From: Flavobacterium sp. HSC-32F16
Lineage (GTDB): Bacteria; Bacteroidota; Bacteroidia; Flavobacteriales; Flavobacteriaceae
NCBI RefSeq assembly: GCF_024171645.1
Contig: NZ_JALKAC010000012.1
Span: 62,001-126,000 of the forward strand
Reading direction: 5' to 3'
Length of the DNA stretch: 64,000 nt
A model generated the notes under the pieces. It had not been told where the DNA came from. It searched no databases and saw nothing but the letters and a program-made list of their open reading frames with translations. The position numbers and the translations under genes are program-made. Shown here piece after piece: positions 1 to 64,000 of the stretch (its first letter is position 1; the number at the start of each line of letters is the position of its first letter).

Positions 1-1
1 C

Positions 2-1501
2 CATACTATTGCGCTTGACGACAGACCAAAATCCAGAATTTTCCTCGAAAAGAACTTACAGCAGATTGGACTCGAAATTTTTGCCGAAGAAAGTTCTGGA
101 GAATTTTATCAGCGTGAATCTATCGTACCTACTTATACCAAAGAATTTAAATTTAAAACTCAGTATAACGAGACCAATTTTGATTTCCTTAAACGTCTTT
201 CTCAACGATATGCGCAATGGTTTTATTTTGATGGAATGCGTATGCAGTTCGGGAAAATTAAAAATACCGATATCAGGATTGTAAACGAATCTTCACTTCA
301 TAAATTAAATATTGAAGCAAATTTAATTTCGCAAAAAGCTTCGTTTGGCGGTTACGATTATACCAATGCTTCTAATATAAAAAATGGTGCCGAAAAAACC
401 ACACAGGGAAGCAGAGACAGATTTGCCTCGATAGCTGGTTTTAAACAGCCTTATATTGTGCGTCCGGGGTTAGAAAATGGCGCATACACCAACAATGCCC
501 AAAACAAAGCTGAAATTGAAGAAATGGTAAAAATGCAGACTGCGGGTCATGATGCCAACAGTATATTTTACAGCGGTACCTCTTATTTTCCCATTGGACT
601 GGGACAAACTTTTACCATAGAAAACAAAACAGTAGAACATCATTTACTGGCAGTTGAAATTGTACACCGCTCTGAGGTAAACGGAAATTATACCTGCGAT
701 TTCAAAGCTATTCCTGCCGATGTTACTGCTCCGCATTATACCAATGTAAATGTATTTGCCATAGCCGAAAGCCAGTCAGCTGTTGTGATTGATAATAACG
801 ATCCCGAAAAAATCGGACGTATAAAAGTACAGTACAATTGGTATACTTATGCTTCTAAAAGCGAATGGATGCGCGTTGCACAATCGTACGGTGGTTCAGG
901 AAAAGGAAATTATTTTATACCCGAAATCGGCGAAGAAGTTCAGGTAAGTTTTGAAGGCAGTAATACCGACTGCCCATACGTATCTGCCTGTTTTTATAAC
1001 GGAATGGAAAAACCAGATTTTTTTGATCCCAAAAATTTAATTAAAGGCTTAAAAATGAAATTTGGGCAAATGCTCAAATTCGTTGAAAAAGCAGGAATCT
1101 GGCTTTCTGACCCAAGCGGAAATGAAATTCATTTGGATGAAGAAACCAAAAGCACCACTTTGACGGTTCCGGAAACCTTGACTCTTAATTGCAAAAACTT
1201 AGTCATAAATGCTACTGAAAGTATTATAACGAATGCCGGAACTAATATTCTCGAAACTGCAGGTATAAATAAAACTTTACAGGTTGGAGGAATTATGGAT
1301 ACACAAGTTACAGGAGATAATCTGCTTCATGTAAAAGGAGCTTTTCATGAACAAATTGATGGTGATCTTCATTCTGAAACAAAACAAGATAGAAATACTA
1401 TAAGTCATTCTGATTTTACTTCGCAAAGTAATGAAAATGCTGAATTTCACTCAAAAAATGATATTCAAAATAATAGTACCGAGGATACAACACAAAATTA
1501 A
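2..1501 (+). CDS. vgrG: Type VI secretion VgrG spike protein (5'-truncated by window edge)
   Basis: The reading frame is open from base 2, so the ATG at 236 is internal and the true start lies left of the window. The visible ~499 residues carry the end of a phage gpD/gp27-like domain (NFDFLKRLSQRYAQWFYFDG), then a gp5-like OB fold (IGRIKVQYNWYT, GNYFIPEIGEEVQVSFE, CPYVSACFYNG), then a beta-helix-like repetitive tail ending in a polar stretch. This is the Bacteroidota (T6SSiii) VgrG layout. VgrG trimers form the puncturing tip of the contractile tube and carry effectors. The next gene, 26 bp downstream, looks like such an effector. The family call is firm; the identity of the cargo is inferred from position. 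Its last codons are A-rich like the following accessory genes. Confidence 0.9.
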   Translation, partial: HTIALDDRPKSRIFLEKNLQQIGLEIFAEESSGEFYQRESIVPTYTKEFKFKTQYNETNFDFLKRLSQRYAQWFYFDGMRMQFGKIKNTDIRIVNESSLHKLNIEANLISQKASFGGYDYTNASNIKNGAEKTTQGSRDRFASIAGFKQPYIVRPGLENGAYTNNAQNKAEIEEMVKMQTAGHDANSIFYSGTSYFPIGLGQTFTIENKTVEHHLLAVEIVHRSEVNGNYTCDFKAIPADVTAPHYTNVNVFAIAESQSAVVIDNNDPEKIGRIKVQYNWYTYASKSEWMRVAQSYGGSGKGNYFIPEIGEEVQVSFEGSNTDCPYVSACFYNGMEKPDFFDPKNLIKGLKMKFGQMLKFVEKAGIWLSDPSGNEIHLDEETKSTTLTVPETLTLNCKNLVINATESIITNAGTNILETAGINKTLQVGGIMDTQVTGDNLLHVKGAFHEQIDGDLHSETKQDRNTISHSDFTSQSNENAEFHSKNDIQNNSTEDTTQN

Positions 1502-1527
1502 AATTATTAAATTGAAATTAAAAGAAT

Positions 1528-2529
1528 ATGTCTAGAACAAGAATTGTAAAAGGAAAAATTACTGAAATTACAGGCGGAACTTCAAGAATTTTTGCAAACA
1601 GCATTAAAATTAATTCAGGAGGGAGCATAAATTATTATGCTAAAAATTATACTTACGGTGAACCACAAGAACCGCCTGTATCGAAATTTTTACCTAGAAT
1701 TTTATATGTAAATGGGCATTTTTATAATGAGGATGGAACTTTTGAAGGAAAAGTAAATGAAGTAGAAAATGAAGGAAGCGTGGAAGATGTTTATGTTTGT
1801 GATGGGAAATCAATTTTTAAAAATGAAAAAGGAGAAGAAAGTATTACATATAATGATATTCAGATTTTAAAAGAAAATGATATAAATATAAAACATGGAG
1901 AGTTCATTAATAATGCCTATCTTGTTTTTCATGAAGCTTCGATTGCTGGTAATAAAGAGACTGCATTATGGATCGCACATACAGTCAATAATGCTTTGAA
2001 TTCTAAATATAGAAAAGGCAAAAACACATTCAATCAATTATTTAAAACTGGTTATTCATCAGTAAAAGAATTGGATAAAGTAAAAATTATTCCAACAACC
2101 TCAAATAATGAAGCTCATTGTTTTGCACGTTCAGCTATGATAAGCGTATTAAAGGGAAATGAAGATCCTACAAGTAAATCTTATTTTTGGGATGGATTGG
2201 ATTTATTCACTAGAAGTGGAGATCTGGATCATCCAAAATTCAAACAATATAGGAGTGTTAATATTACGAAAGCTCATTTAAATTTAGCTATTGATTTTTG
2301 GAATGTTGATTCCAATAAAGCTAAAGTAAATAAAAATGCAAAAATAAATTCTATTTTTTCAAAAGAGGAATATCCTCTCAAAAATACTGCAGATGGAGTA
2401 ATTTTAAATGAAGGTGGTTTTTTTTCTGGAGCGAGAACAGCTTCACAAAATAATAAAGCGGTACACGAGAGTTTAAAATCAACAGGTTTTAAATCAGGAA
2501 CTTTATTTTGGACAACATTTAAAATTTAA
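1528..2529 (+). CDS. Putative T6SS effector, SleB-like cell-wall hydrolase
   Basis: This 333-residue protein has no signal peptide. Residues 1-50 form a Gly/Ser/Thr-rich beta segment (SRTRIVKGKITEITGG) that may dock on VgrG. From about residue 130 it resembles cell-wall hydrolases of the SleB/Hydrolase_2 type: HEASIAGNKETALWIAHTV with Glu136 in the expected place of the catalytic acid, then an ARSAMISVLKGNEDPT segment like the family's 'A..AL.G..DPT..A..F'. The predicted role is cleavage of peptidoglycan in a competitor's periplasm. It sits directly after vgrG and 3 bp before a lipoprotein gene, the usual order effector then immunity. The hydrolase assignment is made by eye from sparse motifs, so it is moderate; the effector role is inferred from context. 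Confidence 0.55.
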   Translation: MSRTRIVKGKITEITGGTSRIFANSIKINSGGSINYYAKNYTYGEPQEPPVSKFLPRILYVNGHFYNEDGTFEGKVNEVENEGSVEDVYVCDGKSIFKNEKGEESITYNDIQILKENDINIKHGEFINNAYLVFHEASIAGNKETALWIAHTVNNALNSKYRKGKNTFNQLFKTGYSSVKELDKVKIIPTTSNNEAHCFARSAMISVLKGNEDPTSKSYFWDGLDLFTRSGDLDHPKFKQYRSVNITKAHLNLAIDFWNVDSNKAKVNKNAKINSIFSKEEYPLKNTADGVILNEGGFFSGARTASQNNKAVHESLKSTGFKSGTLFWTTFKI

Positions 2530-2532
2530 AAT

Positions 2533-3207
2533 ATGAAATTTATTAGTCTTATATTTCTAATAGGAATATTTTTTACCTCATGTGATAGAACTGAAAAAAA
2601 AATTAAAGAAAATAATAATGTTTTAAAAGATACAATTAAAAAACCTATAGATATTTCTTTATACAAGAATTGCTTACAACAAATTCAAGGTTATAAAAAT
2701 AGATATGGGATTACATTTTCAAATTATTATAAGGATTCTTTTTTAAGTTTTGATTTTGATAATGATAAATTAATTGATACAATTATTGTTTTAAAACCTT
2801 ATCACGAAATTGATGCTGATTGCTTTACTAGTAATACTGACTTTGATTTTCCCATACTTTTAATTAGTAAAAATGTAAATAATATAAGTAAAATTTTAAA
2901 AACATATGCAAACGCTTTGCAGTGTAATACGCCTGTTTATTATGAAGAGATAAGTACTAATAAAGATGGTTTTGTTATCTCTAAAGATATTACAGGAAAC
3001 AATGGTTTTTATACAAAGACTTATGTTGTGTTTAAGTTTAATGACTTTTATATAGATAGTATAAATGTTCAATCATGGGGACGACTACAATATAATAAAA
3101 CACTAAAGTATAATGCCAAAATTTTTCCCTTTTCAAAATTTAAAAGAACAGATGTTGATTCTATTCGAAATATCTTAGATGAAGATTTTGATTACAATAA
3201 AAGATGA
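2533..3207 (+). CDS. Lipoprotein, candidate immunity protein for the upstream effector
   Basis: A 224-residue protein with a clear lipoprotein signal (MKFISLIFLIGIFFTSCDRT, Cys at residue 17), so it is predicted to be membrane-anchored and periplasm-facing. The rest is rich in Lys, Asn, Asp and aromatic residues, with no family recognised; the stretch around residues 70-85 (SFDFDNDKLIDTIIVL) is typical of beta-rich lipoproteins. It starts 3 bp after the putative peptidoglycan-targeting effector. A periplasmic lipoprotein next to a cell-wall hydrolase fits an immunity protein protecting the producer, but this is inference from location and cell compartment only. Confidence 0.6.
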   Translation: MKFISLIFLIGIFFTSCDRTEKKIKENNNVLKDTIKKPIDISLYKNCLQQIQGYKNRYGITFSNYYKDSFLSFDFDNDKLIDTIIVLKPYHEIDADCFTSNTDFDFPILLISKNVNNISKILKTYANALQCNTPVYYEEISTNKDGFVISKDITGNNGFYTKTYVVFKFNDFYIDSINVQSWGRLQYNKTLKYNAKIFPFSKFKRTDVDSIRNILDEDFDYNKR

Positions 3208-3229
3208 TCAAAGCTATAATTACTGGTAA

Positions 3230-3343
3230 TTGTTTGATGTATTACTAAACCGCGGACAGGAAACTTTTTCGTTGACAGACGCTTATGGAAACCTTACTAC
3301 AGAATCCAGACATGGTTATGGCACATTCTAGCCTACTAATGCG
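3230..3343 (+). pseudogene. Decayed coding remnant in frame with the next ORF
   Basis: Between the stop at 3207 and the ATG at 3344 the same frame as the next ORF reads FDVLLNRGQETFSLTDAYGN and on to RHGYGTF, then an in-frame TAG at 3329-3331, then PTNAM and into the next ORF. The text looks protein-like and continuous, broken by a TAA at 3227-3229 and the TAG. This suggests the 165-residue ORF that follows is the tail of a longer, now inactivated gene. What the parent gene was is not recognised. Confidence 0.45.
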
Positions 3344-3841
3344 ATGCACGACAGTATTGCTTTTCCTGAAAAACCGAAAGAACCGAAGGAGCCAATAAGG
3401 TCAGATTTTCAAAGGGAATCGGAATTCAATAAAAAGAAAATAGAATATCAAGAGGATCTAAAAAAGTATGAAATTGATAAGATGAATTACGATATAAGTA
3501 ATCAACTAAAAAACAATCCTACTCAGGATAAACCAAAAAAACCTGAGCCCCCTGAGAAATCAAAATATACTACTGATGAAGAATATGAAAAGGCTAAATT
3601 ACAACACCAAAAAGACCTGGAAGCATACAAAATAGACAAGTTTAATTACGATATAAGTAATAAATTAAAAACCATACCTACTTTTCACCACCTAGAGGTT
3701 GTATATGATAAAAATAATAAAGTTAGTCCAGAAAGACTTGAAACTTACCTAAATGCAGGACAGTCTGAACGAGGAAAATTATTAAAGGAATTTTATTTAT
3801 TAGAAGAAAAATTTAAAAATGATGCAAATAAAAACAAATAA
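3344..3841 (+). CDS. Lys/Glu/Pro-rich coiled protein with two imperfect repeats, possibly a gene remnant
   Basis: This 165-residue, highly charged protein has no signal peptide. It has two imperfect tandem copies of about 50 residues, each starting with a Pro/Lys/Glu run (PKEPKEP; PKKPEPP), then a charged helical part (FNKKKIEYQEDLKKYEIDK; YEKAKLQHQKDLEAYKIDK) and ending in NYDISN-LK-PT. The helical parts probably form coiled coil. The C-terminal third (FHHLEVVYDKNNKVSPERL) differs and is of unknown type. Because the frame continues upstream across a single TAG, the annotated ATG may be only an internal Met of a broken gene. The following lipoprotein gene begins on the very next base. It could be a remnant of a T6SS-associated effector; function is unknown. 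Confidence 0.5.
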   Translation: MHDSIAFPEKPKEPKEPIRSDFQRESEFNKKKIEYQEDLKKYEIDKMNYDISNQLKNNPTQDKPKKPEPPEKSKYTTDEEYEKAKLQHQKDLEAYKIDKFNYDISNKLKTIPTFHHLEVVYDKNNKVSPERLETYLNAGQSERGKLLKEFYLLEEKFKNDANKNK

Positions 3842-4573
3842 ATGATAAAAAGAATAATAATGTCAATGATTGTATGCTCTATAATAGCTTGTAGTTCATA
3901 TAAGGAGAAGAAAGAAAAAGAAAGAAAAAATCATAAAGCTTATGTTAATTATTTAATTTCAAGAAATATAGACACAATAAAAGCAAATGATCTTGATTTT
4001 TATGATGATTTTTTTGAATTTAAAAAACAACAAAAAAATCATTTTTTGTTGAATCATAAATATTTAAAGACTAATAAAGTATATGTTTATCAAGGAGACA
4101 AAGTAATCACTTTTTGTGTTTATGCAGATAATGGCGAATTATACATAGCAGAAATAAATAAAAAAAGAGATGTATTTTTAGAAGACCCAGAAAACGGAAA
4201 AATAAAATTAAGCGAAAGGGTCAATCTTATTTCATTAGGTATTTTTGAATTAGAAAACAATACCATCAAAAATACACGTTACGAGAAAACTCTCCGTAAA
4301 CAATGGTATGATTGTAATGTTGGAATCGTAAAACAAGATACAATCACAATTGTAGAAGATTACAGAACCAATAAGTACGGAAGTTACAAGAAAAAATGGC
4401 TTACAAAAACTCTCAAAACAAATTATAATTTAATTTATCAGCCCGATTTGAAAGCAACAAAATTTAAAAATGAATTTGGTTTTGATTCTTATTTTATTGA
4501 AGGTTCATTTAATTTTGAGAGAGACATGAAAGAAGAAAAAATGCTGGAACTTATAAATAGTAGAGAGTATTGA
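3842..4573 (+). CDS. Lipoprotein of unknown function, second immunity-like gene
   Basis: A 243-residue protein with a lipoprotein signal (MIKRIIMSMIVCSIIACSSY; lipobox IIAC). The mature part starts with a very basic stretch (YKEKKEKERKNHK) and is otherwise beta-rich and unrecognised. Its ATG directly abuts the previous stop codon, so the two are probably co-translated. As with the lipoprotein at 2533, its place after an effector-like ORF near vgrG suggests an immunity or orphan-immunity protein, but no sequence motif proves it. Codon use is strongly A/T-rich, like its neighbours and unlike the core genes further right, which fits a horizontally assembled accessory region. Confidence 0.55.
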   Translation: MIKRIIMSMIVCSIIACSSYKEKKEKERKNHKAYVNYLISRNIDTIKANDLDFYDDFFEFKKQQKNHFLLNHKYLKTNKVYVYQGDKVITFCVYADNGELYIAEINKKRDVFLEDPENGKIKLSERVNLISLGIFELENNTIKNTRYEKTLRKQWYDCNVGIVKQDTITIVEDYRTNKYGSYKKKWLTKTLKTNYNLIYQPDLKATKFKNEFGFDSYFIEGSFNFERDMKEEKMLELINSREY

Positions 4574-4866
4574 AAATCTAAATATACTTTTTCCCGATCG
4601 CGCGGATTTGCAACCAAAGAAGGGGTTGAAATTAATTCAAACGGAAGCTGAATATAAAGAATGGAAACACAATAGTTTTAGGTGGTTTTCTTGTCCTAAA
4701 ATAGGTTTACACTTTTGTATAAACCTATTTTAGGACAAGAAAAGTTTATTTAGATGAATAATTTCAAAAAATTCACAAGATTCCGGAACCCGAAAATGAA
4801 TATGCTGCATCTGACCCTGATAAATATTTGAAAGATTATATGAGAATTACTCAGATTCAGAATTAG
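4569..4866 (+). pseudogene. Frameshifted coding remnants interrupted by a palindrome
   Basis: Two protein-like fragments in different frames fill this gap. The first runs from 4569 (ENLNILFPDRADLQPKKG, then EAEYKEWKHNSFRWF) and ends at a TAG at 4731-4733 inside the palindrome. The second, in another frame, reads IPEPENEYAASDPDKYLKDY and stops at the TAG 4864-4866. Neither has a usable start. They look like the beginning and end of one lost gene split around the inverted repeat at 4686-4743. No family is recognised. Confidence 0.45.
4686..4743. repeat. Perfect inverted repeat, 24-bp arms and 10-nt loop
   Basis: The arms 4686-4709 and 4720-4743 are exact reverse complements (left arm begins TTTTCTTGTCC and ends AGGTTTA), separated by the loop CACTTTTGTA. 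There is no T-run after either side, so it is a poor terminator. It lies inside decayed coding sequence, which suggests a small mobile or recombination element (MITE-like or a leftover IS end pair). Its identity is not known. Confidence 0.8.
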
Positions 4867-4876
4867 GTTTCAAAAC

Positions 4877-4910
4877 AAAAAACTCCCAATTATTGATTGG
4901 GAGTTTTTTT
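4877..4910. terminator. Bidirectional rho-independent terminator
   Basis: Fourteen-bp perfect stem (arms 4877-4890 and 4896-4909, core ACTCCCAAT) with a 5-nt loop, A-run on the left and T-run on the right. It can end transcription from the accessory region on the plus strand and from the MFS operon arriving on the minus strand (its stop is at 4934). Confidence 0.85.
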
Positions 4911-4933
4911 ATATAGATTGTATTCTATAAAAA

Positions 4934-6175
4934 TTAGAATTTATTCGGTTTACTATCCACAATTTTACTCACTTTAAAAACTAAGTAAATCGTAAGTAAC
5001 ATAATGGCAGAAGCGACCATTGCTAAAATATCATAATGTTCCAGCGGTGCATAACTGTCTTTTTGATAGATAATTAATCCGGCAATTACGGCGCCAAAAC
5101 CTCCAGCCATTTGCTGTAAAGAAGAGTTAATACTCATAAACGCACCACGATCCTGCGGATCCGGAATAGCAGAGGTTAAAGTTGTTGACGGAACCATTCG
5201 GCTCATGATCGTTGCCATCATAAATACATTTATAACCAAAACAATCCAGAAAGGCGTAGGGCCAAAATGCGAGTAAATGTTAATTAAAATCACAGCAGAT
5301 ACGGTTGCAAAAGCAAAGATTTTAAATTTATTTACCTTATCACTTAGTTTACCAATAAAAGGCATGGTAAATAAAGTAGCGATTCCTGTAATCATAAACA
5401 ATAATGGTAATTGCTCATTTGTTACTTTAAGGTTGTTAATAGCAAAAGCACTACCAAAAGGCATCATCATAAAACCTCCAATAGAAAGCAGGGCAGTAGA
5501 AAGAAAACCAATCTGATAATTCTTTTTTGAAATAGTATGCACTAAATGCATTAAGGCCGTTTTTTCTTGTTTTAAGTTTAAGTGTTCAGTTACAGGCTGT
5601 AATTTTAAATACAAAATCAGAGTGATAATTGCTGCCATTGCTGCAATCCATAAAAAAGGAACATGCCAGCCCCAGGCGTTTGCAATGTATAGACCAATCG
5701 GGATTCCAAGAACCTGACTAACACCAAATCCCATTTGAATAAATCCCATTACTTTACCTCTTTGCTGTAAACTGAATAAATCAGCTACAATAGCAAGGGA
5801 AATAGAACCAATTACACCGCCAAATAATCCGGTAAAGATTCTTGCGGCAACTAAAAGGAAAAAGTTAGGTGCCAAAGCACAAAATAATGTTCCTATAGTA
5901 AAACCGATGTAAAAGAAAAGCAGCATTTTTTTTCGGTCAAATTTATCTGCAAAACCAGCTGTAAGCAATCCAGAGATTCCGGCGCTGAAGGCATATGCAG
6001 AAACGGCAACACCAAATTGAGAGGCCGTGATTTTTAAAGTTTTCATCATAATATCTCCAAGAGGCGACATTACCATGAAATCCAGTACAACTGTAAATTG
6101 GGTTATAGCTAATAAAAATATAACCAGTTTTTGATAACCATTAAAACTGGAAGCCAAAGTTTGTTTTTCGTTCAT
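4934..6175 (-). CDS. MFS transporter, drug:H+ antiporter type
   Basis: A 413-residue protein with about 12 hydrophobic segments and a cytoplasmic N-terminus. Loop 2-3 carries a good motif A (GFADKFDRKKM, residues 74-84), and TM5 has a Gly-rich motif C-like stretch (GFGVSQVLGIPIG). This is the DHA1-type drug efflux group. It is last in a minus-strand operon TetR / 70-aa protein / MFS with gaps of 11 and 5 bp, so its expression is probably under the TetR repressor and the substrate is probably the inducer. The substrate cannot be read from sequence. Confidence 0.88.
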   Translation of the reverse strand: MNEKQTLASSFNGYQKLVIFLLAITQFTVVLDFMVMSPLGDIMMKTLKITASQFGVAVSAYAFSAGISGLLTAGFADKFDRKKMLLFFYIGFTIGTLFCALAPNFFLLVAARIFTGLFGGVIGSISLAIVADLFSLQQRGKVMGFIQMGFGVSQVLGIPIGLYIANAWGWHVPFLWIAAMAAIITLILYLKLQPVTEHLNLKQEKTALMHLVHTISKKNYQIGFLSTALLSIGGFMMMPFGSAFAINNLKVTNEQLPLLFMITGIATLFTMPFIGKLSDKVNKFKIFAFATVSAVILINIYSHFGPTPFWIVLVINVFMMATIMSRMVPSTTLTSAIPDPQDRGAFMSINSSLQQMAGGFGAVIAGLIIYQKDSYAPLEHYDILAMVASAIMLLTIYLVFKVSKIVDSKPNKF

Positions 6176-6180
6176 ATATA

Positions 6181-6393
6181 TTATTGTAGTTCTTTGCAGT
6201 CAAAATCGTGAAAATTTAATAAATCGATTATTTGGCCTGCGTTTAGTTTTTCGCTTATAATTCTAAGTACACAATCAATATCTTCCTGATCAATACTCCA
6301 TTGCAAAATGGATTTATTTGCATTTAAGAATGTTGCGATTTTACTTTTGTTTTTTTCTGTTTTTATATTAGTTGCAAATATCAAGACATTCAT
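6181..6393 (-). CDS. Small protein of unknown function (HMA-like fold possible)
   Basis: A 70-residue cytosolic protein with alternating beta/alpha pattern: MNVLIFATNI, WSIDQEDIDCVLRIISEKLN, GQIIDLLNFHDFDCKEL. The order strand, helix, strand, strand, helix, and a segment like 'VDxEDxDxVLRI', resemble small heavy-metal-associated-domain-like proteins common in Bacteroidota, but the CxxC metal site is absent. It lies between the TetR and MFS genes (11 and 5 bp gaps) and is almost certainly co-transcribed. Function unknown; a sensing or accessory role for the efflux system is a guess. Confidence 0.6.
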   Translation of the reverse strand: MNVLIFATNIKTEKNKSKIATFLNANKSILQWSIDQEDIDCVLRIISEKLNAGQIIDLLNFHDFDCKELQ

Positions 6394-6404
6394 AACATAA
6401 TTAT

Positions 6405-6998
6405 TTAAGGTTTTAGTGCTTTAATTACTAAGCTTAATGCTTCTTGTTGTATTTCGGCTGTTAATTTAAACGGAGTGGAGCCTCCAAGTCCTTTTCCTTT
6501 TTCATGAAAACGCAGCAAATTATATAAAGGTCCATAAGCAATACTCCAGAAAACTTCTTTTGATACGGGTACTATTTCTTTTCTTTCAATTGCTCCATGC
6601 AAAAACTGCGTCATAATCTCTTTTAATTCCATCAGGCTTTCGTTTACGATATATTCTCCATAATTAGAATTTTGAAGAATTTCCCAAAAAGCAATTTTAT
6701 CTTTGTTTTTCAGCATAAACTCTGATCGATTTTCCCACTGTTTGGCTAGACCTTCTGCAAAAGGCATGTCTGGCGAGAAATCTTTAAGGGAACTTTTAAA
6801 AAAATAAGTACCCATTTCAGTTCCAATTTTTTTGATTAAATCTTCTTTGTCAGCATAATAAATATAAAGAGTCGCTACAGAAATCCCGCATTCCTTGGCG
6901 AGGCGGTTCATGGCAAAGCCCTCGATGCCATGCTTTACAATCATTTCTATAGTTTTTTGTTTAACTAATTCTTCTTTATTAACATCTCTCGTTCTCAA
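6405..6998 (-). CDS. TetR/AcrR family transcriptional repressor (TTG start)
   Basis: A 197-residue protein with an N-terminal TetR HTH (FAMNRLAKECGISVATLYIYYADKEDLI, about residues 28-55, given here in part: AKECGISVATLYIYYADK) and an all-helical ligand domain. The start is TTG at 6998: an in-frame TAA lies just upstream and the next in-frame ATG would cut into helix 1, so TTG is the only sensible start. A TAnnTTTG -7 box at 7022-7029 would give a very short leader. First gene of the operon with the 70-aa protein and the MFS pump; probably autoregulated and pump-repressing. DoxX lies divergently. Confidence 0.87.
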   Translation of the reverse strand: MRTRDVNKEELVKQKTIEMIVKHGIEGFAMNRLAKECGISVATLYIYYADKEDLIKKIGTEMGTYFFKSSLKDFSPDMPFAEGLAKQWENRSEFMLKNKDKIAFWEILQNSNYGEYIVNESLMELKEIMTQFLHGAIERKEIVPVSKEVFWSIAYGPLYNLLRFHEKGKGLGGSTPFKLTAEIQQEALSLVIKALKP

Positions 6999-7021
6999 TC
7001 TAAAAGGATTTTAATTGGATG

Positions 7022-7029
7022 CAAAGATA
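7022..7029 (-). promoter_or_regulatory. -7 box of the TetR/MFS operon
   Basis: On the minus strand this reads TATCTTTG, a match to the Bacteroidota -7 consensus TAnnTTTG, about 24 bases before the TTG start codon. A clear -33 TTG at normal spacing is not seen. Confidence 0.5.
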
Positions 7030-7211
7030 TAATAATAAATGAATGCTTGCTTACTTATGATATTTTTTTTTGGTTAATGATGTTGATAAAGATATTTTGA
7101 GAACGTTTATTAAAATATATTTTTCATTATTTTTATACTTAGCAGTTAAATTACACACTGTTCGTTTGTAAGAAACACTGAATTGTTTTACTAAATTTAT
7201 TAAAAAGAAAG

Positions 7212-7613
7212 ATGAGAAAAAACAACGATTTTGGTTTGCTGATACTTCGTATTGCAATTGGATTTTTAATGCTTTTACATGGTATTTCTAAATTTGGAGG
7301 AGGCTTAGAATTTATAAGCGGTATGCTTGTAGAAAAAGGACTTCCGGGTTTCTTTGCCTATGGAGTTTTAATAGGCGAGATCCTGGCTCCAATCTTAATC
7401 ATAATTGGTTTTAGAACCAGAATTGCTGCCCTAATTCTCGCGATTAATTGCGTAATAGCCGTTTTAATGGCACACAGCGCAGATATTTTTAAAATAAGCG
7501 ATCATGGAGGCTGGGAATTAGAACTTCTAGGGTTATATTTCTTTGGATCACTTGCTTTGTTTTTTACTGGGGGAGGAAAAATTTCAGCTTCAAAAAACAA
7601 TAACTGGGATTAA
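7212..7613 (+). CDS. DoxX family integral membrane protein
   Basis: A 133-residue protein with four hydrophobic segments and the family hallmarks: LLILRIAIGFLMLLHGISKF at the N-terminus (R and HG..K conserved), GLPGFFAYGVLIGEILAPILI in the middle, and GWELELLGLYFFGSLALFFTG near the end. DoxX proteins are small membrane proteins of poorly defined, often redox-related or detoxification roles. It is divergent from the TetR operon (213 bp between starts), so TetR might also control it, which is speculative. Followed by its own terminator. Confidence 0.88.
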   Translation: MRKNNDFGLLILRIAIGFLMLLHGISKFGGGLEFISGMLVEKGLPGFFAYGVLIGEILAPILIIIGFRTRIAALILAINCVIAVLMAHSADIFKISDHGGWELELLGLYFFGSLALFFTGGGKISASKNNNWD

Positions 7614-7641
7614 AAAATCTCTTTTTTAATTTAAAATATAT

Positions 7642-7665
7642 AGCGGCCAATGTGCCGCTTTTTTT
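7642..7665 (+). terminator. Rho-independent terminator after DoxX
   Basis: GC-rich 6-bp stem AGCGGC/GCCGCT (7642-7647 and 7654-7659) with a 6-nt loop followed by seven T, 29 bp after the doxX stop. Confidence 0.75.
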
Positions 7666-7786
7666 ATGTTTTTATTAGTAAGAAGTCAGTAAAATCTGGG
7701 TTTGATAATAATTTGAATTCTAATGTTATTCTAATGTTGCGATAAAAATTTAGTTTTAACTTGCGCCCTTAATTTATTTTTTTACA

Positions 7787-8191
7787 ATGCTTAACAGAAT
7801 CAAAAATAGCCTTTTATGTAAATGCCTTCAGGCGTTACTAATCGGCTATTTTTTAATGAGCAGTATAAACTTATCAGGTACTTTTGGGCGAATTGTAAAT
7901 AACAATTCTGAAGTACATTCAGTAAAAGGACTTACCTGCAATTTTTTAAAGAAAATTTTTAAGTGCGATGGAATCCCTGAAGAACTGGACGATTATGAAA
8001 CAAAAGACACCAAAACGACTAAACTCGCAAAAGGAATTTTGTTATTAGAATATTTAGTTCCGTCGCATACTACAATGGCTGGTTGCAGCTTTCAATTAAA
8101 GGAACAAGGAAAAAACTATATAGATAATTCTGTTTTTTCATTTGGGTTTCATGGCAAAATTGATATACCGCCTCCTCGAGTTATCATATAA
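7787..8191 (+). CDS. Small exported or membrane-anchored protein, unknown function
   Basis: A 134-residue protein with a hydrophobic N-terminal segment (CLQALLIGYFLMSSINLSG, residues 14-32) that may be a signal anchor. A Cys-containing part follows (CNFLKKIFKCDGIPEELDDY), then an acidic-to-basic linker and the C-terminal end DIPPPRVII. Short flavobacterial proteins with a hydrophobic start and a DxPPP-like C-terminus exist as unnamed families, by my recollection. It lies 102 bp before the ABC/HlyD/TolC operon on the same strand, so it could be cargo or an accessory of that exporter; nothing in the sequence proves this. There is no double-glycine leader. Confidence 0.65.
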   Translation: MLNRIKNSLLCKCLQALLIGYFLMSSINLSGTFGRIVNNNSEVHSVKGLTCNFLKKIFKCDGIPEELDDYETKDTKTTKLAKGILLLEYLVPSHTTMAGCSFQLKEQGKNYIDNSVFSFGFHGKIDIPPPRVII

Positions 8192-8234
8192 ATACTTAAT
8201 TTTGTTAGGATTAGGATAATTTTTGTAATCCTTA

Positions 8235-8252
8235 ATACGGTATTTACCGTAT
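8235..8252. promoter_or_regulatory. Palindromic operator candidate before the ABC exporter operon
   Basis: ATACGGTA-TT-TACCGTAT is a perfect 8-bp-arm palindrome 42 bp before the ABC gene start. Just upstream, GGATTA (near 8208) and TAATCC (near 8227) form a second inverted pair. No T-run follows the palindrome, so a protein-binding site is more likely than a terminator. The regulator is unknown. Confidence 0.45.
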
Positions 8253-8293
8253 ATTAATATCTATCTATTAATCTTGTATTTATATATAAATTC

Positions 8294-9949
8294 ATGACAC
8301 CATTACAACGTTTTTACAACTTACTAAGGCTGGATAAGCGCGACGTATATCAAATTATATTTTATGCTGCTTTTGCCGGTTTGGTCAATCTTTCTCTGCC
8401 TTTAGGAATACAGGCGATTATTAATTTTATTCAAAGCGGACAACTTAGTGTTTCCTGGATCGTTTTAGTGATTCTGGTTACTATTGGAGTTGGTTTTGGC
8501 GGAATCCTAACTATTTTACAGCTTAGAATAGTTGAAAATTTGCAGCAGCGAATTTTTGTTCGTTCCTCTTTTGAATTCGCTTACAGAATGCCTTTAATTA
8601 AATTTAAAGAAATGTATTCTGAATATGCGCCTGAAAAAGCAAACCGTTTCTTTGATACTTTAATGGTTCAAAAAGGAACGGCAAAACTATTACTAGACTT
8701 CTGCACGGCTTTCCTACAGGTGGGACTGGGTATTATTTTATTGGTTTTATACCATTCTTTCTTCATGGTAATCGGCCTTTTGTTTATTGCTATTTTGTAT
8801 ATCATCTTTAAATTTTCGTACCGAGACGGACTTGAAACGAGTCTTAACGAATCGAAGTTTAAATATAAAGTAGCGGCCTGGCTTCAGGAAATAGCACGCA
8901 ACCGCGAAAGTTTCCGCCGAAAAGGAGGTTTTGAATATGCATTAGAAAGAAACGACGGGTATGTTAGTCAATATGTAAATTACCGTGAAAAACACTTTCA
9001 GGTAATGAAAAAACAATACATTCAGCTTACTATTTTTAAAGTAATTGTTACAGCTGCCTTATTGTCGATTGGTGGTTTTCTGGTAATTCACCATCAAATG
9101 AACATTGGGCAGTTTGTGGCAGCTGAAATTGTAATCGTATTGCTGATCAATTCTGTCGAAAAAATAATCTTTGGTCTGGAATCTTTTTATGATGTTTTAA
9201 CCTCTGTAGAAAAAATTGGACAGGTTACGGATATGAAAATTTCATGTATTCCCAATACATCTGCGGTTAGCGATACCGGTATTAATATTGAAACCGAAAG
9301 TGTAGCCTACAACTATCCGGAACATAATAAAAAGTCTCTTAAAAATATTAACCTGAAAATATCTCAGGGTGAAAAGATTATTTTAAGAGGAACAAATGGT
9401 GCCGGAAAAAGTACATTATTACGCTTACTTGCCGGTTTACTTGAGCCGGAAAGCGGTGCTATGTATGTAACAGACAATTATATGAACCGTCTTGACGAAG
9501 ATACATACAGAGCGCAGGCGGGAACATTTTTACAAGGCGACACACTATTTGCGGGAACGATTAGAGAAAATATTCTTTTTGGAAACGAAACCCTTAATAA
9601 TGACGATTTAAAATGGGCTTTAGACAATGTTGGTTTAACGCCGGATATTAAAACTTTCCCGAACGGACTGGAACATCAGATTCATCCGGGAGGACGTGAA
9701 CTTTCGGCTTCAGATGTGCAAAAAATTCTTTTGGCAAGAAGTATTGTGAACAAACCTAATATATTATTCCTTGAAGATCCTGTTGATAAAATGGATGAAT
9801 TGACTTCAGGTAAAATTGTTGATTTTTTACTTTCTGAAGAAAATGACTGGACGGTAATTGTTACTTCTAAAAATGATATTTGGAAGAATAAATGCGGCCG
9901 TATGGTAACAATTGACGATGGAAAAATTATTAACGACATAAAGCTATAA
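8294..9949 (+). CDS. ABC exporter (TM + ATPase) with degenerate catalytic motifs, type I secretion-like
   Basis: A 551-residue fusion of an N-terminal six-helix ABC transmembrane domain (about 1-300) and a nucleotide-binding domain (about 330-551); there is no C39 peptidase domain. Walker A is intact (GTNGAGKST, Lys372), but the signature is LSASD (470-474) instead of LSGGQ. The Walker B region is ILFLEDP (490-496), so the usual Asp-Glu is swapped to Glu-Asp, and the H-loop His is replaced by Ser525 (IVTSKND). It begins an operon with HlyD (2 bp gap) and TolC-like genes, the three parts of a type I secretion system. Either turnover is slow or this is a divergent subfamily. Confidence 0.88.
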   Translation: MTPLQRFYNLLRLDKRDVYQIIFYAAFAGLVNLSLPLGIQAIINFIQSGQLSVSWIVLVILVTIGVGFGGILTILQLRIVENLQQRIFVRSSFEFAYRMPLIKFKEMYSEYAPEKANRFFDTLMVQKGTAKLLLDFCTAFLQVGLGIILLVLYHSFFMVIGLLFIAILYIIFKFSYRDGLETSLNESKFKYKVAAWLQEIARNRESFRRKGGFEYALERNDGYVSQYVNYREKHFQVMKKQYIQLTIFKVIVTAALLSIGGFLVIHHQMNIGQFVAAEIVIVLLINSVEKIIFGLESFYDVLTSVEKIGQVTDMKISCIPNTSAVSDTGINIETESVAYNYPEHNKKSLKNINLKISQGEKIILRGTNGAGKSTLLRLLAGLLEPESGAMYVTDNYMNRLDEDTYRAQAGTFLQGDTLFAGTIRENILFGNETLNNDDLKWALDNVGLTPDIKTFPNGLEHQIHPGGRELSASDVQKILLARSIVNKPNILFLEDPVDKMDELTSGKIVDFLLSEENDWTVIVTSKNDIWKNKCGRMVTIDDGKIINDIKL

Positions 9950-9951
9950 TC

Positions 9952-11307
9952 ATGCTCAATATATCAAAAGATAATAATATACTTATAACTCCAGGTAAAT
10001 ACAAATCTATTACAAGTGTTGCCAAGAGACCTCATTACCAAATTTTAAACAGGATAATCATTGTGTTTCTGATATTTTTGGTTGCCTGTCTTTTCCTGCC
10101 TTGGACACAGAATATTTCAGGAAGCGGTTCGGTTACGACGTTAAAACCAGATCAAAGACCACAAACGGTACATAATGCTATTGCGGGACGTATCGAAAAA
10201 TGGTATGTTCAGGAAGGGGATTATGTTAAGAAAGGCGATACGATTGTTTTTATTTCGGAGGTAAAAGAAGATTACTTAGATCCCAATTTGGTTAACAATA
10301 CCAAACAGCAGGTCGATGCAAAAAAAATGGCGGTAGAATCGTATGGAGACAAAGTAAACTCTCTTGATGTTCAGGCTCAGTCCCTTAATACAGAAAGAGA
10401 ATTAAAATTACAGCAAGCTCAAAATAAAATTAAACAAGCCCAGCTTAAAATTAAAAGTGACAGTATGGATCTTGAAGCGGTAAAAACGCAGTTAAGAATT
10501 GCCAGAACACAATTCGACCGTTCTACGGCGCTTAATAAAGAAGGTTTAAAGCCGCTTACAGATGTTGAGCAGAAAAGATTAAAACTTCAGGAATCTGAAG
10601 CGTATATCATTACACAGCAAAATAAACTTTTAAGCAGTAAAAATGAATTAATAAATGCCAGAGTTGAAATTAATCGTATTACGGCTGAATATTCAGAGAA
10701 GATTTCGAAATCAAGAAGTGATAAATTTACTGCATTAAGTACACAATACGATACAGAAGCTCAGGTAAATAAACTTCAAAACCAATATGTAAATTATAGT
10801 TTAAGAAACGGTTTGTACTATATTACGGCACCGCAGAGCGGTTATGTAAACCGAGCTTTACTGGCTGGGCTTGGAGAGACTATTAAAGAGGGAACTCCAA
10901 TTGTAAGTATTATGCCTTCAATTTATGATATCGCAGTAGAAACCTATGTTGATCCTATTGATCTTCCGTTAGTTCATCGTGGTGCAAAAGTGAGAGTCTG
11001 GTTTGACGGATGGCCTAGAATTGTTTTCTCCGGATGGCCGGGATTATCATATGGAACGTATGGAGGAAGGGTAGTAGCAATCGAAAATTTTATCAGTTCG
11101 AATGGAAAATACAGAGTACTGATTTCTCCTGATGGAGTAGATAATAAATGGCCGAAAGAACTAAGCATTGGAGCAGGGGCGCAAAGTATTGCTTTGCTGG
11201 AAACGGTTTCGGTTTGGTATGAAATATGGCGAAACCTAAACGGGTTTCCGCCAAACTATTATAATTCAGGTGAAAAAGAAGCAAAGGATGGTAAAGACAA
11301 AAAATAA
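9952..11307 (+). CDS. HlyD family periplasmic adaptor
   Basis: A 451-residue membrane fusion protein. A short cytoplasmic start is followed by one TM helix (IIIVFLIFLVACLFLPW, about residues 30-50), then a biotinyl/lipoyl half-motif (GRIEKWYVQEGDYVKKGDTI, about 82-101), a long helical coiled coil (about 115-285) and a beta-barrel region (YYITAPQSGYVNRALL onward). It bridges the inner-membrane ABC exporter and the outer-membrane TolC-like channel. It starts 2 bp after the ABC gene and overlaps the next gene, so translation is coupled. Substrate unknown. Confidence 0.9.
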   Translation: MLNISKDNNILITPGKYKSITSVAKRPHYQILNRIIIVFLIFLVACLFLPWTQNISGSGSVTTLKPDQRPQTVHNAIAGRIEKWYVQEGDYVKKGDTIVFISEVKEDYLDPNLVNNTKQQVDAKKMAVESYGDKVNSLDVQAQSLNTERELKLQQAQNKIKQAQLKIKSDSMDLEAVKTQLRIARTQFDRSTALNKEGLKPLTDVEQKRLKLQESEAYIITQQNKLLSSKNELINARVEINRITAEYSEKISKSRSDKFTALSTQYDTEAQVNKLQNQYVNYSLRNGLYYITAPQSGYVNRALLAGLGETIKEGTPIVSIMPSIYDIAVETYVDPIDLPLVHRGAKVRVWFDGWPRIVFSGWPGLSYGTYGGRVVAIENFISSNGKYRVLISPDGVDNKWPKELSIGAGAQSIALLETVSVWYEIWRNLNGFPPNYYNSGEKEAKDGKDKK

Positions 11308-12706
11308 ATTGAAATACGCTGCAGTGCTGTTTTCTCTTTTATTTTTATTAGGTTTTTCTAATGTATACAGCCAGGATTTTAATAAAGAGGAATTAAGTTA
11401 CAGCGAGTTTTTAGGATATGTAAAAAAATACCATCCATTGGTAAAACAGGCAAATCTTGAAATAAGCAACGCTCAGGCCATGCTTATGATGGCACGTGGT
11501 GGATTTGATCCTAAAATTGAAGTAGATTACAGCAAAAAAGAGTTTAAAGGAACAGAATATTATTCCTTATTAAACAGCAGTTTTAAAATTCCGACTTGGT
11601 ATGGAATTGAAATTAAAGCGGGATTTGATGATACAGACGGGCAATATTACAATCCGCAGAATCGTACGCCTGAAGCCGGATTAACTTCTTTAGGAATCAG
11701 CGTTGCATTGGGACAGGGAATGTTTATCAATCAGCGTATGGCCGATGTAAGAGAAGGAAAACTACAGTTGAAGTTGAGTGATGCCCAAAGAAAACTGAAA
11801 GCAATTGAGGTTTTGTACAAAGCGAGTGAAGCGTATTTTGAGTGGAGAAAAAGCTATAATGAAGCAGAACTTTATAAAAGATATTTAGGTTTTGCGAGCA
11901 CTCGTTTTCAGGGTGTAAAAAAATTGATTGAACTGGGTGATTCTCCTGCAATAGACAGCGTTGAAGCCGGAATAACAGTGAGAAACCGTGAATTAAACGT
12001 AGAGAACGGAAACTTGAAACTGGCAAAAGCTAAACTATATCTTTCTAATTATTTGTGGATTGAAAATGTGCCGGTTGAATTGGATGAACTGGTTAAACCA
12101 GAAGAAAATTTAATTCTTACCGTTGAAGGAACGCTTAAAACTGATGCTATGATGGTTGATGTTGAAAGTCTGGAATCTCACCCAAAAATTCAGGCTTTGG
12201 AAACCAAAATGGATATGCTTGAAATTGGCAGAAAACTGAAAGCAAATTCATTACTGCCAAAATTAAATGTGGGTTATAATTATATTTCAGAACCTGCTTA
12301 TTTTGATTCTTTTAATGCCGATGATTATAAGTTTAATGTAGATTTCAGTATTCCGATTTTCCTGAGAAAGGAAAGGGGAAGCCTTAAAATAGCCAAACTT
12401 AAAATTCAGGATTTAAAGTTTGATATTGAGCAGCAGCGACTTGAATTGAAAAACAAAATTAAAGCGCAGCAAACAGAAATTGCTTCTTTAAGAAGACAGA
12501 AAAATGTAATTGATAATCTGGTAAAAGATTATACAACTATGCTTACTTCCGAAGAGAAATTGTTCTCTTTTGGCGAAAGCTCCATATTCCTGATTAATTC
12601 AAGAGAAAATAATCTGGTTAGCGCTAAGTTATCTCAAATAGGAATCGAGAATCAGTTTTATATTTCAAATGCCGAATTGTATAAGATTCTGGCAAATCCG
12701 GATTAA
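11288..12706 (+). CDS. TolC family outer-membrane efflux/secretion channel
   Basis: About 472 residues: signal peptide (LKYAAVLFSLLFLLGFSNVYSQ) followed by two long helical-hairpin and beta segments typical of TolC/OEP proteins (AEAYFEWRKSYNEAELYKRY; LKNKIKAQQTEIASLRRQ). ATG 11288 is preferred, overlapping hlyD by 20 bp; a GTG at 11270 in the same frame would add six residues. It completes the ABC/HlyD/TolC tripartite exporter and would form the outer-membrane duct. A terminator follows the stop by 27 bp. Confidence 0.9.
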   Translation: MVKTKNKLKYAAVLFSLLFLLGFSNVYSQDFNKEELSYSEFLGYVKKYHPLVKQANLEISNAQAMLMMARGGFDPKIEVDYSKKEFKGTEYYSLLNSSFKIPTWYGIEIKAGFDDTDGQYYNPQNRTPEAGLTSLGISVALGQGMFINQRMADVREGKLQLKLSDAQRKLKAIEVLYKASEAYFEWRKSYNEAELYKRYLGFASTRFQGVKKLIELGDSPAIDSVEAGITVRNRELNVENGNLKLAKAKLYLSNYLWIENVPVELDELVKPEENLILTVEGTLKTDAMMVDVESLESHPKIQALETKMDMLEIGRKLKANSLLPKLNVGYNYISEPAYFDSFNADDYKFNVDFSIPIFLRKERGSLKIAKLKIQDLKFDIEQQRLELKNKIKAQQTEIASLRRQKNVIDNLVKDYTTMLTSEEKLFSFGESSIFLINSRENNLVSAKLSQIGIENQFYISNAELYKILANPD

Positions 12707-12732
12707 GATAATGGTCTTAATTTCTATACATA

Positions 12733-12770
12733 AAAAAGCCAGCAAATTATTATTTTGCTGGCTTTTTATA
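12733..12770. terminator. Terminator after the ABC/HlyD/TolC operon
   Basis: Fourteen-bp perfect stem (12733-12746 / 12754-12767, core AGCCAGCAAA) with 7-nt loop, A-run before and T-run after, so it works in both directions. It is shared with the convergent desaturase gene ending at 12793. Confidence 0.85.
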
Positions 12771-12792
12771 TAAGATAATGTTTAGCTGCGGC

Positions 12793-13647
12793 CTATTTTA
12801 CATTATAAAAAGTGAATTTTTTATCTAATAAAATCCCTTTTATACTTTTTACAGGATTTGAGTTTTTCTCTCTTTTTGTTAATCCAATAGCCAAAGTTAA
12901 CCATGATAAATTTGGATATTCATGGTGAACATCGTGATTGCCAATACCAAATCCCATTGGAAACCAATAAGTATTTGTTTTGTGCTCTAAAGAAGTTCCC
13001 ATATGTTCACACCAGCTTCTTACTGCCGAAATGATATTTAAAAATATAAGTGTAAATAAAACAAAATAAACAGGAGGTTGAAGTAACCAGAACCAAATTA
13101 TACTTATGCAGATGGTAATTAAAAAATACATTCGATTAATTTTTAATGCACTGTTTACTTTTTTTGTGCTTTCCTTATTATTAAAATCAAAAATTAGGTA
13201 AAAAGTATACAAAAGAGGAATCGATTCTAATAAAATATATAGAAAGCGATTTTTTTGATATATATATTTAGATTTTGAAGAAGAGAGCGGATCAAAATCG
13301 GTATTTGTATATCCGTGATGAATTAAATGATACTTTCTGTAATGTTCCCCATAAAAAGGAAGAAAAACTAAGGCAGAACATAAGTTTAAAATAAAACGGT
13401 CCAATTTAGTTTTTGTAATTGCTTTATGAGAACCATCGTGAACCGTGATTATTAAAAAAGAATGAACGAAAAAACCTGCCGGAATAAATGCCCAATAATA
13501 TCCTTTTTCGTATAAATTCATGCAATAAGCAATTGATAGAGATAGCAGTGAAGCAAGAATTAAAGTAGCTAGAGGAATCAATAAAAAATTTTTTCTAAGT
13601 TTTTTTTCAATAGAGATTTCTGTAAGGGCTTGTATTTTATATTTCAT
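12793..13647 (-). CDS. Fatty acid desaturase family membrane protein
   Basis: A 284-residue integral membrane protein with the three His boxes of membrane di-iron desaturases/hydroxylases: HDGSH (after TM2), HLIHHGYTN (HxxHH) and, near the C-terminus, GNHDVHHEYP (HDVHH). About four to six hydrophobic segments surround them. It oxidises a membrane-bound fatty acyl or lipid chain with O2; the exact substrate (acyl lipid, carotenoid or sphingolipid) cannot be told. Stand-alone gene with its own -7 box upstream and a shared terminator downstream. Confidence 0.85.
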   Translation of the reverse strand: MKYKIQALTEISIEKKLRKNFLLIPLATLILASLLSLSIAYCMNLYEKGYYWAFIPAGFFVHSFLIITVHDGSHKAITKTKLDRFILNLCSALVFLPFYGEHYRKYHLIHHGYTNTDFDPLSSSKSKYIYQKNRFLYILLESIPLLYTFYLIFDFNNKESTKKVNSALKINRMYFLITICISIIWFWLLQPPVYFVLFTLIFLNIISAVRSWCEHMGTSLEHKTNTYWFPMGFGIGNHDVHHEYPNLSWLTLAIGLTKREKNSNPVKSIKGILLDKKFTFYNVK

Positions 13648-13670
13648 GTTTGCGTATAGAATAATTTATG

Positions 13671-13678
13671 CAAACTTA
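13671..13678 (-). promoter_or_regulatory. -7 box of the desaturase gene
   Basis: Minus strand TAAGTTTG matches TAnnTTTG 24 bases before the start codon. No clear -33 TTG. Confidence 0.45.
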
Positions 13679-13807
13679 GAGAGAAGCATTTTAAAAATAG
13701 CTGATAAAAGTTATAAAAATGATAAAATAAGTTTTTTTTTAGTTAATAAAAAACTATTAAAAAGCAGAAGGGTTTATTTGTAAACTATTTTTATAAATGA
13801 GTAAAAC

Positions 13808-13841
13808 AAAAAAAGCAGCAAGTATGTTTGCTGCTTTTTTT
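13808..13841. terminator. Terminator after the NmrA-like gene
   Basis: Fourteen-bp perfect stem AAAAAAAGCAGCAA / TTGCTGCTTTTTTT with a 6-nt loop, 14 bp beyond the stop of the minus-strand gene at 13856. Confidence 0.8.
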
Positions 13842-13855
13842 GTTACGAATTGTAT

Positions 13856-14731
13856 TTAGAATTTTAAAGCAAATTCTTTTGCAAAGTCTTCCAGTTTTGT
13901 TTTTCCATCGACAGACAGATTGCTTTTTAAGAAATCTTCGGCAATTTTTCCATTGCGTAAACCTGTCCCCATTTCAGTATATAGTTTGGCAATTTCTTCT
14001 GGTATTCCTGCTTGTGTCATTCCTTGCAGCGATTGTTCATCAGTAAATTCAACCCAGGGTAAATCTAATTTATCAATGGCAGTTCCTAACACTTTAGCAA
14101 TATCACCCGGCGTGCGAACATCACTTATAATGTAGCGGATGTTTTTTCCTGATGGAGTTTCTGCTAATTCTTCGGCAGCCGCCTGAGCAATATCTACTGG
14201 ATGAACTAAAGGTATTTTTGCATCTGAAGGAAAATTCCCGCCCATAATTCCCACGCCTTTAATCATCAGAACATCATTATAAAAGTTGTTAAAGAAGTAA
14301 CCAGCTCTTAAAAACGTGACAGAAGTATTCAATTCGTTGTACAATTTTTCAATATGGTAAAGTCCGGCAATTGGTCCGTTTCCGGTTGGAAGATCAGCTC
14401 CAATGCTGCTTAACATCACAACACGTTTAATGCTTGCCGCTGCTATGGCTTTCGCGAAAGCGCGGCCTGCTTCGGTAGTATTTGCTATTACGTTTTGGCC
14501 TCCTAAATTTGGCGGTGTCATTGCAAAAAGCGCATCGGCACCATTGAATGTTTCTGTTAAAAAAGTGCTGTCGCTTACAGAACCAATCGCTGCTTTTGCG
14601 CCTAAATTTTCGATTGCGGCTTTTTTGTTCAAGTCACTGCTGATTACCGTTACGTCGTGTCCAGCGTTTATAAGTTTTTCTGCTAAAGGTTTTCCGATGT
14701 TCCCTAAAGAACCTGATACTATAATTTTCAT
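13856..14731 (-). CDS. NmrA-like / atypical SDR NAD(P)-binding protein
   Basis: A 291-residue protein starting MKIIVSGSLGNIGKPLAEKL, a Rossmann GxxGxxG fold at the very N-terminus. The ATG at 14731 is chosen because the 19 extra residues of a longer frame (from 14788) lie in the promoter region. The body (FAMTPPNLGGQNVIANTTEA; VVMLSSIGADLP) matches the NmrA/azoreductase-like atypical SDRs, which bind NAD(P) and act as reductases or redox sensors. It is divergent from an HxlR regulator, a frequent pairing in which HxlR represses the oxidoreductase in response to electrophiles. The substrate is unknown. Confidence 0.85.
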   Translation of the reverse strand: MKIIVSGSLGNIGKPLAEKLINAGHDVTVISSDLNKKAAIENLGAKAAIGSVSDSTFLTETFNGADALFAMTPPNLGGQNVIANTTEAGRAFAKAIAAASIKRVVMLSSIGADLPTGNGPIAGLYHIEKLYNELNTSVTFLRAGYFFNNFYNDVLMIKGVGIMGGNFPSDAKIPLVHPVDIAQAAAEELAETPSGKNIRYIISDVRTPGDIAKVLGTAIDKLDLPWVEFTDEQSLQGMTQAGIPEEIAKLYTEMGTGLRNGKIAEDFLKSNLSVDGKTKLEDFAKEFALKF

Positions 14732-14757
14732 ATATATAATTTTTTTTATTACAGTTA

Positions 14758-14771
14758 CAAAGGTATCTTTG
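14758..14771. promoter_or_regulatory. Divergent promoter: two overlapping -7 boxes
   Basis: CAAAGGTATCTTTG is a near-palindrome. On the plus strand TATCTTTG (14764-14771) fits the -7 consensus for hxlR; on the minus strand TACCTTTG (14765-14758) fits it for the NmrA-like gene, with a TTG about 20 bases further upstream. The two boxes share two base pairs, so the promoters must exclude each other. Confidence 0.6.
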
Positions 14772-14796
14772 TACTTACTTTTATACAAGTACTTAC
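14771..14796. promoter_or_regulatory. HxlR operator candidate
   Basis: GTACTTAC occurs at 14771-14778 and 14789-14796 as an 18-bp-spaced direct repeat. The second copy overlaps the inverted half AAGTAC (14787-14792), giving GTACTT-N10-AAGTAC. It begins at the last base of the plus-strand -7 box and lies between the -7 and -33 of the minus-strand promoter, so bound HxlR could repress both genes. Confidence 0.5.
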
Positions 14797-14811
14797 CCTA
14801 AAGTATGTATT

Positions 14812-15177
14812 ATGACAGCAATTAAAGAAACATCGACTATTCAGGAAAATAAGCAGTATGCTTTAGAAAAATGTCCTGTAACATTTGTAATGGAGAAAAT
14901 TGGAGGTTACTGGAAACCCATAATTGTTTATCACTTGTCTACTGGTGATATGCGTTACAGCGAATTAAAAAGAGCTATTCCGGCTGTGACCGAAAAAATG
15001 CTCATCCAGCATCTAAAACAATTAGAAGCCGACGGTTTAGTAATTAGAGAGGCCAAACCTGTTGTACCGCCTTTTGTAACCTATAGACTCAGCACAGCCG
15101 GAGAAGGTTTACTGCCGGTTATTGATGCAATGGCTTCGTGGGCTTTTAAGGTGAAAGACGGTGTTTTTAATATATAA
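14812..15177 (+). CDS. HxlR family winged-helix regulator
   Basis: A 121-residue protein with the family pattern: a Cys near the N-terminus (KCPVTFVMEKIGGYWKPIIV), RYSELKRAIPAVTEKMLIQH as the winged HTH, and LEADGLVIREAKPVVPPFVT leading to YRLSTAGEGLLP. HxlR proteins are dimeric repressors or activators, many sensing thiol-reactive compounds through this conserved Cys. It is divergent from the NmrA-like oxidoreductase with overlapping promoters and GTACTT repeats between them, so it very likely controls that gene and itself. Confidence 0.9.
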   Translation: MTAIKETSTIQENKQYALEKCPVTFVMEKIGGYWKPIIVYHLSTGDMRYSELKRAIPAVTEKMLIQHLKQLEADGLVIREAKPVVPPFVTYRLSTAGEGLLPVIDAMASWAFKVKDGVFNI

Positions 15178-15185
15178 TCTGAAAT

Positions 15186-15218
15186 AAAAATGCCTCTTTG
15201 TGTGAAAGAGGCATTTTT
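15186..15218. terminator. Shared terminator between hxlR and the antiporter gene
   Basis: Fourteen-bp perfect stem AAAAATGCCTCTTT / AAAGAGGCATTTTT with loop GTGTG, flanked by A and T runs. Ends hxlR on the plus strand and the antiporter (stop 15227) on the minus strand. Confidence 0.85.
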
Positions 15219-15226
15219 AGTGGAAT

Positions 15227-17509
15227 TTATTTTTTTTCTTCTGAAATTATTAAAGTGGAAGGAATGTCAGACAGCCATGAAGTTTTGGTGTCTACCAGAC
15301 GTTTCCAGCCTTCAATAGTAATCAGCATCAGGTTTTGTTCATTTAGGAAATCCTTTTCTACAGGTCTTTCATTTTTTAATGAGAGTTGATTTGGAGCCGC
15401 CATTTCCATCAATCTGATTTTTTCTTTAGTGTCTAAATCGGAGATGATTTTTCCTTCGGTATCCAAAACAACAATTTTGCTGGATGAATTATGAATGAAT
15501 TTTTGGACATAAGGCTGAATCAATTCCCAGTCTTTTGATTCAAATAAAGGAATAAATATCGTCGAAAGATCTTTTAAATCTTTGTCAATCAGGATTCCTA
15601 CCGGAATTTGAGATTTTGCAATAATCTGCTTTGTTCCGTCATCAAAAAGAGCCGATTCTAATATGTTTTCTTTTCCGGTAACGGTATTAATAAGTTTCTC
15701 CGGATTAATGATACGAGTAGTAAAACCAAGCACTTTTCCTAATAAACTTCCTTCATAAATAGAGCGTCCAATTCCAACTAACAGTAAGTCGTGTCTGCTT
15801 TTATTGGCAACAGTTACAATTTCGTTATCAATATCTGAAGAAGCCTTAAACATAGTTGTAATGTTTCTGTTTAGTTCTATAGATTCCCCTATAACTTCCT
15901 TGAAACTTTCTGTTTCATATGTTTCGGTATTGTAATGATGTATTTCTTCTGTCGGGAGGAAATGCATGGCTGTAATTTCGGAGCTTTCGGTTCTTTTACT
16001 GGTCAAACCATCGGCAACTTTAAGCAAAGCTTTTCCAGAATCAGGTTTATCAAATGATAATAAAATGCGGTATTTGTTTTTTAATACAATATCATTTTCT
16101 GACTCTTCTTTTTGCCCTTTAAATAACCAATTGATTAAATCTAAAGCTGGTCCGGTCATAAAGGTTGTAGCAAGCGCCATAATTACCATCATTGAAAATA
16201 GTTCCGGAGTTAAAACTCCTAAATCGTAACCAATGTTTAAGGCAACTAATTCAGTTAAGCCGCGCGTGTTCATCAGCGCTCCAATAGATAAACTGTCTTT
16301 CCAGTTCTGTCCGACAAATTTGGCAGCCAAAGTACTGCTGACGAATTTTCCAATTACAGCAACAAGAAAAATTACTCCGGCTATTTTCCATAAATAAGGT
16401 TCATTTAATAACCCAATTTGTGTTCTTAAACCTGTAAATACAAAGAAAAGCGGTAACAAAAGAACCAATGCAACGTCTTCTACTTTTTCAATAAACAGGT
16501 TTCTGAAACGTACATTTTCCGGCATTATGGCACCTGCGATGAAAGCGCCAAATAAAGCGTGGATACCAATAACTTCTGTTAAATAAGAAGAGATAACAAG
16601 GGTTAAGAAAAAGATTGCTACGATTGGTTTGCTTAACTTTTCGTTTGAGCTGTATAAATCTCCAATTCTTTTTAAGAACGGACGAACCACTTTTACCATT
16701 AGTATCACATAACCAATAGCCAGAAGGACTGTGTATATTGCGCTTCCAAAAGATCCGGCTTTTACAATGGCAATTACAACTGCCAATATACACCATGCTG
16801 TAATATCATCTGCTGCGGCGCAGGTAATTACAATAGTTCCTAATCTTGTTTTATGAATACCGCGTTCCTGCACAATTCTTGCCAAAACAGGAAATGCGGT
16901 AATACTCATGGCAATTCCGGCAAATAACCCAAATGAAGTAAACTGAACATTGGCAGGAGCAAATTCGTCATAAATAAAATAGGCAAGTCCCATACCTAAA
17001 ACAAAAGGAATAATGATACTTGCATGACTTATAACTACGGCATCGTGGGCTTTGTTTCGAAGAATTTTCATGTCGATCTCCATACCTACAATGTACATAA
17101 AGAGGATTAAACCAATCTGGCTTAAAAACTGAAGGTTTCCAAGTGATTCAGCTGGGAATAACATGGCAGAAAATTCCGGAAAATACATTCCTATAAGTGA
17201 AGGACCCATAACAATTCCGGCAATCATTTCGCCAATAACGGCAGGCTGTTTCATTTTTATACAGATCCAGCCAAAAATTCTGGCAACGAAAATGATGGTT
17301 ACGATTTGTGCTAATAAAAGGGCTAAAGGGTGATGCAGGTTTTTAATCAGCGAGTCAAGAAATTCGGCTAATTGGTTTTTATCTGAGGTTTGAATAGTAA
17401 GGTTTCTACCGGTTTCGAGTTTTACCCCCATTTGGATTATCCAATACATTAGAAGCGAAAATCCTCCAATAATGCCAACATAAAAAATACTGTTTCTAAA
17501 TTTTTTCAT
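15227..17509 (-). CDS. CPA2 family cation:proton antiporter with C-terminal USP-like domain
   Basis: A 760-residue protein. Residues about 1-450 hold some 12-13 TM helices with the CPA2 hallmarks: MKQPAVIGEMIAGIVMGPSL, then CAAADDITAWCIL with the Asp pair that binds the transported ion, then ALMNTRGLTELVALNIG. After a linker, residues about 470-760 form a soluble cytoplasmic part resembling tandem universal-stress-protein folds (RHDLLLVGIGRSIYEGSLLG). It probably exchanges K+ or Na+ for H+ and serves pH or osmotic balance, with the soluble tail as regulatory domain. Stand-alone gene; a long inverted repeat lies in its upstream region. Confidence 0.9.
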   Translation of the reverse strand: MKKFRNSIFYVGIIGGFSLLMYWIIQMGVKLETGRNLTIQTSDKNQLAEFLDSLIKNLHHPLALLLAQIVTIIFVARIFGWICIKMKQPAVIGEMIAGIVMGPSLIGMYFPEFSAMLFPAESLGNLQFLSQIGLILFMYIVGMEIDMKILRNKAHDAVVISHASIIIPFVLGMGLAYFIYDEFAPANVQFTSFGLFAGIAMSITAFPVLARIVQERGIHKTRLGTIVITCAAADDITAWCILAVVIAIVKAGSFGSAIYTVLLAIGYVILMVKVVRPFLKRIGDLYSSNEKLSKPIVAIFFLTLVISSYLTEVIGIHALFGAFIAGAIMPENVRFRNLFIEKVEDVALVLLLPLFFVFTGLRTQIGLLNEPYLWKIAGVIFLVAVIGKFVSSTLAAKFVGQNWKDSLSIGALMNTRGLTELVALNIGYDLGVLTPELFSMMVIMALATTFMTGPALDLINWLFKGQKEESENDIVLKNKYRILLSFDKPDSGKALLKVADGLTSKRTESSEITAMHFLPTEEIHHYNTETYETESFKEVIGESIELNRNITTMFKASSDIDNEIVTVANKSRHDLLLVGIGRSIYEGSLLGKVLGFTTRIINPEKLINTVTGKENILESALFDDGTKQIIAKSQIPVGILIDKDLKDLSTIFIPLFESKDWELIQPYVQKFIHNSSSKIVVLDTEGKIISDLDTKEKIRLMEMAAPNQLSLKNERPVEKDFLNEQNLMLITIEGWKRLVDTKTSWLSDIPSTLIISEEKK

Positions 17510-17532
17510 TTTGCTTTAATTTAAAATTCCCG

Positions 17533-17573
17533 AAAATCTATTCTGCTTTTTATGGGAGAAAAGAATAGATTTT
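17533..17573. promoter_or_regulatory. 12-bp inverted repeat upstream of the antiporter
   Basis: AAAATCTATTCT (17533-17544) and AGAATAGATTTT (17562-17573) are perfect inverted repeats with a 17-nt loop, 24 bp before the start codon. It could be an operator or a hairpin in the leader RNA. The remaining upstream sequence to 17730 shows nothing else recognisable. Confidence 0.45.
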
Positions 17574-17730
17574 TGAGAGATTACTCTATAAAATCAGCGC
17601 AATTTTAAAACAAAATGAGTTTATCCGAAACAGGCAGTGCCCAATTTTGTAATAACTCAGAAAAACTTTGTAATGAAACAGAATTATGAAGGCAATTGGA
17701 GGATTTTTTGACTCTGAAAAAGCAAAAAGT

Positions 17731-18120
17731 TTATCTAACTACAGTCGCTTCAAGTTCAACTTTTAAGGTTTCGAAGAGGCTTTTTACTTCCATTAAAGTG
17801 GTAGCTTGTTTGATATTGTGTTTGGCAGCCCAATCCTGAATGATAGAAAAATGAGGCCAAAGTTCATGGGTTGCTGTTGTGTAGATATTCAATCTCACAA
17901 TACCGCTGCATTCATAACCCGCCTCTGTGATTACTTGTTCGAGGTTTTTTATGGCAAGCTTTATTTGAGATTCCATGTTTTCATTACTCGAAATTCCGTC
18001 GGGGCTTATAGCGGTTTGGCCTGAAACGTATAAGGTTCCCTGCGGATTTTTTACTTCTACGGCTTGTACATAACTGCGTTCATTTTGCCATTCCCACGGG
18101 TTTATGATTCTTTTTTCCAT
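17731..18120 (-). CDS. RidA/YjgF/UK114 family protein
   Basis: A 129-residue protein with the RidA fold pattern: an N-terminal strand ending in VKNPQGTLYVSGQTAISPDG, then QIKLAIKNLEQVITEAGYEC, and a C-terminal strand LFETLKVELEATVV. Family members deaminate reactive enamine/imine intermediates from PLP enzymes, or act on other small substrates. The active-site Arg of true RidA (the 'R' in P..R..) is not obvious here, where the end reads VKSLFETLKVELEA, so a non-RidA subfamily is likely. It is downstream of the Crp/Fnr gene on the same strand (95 bp gap). Confidence 0.82.
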   Translation of the reverse strand: MEKRIINPWEWQNERSYVQAVEVKNPQGTLYVSGQTAISPDGISSNENMESQIKLAIKNLEQVITEAGYECSGIVRLNIYTTATHELWPHFSIIQDWAAKHNIKQATTLMEVKSLFETLKVELEATVVR

Positions 18121-18215
18121 TTCTTTTTTATTTAAAATTTATACCACAAAATTGTAAATAAGAAACGGAATTGGGTCTTGACATTAGTCACGAATAAAAA
18201 GTGAGGTTTGTCACA

Positions 18216-18779
18216 TTATGACGATAATCGGCTTAAGGTTTCTCGCGAAACGCCTAAATAAGAAGCGATAAGACTTTTGGGTATTCGCTGCGTTAATGAC
18301 GGGTATTGTTTAAGAAACTGTTCGTAACGTTCTTTTGAGCTTGAAGTCATCCAGGAAATAATACGACGTTGTGAACTTAGGAATCCAAAATTGGCTTTTT
18401 CCAGGAAGAAACGTTCCATTTTTTGAAGGCCGCTACAAAGGTTTTTATAGCCTTCAAATGTAAAACAAAGTACTTCGGTATCTTCCAGACATTCTAAAGA
18501 CATTGTAGCTTCTGTTTGAGTAAAGAAGGCGTAATAATCGCTTTCCCACCAGTCTTCCATAGCAAAAGATACGATATGTTCTTTGCCAGAATCATCGGTG
18601 TAAACCAACTTTAAAAGTCCTGAAACTACAAAATAAGAGCAAGGAGCAGGATCGCCTTTTTGAATTATAAACTGATGTTTTTTGAATTTTTTAGTAGAAA
18701 AATGCCCGTTTATAAATGAGAATTCATCATTTGTTAACGGAATGATTTTTTCGATATGTTCCCGGAGTTTTGTCTGCAT
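18216..18779 (-). CDS. Crp/Fnr family transcriptional regulator
   Basis: A 187-residue protein: cyclic-nucleotide-binding-like beta barrel (about 15-125: FIIQKGDPAPCSYFVVSGLL, FAMEDWWESDYYAFFTQ) followed by helices and a C-terminal HTH (IPKSLIASYLGVSRETLSRL). ATG 18779 is preferred to the in-frame TTG at 18791. The Bacteroidota members of this group generally lack the cAMP-binding residues and the Fe-S cysteines and sense unknown signals. The C-terminus ends right after the recognition helix (RLSS), shorter than many relatives. It is divergent from the AraC-type gene (152 bp) and precedes ridA. Confidence 0.87.
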   Translation of the reverse strand: MQTKLREHIEKIIPLTNDEFSFINGHFSTKKFKKHQFIIQKGDPAPCSYFVVSGLLKLVYTDDSGKEHIVSFAMEDWWESDYYAFFTQTEATMSLECLEDTEVLCFTFEGYKNLCSGLQKMERFFLEKANFGFLSSQRRIISWMTSSSKERYEQFLKQYPSLTQRIPKSLIASYLGVSRETLSRLSS

Positions 18780-18854
18780 AGTAGTTTTCAAAGTTATTTA
18801 AAATTTCTTAACTTCTAATCGCATCTTTTTTAAAGATTATATGCTGGTTATTTT

Positions 18855-18862
18855 TATTTTTG
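18855..18862 (+). promoter_or_regulatory. -7 box of the AraC-type gene
   Basis: TATTTTTG matches TAnnTTTG 70 bp before the ATG. The short palindrome GACC-ATAA-GGTC follows at 18881-18892 in the leader and may be an operator. Confidence 0.4.
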
Positions 18863-18931
18863 CATACTAAAATACCTCATGACCATAAGGTCTGCCAAAA
18901 TAAAATATCCGCCTAGAACTGCTTTAATCTT

Positions 18932-19987
18932 ATGACTTTAGATAATTGGCCTAAACATATTCAAAAATATCTTTTTTTGCTAAAAGATGGTTTTTTTCAA
19001 TTTCCTTATTTATTTAACTCTCCGCAGATAATGCTGGACAGTATGTTAAAGCTTCCTATTACGAGGCATTTTCCAGAAAAAAGACTTATTACTTTTAATA
19101 CTTCTTTGTGCAAAGCAAAAATGTATTACAGAGAAATGGACGAAGGATTCTGGCTTTTAACTTTTTATTTAAACATGAAAGAAAACATCATGGCTTTGTC
19201 TGGCTATGATGAAAAACAATCCAGTGAATATTATCTTTTGACTTTTTCGATTTTCGAATATAAATTTCCTTTAAAGGATGGAAGTGCATTAAGTCTTTTA
19301 AGTACCTGCTGGACAATTAGTAAACCGAATACGGAGATTTCAAGTTATTTTTATAAGCAGGCAGATGGAAAATTCTTTAGTATAGCTATTCGAAAAGACT
19401 GGGCAAAAAAGAATTTGACTTCTAAAAAGTTCAAAGAAAGGAAAACTATTTTAAAATTTCTGAATGGCAAAAGAGGTTCATATACCTGGCTCGATATTTC
19501 GCAGAAGGCACATGAAGTGGGGGACGATTTATCTGATTTATTAGAAAAAGAAACTAACTCTGAAGCTGATAATATTGCGATTAAAAAGAAATCAATGAAA
19601 TTAATGACAGAGTTTTTTAATAATTGTTTTATTGACAGCCGAATTGAAGATAATATTTCTTTGAGTAATCTGGACTATCTGAACGTTTCGAGAGCAGAAA
19701 AAATTATCCTTCAAAATCTGCATCTTCCTTTTATCGGAATAGAGTATATAGCCAAAGAAGTAAATACATCGCCGACAAAATTAAAAACAAATTTTAAAGC
19801 TGTTTTTGGTTTTTCGATGCTGCAATATCATAAAGAAAAAAACATGATGCTGGCACGGCAATTAGTTAAGAAATCAGATTTTGATATTCAGGAAATTGCA
19901 GTAATTGCAGGTTACGATTCCCCCGGCAGATTTGCATCGAGTTTCAAAAAAAGATTTGGACAGCTTCCTTCAGAGGCTCGTTTTTAG
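18932..19987 (+). CDS. AraC family transcriptional regulator
   Basis: A 351-residue protein. The N-terminal about 240 residues are a ligand or partner domain of unknown type. The C-terminal about 100 residues are an AraC double HTH: first helix pair IEYIAKEVNTSPTKLKTNFK, linker FGFSMLQYHKEKNMMLARQL, second HTH DIQEIAVIAGYDSPGRFASS, then FKKRFGQLPSEARF. The PSEARF end is the usual C-terminus of the family (often P..YR). Divergent from Crp/Fnr and followed by the long leader of the giant adhesin gene, which it might regulate, though nothing shows this directly. Confidence 0.88.
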   Translation: MTLDNWPKHIQKYLFLLKDGFFQFPYLFNSPQIMLDSMLKLPITRHFPEKRLITFNTSLCKAKMYYREMDEGFWLLTFYLNMKENIMALSGYDEKQSSEYYLLTFSIFEYKFPLKDGSALSLLSTCWTISKPNTEISSYFYKQADGKFFSIAIRKDWAKKNLTSKKFKERKTILKFLNGKRGSYTWLDISQKAHEVGDDLSDLLEKETNSEADNIAIKKKSMKLMTEFFNNCFIDSRIEDNISLSNLDYLNVSRAEKIILQNLHLPFIGIEYIAKEVNTSPTKLKTNFKAVFGFSMLQYHKEKNMMLARQLVKKSDFDIQEIAVIAGYDSPGRFASSFKKRFGQLPSEARF

Positions 19988-20397
19988 GGAATTAAAAAAC
20001 CGAAATGGCAAAAAAAAATATTTTTGCTTACTTGAATACTCTGAGCTTTTCTAATTTGTAAAAATCATAATTATTTAAATAATAGTGTTTTAGAAACACT
20101 TATTGCGGTTTTTACGTAGAGTTTTTCTCGCAGGTTATACTGGTTCTTATTGAGACTAAAATATGTCCGAATTGACTATTCACAGCTTTATTTTTGCTCT
20201 ACATTTGGCCGCGAAAGAAATGGTTGACACTTTTTAGAAATTATATATTTCAGCTGTCAGCCCTTTATCCTTGCTGTTTTTACAGCTTTTTATTAAGATT
20301 TTATTACAAACAATAATGCGCCGGATTTCAAAAAATGGGATCTGAGGGTACAGGGATTTTTTATGCTTATTTGTGAATTTTTAATTATTGATTATAT
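19988..20397 (+). promoter_or_regulatory. 410-bp leader region before the giant adhesin gene
   Basis: No gene is seen here. It holds a hairpin AGTGTTT-TAG-AAACACT (20084-20100), a candidate -7 box TACATTTG at 20200-20207 with a TTG 25 bases further upstream (spacing slightly long), and a small hairpin GCTGT-TTTT-ACAGC (20273-20286) followed by T's. If the -7 box is right, the mRNA leader is about 185 nt, long enough for post-transcriptional control. Confidence 0.4.
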
Positions 20398-23300
20398 ATG
20401 GTGAACTTTACTTATTTTAAAAACTTAACGTGTAATAAAGATCGGACTTTGAAGCTATTCTTGGTCAGTTTTTTATTTTTGTGCAGCCTTAACGGGTTTT
20501 CACAAACCAATATTTCTGGAATAGTAAACAGCTATTTTTCTGTTACAGGAATTAATCAGCCTTCATGTGATCCTTGCGATAAAACGTGTATTAATACCAT
20601 TACGGTAAGTAATGGTGCAGGTCTTGCCGCAGGAGATAAAGCTTTGATTATTCAAATGAAAGGAGCCGTTGTTGATAATAACAACACTATCAATGGAGGT
20701 AAAGTAACGGCAATTAACAATACAGGTAACTACGAATTTTTTGAGATCAAAAGTATTGTTGGAAATGTACTGACTCCAATGTATCCTTTAATAAAAAGCT
20801 ATACGCTGACCGATATGGTTCAGGTCGTAAAAGTGCCAAAATATACTGGAACCGTAAATATCAATAATATTTTAACAGCTAAAGATTGGACAACTACAGA
20901 CAAAACAGGTGGTGTTTTAGCCATTGAGGCTGATCGTTTGGTATTTAATGCCAACATTAATGTTGCTGGAAAAGGATATCAAGGTATTCAAATGACTATA
21001 AACGGACCTGATAATAATTGTAATTTTGTTCCCAATACACAATATGTTTTAAGCAGTACAGCTACATCTTCATTTACTAAGGGAGATGGTATTGTAATAG
21101 ATGACCCGGCTCATAATAGAGGACGTGCACCACGAGCAAATGGTGGAGGATCTGGAATCGCAGGAGATTCAGGCGGAGGCGGTGGATCTAATTATGGTGC
21201 CGGAGGTGAAGGAGGTAAACGCTGGTGTAATGTTGATGGAGACAATGCCGGAGGTTTAGGAGGAGTTTCTTTATCTACATACTTTGCGCAAGATAGAGTT
21301 TTTCTTGGCGGAGCCGGAGGTTCTGGATATGTTACGACAAATAATCCTTCGTCAGCAGCTGATGGAGGTGGTATCGTAATTATTTTTGCTAATGAAATAG
21401 TTGGAAATGGTCATTCTATTATTGCTGATGGTTTTTCACCAGAAGCTGTAAACCCTTCTGGAGATCCAGACGGTGGCGGCGGTGGTGGTGCCGGCGGTAC
21501 AGTAGTTTTAAAAACACCTCTTTTTACTGGTAATTTATCAGTTTCTGCAAGAGGTGGAGACGGACAAGATTTAAATACAAATACACAACACGGACCCGGT
21601 GGCGGCGGTGGCGGCGGTGCTTTACTGTATTCATTAGCTGCTTTACCATCAAATGTTACTTTAAACGCTGGTGGAGGTATTGGAGGAGAGCATTTAAATG
21701 CTGCACGTAACGGATCGCAGGATGGATCAACTGGAGGAAGTGTTTCATTATATATTCCAATTGAAAATCCAAACTACATGGGAATTGATGATAATGATGG
21801 ACTTGATATTCAATGTGATTTAGATGATGATAATGATGGAATTTTAGATACAGTTGAAATTCCGACAGGATTAGCAGATCCTTTTGGATATCAGACAGGG
21901 TCTAAAAAACCAAATTTTATAAATAAAAATGCACCTGGATTTATAGATAGTAATCAAGACGGTATTGATGATCGATATGATAACGATTTAGACGGAATGA
22001 TCAATCAGTTGGATCTGGATTCAGATAACGATGGCTGTCCTGACTCAATTGAAGCTTATGGAAATACTAATGCTGATCCTGATGGAAATGGTTTTTATAG
22101 TACTGGAAATCCTCCTGCAACACTTGCAAATGGTACAGTAGCAGCAGCATCGTATGCTGCTCCGGTAAACACTACAGGAACATCTAAACCCAATTATTTA
22201 GTTTCAAACATTGTAGCGATTACAACCAATCCAGCGAATGCAAATACCAATCTGGGAGGAAACGTAACCTTTACTACAGTCGTAAGCGGTACACATCTTG
22301 TATATACATGGAAACAAAGTACTAATGCTGGTGCAACGTGGACAACGGTTACAAATGGCGGTACTAATCCGGCATTTTCTAACGCATCAACAAATGCTTT
22401 GACTTTAACAAATATTCCAAGATCATTTAATGGATATTTGTATAGATTAGATGTAACCAGTACTTCAAATGTCTGTGCTCAGCCTAACTCAAATACAGCA
22501 GCTTTATCTGTTGCTAACAGAAACCCTGTTGCTTCAAACAACAATTATACAGTTAAAGAAGATGAAACAGTAACTTTAAATCCATTAAACGGAGATACTG
22601 ATGCTGATGGAGATACATTAGTTATAGAATCTATTAATGGAACAACTTTAACAGGATTGGCACAGTCAATTTCTGTTACTAACGGAACTGTGAATATTTC
22701 TGCTGCTGGTGTGATTACTTTTACACCCTCTCTTAATTTTAATTCTGTAACTGCATTAAGTATTCCTTATGTAATTAATGATGGGTTTGGAGGAACAGCA
22801 ACGGCAAATCAATTAATTACAGTTACAGCTGTAAACGATAATCCGGTTGCCAATAATGATCCATACACAGTTGCAGAGGATAATACAGTTACCTTAACGC
22901 CTCTTGCCAACGATACAGATGTTGAAGGTGATGCATTGACTATTACTTCTATCAATGGAACGACATTAACAGGAGGAGTTCAGACAATCACAGTTCCAAA
23001 CGGAACGGTTAATATCTCAGCTTTGGGAGTAATTACTTTTACGCCTTCAGCGAATTTTACTTCTACAACGCCAATCAGTTTCCCTTATGTGATCAGCGAC
23101 GGACACACTGGAACAGCAACAGCGAATATCCAAATCACAGTTACGGCTGTAAATGATGCGCCTGTTGCCAATAATGATCCATATACAGTTGCAGAAGATA
23201 ACACAGTTACTTTAACGCCTCTTGCCAATGATACAGATATTGACGGAGATACATTAACAATTTCTTCTATCAATGGAACAACCTTAACAGGCGGCGTTCA

Positions 23301-26300
23301 GTCTATCACAGTTCCAAATGGAACGGTTAATATTTCAGCTTTAGGAGTAATTACTTTTACGCCTTCAGCGGATTTTAACTCAACAACAGCGATCAGTTTT
23401 CCTTATATAATTACTGACGGTGTTTTAACATCAACAGCCAATATCGAAATTACGGTTACAGCCGTAAACGATGCGCCAATTGCAATAAAAGACGATTACT
23501 CGGTAAACGAAGGCGCAACACTTACTGTTCTAACTGTTAACGGAGTTTTATCAAACGACACTGATGTTGAAGGTAATTCTTTAACCGCTATTTTAGTTAC
23601 AGGACCAGCTCATGGAACTTTAACATTAAACTCAGACGGATCTTTCACTTACACTCATGACGGAAGCGAAACTATAAAAGACAGTTTTACTTATAAAGCC
23701 AATGACGGAAACTTAGACAGTAATGTTGTAACAGTTGAAATCACGGTTAATCCAGTAAACGATGCTCCGGTTGCTAATAATGATCCTTACACAGTTGCGG
23801 AAGATAATTCAGTTACATTAACTCCATTAAGCAACGATACAGATGTTGACGGTGATGCCTTGACAATTTCTTCAATCAACGGCACAGCATTAACAGGCGG
23901 CGTTCAGGTAATCACAGTTCCAAACGGAACGGTTAATATCTCAGCTTTGGGAGTAATTACTTTTACACCTTCAGCAGATTTTAATTCAACAACAGCGATC
24001 AGTTTCCCTTATGTTATTACAGATGGAAATTTAACATCAACAGCGAATATCCAAATCACAGTTACGGCTGTAAATGATGCGCCGGTTGCCAATAATGATC
24101 CTTACACAGTTGCGGAAGATAATTCAGTTACATTAACTCCATTAAGCAACGATACAGATGTTGAAGGTGATACATTAACAATTTCTTCTATCAATGGAAC
24201 AACTTTAACAGGAGGAGTTCAGTCTATCACAGTTCCAAATGGAACGGTTAATATTTCAGCTTTAGGAGTAATTACTTTTACTCCTTCAGCGGATTTTAAC
24301 TCAACAACAGCGATCAGTTTTCCTTATATAATTACTGACGGTGTTTTAACATCAACAGCCAATATCGAAATTACGGTTACAGCCGTAAACGATGCGCCAG
24401 TTGCAATAAAAGACGATTACTCGGTAAACGAAGGCGCAACACTTACTGTTCTGACTGTTAACGGAGTTTTATCAAACGACACTGATGTTGAAGGTAATTC
24501 TTTAACCGCTATTTTAGTTACAGGACCAGCTCATGGAACTTTAACATTAAACTCAGACGGATCTTTCACTTACACTCATGACGGAAGCGAAACTATAAAA
24601 GACAGTTTTACTTATAAAGCCAATGACGGAAACTTAGACAGTAATGTTGTAACAGTTGAAATCACGGTTAATCCAGTAAACGATGCTCCGGTTGCCAATA
24701 ATGATCCATACACAGTTGCGGAAGATAATTCAGTTACGTTAACTCCATTAAGCAACGATACAGATGTTGACGGCGATACCTTAGCTATCTCGTCAATCAA
24801 TGGAACAACCTTAACAGGCGGCGTTCAGTCTATTACAGTTCCAAACGGAACGGTTAATATCTCAGCTTTGGGAGTAATTACTTTTACACCTTCAGCAGAT
24901 TTTAACTCAACAACAGCGATCAGTTTTCCTTATGTTATTACAGATGGCGCTTTAACATCAACAGCGAATATCGAAATCACGGTTACAGCCGTAAACGATG
25001 CGCCGGTTGCCAATAATGATCCATATACAGTTGCAGAAGACAATACAGTTACTTTAACTCCATTAAGTAATGACACAGATGTTGAAGGTGATACCTTAAC
25101 TATCTCGTCAATCAACGGAACAACTTTAACAGGCGGCGTTCAGTCTATTACAGTTCCAAACGGAACGGTTAATATCTCAGCTTTGGGAGTAATTACTTTT
25201 ACACCTTCAGCGGATTTTAATTCAACAACAGCGATCAGTTTCCCTTATGTTATTACAGATGGAAACTTAACAGCAACAGCAAATATCGAAATCACGGTTA
25301 CGGCTGTAAATGATGCGCCGGTTGCCAATAATGATCCATATACAGTTGCGGAAGATAATTCAGTTACGTTAACACCGCTTACAAACGATACAGATGTTGA
25401 AGGTGATACATTAACTATCTCGTCAATTAACGGAACAACCTTAACAGGCGGCGTTCAGTCTATTACAGTTCCAAACGGAACGGTTAATATCTCAGCTTTG
25501 GGAGTAATTACTTTTACACCTTCATCGGATTTTAATTCAACAACAGCTATCAGTTTCCCTTATGTTATTACAGATGGAAACTTAACATCAACAGCAAATA
25601 TCGAAATCACTGTTACAGCTGTAAATGATGCACCTGTTGCCAATAATGATCCATACACAGTTGCAGAAGACAATACAGTTACTTTAACTCCATTAAGTAA
25701 TGACACAGATATTGAAGGTGATACCTTAACTATCTCGTCAATCAACGGAACAACTTTAACAGGCGGAGTTCAGGTAATCACAGTTCCAAACGGAACGGTT
25801 AATATCTCAGCTTTAGGAGTAATTACTTTTACGCCTTCAACGGATTTTAACTCAACAACAGCGATCAGTTTCCCTTATGTTATTACAGATGGAAGCTTAA
25901 CAGCAACAGCGAATATCCAAATCACGGTTACAGCCGTAAATGATGCGCCGGTTGCCAATAATGATCCATATACAGTTGCGGAAGATAACTCAGTTACGTT
26001 AACACCGCTTACAAATGATACAGATATTGACGGAGATACATTAACAATTTCGTCAATTAACGGAACAACCTTAACAGGCGGCGTTCAGTCTATCACAGTT
26101 CCAAACGGAACAGTTAATATCTCAGCTTTAGGAGTAATTACTTTTACGCCTTCAACGGATTTTAACTCAACAACAGCGATCAGTTTTCCTTATGTTATTA
26201 CAGATGGAAGCTTAACATCAACAGCGAATATCGAAATCACGGTTACGGCTGTAAACGATGCTCCGGTTGCCAATAATGATCCATATACAGTTGCGGAAGA

Positions 26301-29300
26301 TAATTCAGTTACATTAACTCCATTAAGCAACGATACAGATGTTGAAGGTGATACATTAACAATTTCGTCAATCAACGGAACAACTTTAACAGGAGGGGTT
26401 CAGTCTATTACAGTTCCAAACGGAACGGTTAATATCTCAGCTTTGGGAGTAATTACTTTTACACCTTCAGCGGATTTTAATTCAACAACAGCGATCAGTT
26501 TCCCTTATGTTATTACAGATGGAAGCTTAACAGCAACAGCGAATATCCAAATCACGGTTACAGCCGTAAATGATGCTCCGGTTGCCAATAATGATCCATA
26601 TACAGTTGCGGAAGATAATTCAGTTACATTAACTCCATTAAGCAATGATACAGATGTTGACGGTGATACCTTGACAATTTCGTCAATCAACGGCACAACC
26701 TTAACAGGCGGCGTTCAGTCTATCACAGTTCCAAACGGAACGGTTAATATCTCAGCTTTAGGAGTAATTACTTTTACGCCTTCAACGGATTTTAACTCAA
26801 CAACAGCGATCAGTTTTCCTTATGTTATTACAGATGGAAGCTTAACGGCAACAGCGAATATCGAAATCACAGTTACGGCTGTAAATGATGCTCCGATTGC
26901 CATAAAAGATGATTATACAGTAGATGAAGGAGCAACTTTAAATGTTCCGGTCCTTACTGGTGTTTTATCAAATGACACAGATGTAGAAGGTGATGTCTTA
27001 ACAGCGGTTTTAGTTACAGGACCATCACACGGAACTTTAACTTTAAATTCAGATGGATCTTTCACTTACGTTCATGACGGAAGTGAAACGATTACAGATA
27101 GTTTTACTTATAAAGCTAACGACGGAAACTTAGACAGTAACACTATAACAGTTACTCTTACAATCAATCCGGTTAATGATGCACCAATTGCAAACGATGA
27201 TACAAATAATGCAATCGCATCAGCGGCAGGAGCAACAACAATCAATGCTTTAACAGCAGCAGATGTTGACGGAACAATTGCTAATTACACAATCCTAAGC
27301 TTACCAGCAAACGGAGTTTTAAATTTAGCAGGAAATCCAATAGCTGCAAACCAAGTATTGACACCAGCAGAAGCTGCGACGATTACATACACGCCAAGTG
27401 GTGCATTCACAGGAAACGTTACTTTTACTTTTACAGCAACAGATAATTTAGGATTGTCTGCCGTAACACCTGCAACGATAACAATTCCGGTTGGAAATAA
27501 TGCCCCGGTAGCACATGACGATACAAATTCGCATATTCCTTCCAGAGCAGGAGCAACAGCTATTAAAGCTTTGACTGCGACAGATACTGACGGAACAATT
27601 GTAAACTATATCGTAGTTACTTTACCATCTAATGGAGTATTAGCTTTATCTGGAGTGCCAGTTGCAGCAAATCAAATTTTGACACCGGCAGAAGCTGCAA
27701 TGTTAACCTATGATCCAAGCGGTATATTTTCAGGAAATGATACCTTCACTTTCACTGCGACAGATAATAATGGAGTAGTAGATGCTACACCGGCAGTAAT
27801 AACAATTCCGGTTGATAAAACAATTTTAGTTGCAACACCAGATCCGGTTGGTTCTGTAGTAGGTATTAATGAAGTGGTTAAAGTAATAAACGTTTTAGAT
27901 AACGATACTTTAAACAACGATCCGTTATTGCTTACAGATGTTAAATTAGATGTTCTGGTTCCAGATCCAAATAATGTATTAACATTAAAACCAGACGGAA
28001 CAATTGAATTAATTCCAAATGCTCCGGCAGGAACTTATACTTTAACTTATGAAATCTGCGAACTGGCAAATTCGTCTAACTGTACATCAGCGACAGTTAC
28101 AGTAACGGTTGAAGCTCCTAAAATGACAGTTACAGCAAGCAGTTATTGTTCAGATAATACACCGTATGTTCAATACAAGGTAACAGCTGACAACTTCATA
28201 CCAAAAGATCTGGTAACTATTAACTGGATAGACAGCGCAAATAATATTGTAGCGACTCAAACCAATATGCCTTTAAGCGGCAATGTATTATGGCCTGGAA
28301 CTGTTGTTGACAGCAACAATAAACCAATTGACTGGCCGGGTTGGGTATTGGTTAACGGACAATGGATTGAAGGTAATGACGGTTTCCAATTAACGAGACC
28401 AGCCGTTACTATGCAGTTTTCATTAAACCCAACAGAATCAATAACAGTGAATTATCCTGCACCAACTTCTGGTTGTAATGCAAGACCTCATTTTGGAATA
28501 GAAGCAGAAAATGACGATGACAACATAATTGCAGATGGACTTAATGGTTCACCAGAAGTAATCAATGTTTTAGACAATGATAAATTAAACGGTGTTCCGG
28601 TAAATCCTGCAGATGTTATTTTAACACCTCGTGATTTCCCAACTGGAATTACTTTAAACAGTGACGGAACTATAGATGTAGCGCCGGGAACTAAGGGAGG
28701 AAGCCATACTCTGACTTATCAAATTTGTGAAAAAGCAAATAATGCCAATTGTACTGATGCAACAGTTAAGATTTTTGTAGAAGTGCCATCAATCACAGTA
28801 GTGATGAAAGTGGAATTAAACGATCATAACAAAAATGATAATGCAGAAGCTGGAGAAACTTTAACCTACACATTTACAATTACAAATAATGGAAATGTTC
28901 CTCTTCAAAACATTACAATTTCTGATCTTTTACCAGGAGTTATAATCACAGGAGGACCAATAAATTTAGCAGTTGGAGAAAGCGATTCACATACCTTCAC
29001 GGCAACTTATACTCTGACTCAGGCAGATATTAACGCAGGAACAGTAACGAATCAGGCAACGGTTTCAGGAACTACTCAAAGCGGTATAAAAGTAGAAGAC
29101 AAATCAGATTCTGCAAATGAAAACGGAGATGCTCCAACAGCAATTGATGTAAACGGTTGTAAAATCAAAATCTTTAACGCAGTCTCTTTAAACGGAGATA
29201 ATATGAACGAGAGATTTTACATCAGAGGAATCGAATGTTACCCGGATAATACGGTTCAGATATTTAACCGTTGGGGAGTTTTAGTATTCGAAAGAGACCA

Positions 29301-29463
29301 TTACAACAATAATGATATTGTATTTAAAGGTTTCTCTGAAGGAAGAACTACTGTTAAAGAATCAAACGGACTGCCAGAAGGAACTTATTATTACATAGTA
29401 AGATACAAGGATAACAATTCAAGCCCTAAACAAGAGGCAGGATATTTATATCTAACTAAATAA
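20398..29463 (+). CDS. Giant T9SS type B cell-surface adhesin with tandem cadherin/VCBS-like repeats
   Basis: A 3021-residue secreted protein. Signal peptide (LKLFLVSFLFLCSLNGFSQ), then a Gly-rich region (about 240-430), then thrombospondin type 3-like Ca-binding repeats (DLDDDNDGILDTVE; LDLDSDNDGCPDSIE). Next come 12 copies of a ~105-residue domain (NDAPVANNDPYTVAEDN as its start) and three of a ~97-residue VCBS-like domain, spanning 22516-27174. Diverged cadherin-like domains, a DUF11-like domain (AGETLTYTFTITNNGNVPL) and a C-terminal type B sorting domain (FNAVSLNGDNMNERFYI, VQIFNRWGVLVFE, GTYYYIVRYKD, YLYLTK) follow. It is exported by the type IX system and its SprF-like partner is the next gene. 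The role is presumably adhesion or gliding. Confidence 0.93.
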   Translation: MVNFTYFKNLTCNKDRTLKLFLVSFLFLCSLNGFSQTNISGIVNSYFSVTGINQPSCDPCDKTCINTITVSNGAGLAAGDKALIIQMKGAVVDNNNTINGGKVTAINNTGNYEFFEIKSIVGNVLTPMYPLIKSYTLTDMVQVVKVPKYTGTVNINNILTAKDWTTTDKTGGVLAIEADRLVFNANINVAGKGYQGIQMTINGPDNNCNFVPNTQYVLSSTATSSFTKGDGIVIDDPAHNRGRAPRANGGGSGIAGDSGGGGGSNYGAGGEGGKRWCNVDGDNAGGLGGVSLSTYFAQDRVFLGGAGGSGYVTTNNPSSAADGGGIVIIFANEIVGNGHSIIADGFSPEAVNPSGDPDGGGGGGAGGTVVLKTPLFTGNLSVSARGGDGQDLNTNTQHGPGGGGGGGALLYSLAALPSNVTLNAGGGIGGEHLNAARNGSQDGSTGGSVSLYIPIENPNYMGIDDNDGLDIQCDLDDDNDGILDTVEIPTGLADPFGYQTGSKKPNFINKNAPGFIDSNQDGIDDRYDNDLDGMINQLDLDSDNDGCPDSIEAYGNTNADPDGNGFYSTGNPPATLANGTVAAASYAAPVNTTGTSKPNYLVSNIVAITTNPANANTNLGGNVTFTTVVSGTHLVYTWKQSTNAGATWTTVTNGGTNPAFSNASTNALTLTNIPRSFNGYLYRLDVTSTSNVCAQPNSNTAALSVANRNPVASNNNYTVKEDETVTLNPLNGDTDADGDTLVIESINGTTLTGLAQSISVTNGTVNISAAGVITFTPSLNFNSVTALSIPYVINDGFGGTATANQLITVTAVNDNPVANNDPYTVAEDNTVTLTPLANDTDVEGDALTITSINGTTLTGGVQTITVPNGTVNISALGVITFTPSANFTSTTPISFPYVISDGHTGTATANIQITVTAVNDAPVANNDPYTVAEDNTVTLTPLANDTDIDGDTLTISSINGTTLTGGVQSITVPNGTVNISALGVITFTPSADFNSTTAISFPYIITDGVLTSTANIEITVTAVNDAPIAIKDDYSVNEGATLTVLTVNGVLSNDTDVEGNSLTAILVTGPAHGTLTLNSDGSFTYTHDGSETIKDSFTYKANDGNLDSNVVTVEITVNPVNDAPVANNDPYTVAEDNSVTLTPLSNDTDVDGDALTISSINGTALTGGVQVITVPNGTVNISALGVITFTPSADFNSTTAISFPYVITDGNLTSTANIQITVTAVNDAPVANNDPYTVAEDNSVTLTPLSNDTDVEGDTLTISSINGTTLTGGVQSITVPNGTVNISALGVITFTPSADFNSTTAISFPYIITDGVLTSTANIEITVTAVNDAPVAIKDDYSVNEGATLTVLTVNGVLSNDTDVEGNSLTAILVTGPAHGTLTLNSDGSFTYTHDGSETIKDSFTYKANDGNLDSNVVTVEITVNPVNDAPVANNDPYTVAEDNSVTLTPLSNDTDVDGDTLAISSINGTTLTGGVQSITVPNGTVNISALGVITFTPSADFNSTTAISFPYVITDGALTSTANIEITVTAVNDAPVANNDPYTVAEDNTVTLTPLSNDTDVEGDTLTISSINGTTLTGGVQSITVPNGTVNISALGVITFTPSADFNSTTAISFPYVITDGNLTATANIEITVTAVNDAPVANNDPYTVAEDNSVTLTPLTNDTDVEGDTLTISSINGTTLTGGVQSITVPNGTVNISALGVITFTPSSDFNSTTAISFPYVITDGNLTSTANIEITVTAVNDAPVANNDPYTVAEDNTVTLTPLSNDTDIEGDTLTISSINGTTLTGGVQVITVPNGTVNISALGVITFTPSTDFNSTTAISFPYVITDGSLTATANIQITVTAVNDAPVANNDPYTVAEDNSVTLTPLTNDTDIDGDTLTISSINGTTLTGGVQSITVPNGTVNISALGVITFTPSTDFNSTTAISFPYVITDGSLTSTANIEITVTAVNDAPVANNDPYTVAEDNSVTLTPLSNDTDVEGDTLTISSINGTTLTGGVQSITVPNGTVNISALGVITFTPSADFNSTTAISFPYVITDGSLTATANIQITVTAVNDAPVANNDPYTVAEDNSVTLTPLSNDTDVDGDTLTISSINGTTLTGGVQSITVPNGTVNISALGVITFTPSTDFNSTTAISFPYVITDGSLTATANIEITVTAVNDAPIAIKDDYTVDEGATLNVPVLTGVLSNDTDVEGDVLTAVLVTGPSHGTLTLNSDGSFTYVHDGSETITDSFTYKANDGNLDSNTITVTLTINPVNDAPIANDDTNNAIASAAGATTINALTAADVDGTIANYTILSLPANGVLNLAGNPIAANQVLTPAEAATITYTPSGAFTGNVTFTFTATDNLGLSAVTPATITIPVGNNAPVAHDDTNSHIPSRAGATAIKALTATDTDGTIVNYIVVTLPSNGVLALSGVPVAANQILTPAEAAMLTYDPSGIFSGNDTFTFTATDNNGVVDATPAVITIPVDKTILVATPDPVGSVVGINEVVKVINVLDNDTLNNDPLLLTDVKLDVLVPDPNNVLTLKPDGTIELIPNAPAGTYTLTYEICELANSSNCTSATVTVTVEAPKMTVTASSYCSDNTPYVQYKVTADNFIPKDLVTINWIDSANNIVATQTNMPLSGNVLWPGTVVDSNNKPIDWPGWVLVNGQWIEGNDGFQLTRPAVTMQFSLNPTESITVNYPAPTSGCNARPHFGIEAENDDDNIIADGLNGSPEVINVLDNDKLNGVPVNPADVILTPRDFPTGITLNSDGTIDVAPGTKGGSHTLTYQICEKANNANCTDATVKIFVEVPSITVVMKVELNDHNKNDNAEAGETLTYTFTITNNGNVPLQNITISDLLPGVIITGGPINLAVGESDSHTFTATYTLTQADINAGTVTNQATVSGTTQSGIKVEDKSDSANENGDAPTAIDVNGCKIKIFNAVSLNGDNMNERFYIRGIECYPDNTVQIFNRWGVLVFERDHYNNNDIVFKGFSEGRTTVKESNGLPEGTYYYIVRYKDNNSSPKQEAGYLYLTK
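22516..27174 (+). repeat. Fifteen tandem domain repeats (315/318- and 291-bp units)
   Basis: Unit starts, taken at the Asn codon of NDAPVA, are 22516, 22834, 23152, 23467*, 23758, 24073, 24388*, 24679, 24994, 25309, 25624, 25939, 26254, 26569 and 26884*; starred units are the 291-bp VCBS-like type, the others 315 or 318 bp. Spacing is always in frame. The blocks starting at 23152 and 24073 (921 bp, order A-C-A) are nearly identical in DNA, including the starred units, which differ at only about two bases over the stretches compared. This points to recent duplication or gene conversion. Confidence 0.92.
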
Positions 29464-29479
29464 TAGTCCAAATTAATAC

Positions 29480-29506
29480 AATGGCTTAGCCATAGGTTAA
29501 GCCATT
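29480..29506 (+). promoter_or_regulatory. Intercistronic hairpin between the adhesin and sprF-like genes
   Basis: AATGGCTTA (29480-29488) and TAAGCCATT (29498-29506) form a 9-bp stem with no T-run. It may lower read-through or protect the 3' end, giving different levels of the adhesin and its export partner. Confidence 0.5.
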
Positions 29507-29523
29507 ATCTTAAAAATAAGTAA

Positions 29524-30435
29524 ATGAAAAAAATAGTTTTAGTTTTATTGTTTTGTTCTGCCGTGAGTTTCGCACAGCAGGATGCGCAGTTTACACAATA
29601 TATGCACAATACCATTAATATAAATCCTGCTTACGCTGGTTCAAGAGGAGCTATGAGTATTTTTGGATTATATCGTACACAATGGGTTGGACTTGACGGT
29701 GCGCCCGAAACGAGTACTTTATCATTAAATACACCAATAAATAACAGCAATGTAGGATTGGGACTTTCATTGGTTAATGATAAAATCGGGCCGACAACCG
29801 AGAATAACATTTCAGTAGATTTCTCTTATTCCATTCAAACATCTGCGACAGCAAAACTTTCATTTGGTATTAAAGGATCGGCTAATATTTTTAACCTTGA
29901 TCCCAATAAATTAACGCCGGAACATCAGGGAGATCCACAATTTTCTGACTTTAAAAATAAGTTTACACCAAACGTTGGAGCAGGGGTTTATTGGCATTCA
30001 GATAAAGGATATGTAGGATTGTCTGTGCCTAACTTCATTCAAACCAATCGTTATGATGATAATGATACGGCCATATTTAAAGAACAGATCAACTATTACT
30101 TAATTGCAGGTTACGTTTTCAATTTAGATCGTTACGAAATGATCAAATTCAAACCTGCAGTTTTAGCTAAAATGGTCGAAGGTTCACCGCTTCAGGTAGA
30201 TGCTTCAGCAAACTTTATGTTCAACGACAAATTTGTTGTGGGAGTTTCTTATAGATGGAGCGCAGCGTTAAGCGCATTGGCAGGATTTCAAATCAACAAA
30301 AACATGTACATTGGATATGCTTATGACAGAGAAACAACGAAGTTAAATAATTACAATTCGGGTTCGCATGAAATCTTCCTGCGTTATGAGTTCTTAAATA
30401 ATTACAGCCGAATTACATCACCAAGATTTTTCTAA
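29524..30435 (+). CDS. PorP/SprF family T9SS outer-membrane protein
   Basis: A 303-residue protein with signal peptide (MKKIVLVLLFCSAVSFAQQ) and the family start QFTQYMHNTININPAYAGSR, then FGLYRTQWVGLDGAPETSTL. The remainder alternates beta strands of a 14-strand-type barrel and ends in an aromatic residue (RFF). PorP/SprF proteins are needed for secretion or surface attachment of type B CTD proteins, and many are encoded right after their cognate substrate, as here. Pairs with the 3021-residue adhesin upstream and the OmpA-like protein 2 bp downstream. Confidence 0.93.
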   Translation: MKKIVLVLLFCSAVSFAQQDAQFTQYMHNTININPAYAGSRGAMSIFGLYRTQWVGLDGAPETSTLSLNTPINNSNVGLGLSLVNDKIGPTTENNISVDFSYSIQTSATAKLSFGIKGSANIFNLDPNKLTPEHQGDPQFSDFKNKFTPNVGAGVYWHSDKGYVGLSVPNFIQTNRYDDNDTAIFKEQINYYLIAGYVFNLDRYEMIKFKPAVLAKMVEGSPLQVDASANFMFNDKFVVGVSYRWSAALSALAGFQINKNMYIGYAYDRETTKLNNYNSGSHEIFLRYEFLNNYSRITSPRFF

Positions 30436-30437
30436 TT

Positions 30438-32399
30438 ATGAAAATAAAGAAAATAGTATATACACTCTTTTTGTCCCTCTTTTTCTTTAACGGAATAGCA
30501 CAAAAAGCAATTCTGGCCAAAGCCGAAAAAGAGTACAATGATTACGCTTACGCGGATGCCATTGCGATTTATGAAAAGCTTGCTGCCAAAGGGTATGAAG
30601 ATGAAAAAATGTTTCAAAGGTTAGGAAACGCCTATTATTTTAATGCCGAACTGCCAAAAGCGGCCAATTGGTACGATAAGCTTTTTGCATTAAATGCACA
30701 GCAGGAACCAGAATATTTATACCGATATGCACAATCTCTTAAATCAATTGGAGATTATGCCAGGGCAGATAAAATGCTGGAAGCTTTTAACAAAAAAACA
30801 AACACAGACAGCAGAGGTGTTTTGTTCGAAAACAACAAAAATTATCTGGAACAGATTAAATTGAATTCCGGCCGATTTGAAGTTTCAAATACCAATGTAA
30901 ATTCTGAAAGTTCAGATTTTGGAAGTACCTTTTTAAATAACAATTTAGTTTTTAGTTCAGCCAGAAAAATTGGTAAAACAGAAGGAAAAACATTTAAATG
31001 GACCAATAAATCTTTTACCAATTTATACATCGCTTCTATAAAAGCAGACGGAAATGTATATAATCCGGTTCTTTTAAATAAAGAAATCAATTCAAAATTT
31101 AACGAATCGACTCCGGTATTTACAAAAGACGGTAAAACAATGTATTTTACCCGAAACAACTATTTAGACGGAAGACGTGGAAAAGACGATAAAAACATCA
31201 CATTATTAAAGTTATACAAAGCTACGCTGGTTAACGGAAATTGGGACAATATTACCGAACTTCCTTTTAACAGCGACAGATACAGTACAGCGCATCCCGC
31301 TTTGAGTTTAGATGAAAAGAAATTGTATTTCGCATCAGATATGCCCGGAACTTTAGGTCAGTCAGATTTGTACAGCGTAACAATTAATACAGATGGAACA
31401 TTTGGGAAACCGCAAAATTTAGGTCCGTCAATTAATACCGAAGGAAGAGAAACTTTCCCTTTTATTTCGGGAGATAACGAATTGTATTTTGCAACTGATG
31501 GCCGTCCCGGACTTGGCGGACTTGATATCGTAGTTTCTAAAATTTTAGAAAACGGAACATTCGATCAGGTACAGAATATTGGTGAACCTGTAAATACAAA
31601 ATTTGATGATTTTGCTTTTATCATAGACAGCCAGACACGCAAAGGATATTTTTCTTCTAACAAAAAAGGAGGAATTGGAAATGATGATATTTACAAATTC
31701 ACAGAAACCAAAAAACTGGTTTGCGAAAGAACTTTAACAGGAACTATTTTCGACAGCAAAGCCAATGAAAAAATAGAAGGAGCAAAAGTTATTTTATTTG
31801 ATGAAAATCATCAGCAGATTGAAGAAGTAACTACAGCACAAGACGGAACCTATTCTTTTAAAGTAAACTGCAACAATAAATATTTTGTTAGAGTTGAAAG
31901 AAAACAATATCCGCCAAAAGAAAGCAGTTTTGCGGTTACGACCAATATCGATAATAAGTTAGATTTTACTTTAGAAAAAGAAAAAATTGCCCCTGTCGAA
32001 ATTCCGGAAATTAAAGCAATCAAAGTAGGAACAGATTTAGGTAAAACCCTGAATATTTCAATGATTTATTTTGATTTAGGAAAATGGAATATTACTGAAG
32101 CCGCAGCAGTAGAATTAGAAAAAATATTTGCCGTAATGCAGGAATATCCAAAAATGAAAATCGATATTCGTTCGCATACCGACAGTAGATCATCGGCAAA
32201 ATCAAACTTGGTTTTATCAGATAAAAGAGCAAAATCTATTGTAGCGTGGCTGGTAAGTAAAGGAATCGATGCTAAACGTTTAAGAGGAAAAGGATATGGA
32301 GAAAGTCAATTATTAAACAAATGTAAAGACGGCGTGAAATGTTCTGAAGAAGAACATTTAAAAAACAGAAGAAGCGAATTTATGATTATTTCAATATAA
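30438..32399 (+). CDS. OmpA family protein with TPR, PD40 and carboxypeptidase-regulatory-like domains
   Basis: A 653-residue secreted protein. After the signal peptide (IVYTLFLSLFFFNGIAQ) come TPR-like helices (about 25-130), WD40-like PD40 beta-propeller repeats (STPVFTKDGKTMYFTRNN, AHPALSLDEKKLYFASD, TFPFISGDNELYFATDGRPG), a CarboxypepD-reg-like beta sandwich (LTGTIFDSKANEKIEGAKV), and a C-terminal OmpA domain that binds peptidoglycan (IYFDLGKWNITEAAAVELE, IDIRSHTDSRSSAKSN, LKNRRSEFMI). The layout resembles PorE-type T9SS periplasmic proteins. It probably ties the SprF-like barrel to the cell wall. Third gene of the adhesin operon. Confidence 0.92.
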   Translation: MKIKKIVYTLFLSLFFFNGIAQKAILAKAEKEYNDYAYADAIAIYEKLAAKGYEDEKMFQRLGNAYYFNAELPKAANWYDKLFALNAQQEPEYLYRYAQSLKSIGDYARADKMLEAFNKKTNTDSRGVLFENNKNYLEQIKLNSGRFEVSNTNVNSESSDFGSTFLNNNLVFSSARKIGKTEGKTFKWTNKSFTNLYIASIKADGNVYNPVLLNKEINSKFNESTPVFTKDGKTMYFTRNNYLDGRRGKDDKNITLLKLYKATLVNGNWDNITELPFNSDRYSTAHPALSLDEKKLYFASDMPGTLGQSDLYSVTINTDGTFGKPQNLGPSINTEGRETFPFISGDNELYFATDGRPGLGGLDIVVSKILENGTFDQVQNIGEPVNTKFDDFAFIIDSQTRKGYFSSNKKGGIGNDDIYKFTETKKLVCERTLTGTIFDSKANEKIEGAKVILFDENHQQIEEVTTAQDGTYSFKVNCNNKYFVRVERKQYPPKESSFAVTTNIDNKLDFTLEKEKIAPVEIPEIKAIKVGTDLGKTLNISMIYFDLGKWNITEAAAVELEKIFAVMQEYPKMKIDIRSHTDSRSSAKSNLVLSDKRAKSIVAWLVSKGIDAKRLRGKGYGESQLLNKCKDGVKCSEEEHLKNRRSEFMIISI

Positions 32400-32432
32400 C
32401 GCAGTCCAATTTTTATTTTATAGTTTTAAGCG

Positions 32433-32467
32433 AAAAACCGGCAGAGTTAAATCTGTCGGTTTTTTTT
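32433..32467 (+). terminator. Terminator of the adhesin/SprF/OmpA operon
   Basis: Twelve-bp stem (32433-32444 / 32453-32464) with one G-U pair, core ACCGGCAG/CTGTCGGT, 8-nt loop and a run of eight T. Confidence 0.8.
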
Positions 32468-32594
32468 ATTTAGCAGTAACCATTCATATTTTATGTAAAT
32501 TTGATTAGAAGGTTGCTTAAAAAATCTTACAGAGGTAAACTTCATAGTTTTGTATACAAATCAAATTTTAGGTTTTAACCCAAATATAAAAAGG

Positions 32595-33581
32595 ATGAAA
32601 AAATACCTTTTCCCCGGATTTTGGCTGCTTTATATGCTCTTCTTTGCCATTCCATTTCCCATCATGATTTACTACGCTGTCAACAGCGAATTTGACATAG
32701 CAGAATTAAAAGATAAAAATCCCTGGCTCGCATTGAGTCTCGTTGCATTGTCTATTATTCTTTGGCTCATTGTTATAATCCGATTTTTTCAAAAATGGAT
32801 ATTGCATGTTTTTTTAGAAAGAAGAAATCTGGAAGACATAAAAAGAAACGGATTAATTCGCGAAGCTAAAATTGTAAGTGCCGTAAAAATATCTGGCTCA
32901 AAAGCCAGGCACAATACTTACGAACTCGAATTATTGTTCAAAAATTTAGCCGATACCGAGATTATTCACAAAACAGAAATTACAGATATAAAACCTCACG
33001 AACGTCGTTTTGAAACTGGAAAAAGGTTAAATCTAATATTGAACCGGGAACCCAAAAAACTTCCGGTTTTTGTACTAGCAAATTCAACAGCCGAAATCAA
33101 TGGCATAAGTTTAATTTTAAGAGTTTTTGGCTGGTTATTCGTAGCAGCACTTGTTACAGGTTATTATTTCTATTCCTATCAGGATGAAAGCCACGGAATG
33201 GGCTGGAGGTTTATGAGTTTCGGGCATCCATTACTAGTATGTGCTTTAGTGCTTATTTTTTACAGATATTTATTAAAATTCATTTTAAGCAAACTCACCG
33301 GTAGAAATGAAGATTCTGTTTTAATAAAATTTAAAGGAATAAAAACCTGGGCAAAATTAATAAGCGTAAACCAAACCGGAACCTATATTAACGAACAGCC
33401 AATGATGCGTTTTGAACTTGAATATACAGATAACAAACATCAGGTTCATCGAAATAATTTAAAGAAAATAGTAGGGCTTCTGGAACTTGATATGACCAAA
33501 AAGGAACAAATAGAAATCTTTTATTTAGCAGAAAACCCAAATCAGATTGCCTTTGCAGACGATTTAAATAACATGAAATAG
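32595..33581 (+). CDS. Integral membrane protein of unknown function
   Basis: A 328-residue protein from ATG 32595 (an in-frame TTG at 32550 would add 15 unlikely residues). Two N-terminal TM helices (LFPGFWLLYMLFFAIPFPIM; ALSLVALSIILWLIVIIRFF), a soluble beta-rich part (EAKIVSAVKISGSKARHNTY), two further TM helices (GWLFVAALVTGYYFYSY; LLVCALVLIFYRYLLKFIL) and a second beta-rich part similar to the first (WAKLISVNQTGTYINEQPMM). The duplicated 'membrane pair plus small beta domain' layout recalls DUF3592-like proteins. No enzymatic motif is seen. The next gene starts 1 bp later and is a lipoprotein. Confidence 0.75.
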   Translation: MKKYLFPGFWLLYMLFFAIPFPIMIYYAVNSEFDIAELKDKNPWLALSLVALSIILWLIVIIRFFQKWILHVFLERRNLEDIKRNGLIREAKIVSAVKISGSKARHNTYELELLFKNLADTEIIHKTEITDIKPHERRFETGKRLNLILNREPKKLPVFVLANSTAEINGISLILRVFGWLFVAALVTGYYFYSYQDESHGMGWRFMSFGHPLLVCALVLIFYRYLLKFILSKLTGRNEDSVLIKFKGIKTWAKLISVNQTGTYINEQPMMRFELEYTDNKHQVHRNNLKKIVGLLELDMTKKEQIEIFYLAENPNQIAFADDLNNMK

Positions 33582-33582
33582 A

Positions 33583-34275
33583 ATGAGAAAATCAATCATA
33601 ATCATAATTTGTTTTCCTCTTTTTTTAGGATGCGAACAGATCTCTAAAAGTATAAATGAAACATTTAGTCCCAATGATTCAGTGGTAAGTAAACAAAGCA
33701 ATTCTGATGTAAAAAACGAAGTTCAGGAAGTCGATGTTCAAAAAAATATAAATGATGCAGTTGACAGGCACAATGCAGCACAAAATCAGCTGGAAACGAA
33801 AACTATAGTTTTATTAAAAGATACAAATGAATTAAGTAAAGCCGAAGAAACTCTAAAGAAACTTCCTCAATATGCCGGAAAAGAAATCTTTGTTTATTCT
33901 ACATTATACTTTTACAACGATGGAAGAATAAATGTTATGCTGCAGCATCCGGAAAATAAAAAATACGTTGATGCCTACGAGTATAAAAACGGCGTTTGGT
34001 CAGATCCTAAACCCGTTCAGTTATCTATACGAGACGAAGTACAAAAAAGGTTAGTTTCTCTTAATACAATTCGTTTTATAAATGCGGCCAAAGTATTTGA
34101 AATCTACAATAAAAAGGCAGAAGAAGTCGAAGGCGCAAGTCCGGCAGCAAACGTTTACATCTCAATATGGGACAATAAAATAAAATGGTATCCGTCATCA
34201 ATAAACGGAAGCCGGGAAAGATATTCAATACAGTTTAATGACGATGGAAGCCTGAAAACTTTTACACAGGATTAA
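33583..34275 (+). CDS. Lipoprotein of unknown function
   Basis: A 230-residue protein with a lipoprotein signal (MRKSIIIIICFPLFLGCEQI; lipobox LGC). It has a polar helical linker (NDAVDRHNAAQNQLETKTI) and a C-terminal beta domain (IFVYSTLYFYNDGRINVMLQ; AKVFEIYNKKAEEVEGASPA; NGSRERYSIQFNDDGSLKTF). Two-gene operon with the membrane protein upstream. Function not recognised. Confidence 0.75.
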   Translation: MRKSIIIIICFPLFLGCEQISKSINETFSPNDSVVSKQSNSDVKNEVQEVDVQKNINDAVDRHNAAQNQLETKTIVLLKDTNELSKAEETLKKLPQYAGKEIFVYSTLYFYNDGRINVMLQHPENKKYVDAYEYKNGVWSDPKPVQLSIRDEVQKRLVSLNTIRFINAAKVFEIYNKKAEEVEGASPAANVYISIWDNKIKWYPSSINGSRERYSIQFNDDGSLKTFTQD

Positions 34276-34578
34276 TAATTTTTTTATCTAAAATTAATGC
34301 CTGCAGCGTTTATGAAATTTCCTTTGTAGTATAAAGATTATACGATAAAAAAAGCAACCTAAATTTCAGTAAAATTTTTTGTAAGTTTAGTTGTTGCCTC
34401 AATAGATAAAAGAAAATTATTCTTAACAATAATTATCAAATAAAAGAAAACTGTAATCCTTTTTTTGAGTTTTGATAATTTTTTATATTGTTTGAAATAA
34501 TTATGAAAAATTAATTGAAAATTTTTGAAATTCTTTAGATTTGTACATAAAACAAGTCTTAAAGCGGAAGAATCTTCA
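34276..34578 (+). promoter_or_regulatory. Intergenic region with promoter of the ECF sigma gene
   Basis: Very AT-rich with no gene. It holds the promoter TTG (34515-34517), an 18-nt spacer and TAGATTTG (34536-34543), which matches the Flavobacterium -33/-7 arrangement, followed by a leader of about 30 nt. No terminator with a T-run is obvious for the upstream lipoprotein gene. Confidence 0.65.
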
Positions 34579-35121
34579 ATGAAGAATGAAAAGAGGGACA
34601 TAGATTTATGGAGTCAAATAAAAAAAGGAGATGTTCAGGCTTATCATGAACTATATGATCGCTATATAAATATACTTTTTACGTTTGGAATGCAATACAC
34701 TAATGACGAAACTTTAGTGCAGGACGCCATACATGATATTTTTGTTGATCTTCACCGTTACCGGACAACAATAGCTTCAGATGTTGTGGTGAAATCTTAT
34801 CTTTTTAAATCACTTCGAAATGACATTTTCAAGAAACTAAAATCGCAGACCAAAATTGTACATCTCGATATTGTTTCAGAAGGAACTTATAAAACAGATT
34901 CAGCCGAAGATGAATTAATTGTCAGCGAAACTGCCTTAAATAAAAATGCCAGTTTAGCTTTGGCTTTATCTTCACTTACCCAAAAACAGCGTTACGCACT
35001 TCACCTTCGTTTTAGTGAAGATTTATCTTATGAGGAAATTTCTTCTACTTTAGAAATTAGCCTGGAATCAAGCAGAACCTTGATTTACAGGTCTTTAAAA
35101 GAACTTCGCGCTAAGCTTTAA
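34579..35121 (+). CDS. ECF-type RNA polymerase sigma factor
   Basis: A 180-residue protein from ATG 34579 (the in-frame TTG at 34525 lies before the promoter box and is rejected). Region 2 is AYHELYDRYINILFTFGMQY with LVQDAIHDIFVDLHRYR; region 4 is LSSLTQKQRYALHLRFSEDL with SYEEISSTLEISLESSRTLI. The adjacent FecR-like anti-sigma and STN-containing SusC define a cell-surface signalling set: substrate at the outer-membrane receptor signals through FecR to free this sigma factor, which then drives the susCD operon. Confidence 0.92.
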   Translation: MKNEKRDIDLWSQIKKGDVQAYHELYDRYINILFTFGMQYTNDETLVQDAIHDIFVDLHRYRTTIASDVVVKSYLFKSLRNDIFKKLKSQTKIVHLDIVSEGTYKTDSAEDELIVSETALNKNASLALALSSLTQKQRYALHLRFSEDLSYEEISSTLEISLESSRTLIYRSLKELRAKL

Positions 35122-35209
35122 AAAAACTTTAAAAAAACATTAATTTTCTTGTCTATGTTTTTGTCTTTTGATTCTTATAGTACTATAGAGAATCTAAAAG
35201 AAAAATATT

Positions 35210-36262
35210 TTGTACCCAAATTTCAAAATTTTACCAGAAAAAGATAAAACGAATCTAAAAGCAAGAATCGCAGAAAGCATTGCATTAGAAAAACAGCAGG
35301 CCAGAAGAAAAAGGCTTCGTACAATTTCCTGGAGTGCTGCGGCAGTACTTTGTATAGGCTTGGGAGTTATGGTTGTTCTAAAACAAGAACAAAAAGTAGT
35401 AAGCCCAATCGAAAAATTTGCAAAAAGCAATGAAAAAGAGACTTTTTTCGAAAAAAGCGGGCAAGTTCAATTGGTATTATCCAATCAGGAAGCTGTTAAT
35501 GTCAGCGACAGCACAACGATTGCTTACAACGCATCTGGAAATAAAATTAACGTAAACAGTAAACAAATAGAGCAGAAAAAAACTCTTGAAACACAATACA
35601 ACACAGTTTTAGTTCCTTACGGAAAAAGAGCACAGTTGAGTCTGGCAGATGGAACTCAGGTTTGGCTGAATTCAGGATCAAAGCTGATTTATCCAACAGC
35701 TTTTAGCAGCACATCGAGAGAAGTATATTTAGAAGGAGAAGGCATTTTTGACGTAGCGCATAATGAAGCAAAACCTTTTTATGTAAAAGCAGCAAACCAT
35801 TACAGCGTGCGTGTATTAGGAACCTTGTTTAATGTAAGCTGTTATACCAAAGATGCCAAAGTTTCGACAGCATTGTTAAGAGGAAAAGTGCAGGTTTCTT
35901 ATGCTAAAAAAGGTCTTTTTAGTGCAGATACGCTTCAAACCATTCTAAAACCGGGAATGATTGCCGCTCTGGATAAAAAACGTGAAACTATTAAAACCAC
36001 AACACAAAATGTTGAGTCTTTGTTTTCATGGAGAAAAGGATATTACGAATTCTCTCAGGAAAAACTTCCGTTGGTTTTAGACAAATTAACGCGCTATTAC
36101 AATGTTGATTTTGTAATGAATAAAAAAGCAAGTCCCACAGAAACTTATTCGGGAGCTTTTAAACTTAATGATGATTTAGAAAAAGTGGTAAAAACATTAG
36201 AAGCCACTACAGGTCTCGAATTCGTTTACGATGCCGAAACTAGAAAAATAACTATTAACTAA
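35210..36262 (+). CDS. FecR family anti-sigma factor (TTG start)
   Basis: A 350-residue inner-membrane protein. The cytoplasmic N-terminal about 40 residues are followed by one TM helix (WSAAAVLCIGLGVMVVL), then a periplasmic FecR domain (VPYGKRAQLSLADGTQVWLN, YLEGEGIFDVAHNEAKPFYV, VRVLGTLFNVSCY) and a C-terminal DUF4974-like STN-binding domain (LDKLTRYYNVDFVMNKKASP). The start is TTG at 35210: an in-frame TAA at 35195-35197 and no ATG before the TM leave it as the only good start. FecR holds the ECF sigma factor until the STN domain of the SusC protein signals substrate. Confidence 0.9.
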   Translation: MYPNFKILPEKDKTNLKARIAESIALEKQQARRKRLRTISWSAAAVLCIGLGVMVVLKQEQKVVSPIEKFAKSNEKETFFEKSGQVQLVLSNQEAVNVSDSTTIAYNASGNKINVNSKQIEQKKTLETQYNTVLVPYGKRAQLSLADGTQVWLNSGSKLIYPTAFSSTSREVYLEGEGIFDVAHNEAKPFYVKAANHYSVRVLGTLFNVSCYTKDAKVSTALLRGKVQVSYAKKGLFSADTLQTILKPGMIAALDKKRETIKTTTQNVESLFSWRKGYYEFSQEKLPLVLDKLTRYYNVDFVMNKKASPTETYSGAFKLNDDLEKVVKTLEATTGLEFVYDAETRKITIN

Positions 36263-36424
36263 GTATAAACGACTAAAAATTAGAAATGCCTATGATATAA
36301 AATAAAATTTGAAAATAAAGTAATCTAACCAGACCAAAAAAAAACCAAAAGATGCTCGAACATCTCTTGGCTTATGTAAAATTTTAATTGCGTCTGCAAT
36401 TATTGAAATAACTAAAACAAAATT

Positions 36425-39400
36425 ATGAATAAAAATCATGATATAGGCCTGCTATTGCCTAAAAAAATCATCAACCTTACTTTTATTTTAATTATGAGAG
36501 TATTCATTTTAGTTCTGTATTTAGGATTAACCAGTATTTACGCTAATAGTGCCAAAGCACAAAATGAAATCTCAGTAAAGGTTCAGGGAGCTTCTTTGCA
36601 AACTCTTTTTACAACCATTCAGCAGAAAAGCGATTACGTGTTTTTTTACAACGATGATTTATTGTCTTCTGCAAAAAAAGTAAGTTTAAACCAATACGCT
36701 ACCGTTCCTGAAATCTTAAACACTGCTTTGTCAAATACAGGATTAACCTATACTATTATTGACAAACAAATTGTGATCAAAAAAAGTAAAAAGGTAAAAC
36801 AAGAACAACAACAGGAATTTGAAGTAACAGGAATTGTTACAGATAAAAGCGGTAATCCTTTAGTAGGAGTAAATGTTTTAATAAAAGGAAAACAATCCTG
36901 GGATATTACACGTGAAAAAGGAGATTACAGAATTGCAGTTACAGCTTCAGACTCACTTCGATTTGAATATTTAGGCTACAAAACTAAAACAGTTGGCGTA
37001 AATAATAAAAGAGTAATTAATGTTATCCTGACACCAGATGTTATGGAACTTACAGGCGTGGCAATTGCAGCTTCAAATGGGTATACCGATATTCCTAAAG
37101 AAAGAATAACCGGAGCTTTTGAAGTTATTGGGGCCAAAGAACTAGCCGAAGTTCCAACAGTTGACATTCAGTCAAGACTTGAGGGTAAAATGGCCGGAGT
37201 AAACGTAGATCCAAGAACAGGTTCAATAACCATAAGAGGAACAAACAGCTACAGCGGTGTAGGATCGCCTTTAATTGTAATTGATGGTTTTCCGCAGTCT
37301 GAAAACGATTTTAAATTTAGTAAAAGAGGCGTTTCTGGTTCTTCGATTTTAAGTTACCTTAATCCTGATGATATTGAAAGTATTACCGTTTTAAAAGATG
37401 CTGCAGCAAGTTCTATCTGGGGTTCACGCGCTGCCAACGGAGTAGTGGTTGTAGTGACAAAAAAAGGTAAAAAAGCAGAACCAACAATCAGTTTCAGCAC
37501 CACAACTACAATTGGCGAGAAAATGGATTTAGGAAAACTGCGCGTAATGAACACCGCTCAATATGTTGACTACGAAAAAGATTTAGTTGCCGGCGGATTT
37601 GTGTCAGATGATATCAGCAACTGGCAGGCTAAAAATCCCAGTGCAGCTCAGGAAATCATGTTCAGACAAAACAGAGGCGAAATTTCTATTGCAGAAAGAG
37701 ATCAGTTATTAAACCAATTATCTCAAAATGACAATCTGGGGCAGATCAATAAATATTTGTTAAGAAATTCTGCTACAACACAATACGATTTATCGGTAAG
37801 CGGCGGAAGCGATAAAAGCACATATTACTTGTCTTTAGGATATAATAAAGATCAGGCAGCAATGAGAGGAAATGAATCTCAGTCGTATAATATTACGTTG
37901 AACAATTCTTTTCAGCTAAAAAGCTTTTTAAAATTAAATACAGGATTTAATTACGTTTCATCAAACTATCAGGTAAATAATACAGCAAACGAAGCCTTAT
38001 CAAACGTATCCAGTTTTGCGCTTCGTCCGTATGATATGATTGCAGATGCAAACGGAAAAGGTATTGACCGTTACATTATTTTTAGACCAGAAGTTGCAAA
38101 AGATTTTGAATCACAAGGATATCTGCCTTGGTCTTACAATTATTTAGACGAATTAAATTATTCTAATGTAATAACAAAAGGTTCCAACATTCGATTAAAT
38201 GCCAGCTTAACCGCAACCGTTACCAATTGGTTAAATTTTGAAGCATCAGGAATGTACACTTCAATCGCAAATAAAACCAAATCTTTAAGCGAACTGGACA
38301 GTTATTATGCAAGAAACATGATTAACGAAGCCACATCTGTAGATACAGCAGGGAAATTAGTATACGGTGTTCCGGTTGGTTCATATTTGTACAATACAAT
38401 ATCAGATAATAATTCGCAGAGTATGCGTATTCAAATGAATATCAATAAAAATTTCAATGACAATAACAGTCTGCACTTTTTAGCCGGTTCAGAAATTAGA
38501 GAAGAACGCAGAGAAGGTTCAAGCCAGAGATTTTACGGATATAATATGGATACCAATTCAGGGCAGTCAGTAAATCCAACTGTTTATTATACTACAGTTT
38601 ATGGATGGCAGAATATAATTGGAACTTCTGACAACAGCATCAGTAAATACAGAGACCGTTATTTATCGTATTACGGATTAGGTTCTTATGATTTTAAAAA
38701 CAGATACCATTTATCTTCAAGTATTCGTTTTGACGATTATAACTTACTAGGAGCTTCAAGAAAAAACAGAGCTCTTCCATTATGGTCTGTTGGTACGAAA
38801 TGGGATGTAAACAAAGAATTTTTCTTAAGAAATGTAAGCTGGTTAAACGACTTGGCATTCAGAATTACTTATGGTAAAGCAGGAAGTGCGCCCGGAGGCG
38901 GTTTCGGAAGCCAGAGTGCTGTTATTGGTGTAGGATCAGTTGATTACAACACACAATTGCCAACAGCTTATATTTCAGTTCCGGAAAATCCTCAGATTAA
39001 ATGGGAAACAACATCAACCTTAAACTTTGGTTTAGATTACGCTGTTTTTAATAATCGCTTACGCGGAAATGCCGATTTGTATTATAAAAAGTCAAAAGAT
39101 ATTTTAACCAATCTGCCTTTTAACCCAACAACAGGATGGGGATATCTAAACTACAATACGGGAACACTAGAAGGGCACGGAGTCGATTTAAATATTGCCG
39201 GAACTATTATAAATACCGCTTTTAAATGGAACAGCAGTTTTAATATTTCATACAATACAAACGAAGTTACAGATTCCCGTTTTACAGCTACAACTACAAA
39301 TCAATATTTATCTGGTGTTACTACATTAGGTAAACCTATTGGATATCTGTATGCTTATAAGTGGGCAGGATTAGATGCAAATGGTCAGTCTACGGTTTAT

Positions 39401-39991
39401 AAAAAAGACGGTACGATTGTCGACTCAAATCAAGGAATTGCAACGATTGATAAAGATGATTTAAAATACATGGGAACTACATTTGCTCCCTATTTTGGAG
39501 GGTTTATGAACGACTTCTCATATAAAAATTTCAGACTTGGAGTGCAGATTACCTATTATGCAGGCCACGTATTTAGAAATACAGTATTGCAGAATTATCC
39601 TTCTTACACAGGAGTACAATATGGCGCTGTAGCGAAGGACGAACTTATTGCCAGCCGATGGAGACAAGCCGGAGACGAAGCGACTACAAATGTTCCTGGT
39701 TTAGCTAACATTAGTTACAACAGTTTGAATCGTTATCAAAATGCAGACATCAACGTACTGCCGGCGGATAACGTAAGATTACAGCAGGTTTCATTAAGCT
39801 ATAATGTGCCAAGTCAATGGTTAGAAAAAACTTTTATAAGATCATTGAGTTTCAATTTAGCGGCGAGAAATTTAGGATTATTGTGGGTTAAGAATGACTT
39901 AGGCATCGATCCGCAATACTTATCAAATGGAAATTATAATACACTTGCACCGCAGCGTAATTATACTTTACAGTTTAATTGTAGTTTTTAA
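36425..39991 (+). CDS. SusC/RagA family TonB-linked outer-membrane transporter with STN domain
   Basis: A 1188-residue protein: long signal peptide (MRVFILVLYLGLTSIYANS region), STN/secretin signalling domain (about 45-120, ISVKVQGASLQTLFTTIQQK), CarboxypepD-reg-like domain (FEVTGIVTDKSGNPLVGVNV), plug (DIQSRLEGKMAGVNVDPRTG, SPLIVIDGFP, SITVLKDAAASSIWGSRAAN) and a 22-strand barrel ending in YTLQFNCSF. It imports large ligands, oligosaccharides or peptides, using TonB energy with the SusD lid of the next gene. The STN domain talks to FecR. Followed 18 bp later by susD. Confidence 0.94.
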   Translation: MNKNHDIGLLLPKKIINLTFILIMRVFILVLYLGLTSIYANSAKAQNEISVKVQGASLQTLFTTIQQKSDYVFFYNDDLLSSAKKVSLNQYATVPEILNTALSNTGLTYTIIDKQIVIKKSKKVKQEQQQEFEVTGIVTDKSGNPLVGVNVLIKGKQSWDITREKGDYRIAVTASDSLRFEYLGYKTKTVGVNNKRVINVILTPDVMELTGVAIAASNGYTDIPKERITGAFEVIGAKELAEVPTVDIQSRLEGKMAGVNVDPRTGSITIRGTNSYSGVGSPLIVIDGFPQSENDFKFSKRGVSGSSILSYLNPDDIESITVLKDAAASSIWGSRAANGVVVVVTKKGKKAEPTISFSTTTTIGEKMDLGKLRVMNTAQYVDYEKDLVAGGFVSDDISNWQAKNPSAAQEIMFRQNRGEISIAERDQLLNQLSQNDNLGQINKYLLRNSATTQYDLSVSGGSDKSTYYLSLGYNKDQAAMRGNESQSYNITLNNSFQLKSFLKLNTGFNYVSSNYQVNNTANEALSNVSSFALRPYDMIADANGKGIDRYIIFRPEVAKDFESQGYLPWSYNYLDELNYSNVITKGSNIRLNASLTATVTNWLNFEASGMYTSIANKTKSLSELDSYYARNMINEATSVDTAGKLVYGVPVGSYLYNTISDNNSQSMRIQMNINKNFNDNNSLHFLAGSEIREERREGSSQRFYGYNMDTNSGQSVNPTVYYTTVYGWQNIIGTSDNSISKYRDRYLSYYGLGSYDFKNRYHLSSSIRFDDYNLLGASRKNRALPLWSVGTKWDVNKEFFLRNVSWLNDLAFRITYGKAGSAPGGGFGSQSAVIGVGSVDYNTQLPTAYISVPENPQIKWETTSTLNFGLDYAVFNNRLRGNADLYYKKSKDILTNLPFNPTTGWGYLNYNTGTLEGHGVDLNIAGTIINTAFKWNSSFNISYNTNEVTDSRFTATTTNQYLSGVTTLGKPIGYLYAYKWAGLDANGQSTVYKKDGTIVDSNQGIATIDKDDLKYMGTTFAPYFGGFMNDFSYKNFRLGVQITYYAGHVFRNTVLQNYPSYTGVQYGAVAKDELIASRWRQAGDEATTNVPGLANISYNSLNRYQNADINVLPADNVRLQQVSLSYNVPSQWLEKTFIRSLSFNLAARNLGLLWVKNDLGIDPQYLSNGNYNTLAPQRNYTLQFNCSF

Positions 39992-40009
39992 TTTTAAAAA
40001 ACAGATTTT

Positions 40010-41365
40010 ATGAAATTTCTAAAATTCACACTATATATTTTCCTGCCGGTACTTTTATTAAACTCTTGTAGAGATTATGTTGAAGTAGAACCGGTTGGAA
40101 ACAACAGAATCTTAAAATATACTTCTGACTACAGAGGTTTGGCTAACAATTACACCGATATGACGGCTTCTGGAGGAATTTATCTTTTGGCTAATGCCGA
40201 TGCCGAATTTCCAACAGCCTATCAAAACGGAGTTAGCACAATTTATAGTAACAGTTATACCTGGCAGGACAAAATATACGATCCTTCACAAGGCGATTCA
40301 GACTGGATTGGTTTGTATAAAGCAGTGTATTACAGCAACGTAATTCTAAATGGAGTTATGGGAAGCGAAAAAGGAACAGATGCAGAAAAAAAGGAAATTT
40401 ATGCCGAAGCCTTTGTACACAGAGCTTTCGCTTACCTGCAATTGGTAAATACTTACGGACCGCAGTTTAATCCTGCTTCTGCCAATTCAGAAAAAGCTGT
40501 TCCGTTATTATTAAAACCAGAATTGTTTTCTTCTCTGGAAAGAAGTACAGTAGGGCAGGTGTACGACCAGATTATTTCAGATTTAAAAGATGCATTAGTC
40601 AATGATATCCAAGACACACCTCAGTTTAATGTACTGCCTTCAAAAATAGCAGTTTATGCATTGCTGGCCAGAACTTATTTATATATGGGATCTTATGAGT
40701 TGAGTTTAGAAAATGCAGAAAAAGCACTTGCAATGCAAAACGGTTTAATTGACCTAAACAGTTTTGCAACAGGATTTAGCTATCCCGTTCTAATTCAGAA
40801 TCCAGAAGTTATATTCTCAAAAACATTATTAAACGGTTATGTTGGTATTCCTTTGGCAAATGATTTATTAAGCAGTTTCGAAACCAGCGATTTACGTTAC
40901 AATTATTATACAATGGCAGGAACAAATTTCTTTCCAACTTATACCGGAAGAGGTTTTGGAATACCAAGATACAGCCAGACAACAGGAATCAACGTTGGAG
41001 TATCAGTTCCTGAAATGTATTTAATTGCTGCCGAATGTTATGCCAGATTAGGACAGACCCAAAAAGCAGTAGACAATTTAAATATCGTAAGAGCCAAAAG
41101 ATATAAATCAGGAGAAGCCTATCAGGTTTCGGCTTCAACAAGCAAAGAAGCATTGGATTTAGCTTTAGTAGAAAGACAAAAAGAATTTATAGGAAGAGGA
41201 TTCCGCTGGTTCGATCAAAAAAGATTAAATCTTGATCCTGCTTATCAAAAAACATATACCCGGGTTTTTAAAGGACAAACCTATACTTTGGCGCCAAACA
41301 GCGATGGATATGTATTTCCAATCAATCAAAATTACATCGATTTAAACCCTGAATTAGGGAAATAA
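40010..41365 (+). CDS. SusD/RagB family substrate-binding lipoprotein
   Basis: A 451-residue lipoprotein (signal MKFLKFTLYIFLPVLLLNSC) with the SusD TPR-rich fold: AFVHRAFAYLQLVNTYGPQF, KIAVYALLARTYLYMGSYEL, MYLIAAECYARLGQTQKAVD, RQKEFIGRGFRWFDQKRLN and the C-terminal FPINQNYIDLNPEL. It forms the surface lid of the SusC transporter and helps choose the substrate. Because peptidases rather than glycoside hydrolases follow it, a peptide ligand is the best guess. Confidence 0.93.
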   Translation: MKFLKFTLYIFLPVLLLNSCRDYVEVEPVGNNRILKYTSDYRGLANNYTDMTASGGIYLLANADAEFPTAYQNGVSTIYSNSYTWQDKIYDPSQGDSDWIGLYKAVYYSNVILNGVMGSEKGTDAEKKEIYAEAFVHRAFAYLQLVNTYGPQFNPASANSEKAVPLLLKPELFSSLERSTVGQVYDQIISDLKDALVNDIQDTPQFNVLPSKIAVYALLARTYLYMGSYELSLENAEKALAMQNGLIDLNSFATGFSYPVLIQNPEVIFSKTLLNGYVGIPLANDLLSSFETSDLRYNYYTMAGTNFFPTYTGRGFGIPRYSQTTGINVGVSVPEMYLIAAECYARLGQTQKAVDNLNIVRAKRYKSGEAYQVSASTSKEALDLALVERQKEFIGRGFRWFDQKRLNLDPAYQKTYTRVFKGQTYTLAPNSDGYVFPINQNYIDLNPELGK

Positions 41366-41376
41366 AAAACACTGCA

Positions 41377-43356
41377 ATGTTAAAAAAAATAATAAATATC
41401 AAATTAATGGTATTGGTATTTTGTGCCTTTACCTTACAAGTTACATGTCAGGAAACAAAGCTGAGATTAACCGGAATGGCAGATATTCCCATTCCGGGCG
41501 CAGTTTTAAACATGACCTATGATGCTAAAGGCGGACCACTCGAAAACATAAAAGAAATTAACGGTTATGCCTATGTTTTTAATGATTACAGATGGGAAAT
41601 CGAAGATCTTAAAATGAAAAAAAATGGAGCTGTTTACAGCGCCGATTTTACAGTTCCAAAAAATTGTGCTTTTATGGCCTTCAAATTTTATGGCAATACA
41701 GAAAACGGTATTATTACTGATACTGGTCAAGATAACGGATATCTTTTGGTAGTTTTTAAAGAGCCAAAAGTAAAAATGCCGGGAGCAGATTTGGCTTGGG
41801 CAACCTTTAGAAACAAAGATTTTAACGGTCAGTTTGGGGGTTACTTCAAAGATTTTACAATCAACGGAGATGCTACGGAATATTGGTTAAAGAAAGAAGT
41901 AGCAGATAATGGAAACAGGTTTCCTGAATTTTTTGATACCTATTTTAAAGTTTTGAAAGTACAAAAACCGGAGAAATTCCAAGAATTAGGAAGTCGTTTT
42001 CTGGGAGATTTTACCAAAAATATAAAAGGAATGCCGGAAGAAGTTTATCTTAAAGTTCACAACATTTATTTGTATGAATTAAAAGATAAAGCAAAAGCAG
42101 ATTCTATTGAAAACGTAATTGTAAAACAATTTCCAAAAGGTGCTTTTTTAAGATTCAAAGCGTATCAAAAAATTATGCCGATTTCAGATGCCGCAGAAAG
42201 AAACAAAGTTATCGCTCAGTTTTTAACCGATTTTCCATACACTACAGATGTACCGGATTCTCAAAAATATTTCTATGATAACGTTGTAAAAATGCAGTTT
42301 GGATATTACTTTGACACGAAAGATTATAAAAGTGTTTTAGCCTTAATTCCAAACATGAATTTTGCAAACCTAAACGACGCTTATCATCAAAATATTTCAA
42401 AAGCCTTGTACCTAAAAGTGGTAGATCCTGCCGTTATCGAAACAATGGCAGTGCCAATGATTAAACTCATGCAGGAAAAAGTAAATGATTTATCCTATAT
42501 GCAGGGTATTTACTGGTCACCAAATCAGGCGACAGAAAATGCAAAAACACAGTTGAATAACGAATTGGTCATTCAGATTCGTATGTATGATATGCTGAAA
42601 AAATACAAAGAAGTTTTAGAAACTTTTGAATTACTTCCGTTTCAAAAACGCTGCGAAAAAGCCAGTATCAACGATATTCACGTAAGAGCTTTAGAAGCTT
42701 TAAATAAACCAATTATCGACGTTCTAAAAAATGCGGCAAGAGCCAATACTTTATCAGAAGGATTAACCGCAAAACTAAAAGAAGCCTTTTTAAAAGAAGG
42801 AAAAAAAGAAGCTGATTTTTCGGCTTATTTAGAGCAGTTGAAAAAAGAAAACAACTCTGAAGAAAAAATCACTTTAATGAATCCGGTTCCTGCGCCTGCA
42901 ATTAAAGTTCAGAGTGCCGATGGAAAAACAAAAGATTTAGCATTAAACAACGGAAAAATTATAGTAATTGACTTTTGGGCAACCTGGTGCGGTCCTTGTA
43001 AAAAAGCATTTCCGGCGATGCAGCAATTGGTAAACAATTTTAAAGAAGACAAACAAGTCGAGATTTATTTTATAAGTACTCAGGAAACTAAAGAAGGATA
43101 TAAAAAAGAAGCTTTGGCTTACTTGAAAGAAAAAGGTTTAAAGCTTGACACCTATTTTGATTTAATTAAAAAAGGAGGCGGAACAAACAATGCTTCATTT
43201 TCAAATTATGCAGCGATTTTTAAATCAAGCGGGATTCCTAGAAAAGTAGTAATCAAGAACGGGCAGATCAGATTTACATCCGAAGGATATTCAGGAAATC
43301 CAGGTCAGCTTGTAGACGAACTTACCAACGTTATCAATACTTTAAAGAACGAATAA
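41377..43356 (+). CDS. TlpA-like thioredoxin-fold protein with large N-terminal region
   Basis: A 659-residue exported protein (signal KLMVLVFCAFTLQVTC; a lipoprotein is possible but the lipobox is weak). The N-terminal about 110 residues look like a beta sandwich, residues about 150-480 are helical and TPR-like (EVYLKVHNIYLYELKDKAKA), and the C-terminus from about 505 is a thioredoxin domain with an active WCGPC motif (VIDFWATWCGPCKKAFPAMQ). Such TlpA/ResA proteins reduce disulfides in the periplasm. It lies 11 bp after susD and before two peptidases, so reduction of disulfide-bonded peptides before cleavage is a reasonable guess. Confidence 0.88.
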   Translation: MLKKIINIKLMVLVFCAFTLQVTCQETKLRLTGMADIPIPGAVLNMTYDAKGGPLENIKEINGYAYVFNDYRWEIEDLKMKKNGAVYSADFTVPKNCAFMAFKFYGNTENGIITDTGQDNGYLLVVFKEPKVKMPGADLAWATFRNKDFNGQFGGYFKDFTINGDATEYWLKKEVADNGNRFPEFFDTYFKVLKVQKPEKFQELGSRFLGDFTKNIKGMPEEVYLKVHNIYLYELKDKAKADSIENVIVKQFPKGAFLRFKAYQKIMPISDAAERNKVIAQFLTDFPYTTDVPDSQKYFYDNVVKMQFGYYFDTKDYKSVLALIPNMNFANLNDAYHQNISKALYLKVVDPAVIETMAVPMIKLMQEKVNDLSYMQGIYWSPNQATENAKTQLNNELVIQIRMYDMLKKYKEVLETFELLPFQKRCEKASINDIHVRALEALNKPIIDVLKNAARANTLSEGLTAKLKEAFLKEGKKEADFSAYLEQLKKENNSEEKITLMNPVPAPAIKVQSADGKTKDLALNNGKIIVIDFWATWCGPCKKAFPAMQQLVNNFKEDKQVEIYFISTQETKEGYKKEALAYLKEKGLKLDTYFDLIKKGGGTNNASFSNYAAIFKSSGIPRKVVIKNGQIRFTSEGYSGNPGQLVDELTNVINTLKNE

Positions 43357-43380
43357 TTTCTTTTTGAAAAACCAAAAAAT

Positions 43381-45978
43381 ATGAAAAAAGTATTTTTACT
43401 GTGTACACTTGCTTTGAGTGTACACAGTTTATCTGCACAGAAAAAAACAGTTGATGAATCAGCTTACCAAACCTGGAAAAGAATTAACAATAAATCTTTG
43501 TCATATAATGGTAAATGGATGTCATACAGTACCGTATTTCAGGATGAAGAAAAAGAAAACAAAAAACAAATCATTATTCAGGAAGCTCCAAAAGGAAAAC
43601 GTCTGGTACTTGAAAATATCAGTGATTTAAAATTCATCGGAAAAAAAGACTGGATTCAGTACAGCGTAAACGACAGCACCATTTTGCAAAACCTAAAGAC
43701 AGGCGTAAAAAAACTTTGGAAAAGCAAACATTACACCAATGCTCTTGAAGGAACAGATTTTCTATATTATACAAGACCGGAATCTCCAAAGGGAGAATTT
43801 TTCCTGCAGCGTTTAGTTTGTTACAATTTAGAAAGCAATGACAGTGTGTTTGTAAATAACATAAAATCGTCACGTTTTTTAAAGAACAAATCAATTGTTT
43901 ACGTTCAGGTAGAAAAAGATAAAGTATTGCTGAAACAAGGAATTCCGGGAGGAAAACAGCAGACAATTTACAGCGCAAAAGCTTCGGAATTTGGTGATTT
44001 CCAATTAAACGGAAATGAAAGCGGCGGTACTTTTACACTAAAAACCAACAGCAATGCTGATTTTAATATGGTGTATTATTTCAACTTAAACACCAATTCA
44101 GTAACTCCATTATTCAATTACGATGATGTGGTTTTAAATGATCCGGCGTATTCTATTTCAAAAACAGCTTTTGGAGTGGGCGAAAATGCCAATTATATTC
44201 AATTACAGCTTTTTGGAAACACACGTCCGGAGAATACTCAAATACCAAAATCAGGAGTTGAAATCTGGAGATCAAATCAGGGAGCTATGGAACGCAGACA
44301 AGAATTGTTACGCAGTTCTAAAACACTTCCCAGCGAACAAAAGTACCTGTATGATATCAAAAATAAAAAAGTCATTAAACTGGCTTCAAAAGGAGAATTT
44401 GATCAGGTTGCTATACCGGAATCCGGTAATTTTAAAGGCGCTTTTGGATTAGATAAAAAACCGTATGCCGTAGAAGTGGACTGGACTTTTAACGAACGTA
44501 ATGATATTTACTGGATTGATGCTGCAACAGGAAAATCAACTAAAGTATTGACAGGCGTTTTTGGAAGTCCGTCTTGGAATCCGCAGGGAAGTTTTGCCGT
44601 TATGTACGACGAAAAACAAAAAGTCTGGACCATTTTTGACCCTATTTCAATGCAGTTTAAAAATATTTGTTCGCAGATTCCTTACCCGGTTTCAGATGAT
44701 AATGTAGATATGAAATCAGCCAATACAGCTTTTGGAATTGCTGGCTGGTTAAACAACGGAAATACAGTTGTAATTTACGATCAGTTTGATTTGTGGGCTA
44801 TTGACCTTACCAATCAAAATAAAGCCTATTCAATAACGCAGGGTTATGGAAGAAAAAACAAAGTTGAGCTTAGATATGGAGAAGAAGGTTTTATTGGCGA
44901 TTTAGACCAAAGAAAATCAATTTCGTTAATAGGATTTGATACAGAACATAAATCAAAAGGAATTTATAAATTAATCAATAACAGCTCTGTAGCAAAAATA
45001 TTTGCAAACCCGGATTATAATGTAAGAGTTGATGCCGTTTCAGCAGATAACTCAAGTATTTTATTTTCAAAAGAAAGTTATACGATTTTCCCGGATTTAT
45101 GGTGGGGAACTGCAGCTTTTGGTTCACAGCAAAAAATTACCGATGTTAATCCGCAGCAAAAAGAATATGCCTGGGGAACTTCAAAATTATTGACTTGGAA
45201 AAGCTTTAACGGAAAAGAAAATCAAGGAAATCTGTATCTGCCTGATAATTATGACAGCAAAAAAACATATCCGGTAATTGTTCATTTTTACGAAAAACAT
45301 ACCGAAGAATTTAATGCCTTTCAATTACCTGAGGTCAGCACTTCAAACATAAATATTCCAACTTATGTAAGCAGAGGATATATTGTATTTCAGCCGGATG
45401 TTCATTATACATACGGCGATCCCGGAAACAGTGTTTACAATGATGTAGTAAGCGGTGTAGAATATTTAATCTCAAAAGGCATTACCGAAAAAGGTAAAAT
45501 TGGTATTCAGGGACACAGTTTTGGCGGTTACGAAACCTCGTTTCTAACTACAAAAACAGATCTTTTCAGCTGCGCTATTGTAGGTTCCGGAGTAAGTAAT
45601 TTTACGTCTAATTATCCGGTTATGAGATCAAATGGTATTTCGACAATGTTTAAATACGAAGCTGATCAATACCGTATGGGAAGTTCTTTATATGATAACC
45701 TGGACGGATATATTAAAAATTCGCCTCTTTTCTCGGTTAAGAACATTAAAACGCCAATTCTTATTTTTCATAATGATAATGACAGGGCAGTGCCTTATCA
45801 GGAAGGACAGTCTTTATTTTTTGCACTTCGTCGTTTAGGAAAACCAGCTTTATTGGTTAACTATAAAAAAGAAGGACATACTTTAGAAGATGCCGCAAAC
45901 AAAAAGGACTGGACACTCAAAATGCAGCAGTATTTTGATTATTACTTAAAAGGCGAAAACCGCCCGGACTGGATGTAA
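43381..45978 (+). CDS. S9 family (prolyl oligopeptidase-type) serine peptidase
   Basis: An 865-residue exported protein (signal MKKVFLLCTLALSVHSLSAQ). The N-terminal about 600 residues form a degenerate beta-propeller. The C-terminal alpha/beta hydrolase has the S9 triad: Ser713 in GHSFGGY, Asp801 in NDNDRAVP and His833 in EGHTLED, so it should be active. S9 enzymes trim short peptides, often after Pro or Ala; the exact specificity cannot be read. Located between the TlpA-like protein and the M16 peptidase in the SusCD locus. Confidence 0.92.
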   Translation: MKKVFLLCTLALSVHSLSAQKKTVDESAYQTWKRINNKSLSYNGKWMSYSTVFQDEEKENKKQIIIQEAPKGKRLVLENISDLKFIGKKDWIQYSVNDSTILQNLKTGVKKLWKSKHYTNALEGTDFLYYTRPESPKGEFFLQRLVCYNLESNDSVFVNNIKSSRFLKNKSIVYVQVEKDKVLLKQGIPGGKQQTIYSAKASEFGDFQLNGNESGGTFTLKTNSNADFNMVYYFNLNTNSVTPLFNYDDVVLNDPAYSISKTAFGVGENANYIQLQLFGNTRPENTQIPKSGVEIWRSNQGAMERRQELLRSSKTLPSEQKYLYDIKNKKVIKLASKGEFDQVAIPESGNFKGAFGLDKKPYAVEVDWTFNERNDIYWIDAATGKSTKVLTGVFGSPSWNPQGSFAVMYDEKQKVWTIFDPISMQFKNICSQIPYPVSDDNVDMKSANTAFGIAGWLNNGNTVVIYDQFDLWAIDLTNQNKAYSITQGYGRKNKVELRYGEEGFIGDLDQRKSISLIGFDTEHKSKGIYKLINNSSVAKIFANPDYNVRVDAVSADNSSILFSKESYTIFPDLWWGTAAFGSQQKITDVNPQQKEYAWGTSKLLTWKSFNGKENQGNLYLPDNYDSKKTYPVIVHFYEKHTEEFNAFQLPEVSTSNINIPTYVSRGYIVFQPDVHYTYGDPGNSVYNDVVSGVEYLISKGITEKGKIGIQGHSFGGYETSFLTTKTDLFSCAIVGSGVSNFTSNYPVMRSNGISTMFKYEADQYRMGSSLYDNLDGYIKNSPLFSVKNIKTPILIFHNDNDRAVPYQEGQSLFFALRRLGKPALLVNYKKEGHTLEDAANKKDWTLKMQQYFDYYLKGENRPDWM

Positions 45979-46015
45979 TATAAGCCGATACATTTATACA
46001 ACCCAAAGACTGTTA

Positions 46016-46043
46016 TTTGGAGGTCTCTTATGAGACCTTCAAA
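46016..46043 (+). promoter_or_regulatory. Hairpin between S9 and M16 peptidase genes
   Basis: Near-perfect 12-bp stem (46016-46027 / 46032-46043, core AGGTCTC/GAGACCT, one G-U pair) with a TTAT loop and no T-run. A partial terminator or mRNA-stabilising element is possible. Confidence 0.5.
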
Positions 46044-46127
46044 CTAACAGCAGAATTCCCTTATATCATTTTCAAAAATAGAATTCAGAAAAAATCAATC
46101 AAAAAACGAACAATAAATATCAACTAA

Positions 46128-48944
46128 ATGAAAGCAAAAATATTTTTAGCGCATTTTATGATACTGGGTTTAACTCAGGTTTCAGCGCAGTTTAAAACCA
46201 CAATTCCGCTGCGGAAAGAGGTAGTACACGGAACTTTAAATAATGGTATGCAGTATTTTATTCTGCATAACGAATGGCCAAAAGAAAGAGCCGATTTTTA
46301 TTTTGTTCAGAATGTGGGGGCTATTTTAGAAGATGACAATCAAAACGGACTGGCTCATTTTCTGGAACACATGGCTTTTAACGGAACGGAACATTTTAAA
46401 GGAAAAGGCATTATCAATATGCTGGCAAAACACGGCGTTACCTTTGGCCGTGATATAAATGCTTATACAGCTCACGACGAAACGGTTTATAATCTAAGCA
46501 ATGTTCCGGTTAAGAATCCGGTTTTATTAGATTCCTGTTTATATGTTTTACACGATTGGTCTGGTTTTTTATCCTTAAAAGATGCCGAAATTGATGCCGA
46601 AAGAGGTGTAATCCATGAAGAATGGCGCACGAGAAGAAATGCCGATTTAAGAATTGGTTCGCAATTAGAACCGGTACTTTACAACGGTTCAAAATATGGA
46701 AAAAGAGATGTTTTGGGCGATATGGATTTGATTGATAATTTCAAATACAAACAACTAAGAGATTATTATAAAAAATGGTATTTGCCAACTCATCAGGCAG
46801 TAATTGTTGTAGGAGATATTGATCCTGCAAAAATAGAACAGCAGGTGAAAAAAATAATGGGTTCAATTCCTATGCCTTCAAATCCGGCAGAGCGTACTTA
46901 TGAATCCATTCCTGATAATGACAAGCTACTGTATAAATTGGCAGTTGACAAAGAAGCCCAGAAAACGTCAATTACATTTAACTTTAAAAAGAATAAACCG
47001 CTTGTTCAGGATTTAACCGAATTTGGAAACAGCATTGCAGAACAATTGGCTTTGCAAATGATGAACAATCGTTTCAGAGAATATACGATAAATAACGAAA
47101 CCGCTTTATTATCAGCAGGCGTAAGTCATTCGAGTTTAACCCGTTTGTCTTCTTTATTTACTTTGACCGTTAATCCTAAAAACGGAAGATTGCTCGAAGC
47201 TTTCCAGCAGGCTTATACAGAATATGAAAGAGCAATTCAAAATGGATTTACAAAAGAAGAACTCGATCGTGTAAAAGAAAATATGCGTACCGGTTACGAA
47301 AACCAATTAAAGAACAAAGATAAAATTAGTAATGAAAACTGGGCTTCGCAATTGCAAAATTACTTTTTAGAAGCTTCGCCCGTAATGAGTTTAGAAGATG
47401 AAGTTGAATTTGTAAAATCGACTTTGGATAAATTAGATATCAATCAGGTTAATAAACAGTTTCGTACGCTTCCAACAGAGAAAAATCAAATTTTAACGGT
47501 TTCAGGACCGGAAAAGGAAAATGTAACGTATCCATCAGAAACAGAGTATACAACAGTAATTAAAAAAGTAAAAGAGCAAAAACTAGAACCTTATGCAGAA
47601 ACCATTGCTAATGCAGATTTAGTTACAGATAAACTGACGGTAAAACCAATTGCTAAAAAGTTTGAAGTTAAGGGAATTGCAGGCGCAAAAGGATATGTTT
47701 TAGAAAATGGAGCCAAAATTATTATCTATCCAACAAGTTTAGCGCAGGATCAAATTCTGTTTTCGGCTTTCAGTCAGGGCGGGGTTTCGGTATTGCCGGA
47801 GAAAGATTTGCCATCTTCACAAATTGCAACGGTTTTAGCCAAAAATTCAGGATTGGGAGATTTTAAAGTAACTGATCTTCAAAAACAGCTTTCAGGAAAA
47901 ACAGTTAAAGTGAGTCCGTTTATTGGAGAACATTACGAAGGCTTCAGCGGAAGCGCAGTAAAAAAAGATTTAGAAACACTTTTAGAACTGACTTATTTAT
48001 ATTTTAAAAACCCAAGATTTGAAACTCAGGCCTATAAGCGTATCATTGATTATTACAACAATGCGCTTGAAAATGTAAATGAAAACAACAGTAAAATATT
48101 TGGCGATACCATTGCTTTATTAGATACCAATCACAGCAAAAGAACTTTTCTTTTAAGCAAAGAAAACCTAAACCAGCTGAAGTTTGATGATGCTTCTAGA
48201 ATCTATAAAGAACGCATTTCGAATGCCTCAGATTTTACGTTTGTTTTTGTTGGAAATATTGCTGAAAATGACTTGGAAACCATCAACAAATATTTAGGAA
48301 ATCTGGCAGGAAATTCAATGCAGGAAAAATTTACAGATCATAAAATTGGAACTGGAAAAGGATTTGCCAAAGAAAAACTGGTAAGAGAAATGAGCGTTCC
48401 AAAAACCAGTATTTATGTGCATTTGGAAAACAGAAACGCGGCATTTTCAGAGAAAAACCAAATTATGGCGTATATGCTTTCGCAGTTGTTAGACAAACGT
48501 TATTTAGATAAAATCAGAGAAGATGAGGGCGGAAGTTACGGCGTACAAACGCAGAGTTCATTATCTAAAAATCCATCTGCGGTTTTTTCTCTTCGTGTAA
48601 GCTTTGACTGTAATCCTGAGAAAGACAGCAAACTGCTTCAAATTGTATACGAAGAATTGGAAACGATTGTAAAAAATGATGTTTCGGCAAAAGATTTATC
48701 AGATATAAAAGAAGATTTAATAAAAAGCAATCAGCAGAATATCAAATCAAACTCATACTGGATGAACACGATTGTCGATCAGTTAAAAATGGGAGATAAG
48801 TTTGTAAGCAGTAACGAATATGAAAAACTAATTAAAAGTATTTCTGTAAAAGACATTAAAAAATATGCAGGCGAAGTATTGCCAAATGCTGATAAAGTAG
48901 AAGTTGTAATGCAGCCAAAAACAAACGAAAGTGCTTTAAAATAG
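46128..48944 (+). CDS. M16 family zinc metallopeptidase (insulinase/pitrilysin type)
   Basis: A 938-residue exported protein (signal IFLAHFMILGLTQVSAQF). The N-terminal domain has the inverted zinc motif HFLEH (His77, Glu80, His81) in NGLAHFLEHMAFNGT, and the distal Glu region (EIDAERGVIHEEWRTRR). Three further M16-like domains follow; the C-terminal half keeps the fold (SSLSKNPSAVFSLRVSF) without a zinc site, as usual. M16 enzymes degrade peptides up to a few kDa inside a closed chamber. Last gene of the ECF/SusCD/peptidase locus. Confidence 0.92.
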   Translation: MKAKIFLAHFMILGLTQVSAQFKTTIPLRKEVVHGTLNNGMQYFILHNEWPKERADFYFVQNVGAILEDDNQNGLAHFLEHMAFNGTEHFKGKGIINMLAKHGVTFGRDINAYTAHDETVYNLSNVPVKNPVLLDSCLYVLHDWSGFLSLKDAEIDAERGVIHEEWRTRRNADLRIGSQLEPVLYNGSKYGKRDVLGDMDLIDNFKYKQLRDYYKKWYLPTHQAVIVVGDIDPAKIEQQVKKIMGSIPMPSNPAERTYESIPDNDKLLYKLAVDKEAQKTSITFNFKKNKPLVQDLTEFGNSIAEQLALQMMNNRFREYTINNETALLSAGVSHSSLTRLSSLFTLTVNPKNGRLLEAFQQAYTEYERAIQNGFTKEELDRVKENMRTGYENQLKNKDKISNENWASQLQNYFLEASPVMSLEDEVEFVKSTLDKLDINQVNKQFRTLPTEKNQILTVSGPEKENVTYPSETEYTTVIKKVKEQKLEPYAETIANADLVTDKLTVKPIAKKFEVKGIAGAKGYVLENGAKIIIYPTSLAQDQILFSAFSQGGVSVLPEKDLPSSQIATVLAKNSGLGDFKVTDLQKQLSGKTVKVSPFIGEHYEGFSGSAVKKDLETLLELTYLYFKNPRFETQAYKRIIDYYNNALENVNENNSKIFGDTIALLDTNHSKRTFLLSKENLNQLKFDDASRIYKERISNASDFTFVFVGNIAENDLETINKYLGNLAGNSMQEKFTDHKIGTGKGFAKEKLVREMSVPKTSIYVHLENRNAAFSEKNQIMAYMLSQLLDKRYLDKIREDEGGSYGVQTQSSLSKNPSAVFSLRVSFDCNPEKDSKLLQIVYEELETIVKNDVSAKDLSDIKEDLIKSNQQNIKSNSYWMNTIVDQLKMGDKFVSSNEYEKLIKSISVKDIKKYAGEVLPNADKVEVVMQPKTNESALK

Positions 48945-49055
48945 CATTTAGATTGCTCAAGAACGGCAATTCTTTACTTTAATTTTAATAGTCTCTGGAA
49001 AGAAAAAAACTTTGTTTCTTTTAAATTTGAATTAGTTATAAAATTTGTAGACTAG

Positions 49056-49087
49056 AAAGAGCTGTTTTGCCGGACAGCTCTTTTATT
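49056..49087. terminator. Terminator between the M16 peptidase and the minus-strand CIS gene
   Basis: Ten-bp stem AAAGAGCTGT / ACAGCTCTTT (49056-49065 / 49074-49083) with an 8-nt loop followed by TTTTATTTTT. It probably serves both converging genes. Confidence 0.75.
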
Positions 49088-49088
49088 T

Positions 49089-49625
49089 TTAATACGGCCA
49101 GAGAACGTGTAAAGGTTTATTCATCCAGGAAAATTTTATAATAGTAAACGAAAATGGAGACCGGTTTATTAAAACATCATAAGCTCTCTTTTCTACCATA
49201 AGTTCCCATTTGTCCGGCTGTTCAATAAGAATCCCGTCCCGCACAAACCAATTTCCTCTAAATCCATCTACAGAGCAGTCGCCAATAGCAGACCAGTATT
49301 GAATTACGGACTGCATCATACCGTTTATTAAATTTTTTTCGCTGTCTGTGATTTCAATTTCATCACAGACTTTATCAATTACAGAAAGTCCGCATAAGAC
49401 CTTAGGAAGCGGTAAATATACTTCGTCTGTATTAGGCAGTCCCGTAACAATGTATTGTAAAAACTTTACGGCCTTTTTTTGATTTTCTACACTTGTAAAT
49501 TGGTTATCTACAGTAAGATGTAGTCTTTCAAAAAGCATTGGGATATAATTATTTATAATTACAACTCCAGCATTCCGTACCGTAATATCATTTTTGGTTG
49601 GAGTCTTCATTTTTAGAACTTCCAT
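49089..49625 (-). CDS. Stand-alone C-terminal domain of contractile-injection-system tape measure protein
   Basis: A 178-residue cytosolic protein. The pattern GVVIINNYIPMLFERLHL, KKAVKFLQYIVTG, LPKVLCGLSVIDKV, LINGMMQSVIQYWSAIGDCS and DGFRGNWFVRDG, then KRAYDVLINRSPFSFTIIKF and SWMNKPLHVLWPY, follows closely the C-terminal domain of 'contractile injection system tape measure' proteins (CIS_TMP), as I remember that family. The normal protein is many hundreds of residues long; here only this domain is present, with a complete start and stop. No sheath, tube or baseplate gene is next to it. It may be an orphan, a regulator or assembly factor, or a truncated copy. The T6SS spike gene lies at the other end of the window. 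Confidence 0.75.
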   Translation of the reverse strand: MEVLKMKTPTKNDITVRNAGVVIINNYIPMLFERLHLTVDNQFTSVENQKKAVKFLQYIVTGLPNTDEVYLPLPKVLCGLSVIDKVCDEIEITDSEKNLINGMMQSVIQYWSAIGDCSVDGFRGNWFVRDGILIEQPDKWELMVEKRAYDVLINRSPFSFTIIKFSWMNKPLHVLWPY

Positions 49626-49876
49626 TTTTGTGGTTTAAATTTTAGTTAATTTCAGCGGATATAAAATTATAAATCTTTTCGTAATAAAACACAAGTATTT
49701 ATACCTAAAATAAGTAAAAGGCTTATAATTAATTAAAAAAATGCCTAAAAACAGAAAAGTACTTGAATATTTGATAAATCTAAACGTTATAAAACGTGTA
49801 AGGAATTTGTATCTTAGTAAAATACTTGTCTGAATCATGCGGCAAGCAGCTGCCTAAATATTTAAAAAGAAAAAAA

Positions 49877-50644
49877 ATGCCTTGGAATCCAGAAATATAC
49901 AATACCTTTAAAGATATTCGATATAAACCGTTTTATGATTTGGCGGAATTAATAAAGCCGGTCAAGAACATTAAAGCCATTGATTTAGGATGCGGTACAG
50001 GAGAGCAAACCGCAATTTTGGCAGATAAATTTAAAGAAGTTGATTTTCTGGGAGTTGATTCTTCTGCTGAAATGCTGGAGAAATCAAAATTGTTAGAAAA
50101 GAAAAACCTTCATTTTAAAAAAGCAACTACTGAAGAAACCATAGAGACATCCGAAAAATGGGATTTAATTTTTAGTAATGCTGCTTTGCAATGGTCAAAT
50201 GAGCATGAAATTTTGTTTCCTAAACTGATAAACTTACTTCATTCAAAAGGACAATTTGCGGTACAAATGCCGGTTCAGCCAGAAAATAAACTCAACAAAA
50301 TTTTAATTGAATTAGTAAATGAAGAACCTTTTAAAACGTTTCTAAAAGGATTTAAAAGAGATTCTCCGGTTTTGAGTATTGATGAATATGCACAACTACT
50401 TTTTGACAGCGGTCTTGAAGATATTCAAATTCTGCAGAAAGTATATCCAATTATTGCAGACGATCACAATACGTTGTACAATTTCATTTCAGGTTCAGCT
50501 TTAATTCCCTATATGGAAAGACTTGAAGGTGAACAGAAAGAACTTTTTGTAAAAACTTACAAAGAAAGAATTGCTGAAAGTTTTCCTAGACTTCCGGCGA
50601 TTTATTCTTTTAAAAGACTTTTACTTTACGGAATAAAAATATAA
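49877..50644 (+). CDS. SAM-dependent methyltransferase, trans-aconitate methyltransferase-like
   Basis: A 255-residue protein from ATG 49877 (an in-frame TTG at 49826 would add 17 unlikely residues). It starts MPWNPEIYNTFKDIRYKPFY, as Tam-like methyltransferases do, followed by the SAM site AIDLGCGTGEQTAILADKF, the acidic loop FLGVDSSAEMLEKSK and FSNAALQWSNEHEILFPKL. Tam enzymes methylate trans-aconitate; the exact substrate is not provable here. Co-directional with the oxidoreductase gene 21 bp downstream. Confidence 0.85.
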   Translation: MPWNPEIYNTFKDIRYKPFYDLAELIKPVKNIKAIDLGCGTGEQTAILADKFKEVDFLGVDSSAEMLEKSKLLEKKNLHFKKATTEETIETSEKWDLIFSNAALQWSNEHEILFPKLINLLHSKGQFAVQMPVQPENKLNKILIELVNEEPFKTFLKGFKRDSPVLSIDEYAQLLFDSGLEDIQILQKVYPIIADDHNTLYNFISGSALIPYMERLEGEQKELFVKTYKERIAESFPRLPAIYSFKRLLLYGIKI

Positions 50645-50665
50645 ATTTTCTAAACTCATTACAAT

Positions 50666-51304
50666 ATGAAAGCATTAGTAATTGGAGCGACAGGCTCAAC
50701 AGGGAAATTTTTGACAGAACAGCTTCTTAATGATAACAATTATAGTTCGGTTGTAACTTTTGTTAGAAAACCTTCCGGAAAATCACATCCTAAATTAGCA
50801 GAACATATTGTGAATTTTGAGAATGTTGAACTTTTCAAAGATTTAATTACGGGCGATGTTTTGTTTTCCTGCCTCGGAACGACTTTGAAAGCAGCGGGTT
50901 CAAAAGAAAAGCAATGGAAAATAGATTTTGATATTCCAGCTGCATTTGCGGTCGAAGCAAGAAAAAACGAAGTAAAATCGTTTGTTTTGGTTTCTTCTTA
51001 CGGCGCATCGGCTCAAAGCAATGTTTTTTATTCTAAGATGAAAGGTAAACTCGAAGATTATATAGCCAATCTTAATTTTGAACAATATGTCATTTTTAGA
51101 CCCGGCCCTTTAGTGCGTGAAGATTCAGACCGATTAGGGGAAAAAATCGCGGTAAAAGTTATCAGAATACTCAACGGAATTGGACTTTTTAAGAAATTTA
51201 AACCCATTGAAACCTCTCTTTTGGCAGAAAAATTAGTAAAAGCGCCAAAAGTACTTTCTGCTGGAACTACGATAGTTGAGCTTGATGAAATTTTTAATTC
51301 TTAA
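50666..51304 (+). CDS. NAD(P)-binding Rossmann-fold oxidoreductase (atypical SDR)
   Basis: A 212-residue protein beginning MKALVIGATGSTGKFLTEQL, the GxxGxxG nucleotide-binding motif. It continues with VLFSCLGTTLKAAGSKEKQW and FVLVSSYGASAQSNVFYSKM (a YxxxK-like Tyr/Lys pair), and YVIFRPGPLVREDSDRLGEK. These are features of small atypical SDRs (HTATIP2/YwnB-like). Substrate unknown. Probably co-transcribed with the methyltransferase. Confidence 0.85.
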   Translation: MKALVIGATGSTGKFLTEQLLNDNNYSSVVTFVRKPSGKSHPKLAEHIVNFENVELFKDLITGDVLFSCLGTTLKAAGSKEKQWKIDFDIPAAFAVEARKNEVKSFVLVSSYGASAQSNVFYSKMKGKLEDYIANLNFEQYVIFRPGPLVREDSDRLGEKIAVKVIRILNGIGLFKKFKPIETSLLAEKLVKAPKVLSAGTTIVELDEIFNS

Positions 51305-51378
51305 AATTTGGCATTAAAACAGAAAATTGGACAGGATACAGCGCGTACTTTTTTTTAATAATTGAAAATGTTTTTTTA

Positions 51379-51386
51379 TAAATTTG
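51379..51386 (+). promoter_or_regulatory. -7 box of the bphO-bphP operon
   Basis: TAAATTTG matches TAnnTTTG about 60 bp before the heme oxygenase ATG. The nearest upstream TTG (51362-51364) leaves a 14-nt spacer, shorter than usual. Confidence 0.45.
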
Positions 51387-51445
51387 TTTATAAAGAGAAG
51401 AAAAAATAAAGTAACTTTTCTAAAAAATAGATATTAATTCTTGCT

Positions 51446-52057
51446 ATGACTACAAATACAAACACTTTATTATCGTCAGATTTTTTAACAGATATAAAAA
51501 CAAAAACCGCAGATTCTCATAAAAAATTAGAAAGCCTTTCAGTTTCTGCTTCTATTTTATCTCCGGATATGAAAATAGAAGATTACGCTCATTATTTAAG
51601 TCTAATGCACGATGTTCATAAAAATACAGAAGAAATTGTTTATCCAATACTTTCGGATATTATTCCAGATTTAGAACAAAGAAAAAAGAAACATCTTATC
51701 GAAGAAGATCTTTTATTTCTCAACCACAATAAAAAGGCTTCATCTGTAGTTTTTGATAGAACAGAGATGAGTGTGCCTTTTGCCTTAGGAGTATTATATG
51801 TTATTGAAGGTTCAAGTCTGGGCGGACGATTTATATTAAAAAATATTGTGAAAAACCCAACGCTTTCGAATGATCAGGGCGTATCGTATTTTAAAGGTTA
51901 CGGAGATAAAACAGGCAGTTATTGGAAAAATTTCCTAAATATGCTTGCAGAGTATGAACAGAATAATAATTTCGCAAATAGTATTATAGAAGGAGCTGTA
52001 TATGCTTTTGATAGTATTTACAATCATTTTGGGAGCATAGAAAAGAATGAAGTTTAA
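51446..52057 (+). CDS. bphO: Biliverdin-producing heme oxygenase
   Basis: A 203-residue all-helical protein. The proximal heme ligand is most likely His25 in TADSHKKLES, and the distal helix has the signature GSSLGGRFI (in VLYVIEGSSLGGRF). Heme oxygenases open heme to biliverdin, the chromophore of bacteriophytochromes. Its last 11 bp overlap the start of the phytochrome gene, a tight bphO-bphP arrangement that supplies chromophore and apoprotein together. Confidence 0.93.
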   Translation: MTTNTNTLLSSDFLTDIKTKTADSHKKLESLSVSASILSPDMKIEDYAHYLSLMHDVHKNTEEIVYPILSDIIPDLEQRKKKHLIEEDLLFLNHNKKASSVVFDRTEMSVPFALGVLYVIEGSSLGGRFILKNIVKNPTLSNDQGVSYFKGYGDKTGSYWKNFLNMLAEYEQNNNFANSIIEGAVYAFDSIYNHFGSIEKNEV

Positions 52058-54320
52058 AGATATAGTCAATCGCGGCATAGTTACTTTAACCAACTGTGAG
52101 CACGAACCCATCCATATTCCGGGTAGTATTCAGCCTCACGGTTTTTTAATCGGGCTTAATTCTGATTGGAAAATAGATTTTTGTACAGAAAATATTTCCA
52201 CATATATTGATGTACAGCATACTCAAGTTCTTGGAAAAGACTTTGCCAGTACTTTTGGTTTACGTTCACAGGAACAGATTTTAGAATATATTAATGAAGA
52301 AAAAATTCAGGATGTATTTCCTTTAGAAATTAATTTATTAGGGAAGTTATTTCAAGTCAGCATACATAAGAGTTTTGATATTTATGTTCTCGAAGCCGAA
52401 CCCAAATTTCCGGACAGAGAAAAACTGGCAGATGTTTACACGCAGACGATTCAGTTTGTTACCCAAATGAACAACACTACTTCGCTTAAAGATTTATGTG
52501 CGCTCGTTGCTCAGGGAACGCGTGAAATAACAGGCTATGATCGTGTAATGATTTACAAATTTGATGAACAGTACAACGGTGAAGTAATTGCCGAAAACTG
52601 CCGTGAAGATCTGGAACCTTTTTTAGGACTTCATTATCCACATACCGATATTCCGGCTCAGGCCAGAGAATTATACATAAAAAATCAGCTAAGATTAATC
52701 GTTGATATTGATTATAAACCCGTTCCTATTTTTACAATTGATGATCATAAGGAAAATAAGAATCTGGATTTAAGTCTTTCGATATTAAGAAGTACATCGC
52801 CCATTCACGTAGAATATTTAAAAAATATGGGTGTTGGCGCAACACTTACCATTTCACTTATTCATAAGGGGCGTCTGTGGGGATTAATCGCTTGTCATCA
52901 TTATTCTAAAAAGAATATTTCGCCTGAAATTAGATTAGCCGCCAAACTTCAGGGGCAGTTTATAACCTCTCAAATTGATATTAGACAATCTAATGATGAG
53001 AATGTAAGCGCTCAAAAAGCTTCGCTGGCTCTGGAGAAATTAACAGGTCTGGAATTACCGCTTTCAGATGAATCATTAGAAATCATTGTCAATACCCAGG
53101 AAATATTAAATTTATGTAACGCATCTGGTGTTTCTATTTCAATAAAGGACAAAATTTATAAAAGTGCTTTAACGCCTTCAGATGATTATATTAAAGCCTT
53201 AATAGAACATATCAATAAAGAAATATTTGATAAAACCTTTGTTACCAATAAGCTGAGTGATTATTTTCAGGAAATAGCAGAATGTTCAGATTTTGCCGGT
53301 ATTTTGTATCATTCGCTAGATAGCGGCAGTCATATTATTTGGTACAGACCAGAAACAATTTCAGAAATTAATTGGGGAGGAGATCCTGAAAAAGCGATTG
53401 TAAAAGACAAAAATGGCCTGCATCCGCGAAATTCCTTTAATATCTGGAAACAAATTATTAAAAACCAAAGTAATATTTGGAAACAATACGAAATATACGC
53501 AGCAACCCGATATGCCCATGCGCTTCATAATCATTTAATGATGATAATGCTTAGCGAAGAAGAAGAAAAATATCGTACGCAGAGTGAAATATTAAAAGAA
53601 ACAAATTCAGAACTTGAAAATATCAACTGGATTAGTACACACGATTTACAGGAACCGCTGCGTAAAATTCAAATGATTACTTCAAAAATGCTTACGGAAC
53701 TCGATGTTATTCCTTTAGAATCAGTTCATAATTCATTGGTAAGAGTATCAAAATCAGCGGGCAGAATGAGAATTTTACTCGAAGATATTTTGAAATTTAC
53801 CAGAATTAAGAATACAAGAGATGTCTTGCAAAAAGTCGATTTGAACGATATTCTAAAGACAACAAAATCTGAAATGAAAGAAAGCATTAAGGAAAATAAT
53901 GCTGTTATTGAAAGTGAAAATCTTCCTGAAGTATATGCAGTAAGTTTTTTAATGAGACAGTTGTTTTCTAATATTATTCAGAATTCGTTAAAATATGCAT
54001 CGGAAGAAAGATCATCGGTTATTAAAATAACGGCTTCTCAGGAACCCGAATTAATAGGTCATTTAAATAAAATCTATTGTCATTGGGTTAATTTTTCTGA
54101 TAACGGAATTGGTTTTGAACAACAGTATGCCGAAACAATTTTTAAAGTTTTTTCTAGACTTCATAATCAGGATCAATACACCGGATCTGGAGTAGGTTTG
54201 GCTTTGTGTAAAAAAATCATGCAGACCGTTGGCGGGAATATTGAAGCTGTTGGAAAATTAGGAAAAGGCACCGATATAAAAATTTATTTTCCGTGCGATC
54301 CCGAAGAAACTCTTTTATAA
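52047..54320 (+). CDS. bphP: Bacteriophytochrome histidine kinase
   Basis: A 757-residue cytoplasmic photosensor: PAS (about 15-120, biliverdin-linking Cys17 in TNCEHEPIHIPG), GAF (about 145-310, HYPHTDIPAQARELYIKNQL with the key Asp of the DIP motif), PHY (about 325-500, tongue motif PRNSF at 460-464) and a C-terminal kinase core with phospho-acceptor His532 (WISTHDLQEPLRKIQ) and N/G boxes (NIIQNSLKYASEE, GSGVGLALCKKIMQTVGG). It senses red/far-red light. There is no receiver domain, so it must signal to a separate protein; the hybrid kinase (55477) and response regulator (57546) nearby are candidates. Confidence 0.94.
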   Translation: MKFKDIVNRGIVTLTNCEHEPIHIPGSIQPHGFLIGLNSDWKIDFCTENISTYIDVQHTQVLGKDFASTFGLRSQEQILEYINEEKIQDVFPLEINLLGKLFQVSIHKSFDIYVLEAEPKFPDREKLADVYTQTIQFVTQMNNTTSLKDLCALVAQGTREITGYDRVMIYKFDEQYNGEVIAENCREDLEPFLGLHYPHTDIPAQARELYIKNQLRLIVDIDYKPVPIFTIDDHKENKNLDLSLSILRSTSPIHVEYLKNMGVGATLTISLIHKGRLWGLIACHHYSKKNISPEIRLAAKLQGQFITSQIDIRQSNDENVSAQKASLALEKLTGLELPLSDESLEIIVNTQEILNLCNASGVSISIKDKIYKSALTPSDDYIKALIEHINKEIFDKTFVTNKLSDYFQEIAECSDFAGILYHSLDSGSHIIWYRPETISEINWGGDPEKAIVKDKNGLHPRNSFNIWKQIIKNQSNIWKQYEIYAATRYAHALHNHLMMIMLSEEEEKYRTQSEILKETNSELENINWISTHDLQEPLRKIQMITSKMLTELDVIPLESVHNSLVRVSKSAGRMRILLEDILKFTRIKNTRDVLQKVDLNDILKTTKSEMKESIKENNAVIESENLPEVYAVSFLMRQLFSNIIQNSLKYASEERSSVIKITASQEPELIGHLNKIYCHWVNFSDNGIGFEQQYAETIFKVFSRLHNQDQYTGSGVGLALCKKIMQTVGGNIEAVGKLGKGTDIKIYFPCDPEETLL

Positions 54321-54323
54321 AAG

Positions 54324-55247
54324 CTATATCCATTCACCCGAAGCATCATAATTATTAGGTAAATAAGTAAGGTATTGCACCATTCTTGGTGTTTCGCCTC
54401 TATTTGGCGTAGCACAATGGGGTAAAGTATTATTCCAGATTATAAAATCGCCCGCATTTCCTAATATAGGTTCTGCTTTTAGTGTATCAAGCACTTTATT
54501 TCTTGGATTTTCGTCAGGTTCCAGATTGTTAAGCCAGTCGTTTATTTTAGTGTGAAATCCAGGAACACAATGAAACGCACCATCATTTGGCCCGCAATCC
54601 GTGAGATAAAGCAGTCCCTGAAGTCCAAAAACGATAGGTTGTTTTAAACTCGTATCCCAGTGAAGGCCGCTTCCTAAAAAGATAAATTCCTCATTTTCAG
54701 GTGGGTTAAAACTCACTTTGTCAATGGTTTTGTATATTTCAGTTGAATTGTAAAGCTGTTCGTAAGCTTTTTTTATTCTGGGAGAAAATCGGTTTTTATT
54801 TAAAGTTTCATGATCAGAAAAATTCAGCATCAATCCTTTTTGGTCAGAATGTCTTTTGTACCATGTTTCTTTTAGGTCAGGTTTCATATCTAAATAATCC
54901 CAAATAGCCTGTTGAGTGGCTTCGCAATCCGTTTTTGAAATGGCGTTTTTTACCACAACATAACCGTTTTTATTCCAAAAATCTAGATCTTTTTCAGAAA
55001 GAATATTCCCCGCATCATCTTCAATTATTAATATTTCACTTTTTTGCCTGTTGGTAATCCAGATTTTAAAAGTTTCGAAATCAGGTTTCTCAAAGTATAA
55101 AAACTGCAAAGTATCTTCCATGCTTATACCTAATTGGTATAAAGTTTTAATTTCCAAATCCCAAGTTTTGTTTAAAGTGTCTGAATTAGAAATGTTTAAA
55201 GGATTAACCGCACGTTTCCATATTTTTTCTAGAATATTCCAAGGCAT
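54324..55247 (-). CDS. Phytanoyl-CoA dioxygenase (PhyH) family protein
   Basis: A 307-residue Fe(II)/2-oxoglutarate dioxygenase. A long N-terminal part is followed by the PhyH core: NGYVVVKNAISKTDCEATQ, GLHWDTSLKQP (HxD iron ligands), GPNDGAFHCVPGFH and IIWNNTLPHCATPNRGETPR, where the distal His and the 2OG-binding Arg lie. All metal ligands appear present, so it should be active. The substrate is unknown. It converges with bphP (3 bp between stops) and lies between it and the hybrid kinase, an unusual neighbour for light sensing; the link may be only positional. Confidence 0.87.
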   Translation of the reverse strand: MPWNILEKIWKRAVNPLNISNSDTLNKTWDLEIKTLYQLGISMEDTLQFLYFEKPDFETFKIWITNRQKSEILIIEDDAGNILSEKDLDFWNKNGYVVVKNAISKTDCEATQQAIWDYLDMKPDLKETWYKRHSDQKGLMLNFSDHETLNKNRFSPRIKKAYEQLYNSTEIYKTIDKVSFNPPENEEFIFLGSGLHWDTSLKQPIVFGLQGLLYLTDCGPNDGAFHCVPGFHTKINDWLNNLEPDENPRNKVLDTLKAEPILGNAGDFIIWNNTLPHCATPNRGETPRMVQYLTYLPNNYDASGEWI

Positions 55248-55450
55248 AGTATGAATATTTTTTCAAGTGAAATTAAAAAAACGAAATGACTTGAAGTACA
55301 GTAATTCTACGTGATTTTAGGGAATTGGATAAGCCTTACTGCTGAAAATTCTTTTAAATAAAAATAAAAAACTTAAAAATCTTATTATACTAAGCTTAGT
55401 GTGAAAGTTAAGAGTAAACCTAAAAGAGGCTTTATCTCAATTTATTTCTA

Positions 55451-55458
55451 TAATTTTG
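55451..55458 (+). promoter_or_regulatory. -7 box of the hybrid kinase gene
   Basis: TAATTTTG fits TAnnTTTG 19 bp before ATG 55477. The in-frame TTG at 55456 lies inside the box, which favours the ATG as start. Confidence 0.5.
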
Positions 55459-55476
55459 CCTTTTCCCCATATAGAA

Positions 55477-57465
55477 ATGAACAATTCAGAATTTCCAATA
55501 CCCGCCAACGAACTAGAACGTTTAGCAGCCTTAAAACGTTACAATATACTAGACTCACTTCCAGACCATGCTTTTGATGATGCCACAAAATTAGTTTCGT
55601 ATATCTGCGGCGTACCCATTGCTCATATTTCATTTATAGACGAAAGCAGACAATGGTTTAAATCGGAAGTTGGTATAGGTATATCAGAAGTACCGCGCGA
55701 AATCTCTTTTTGCCAGTATACAATCATGGAGTCTAAAATGGTTGAAATAAACGATACCTTTTTAAATGAAAGATTTAAAGATGATCCTAACGTTACCGGA
55801 GGTTTTAAAGTTAGGTTTTATGCAGGAATTCCGTTAACAACTCCAGATGGTTTTAATATAGGCACTTTATGTGCGATAGATCATGTTACGAAAGAACTAA
55901 ATGAAAATCAACGAAATGCCCTTTCAATTATAGCGAAACACGTTGTCAATCAGCTGGAATTAGGAACAAAAAACATTGAACTTGATAAGCAGAAAAAGAT
56001 TGCTGAAAGAGCGGTATTAGCAAAAGACAGCTTTTTGGCCAACATGAGCCACGAAATCAGAACGCCTTTAAATGCTATTATTGGATTTACAGATCTTTTG
56101 GCACAAACAAAACTAGATACGGTTCAACGCGATTATATAGAAAGTGTGCAAATAGCAGGAGAAAATCTGCTGTTGATTGTAAATGATATTCTGGATCTTT
56201 CTAAAATAGAGTCAGGTAATTTAACTATTGAATTGGAGCCTTTCAATTTAAAAAGTACTCTTAAACATGTTTACAATTTACTTAAAGTAAAGGTGTCTAA
56301 AGATGTAGAATTCAATCTTTTTCTGGATGCTGATATGCCTGAAATCGTAATTGGTGACCAAGGAAGATTAAATCAAATATTGGTTAATCTGGTAGGTAAT
56401 GCACTTAAGTTTACGCAGGAAGGTGACGTGACAGTTTCTGTAAAAATGGTTGAAGAAACAGAGACACACTATGCTCTGAAATTCTCGGTTAAAGATACCG
56501 GAATTGGAATTCCGCCAAAAAAACTTAAAACTATTTTTGATCGTTTTACACAGGCAGAAGACAGTACAACCAGAAAATTTGGCGGTACAGGACTCGGTCT
56601 TAATATTGTAAAACAGTTGATAGAACTTCAAAACGCCGAGATTAATGTAAAAAGCCAGCAGGATAGAGGTTCGGAATTTTTCTTTGTAATTAATTATAGA
56701 AAATCTTTTCAAGCCGAAGAAACAAGTGAAGAATTGACGGTAGAAAGTCTGGGAAAACTTAAAATCTTGCTTTGTGAAGATAATGTTTTAAATCAAAAAC
56801 TGGTAAAAAGCGTAATTCATAACTTTGGTTTTGAACTGGATGTAGCAGAAAACGGAGAAGAAGGAATCGAACTGTTGTCTAAAAATGATTATGATTTAGT
56901 TTTGATGGATCTTCAAATGCCGGTTAAAGATGGATATCAAACTACGGAATATATTAGAAATGAAATGAAATCTTCTATTCCAATTATAGCAATGACTGCT
57001 CACTCACTTATGGGAGAACAGGAACGCTGTTACAATGTTGGAATGGACGGCTATGTTCCTAAACCTTTTAAACAGCCAGCTCTTTTAGAGGTTATAAAAA
57101 CGGTATTAAATCCAGATTTTAGGCTGACAAGAAAAAGAAGGGTGAATTTGTCTTTTATAGATGAAATGTCTAGCGGCGATCAAAACTTCAGGCAGGATAT
57201 GATCAATCTTTTTATTGAAAAAATTCCGAATGAAGAAATACAGCTGGAGCAAGCTTTTAAAAACCAAGATTATGATACAGTAAAAAATCTGGCGCATAAT
57301 ATGAGATCGAGTTTAGACTTATTTATGCTTGAAGATTTAAGCAATTGTCTGGCAGTTATAGAACAGGAAGCCAGGCAAGAACAATTTACTGCCGAAAGTG
57401 CCGATCGAATTGAAATCTTCCATTGCGGTATAATTGAAGTAGTTAAATATTTAACGGAACTATGA
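55477..57465 (+). CDS. Hybrid histidine kinase: GAF, kinase, receiver, Hpt
   Basis: A 662-residue protein from ATG 55477. The N-terminal GAF domain (about 20-165) has the bacterial pattern FDDATKLVSYICGVPIAHIS and FYAGIPLTTPDGFNIGTLCA. The kinase core has His192 (NMSHEIRTPLNAIIGFTDLL) and N/G boxes (LVNLVGNALKFTQEG, DTGIGIPPKK, GGTGLGLNIVKQL). The receiver domain has Asp478 (YDLVLMDLQMPVKDGY) and the C-terminal Hpt has His607 (LAHNMRSSL). All phosphorelay residues are present. No TM, so it is cytoplasmic. A final acceptor is needed, and the single-domain regulator at 57546 is well placed. Confidence 0.93.
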   Translation: MNNSEFPIPANELERLAALKRYNILDSLPDHAFDDATKLVSYICGVPIAHISFIDESRQWFKSEVGIGISEVPREISFCQYTIMESKMVEINDTFLNERFKDDPNVTGGFKVRFYAGIPLTTPDGFNIGTLCAIDHVTKELNENQRNALSIIAKHVVNQLELGTKNIELDKQKKIAERAVLAKDSFLANMSHEIRTPLNAIIGFTDLLAQTKLDTVQRDYIESVQIAGENLLLIVNDILDLSKIESGNLTIELEPFNLKSTLKHVYNLLKVKVSKDVEFNLFLDADMPEIVIGDQGRLNQILVNLVGNALKFTQEGDVTVSVKMVEETETHYALKFSVKDTGIGIPPKKLKTIFDRFTQAEDSTTRKFGGTGLGLNIVKQLIELQNAEINVKSQQDRGSEFFFVINYRKSFQAEETSEELTVESLGKLKILLCEDNVLNQKLVKSVIHNFGFELDVAENGEEGIELLSKNDYDLVLMDLQMPVKDGYQTTEYIRNEMKSSIPIIAMTAHSLMGEQERCYNVGMDGYVPKPFKQPALLEVIKTVLNPDFRLTRKRRVNLSFIDEMSSGDQNFRQDMINLFIEKIPNEEIQLEQAFKNQDYDTVKNLAHNMRSSLDLFMLEDLSNCLAVIEQEARQEQFTAESADRIEIFHCGIIEVVKYLTEL

Positions 57466-57545
57466 TAAAAGAGAAATATACTCTAGCTTTACGTTAATTT
57501 CTGATATTAGAAATAAAATTTGCTCCAAAGACAAATATTTAACCT

Positions 57546-57911
57546 ATGAGAATAGTTTTAGCCGAAGATAATGATATCCTACGCAAGTCATTATCTTTTT
57601 TCTTAGAATCTAAAGGATACACTGTTGACCAGTTTTCTGACGGCAGAGATGCACTTGATGCAATAGAAAAAAGCAGTTACGATTTAATCCTTACAGATAT
57701 AAATATGCCTGGTATAAGCGGAATGGAAATTACGCAGTATGTCAGACAAACTCTTCATTCTGATATTCCAATAATTATACTTACTTCTTCGGGTGTAGAA
57801 CAAACTGAACTGGATTCTTTTGACATTGGTGCAAACGAATTTATAGCGAAACCTATAAGTCCGGCAGTACTTTTGGTGAGAATTAATAAATTACTAAAAA
57901 CACGTGTTTAA
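57546..57911 (+). CDS. Single-domain response regulator
   Basis: A 121-residue receiver domain with phospho-acceptor Asp51 (YDLILTDINMPGISG), the N-terminal acidic pair (VLAEDND), Thr/Ser (IIILTSSG) and Lys (FIAKPISPAV). There is no DNA-binding or enzymatic output, so it works by protein contact. Its stop overlaps the next gene's start (TAATG), so it is part of the exopolysaccharide operon and could control synthase activity post-translationally. Upstream kinases are the hybrid kinase 80 bp before and bacteriophytochrome. Confidence 0.92.
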   Translation: MRIVLAEDNDILRKSLSFFLESKGYTVDQFSDGRDALDAIEKSSYDLILTDINMPGISGMEITQYVRQTLHSDIPIIILTSSGVEQTELDSFDIGANEFIAKPISPAVLLVRINKLLKTRV

Positions 57912-59125
57912 TGAAGTTTACATATTATTCTATTTTTCTGGTGCTTATTTCTTTTGCAGCAACCGCACAGGAAATTAATATAGACGAAACTCTGTCAACT
58001 GCAAAGCGCGAGGCAGAAAAGGAAAGTTATGATAAAGCATTATCGTTAATTGATCCTTTACTCAAAAAGTATCCTGAAAATGAAGATATAAAAACATTTG
58101 CAGGACGTATTTACAGCTGGAAAAAAGAATACAAAACAGCAATAGAAGTATTGTCTCCAATGACAGACAGGGTTAATCCCGCACCAGATGCGCTGCTGGC
58201 GATTACAAATGTGTATTATTGGACAGAACAGTTTGAGAAATGTATATCGTATTGCGATCGATATCTGGCAATAGATCCCAATAATATTGAGGTTTTAAAA
58301 ATTAAAGTTACTTGTCTTGAAAAATTAGGAAGAGACAAAGAAGCTTTAGAAATCATTGATAAAACTGCGGTAACAGAAAACAGTACACAGGCATTTAAAG
58401 GAATACGAACACTTATTGGACATAAAACGAAAAATGCAGTATCGGTTTCTTATTTAAATGTTTCAACATCAAACCCGGGACAATCTCCATTGCATTATGG
58501 TTATGTAGAATATTCGCATAAATTCAGCAAATCGGCACTTGTGGGAAGAGCAAATGCTGGAAGTGTAAATAACGATACTCAAATGCTGTTTGAAGCAGAT
58601 TATTATCAAACCTTTTCAAAAAAAGATTATTTATATGTAAATGCTGGAGTTTCAACCGGCGAAACGATATTTCCTGCAGCAAAAGCGGGAGTTGAATATT
58701 ATTTTAGACCGCAAAAAAGATTCGATTATGCTTTGGGAGCCCGATTTATGCATTTTGAAACAGAAGATGTAACATTGCTTACAGGTCAGATTTCGTATAA
58801 AGCAGGAAGTAATTCAATCGCTTACAGACCTTACTACGATACAGGAAATGCTTTATTTTCTCATGTTTTAAGTTTTCAAAATACCAACGAAGAAAAAGAA
58901 CGTATAGTGCGATTTGAACTGCAGTATGGAAACGTTCCGTATTTATATCTTTATAACAACTACACACAACCCCTAAAAGCATATAGAGTAGGGTTGCAAT
59001 ACCAACAGCGTATTGGCGATTCATTTTTTGTACGACCAATATTTCTTTATGAATATGAAGAATATGTGCCGGGAGAATATAGAAACAGGTTTAATGCACA
59101 AATAATTATTACTAAACGTTTTTAA
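57911..59125 (+). CDS. YaiO-family outer-membrane beta-barrel protein with TPR domain
   Basis: A 404-residue exported protein (signal YYSIFLVLISFAATAQEI). The N-terminal half consists of TPR-like helices (LSLIDPLLKKYPENEDIKTF, CISYCDRYLAIDPNNIEVLK, VTCLEKLGRDKEALEIIDKT) and the C-terminal about 220 residues of a beta barrel (GYVEYSHKFSKSALVGRANA; NAQIIITKRF at the end). This TPR-plus-barrel arrangement is used to export polysaccharide (PgaA-like logic), and the neighbours are a HEAT-like protein, GT2 and deacetylase. It is likely the outer-membrane exit of the system. Confidence 0.85.
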   Translation: MKFTYYSIFLVLISFAATAQEINIDETLSTAKREAEKESYDKALSLIDPLLKKYPENEDIKTFAGRIYSWKKEYKTAIEVLSPMTDRVNPAPDALLAITNVYYWTEQFEKCISYCDRYLAIDPNNIEVLKIKVTCLEKLGRDKEALEIIDKTAVTENSTQAFKGIRTLIGHKTKNAVSVSYLNVSTSNPGQSPLHYGYVEYSHKFSKSALVGRANAGSVNNDTQMLFEADYYQTFSKKDYLYVNAGVSTGETIFPAAKAGVEYYFRPQKRFDYALGARFMHFETEDVTLLTGQISYKAGSNSIAYRPYYDTGNALFSHVLSFQNTNEEKERIVRFELQYGNVPYLYLYNNYTQPLKAYRVGLQYQQRIGDSFFVRPIFLYEYEEYVPGEYRNRFNAQIIITKRF

Positions 59126-59126
59126 G

Positions 59127-59948
59127 ATGACAGATCTCTGGGAAATTTATAAAAGCGGTGTATGGGTCGAGCCTTTCTTAACGTTTTCAATCGGATTGTT
59201 TATTGTGGCATCATTATTTTTGTATTTGTTAATTATTAAAAGCCGAAACAGGAATATTAATAAAGAAAAGTACAAGGAAAAGTATGACGCCTTTATCGAT
59301 AAACTAATGTTTGGGGTCGTTTTTGAAGAGGTTTCTTTTGAAACTGTTTCAAAAAATAATGACTATAGAGCAATGTCTGAAAATAGTTTCTTTAGAGAAG
59401 TTATAACGCAATCTATCATCAATCTTCATAAAAATTATGAAGGTGTTTATGCAAAAAAATTAGAGGAGTTTTACAAAGATTCCGGATTGATAAAAGATTC
59501 CATGAAAAAGCTGAAAAGCCTAAAATGGGATGTAAAATGCAAAGGAATTACTGAACTGGCCGAAATGAATGTTTATGAAGCTTTTGAAACCATAATTACA
59601 TTCTCTAAAGCCCGCAAAAAAACGTTGCAGATTACCGCAATCAATGCCTGCATTAAACTAGCAGGAACAAGAGGAATTGTTCATCTTACAGAACATTCGA
59701 ACCCAATTGATGAATGGACTCAGCTAAACATTATTCATGCTTTTAAAAAACACGATATAGGAGATACAAAAGGAATTGAACTTTTACTGGAATCTCAAAA
59801 CACAACTGTTGTGGCACTTGGCTTAAAGCTTATTAAGGAATTAAAATTGACACAAAAAGTTCAGTATGTAGAACAATTGGCAGAAAGAGCTCCAAATACT
59901 TTAATAAAATACGAAGCCCAAAATGTGCTGCGTACATTAACAGTTTAA
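59127..59948 (+). CDS. Membrane-anchored HEAT-repeat-like protein
   Basis: A 273-residue protein with one N-terminal TM helix (LTFSIGLFIVASLFLYLLII) and a helical domain of HEAT-like repeats (LKWDVKCKGITELAEMNVYE; ITAINACIKLAGTRGIVHLT; NIIHAFKKHDIGDTKGIELL). It probably forms an alpha solenoid on the cytoplasmic side. It starts 1 bp after the YaiO-like gene and is followed by the GT2 gene. A role as scaffold linking the response regulator or regulators to the synthase is a hypothesis; no enzyme motif is seen. Confidence 0.8.
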   Translation: MTDLWEIYKSGVWVEPFLTFSIGLFIVASLFLYLLIIKSRNRNINKEKYKEKYDAFIDKLMFGVVFEEVSFETVSKNNDYRAMSENSFFREVITQSIINLHKNYEGVYAKKLEEFYKDSGLIKDSMKKLKSLKWDVKCKGITELAEMNVYEAFETIITFSKARKKTLQITAINACIKLAGTRGIVHLTEHSNPIDEWTQLNIIHAFKKHDIGDTKGIELLLESQNTTVVALGLKLIKELKLTQKVQYVEQLAERAPNTLIKYEAQNVLRTLTV

Positions 59949-59961
59949 TAACAGCTTAAAA

Positions 59962-61395
59962 ATGAGTTTCTTTAACAACGAAATAACCGTTTTTACCCAT
60001 ATCTATTTAATCCTGATATTGGCATATGCGATATTGATTATGTCGTCATATTTAATATTAGCCTATCTTTCTGCAAAAGAATTAAGAGGATACCTTAAAA
60101 AAAATAGTTTTGTTGATTACGATGTACTGCTTACAAGCGAATTTGCACCCAAACTTTCACTTATTGCACCTGCATACAATGAAGGTTTTACTATTGAAGA
60201 AAATGTAAAATCTTTACTTTCTTTAAATTACAATCACTATCAGGTAATTGTGGTTAATGACGGAAGTAAGGATAATTCGATGGAAGTTTTGGTTAGAACG
60301 TACGATCTCGTTCTTACAGAACTTGAAATTCATCCTAAAATTGAAACAAAAAAAATCAGAGGTCTTTATACTTCAAGAAATACTGCTTTCAAAAAACTAA
60401 TTGTAGTCGACAAAGAAAATGGAGGTAAAGCCGATGCCTTAAATGCAGGTCTTAATATTGCACAAAATCCGTATGTAGTTTGTATAGATGTTGATTGTAT
60501 ACTCGACAAAGATTCACTTCTTAAATTAGCAAAACCTTTTCTTGAATCGAGTGGAAAACGTGTTATTGCAACTGGAGGTGTTGTGAGAATCGCAAACCAG
60601 TGTATTATTAAAAACGGACGCTTGGTTGAAGTGAATGTTCCGGATGTTATACTGCCTAGAATACAGGTTTTAGAATACTTAAGAGCTTTTCTTTTAGGAA
60701 GAATGGCTTGGGGAAGACTTGACGGGTTATTGCTTATAAGCGGTGCTTTTGGTGCATTTGATAAAGAAATAGCTTTACTGGCCGGTGGTTACAGTACCAA
60801 AACAGTAGGTGAGGACATGGAACTTGTGGTAAGAATGCGACGTTATATGCTCGAAAACAAACTGCCGTATGCGGTGCGATACATCCCGGATCCGCTTTGC
60901 TGGACCGAGGCGCCGGAAGATTTTAATATTTTCAAAAAACAACGCAGCCGATGGATGAGAGGAACAATTGAAACATTATCGCTGCATAAAAAAATGTTCT
61001 TAAATCCTAAATACAAATTGTTAGGAATGCTGAGTATTCCGTATTGGACTTTATTTGAATTTTTGGCTCCTGCAATTGAGTTTATAGGTCTTGTAATTAC
61101 CATTGTGTTTTTAATATTTGGATTACTCAACTGGCATTTTTTTCTTTTATTATTGCTTTTTGTCTACACATTTGCTGTTTTCTTTTCGGTTATTGCTTTA
61201 TTCAGCGAAGAGAGAACGTATCATAAATATCCCAAACAAGCCGATTTCTTCAAGCTTTTGTTAGCTGCTTTTATTGAACCATTCTATTTTCATCCATTAA
61301 CGGTTTATGCGGCTTTAATAGGTTATAAAGAAAAAATTATGGGAACTAAAGGCTGGGGCGAAATGACCAGAAAAGGCTTTACAAAAAAGGAATAA
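59962..61395 (+). CDS. Processive glycosyltransferase family 2 (PgaC/HasA-like polysaccharide synthase)
   Basis: A 477-residue membrane protein with N-terminal TM (LILILAYAILIMSSYLILAY), a cytosolic GT-A domain and C-terminal TM helices (AIEFIGLVITIVFLIFGLLN; FFLLLLLFVYTFAVFFSVIA). Motifs of processive GT2 enzymes are complete: LIAPAYNEGFTIEENVKSLL, VNDGSKDNS, DVDC (DxD), GEDMELVVRM and QRSRW (Q/RxxRW). It should polymerise and probably move an N-acetylhexosamine or similar polymer through the inner membrane. A partner deacetylase follows, which favours a PNAG-like product. Confidence 0.92.
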   Translation: MSFFNNEITVFTHIYLILILAYAILIMSSYLILAYLSAKELRGYLKKNSFVDYDVLLTSEFAPKLSLIAPAYNEGFTIEENVKSLLSLNYNHYQVIVVNDGSKDNSMEVLVRTYDLVLTELEIHPKIETKKIRGLYTSRNTAFKKLIVVDKENGGKADALNAGLNIAQNPYVVCIDVDCILDKDSLLKLAKPFLESSGKRVIATGGVVRIANQCIIKNGRLVEVNVPDVILPRIQVLEYLRAFLLGRMAWGRLDGLLLISGAFGAFDKEIALLAGGYSTKTVGEDMELVVRMRRYMLENKLPYAVRYIPDPLCWTEAPEDFNIFKKQRSRWMRGTIETLSLHKKMFLNPKYKLLGMLSIPYWTLFEFLAPAIEFIGLVITIVFLIFGLLNWHFFLLLLLFVYTFAVFFSVIALFSEERTYHKYPKQADFFKLLLAAFIEPFYFHPLTVYAALIGYKEKIMGTKGWGEMTRKGFTKKE

Positions 61396-61480
61396 TGTAT
61401 TTCATAAAGCATTCTGATTTAAAAAAAATGGTATTTTTCACTACGCTTTAATTGTAAGTAAAATATTCTAAATAGTTTTC

Positions 61481-61488
61481 TATATTTG
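61481..61488 (+). promoter_or_regulatory. -7 box before the deacetylase gene
   Basis: TATATTTG matches TAnnTTTG 54 bp before ATG 61543. A TTG at 61452-61454 is 26 nt upstream, slightly beyond usual spacing. Suggests an internal promoter within the EPS gene row. Confidence 0.4.
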
Positions 61489-61542
61489 AAACGTTATTTC
61501 TATAGAAATTTATTTGAAGTTTCACTTAATTCAATCTTATTT

Positions 61543-62322
61543 ATGAAGATATTTTTTTTAAAGACACTATTGTTTTTAATGTTCTTAACCCTTTTTTCCT
61601 GTGAAACTAAGAAACAAAAAGCAGAACCTAAAGCTTATAAAGCGGGAGTAATTTTGTCTTTTGATGATGCTTATGTAGATGAATGGGCGGAAGCCGATGC
61701 TGCTTTGAAAAAATACGGATGGAAAGCAACCTTTAATGTATGCCGTATAGATTCTATTGGCGAGCCGGAAATAAAAAAACTTCTTCAAATGCAAAAAGAA
61801 GGGCATGAAATAGCCGGACATGGTTATCACCATTATAATGCTTTGAAATTTGTACAGCAAAACGGAATCGACGCTTACATGAAACAGGAAATAGATCCTA
61901 TGATTGTTTCCATGAAAAAGAAATCTTTTAAAGTTACTTCATTTGCTTACCCTTACGGCGAAAGATCGGATGAATTGGATAAAGCATTATCAAAGAAATT
62001 TAAAATAATAAGAGGTAGGGCTTTTGGAGGTGAAGCTCCGGAAAAACAAGACAGTTATTTTAGTAATTCAAAAATTGTATTTGCTTTTGATATAGACAAC
62101 AGTCACATTCATTTTAGTATTCCTTATGTTTTAGAATTACTGGATTATGCTAAAAAGAATAATAAAATATTGCTTTTATGCGGTCATAAACCCGTAAAAA
62201 ATGTAACTGAAAATTATCAGACTAAAATTGAGACTTTAGAATTTATATGCCAATACATGAAAACGAATGATCTTAAATTCTACACCTTATCTGATTTAGA
62301 TAATCTGCTTCCTGAAAATTAA
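61543..62322 (+). CDS. Polysaccharide deacetylase, lipoprotein
   Basis: A 259-residue lipoprotein (ATG 61543; signal MKIFFLKTLLFLMFLTLFSC) with a carbohydrate esterase 4-type fold: ILSFDDAYVDEWAEADAALK (motif 1, Asp pair), EIAGHGYHHYNALK (motif 2 His residues), FAYPYGERSDELDKAL and KILLLCGHKPVKNV near the end. The catalytic Asp and metal-binding His appear present. PgaB/IcaB-like enzymes of this type remove N-acetyl groups from a poly-GlcNAc chain and so aid export or adhesion. It follows the GT2 gene and probably acts on its product. Confidence 0.9.
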   Translation: MKIFFLKTLLFLMFLTLFSCETKKQKAEPKAYKAGVILSFDDAYVDEWAEADAALKKYGWKATFNVCRIDSIGEPEIKKLLQMQKEGHEIAGHGYHHYNALKFVQQNGIDAYMKQEIDPMIVSMKKKSFKVTSFAYPYGERSDELDKALSKKFKIIRGRAFGGEAPEKQDSYFSNSKIVFAFDIDNSHIHFSIPYVLELLDYAKKNNKILLLCGHKPVKNVTENYQTKIETLEFICQYMKTNDLKFYTLSDLDNLLPEN

Positions 62323-62329
62323 AAAAATA

Positions 62330-62364
62330 AACGACCTTTAAGCTGCATAAAAGTAAAGGTTGTT
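62330..62364. terminator. Hairpin after the deacetylase, shared with the next gene
   Basis: Eleven-bp stem with one G-U pair, AACGACCTTTA / TAAAGGTTGTT (62330-62340 / 62354-62364). It lies between converging stops at 62322 and 62369. The T-run is weak. Confidence 0.5.
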
Positions 62365-62368
62365 TATA

Positions 62369-62728
<360 letters not shown>

Positions 62729-62762
62729 TTACTTTTTTGATGTAGAAATTAATATTTTTATG

Positions 62763-62770
62763 CAAAAATA
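62763..62770 (-). promoter_or_regulatory. -7 box before the 119-residue protein gene
   Basis: The minus strand reads TATTTTTG, a TAnnTTTG match, 35 bases before the start codon. Confidence 0.4.
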
Positions 62771-62814
62771 TAGAATCTAATACAGCTGTTAAAATATAGA
62801 TTTAGTTTTAATAG

Positions 62815-62854
62815 AATAATCCCTCAAAGCAAATGTTAGTTTTGAGGGATTATT
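62815..62854. terminator. Hairpin terminator after the 71-residue gene
   Basis: Fourteen-bp perfect stem AATAATCCCTCAAA / TTTGAGGGATTATT (62815-62828 / 62841-62854) with a 12-nt loop. It lies 17 bp beyond the minus-strand gene's stop; the U-run is weak. Confidence 0.55.
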
Positions 62855-62871
62855 TATTTTAAAAGGCGGTT

Positions 62872-63087
62872 TTAAAGGAGGACTTCTTCGCTTGAGGTAT
62901 TTTCAGAAATCTCATTTGAATCCTGGCTGCAGTCAAAATTGCTGTTTGCAGGTTTTTCGTCCCAGTCTCCCCAATCTCCCTTGTATGTTTTTACACATAT
63001 CAATTCATTGTTTTCGCCTGTATATAAACGACTTTTAGAGAGAGGACAGCTGTAGTTCTCATTTCTATTTGTTTTTGAATTTTTCAT
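62872..63087 (-). CDS. Small acidic protein, unknown function
   Basis: A 71-residue polar protein with two Cys in the first half (SCPLSKSRLYTGENNELICV), a Trp-rich part (YKGDWGDWDEKPANSN), one more Cys, and an acidic C-terminus. The Trp/Gly pattern and lack of signal give no family. It has a plausible start and a hairpin at the end, so it is probably real, but this is uncertain. Confidence 0.45.
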   Translation of the reverse strand: MKNSKTNRNENYSCPLSKSRLYTGENNELICVKTYKGDWGDWDEKPANSNFDCSQDSNEISENTSSEEVLL

Positions 63088-63700
63088 GATATGATGATTT
63101 AAAGTTTTGTTTAAGTAAAGTTGATTTTAGTTTTGATTTAGAGAATGTTTGCTTTTTTAATTACTCAATATAATTGCTATTCTAAATATCTTTTTGATGA
63201 AGAGAAACTTCTTTTGGTCACGTTTATAATTTTAATTATCCCTGTGAAGTGTTATATTTATAGTTGTATTATGAATTTTAAAAAACTACATCAATAACTT
63301 TTTAAACTCACTATTTTACCACTTTGTTTAATTTGAGATTTCTCCTATTTTTACACTGCTAATTTAAATCGAGTTTTCAATATGTTTTTATATAATTTTA
63401 CTCTGTGATTATATGATTTTCATCTTTATTAAGTAGTTTTTTGTTGTTCTGTTTTTTAATAAAAACGGAAATCGTTAACGGTAAATCTGCCTGTAAAATC
63501 GTTTTTTAACAAAAAAATCATAAAATAAATCAATCTTTATGATCTGCATATCAAATATTTATATTAATTTTAACATGGGAGATATGGGAATTGTATAAAA
63601 TTTCTACATAATTTTGCAACATCAAAAACTAATGAATATTCAAATTAATTTTTGACAGGCAATCCCAAATCTGCTGTTTAATTAAATACATGGCCTTTAT
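63088..63700 (+). promoter_or_regulatory. 613-bp AT-rich intergenic region with promoter of the L,D-transpeptidase gene
   Basis: No gene is seen. A -7 box TAATTTTG lies at 63609-63616 with a TTG 15 bases upstream (63591-63593), giving a leader of about 80 nt to the ATG at 63701. The rest shows no clear repeat, RNA gene or coding frame. Confidence 0.45.
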
Positions 63701-64000
63701 ATGAGAATATTTTTTATGGCACTGCTTTTTTCTTTAAGCTCTTTTACAACATACAATGTAAAGGATGAAAAAGATATTTTAAATGAAATTGAACTGGCAA
63801 GACTTACTGATCACCTAAATGAGGTTAAGTCTTATGTTTCTACAAACCGCGGCTATAGCAAGAAAATTGCTTTTCTTGTTGATATGAAGATCAAATCTGG
63901 AAGAAATCGTTTTTTTGTTTATGATCTTGAAAATGAAAAGATCATAGACCAGGGACTTGTGGCGCACGGTTCAGGATCTGAAACTGGAATTAAAGGTGAT
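63701..64000 (+). CDS. Murein L,D-transpeptidase catalytic domain family protein (3'-truncated by window edge)
   Basis: The ATG at 63701 opens 100 codons that run off the window end without a stop. The protein starts with a signal peptide (MRIFFMALLFSLSSFTTYNV), then IAFLVDMKIKSGRNRFFVYD and IIDQGLVAHGSGSETG, a pattern typical of the YkuD-like murein L,D-transpeptidase catalytic domain family. The catalytic Cys lies beyond the edge. These enzymes make 3-3 cross-links or attach proteins to peptidoglycan. Confidence 0.8.
   Translation, partial: MRIFFMALLFSLSSFTTYNVKDEKDILNEIELARLTDHLNEVKSYVSTNRGYSKKIAFLVDMKIKSGRNRFFVYDLENEKIIDQGLVAHGSGSETGIKGD

Follow-up and report, generated by a model that had tools for sequence, protein, structure and literature searches.

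What does a SusC/SusD pair import when the genes behind it encode a thioredoxin-like protein and two peptidases in place of glycosidases? SusCD genes widely serve to count polysaccharide loci; in the window of Flavobacterium DNA analysed here (the whole stretch of 64 kb), one such pair sits in a seven-gene locus that we consider, at a probability of roughly 0.6, to be a regulated uptake-and-digestion system for a peptide or small protein. Its features are:

34525-48944, + strand: seven-gene locus, in the order ECF sigma factor, FecR, SusC with STN, SusD, TlpA-like protein, S9 peptidase, M16 peptidase
34525..35121, + strand: ECF (FecI-like) sigma factor of 198 aa, with the first TTG taken as start (Pfam, NCBIfam)
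35210..36262, + strand: FecR-type anti-sigma factor (Pfam FecR and FecR_C)
36333..36354, + strand: 22-nt block, possible promoter or 5' UTR element (upstream-region alignment)
36425..39991, + strand: SusC/RagA TonB-dependent transporter with N-terminal STN, residues 71-120 (TIGR04056, STN, Plug)
40010..41365, + strand: SusD/RagB lipoprotein lid (SusD-like_3)
41377..43356, + strand: TlpA-like thiol-disulfide protein, 659 aa (Pfam AhpC-TSA, WCGPC)
43381..45978, + strand: S9 peptidase, 865 aa (Pfam Peptidase_S9)
46128..48944, + strand: M16 peptidase, 938 aa (Pfam Peptidase_M16 and M16_C)

The original prediction had read these seven genes in this order and had noted that glycosidases were missing, and both points held: all seven are present on the + strand with Pfam or NCBIfam support, and Pfam recognised no carbohydrate-enzyme family in the seven genes, in 13 flanking genes (two of which gave no match of any kind) or in a 3021-aa adhesin, so that the CAZymes beside SusCD that mark a polysaccharide utilisation locus went unrecognised in this range. 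The intergenic gaps from SusC through S9 are 11-24 nt (18 nt between SusC and SusD) and the gap between S9 and M16 is 149 nt; Rfam at gathering thresholds returned nothing in 30000-52000. Read by eye from alignments, the N-termini of the TlpA-like, S9 and M16 proteins resemble signal peptides with no conserved lipobox, and Pfam and NCBIfam reported no T9SS signal domain for any of the three.

The first three genes provide the complete FecI/FecR cell-surface signalling set: an ECF sigma factor (Pfam Sigma70_r4_2, 38.6 bits, 8e-10; NCBIfam TIGR02937, 65 bits, which passes its cut-off; Pfam region 2 at 21.9, slightly below its cut-off of 24), a FecR with its C-terminal domain (Pfam FecR, 60.6 bits, 2e-16; FecR_C, 48.6 bits) and an STN on the transporter (Pfam, 38.7 bits, 9e-10). 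Sigma factor, FecR and STN diverge jointly, as a single unit: identity to the variant-B loci was 44-49%, 40-45% and 44-48%, respectively, vs 72-90% for the remainder of SusC. One genome (G453) carries two copies of the locus with similar transporters and dissimilar sensors. At four-fold sites the core segments were mostly 40-58% identical to variant B and the flanking segments mostly 28-46%, values that are near saturation and have overlapping ranges (the sigma factor of L204 reaches 58%, and site counts for STN are tiny); an exchange by recombination is suggested as a possible cause of this mosaic. An alignment of 10 upstream regions also revealed the 22-nt block, identical in 10/10 orthologous loci at 71-92 nt upstream of the susC start, which may be a promoter or 5' UTR element; it has no other match in the window at ≤3 mismatches, and of 281 fetched loci just nine contain it exactly, every one an orthologue.

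The transporter is a SusCD/RagAB-type pair, as SusC (TIGR04056, 580 bits against a cut-off of 368; Plug, 1e-16) adjoins a SusD-family lipoprotein (SusD-like_3, 95.7 bits, 6e-27) in which, by eye, Cys20 closes the signal peptide. We rejected membership of the FusA/YddB family, since the curated cut-off makes the protein a SusC and a PDB sequence search at E ≤ 0.001 gave 11 matches, none of them FusA or YddB. The closest solved structures were 8ypu/8ypt for SusC (270 bits) and 8ypt_A for SusD (115 bits), the PDB entry title of 8ypt being that of a BfUbb-ButCD complex; the SusD fold also matched 8ypt (Z 26.0, 337 aligned, 3.7 Å), in a SusD model that is weak (pLDDT 57.9). ButCD is reportedly the entry route of BfUbb. 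BfUbb is named as a toxin, with no receptor given, in the available parts of the literature (PMC12853789, PMC5705921). Orthology between the window SusD and ButD was rejected, as ButD shares a branch with L097 and L233 (support 100) outside the window clade, and the ButCD orthologue in the window's own genome is L097 (302 bits vs 115 for the window SusD).

Behind the transporter, the TlpA-like protein is modelled as a composite (AlphaFold, pLDDT 76.7) of an N-terminal hydrophobic helix, a beta sandwich, an alpha solenoid and a C-terminal thioredoxin domain (residues ~501-659, motif WCGPC; Pfam AhpC-TSA, 1e-12). A fold search with the full protein matched almost exclusively the thioredoxin domain, where TlpA and ResA entries scored Z 14.0-14.8 over residues ~496-659, and both CxxC cysteines are invariant across 13 aligned relatives, the nine from SusCD loci all having WCGPC; with this fold and motif it belongs with TlpA/ResA, and a role as disulfide reductase is the predicted step. 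The S9 peptidase (Peptidase_S9, 109.9 bits, 2e-31) retains putative catalytic Ser713, Asp801 and His833, and the M16 peptidase (Peptidase_M16, 5e-24; M16_C, 1e-36) retains an HxxEH motif at 77-81 with H77, E80 and H81, each set invariant in 8 aligned sequences. Matches of the M16 protein to solved structures (9ldy, 538 bits; PqqL, 278 bits over residues 26-917; FusC, 167 bits over 19-914; Protease III, 24 bits) indicate a single-chain enzyme of the PqqL/FusC kind, these two being its nearest characterised relatives.

If the enzymes belong to the transporter they should travel with it, as the original prediction had required of TlpA, S9 and M16, and in this SusCD branch TlpA and a serine hydrolase do so. 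In a quick SusD tree, made without bootstrap, the window SusD falls in a 17-row clade (support 99; the window, L108-L115, L122, L123, L126 and L202-L206) in which, by home-made profiles that also supplied the labels for neighbourhoods and own-genome counts, FecR, TlpA and an S9 or S33-like hydrolase occur in all 17 rows, M16 in 14 and DsbD in five. Ten rows (L109-L115, L122, L123 and L126) were first found via TlpA searches; the seven that were not (the window, L108 and L202-L206) all have TlpA and the hydrolase. Likewise, all nine SusD-profile matches above 700 bits have both, four being rows of that profile (L110 and L113 were re-found in this way) and five new (L202-L206). The full seven-gene order recurs in nine orthologous loci (L109-L112, L122, L202 and L204-L206); F. 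anhuiense is one laboratory species with an orthologous locus. The requirement fell short for the peptidases: a shorter S33-like hydrolase takes the place of S9 in six rows and M16 was unseen in L123, L126 and L203 within the stretch examined, and therefore the exact TlpA/S9/M16 set beside this SusCD branch was seen only inside Flavobacterium. TlpA and DsbD also accompany an S33-like hydrolase in L125 (Cellulophaga sp. BC115SP), whose SusD is split in two frames and was therefore left off the tree.

Beyond this clade the association loosens. More distant SusD relatives often lack FecR, TlpA, hydrolase, M16 and DsbD; the 40 SusD-anchored regions fetched gave 35 tree rows (none from L215, L227, L230, L234 or L236), of which 16 have TlpA, DsbD or M16 and 19 have none of these, some being cut by contig ends (such regions include L221-L223, L229 and L232). 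Alignment searches scored at most four (SusD) or two (M16, S9) candidates per genome. M16 is the variable module of these loci and was rejected as a general SusCD marker: in 20 M16-anchored neighbourhoods, chosen down the match list with loci already collected excluded, it shared a gene run with SusC-SusD in just six (L242-L245, L250 and L260, all of the window's family; a gap rule omits the M16 of L243, L245 and L250 from the tree labels), while L258 and L261 have SusC and SusD on the opposite strand and 12 others show neither, L251, without SusC-SusD, having TlpA-M16-DsbD. Among 20 chosen S9-anchored neighbourhoods, S9 lay behind SusC in 11/11 congeneric and 0/9 other cases (L267 and L270 have SusC with no SusD recognised); no FecR was recognised in these, which makes them a second class.

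A survey of the host's own genome linked the enzymes to FecR: M16 lies behind 5 of 11 FecR-linked SusC genes vs none of the other 33 (Fisher P 4e-4), and TlpA or DsbD behind 4 of 11 vs 1 of 33 (P 0.01). With gene extents partly rounded, zones behind SusC hold 5/8 M16, 3/4 DsbD and 8/24 AhpC-TSA genes, and 4/9 S9 matches above 60 bits. DsbD is the inner-membrane donor of electrons to the periplasm. It is added together with M16 in paralogous loci; three of the four DsbD genes are in FecR-SusCD-type loci behind SusC and three of four are ≤2.2 kb from an M16 gene (with the same rounding), whereas no DsbD is encoded in the window locus itself. The proposal of a peptide or protein in place of a polysaccharide drew support from the 17/17 association of TlpA with a hydrolase, the DsbD and M16 of paralogues, the protein-bound state of the best solved relative and the joint divergence of sigma factor, FecR and STN. 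It was weakened by the 19/35 SusD-anchored rows, by the variable M16 and S9, by a ButCD orthologue that lies at another locus devoid of these enzymes, and by the six of 11 FecR-linked SusC loci that lack them as well.

On our preferred reading, the SusD lid would shut on SusC and the pair would move its substrate over the outer membrane, powered by TonB, while the STN of SusC would signal binding to FecR, releasing the ECF sigma factor and raising expression of susC and the genes downstream. In the periplasm, the solenoid-thioredoxin protein would reduce the substrate (most likely its disulfides, possibly a redox cofactor), the chain, once opened, would be cleaved by the clam-shell M16 protease, and its fragments would then be trimmed by the S9 peptidase; we infer this substrate class, chemistry, site, cutting order and regulation from the genes described above, and a disulfide-containing substrate is plausible. 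We speculate further, tentatively and at well below even odds, that the locus represents an unnamed Bacteroidota class of FecR/STN-controlled SusCD import with reduction, in which folded, disulfide-bonded small proteins or peptides would be opened by DsbD-TlpA and digested by M16 and S9 or S33-like enzymes, a cysteine-desulfurase-like enzyme would take the sulfur in some loci, and sensor cassette, transporter-TlpA core and protease would swap independently, which would account for the two copies in G453. A recurring FecR-SusCD-TlpA-hydrolase core with M16/DsbD add-ons would give a sequence rule separating probable peptide or small-protein loci, and raises the question of whether disulfide-rich proteins are sulfur and nitrogen sources for these bacteria.

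Three other explanations were weighed, all of them unlikely. FecI/FecR systems were originally described for iron. The most probable of the three, by a small margin, is iron piracy, in which a small protein with haem or an iron-sulfur cluster would enter through SusCD, be reduced by TlpA/DsbD and be cut by M16 to free the iron, as FusA/FusC do with ferredoxin; the available text of the sources has FusC digesting imported ferredoxin (PMC12731061, PMC6793856), and in that of Grinter et al. redox enzymes lie near some FusA relatives and reductive release is proposed (PMC6793856). The PqqL/FusC kind of M16, the cysteine-desulfurase-like genes present in three related loci and a haem oxygenase gene at 51446-52057, 2.5 kb past M16 though adjoining a phytochrome kinase, are consistent with this. 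However, siderophore, haem and iron-transport genes are absent among the seven, and 6 of the 11 FecR-linked SusC loci of the genome are without any of these processing enzymes, and therefore FecR alone is no pointer to iron.

Slightly less probable is an ordinary glycan or glycopeptide locus with its glycosidases encoded elsewhere. Most studied SusCD loci do serve glycans, and several solved SusD relatives bear sugar-binding annotation; against this stand the Pfam result for the locus and its flanks and the SusD tree, where all 36 rows labelled TlpA, DsbD or M16 lie outside a 23-row branch (support 94; including 23/43 own-genome SusD rows) that is glycan by assumption. About as improbable is that the pair takes up a peptide which is modified or macrocyclic (RiPP or antimicrobial peptide) to be destroyed or catabolised, with S9 as a ring-opening hydrolase. 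In its favour, the best NCBIfam name for S9 is lasso-peptide isopeptidase (NF033523), and in sister loci SusCD is joined either by S9 alone or by M16 and an ABC-2 transporter. The isopeptidase identity itself was rejected: the score is 77.5 bits against a curated cut-off of 400, and the 34 PDB matches of S9 included no such name and were best for S9 family, acylaminoacyl or acyl-peptide hydrolases. In addition, the scan of flanking genes recognised no enzyme for peptide modification.

The regulated peptide or small-protein importer that we favour has partial counterparts among known systems. RagAB of Porphyromonas gingivalis and BT2263-2264 of Bacteroides thetaiotaomicron are oligopeptide SusCD pairs (PMC10132118, PMC11817032) and share the barrel-and-lid arrangement with the window pair; however, a FecR relay and a dedicated TlpA-S9-M16 set go unmentioned in the available parts of these papers, and RagA aligns to SusC at 219 bits, RagB to SusD at just 28 bits. 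The cargo of RagAB was reportedly identified by mass spectrometry of the natively purified complex. ButCD of Bacteroides fragilis, the top solved match of both proteins, differs in that its orthologue in the host genome, L097, is without FecR, TlpA, S9 and M16. Within the genus, F. collinsii TRV642_0198-0209 is a SusCD locus predicted for oligopeptides, with an S9 peptidase (PMC10132118), and F. psychrophilum THC0290_2100/2101 is a SusCD pair proposed for oligopeptide uptake (PMC9723704); as far as the available text of these papers goes, the peptidases are S9, S37, M24 and M43, or Dcp2 with a collagenase, and TlpA and M16 are unmentioned. A literature search, with most subscription papers outside its reach, found no description of a SusCD-TlpA-M16 locus. 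The Fus systems (FusA-FusC, YddB-PqqL) likewise place a TonB-dependent transporter beside a single-chain periplasmic M16 protease, and the survey of such protease-associated import reports Proteobacteria in the parts available (PMC6793856); the window locus differs in that SusCD replaces FusA and that the sigma/FecR/STN relay, the thioredoxin and S9 are extra. We file the locus as adding variation to known peptide and protein import systems, and it would carry the idea of protease-associated import beyond Proteobacteria to SusCD systems.

Import of peptides or small proteins is, at a probability of about 0.6, the best reading of this locus; disulfide-containing cargo is plausible, and the M16 and S9 peptidases are exchangeable parts rather than members of a fixed trio. 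The original interpretation is partly supported: peptide or small-protein cargo over polysaccharide holds as the best reading, with no Pfam carbohydrate-enzyme family among the seven genes, the 13 flanking genes and a nearby 3021-aa adhesin, but its set of peptidases does not hold as a fixed one. Gene coordinates bore out the claimed order on one strand (ECF sigma, FecR, SusC with STN, SusD, TlpA-like, S9, M16; 34525-48944 (+)), and all domains were backed by profile searches, the STN-bearing transporter being a true SusC (TIGR04056, 580 bits; cut-off 368). Alignments showed WCGPC intact in the thioredoxin domain of the TlpA-like protein, Ser713/Asp801/His833 in S9 and HxxEH at 77-81 in M16. 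The N-termini of these three proteins resemble signal peptides when read by eye, and profile searches reported no T9SS domain for any of them; as a Cys near the TlpA-like signal peptide aligns with Ser in its four orthologues, the three would most simply be soluble and periplasmic.

Other features of the window
20398-29463, 3021-aa adhesin; it has repeats of the bacterial Ig/cadherin-like kind and carries CHU_C, a signal for type IX secretion
29524-30435, PorP/SprF, after the 3021-aa protein
30438-32399, OmpA-PD40 protein; 20398-32399 is a predicted T9SS adhesin cluster
49089-49625 (-), 178-aa frame whose match to PF19268, a contractile-injection-system tape measure family, is confined to the C-terminal part (295-463 of 463, E 1e-55); it looks like an orphan fragment
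51446-54320, haem oxygenase adjoining a phytochrome histidine kinase

Searches anchored on TlpA identified sigma-FecR-SusC-SusD-TlpA-S9 in Pedobacter sp. ok626, with no M16 in the stretch examined, and TlpA with a shorter, S33-like hydrolase behind it in a Sphingobacteriales MAG, [Flexibacter] sp. ATCC 35208 and Cellulophaga sp. BC115SP, the last also with DsbD, the inner-membrane donor of periplasmic electrons. A SusD profile matched 40/395 genomes at E 1e-30; all nine matches above 700 bits (four being the profile's own rows and five new, L202-L206) had TlpA and an S9 or S33-like hydrolase, and weaker matches (<290 bits) had mixed gene content. The 40 fetched regions gave 35 tree rows, 16 with TlpA, DsbD or M16 and 19 without. 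In a 105-row SusD tree, a non-random sample gathered through several anchors (TlpA, SusD profile), the window fell inside a 17-row clade (SH-aLRT 99), 10 rows of which had entered through TlpA. The expected synteny of TlpA, S9 and M16 with SusCD stood there in part: FecR, TlpA and a hydrolase were present in 17/17 each, but the trio was not fixed, the hydrolase being S9 in 11 and S33-like in six, with M16 in 14 and DsbD in five. A wider 52-row clade (98), which includes ButD, had TlpA, DsbD or M16 in 29 rows; two branches with other SusD proteins of the window's genome, of 23 rows (94) and eight rows (100), had them in none.

The 5.93 Mb genome that contains the window has 44 SusC genes above cut-off, 11 of them preceded by FecR; as a control we read the neighbourhood of each. 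M16 lay behind 5/11 FecR-linked SusC genes vs 0/33 others (Fisher P 4e-4) and TlpA or DsbD behind 4/11 vs 1/33 (P 0.01); S9 lay behind 1/11 vs 3/33, so it is not a FecR trait. The zone behind SusC (≤14 kb, same strand; ~5% of the strand-specific genome, the P values using the doubled fraction) held 5/8 M16 genes (P 4e-4), 3/4 DsbD genes (P 0.004), 4/9 S9 matches above 60 bits (nine of 19 matches; P 0.008) and 8/24 AhpC-TSA genes above cut-off (P 0.002), one of these eight (C1:1330084) falling outside the gene runs of the 44-SusC reading. Three of the four DsbD genes were ≤2.2 kb from an M16 gene.

Related loci of the same genome
L108: sigma-FecR-SusC-SusD-TlpA-S33-like-DsbD-M16
L107: SusCD-TlpA-TlpA-M16-DsbD-cysteine-desulfurase-like
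L081: SusCD-TlpA-DsbD_N protein-unknown-TlpA-DsbD-desulfurase-like-M16
L092: FecR-SusCD-ABC pair-M16
L085 (no FecR): SusCD-TlpA-M14-S9-desulfurase-like

L107 and L081 have an M16 of another kind, which scores 60 bits against that of the window. Behind SusCD-TlpA and peptidases, L107, L081 and L085 encode class V PLP cysteine-desulfurase-like proteins of ~500 aa, for which only the fold family is safely assigned from sequence (147 bits for L107 and 159 for L085 against the SufS model, cut-off 475; that of L081 was recognised through similarity to L107's). In L092 and L242-L245, the genes behind FecR-SusCD encode a likely transporter of the ABC-2 type, whose Pfam match was observed in L092 alone, and an M16 protease of the PqqL/FusC type. 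In a second Flavobacterium class (L262-L270, L279, L280 and this genome's L094 and L096), SusC-SusD precedes a long S9 peptidase, and neither FecR nor TlpA nor M16 was recognised in these neighbourhoods.

CGPC is the motif of reducing thioredoxins, and the thioredoxin domain matched the folds of TlpA and ResA entries (Z 14.0-14.8), the top entry being SdbA (15.8). In the structural model (pLDDT 76.7) a beta sandwich and a long alpha solenoid carry this domain and could serve as a substrate holder. Since DsbD moves electrons out of cytoplasmic thioredoxin, its recurrence in the related loci agrees with a role in reduction rather than oxidation; the window locus has no DsbD of its own and would rely on one encoded elsewhere. 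Its M16 matched 9ldy ('Peptidase, M16 family') nearly full length with 538 bits, and PqqL (278 bits) and FusC (167 bits) across nearly the whole length, vs only 24 bits for Protease III. FusC is a periplasmic protease acting on imported ferredoxin, and published work describes such pairs of transporter and M16 as protease-associated import systems that are widespread in Proteobacteria (PMC6793856). M16 proteases of PqqL/FusC shape are common in the phylum (111/390 genomes at E 1e-100), and in 20 neighbourhoods examined they mostly did not adjoin SusCD. Assignment of S9 as a lasso-peptide isopeptidase was rejected (77.5 bits vs the model's 400).

Kinship tables placed the closest carriers of the locus in the window's genus, the nearest named relative among the matches listed being Flavobacterium anhuiense (TlpA-like protein, 85% identity). 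In a 120-genome search 4/72 congeners had a TlpA-like orthologue (84-89% identity), which makes the distribution of the locus within the genus patchy. The complete seven-gene order recurred in nine loci of two forms.

Identity (%) to the window in variant A (L205, L206) and variant B (L109-L112, L122, L202, L204)
Sensor parts: sigma, A 62-87, B 44-49; FecR, A 68-73, B 40-45; STN, A 74-81, B 44-48
Transporter: plug region, A 76-79, B 72-77; barrel, A 83-85, B 78-90; SusD, A 84, B 83-85
Enzymes: TlpA segments, A 81-91, B 76-93; S9, A 80-85, B 81-83 (L110: 52); M16, A 83-93, B 54-55

Sigma, FecR and STN drop jointly against variant B and thus behave as one cassette, matching the prediction of a signalling relay. 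By segment comparison, identity within M16 falls from about residue 150 onward, and most of M16 thus behaves as a separate module. One genome, G453, has both variants (L204, B; L206, A). The S9 gene of L110 (10515-13109) is 52% identical to the window's, with SusC barrel, SusD and TlpA at 83-90%, and looks like one module either replaced or changed fast. A 22-nt block 71-92 nt upstream of susC (36333-36354) is identical in 10/10 orthologues; an exact match was absent from 272/281 fetched loci, and all nine matching loci are orthologues.

The best solved matches were 8ypu/8ypt for SusC (270 bits) and 8ypt for SusD (115 bits), 8ypt likewise being the top solved match of the L108 and L107 SusD proteins (90 and 74 bits). 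That entry, 'Cryo-EM structure of BfUbb-ButCD complex', shows a Bacteroides fragilis SusC/SusD pair that is reportedly the entry for the small protein BfUbb. This kinship weakly favours protein or peptide cargo, because the ButCD orthologue of this genome (302 bits) is another locus, L097, with no TlpA, DsbD, S9 or M16 in its neighbourhood. In the literature searched we found no description of SusCD with TlpA, DsbD and a PqqL/FusC-type M16 under FecR control. The general idea of SusCD serving peptides is not new, since RagAB and BT2263-2264 are known peptide-importing pairs (PMC10132118, PMC11817032) and oligopeptides have been predicted as the cargo of two SusCD loci in Flavobacterium, of which one has peptidases S9, S37, M24 and M43 (PMC10132118) and the other is expressed with a collagenase and Dcp2 (PMC9723704).
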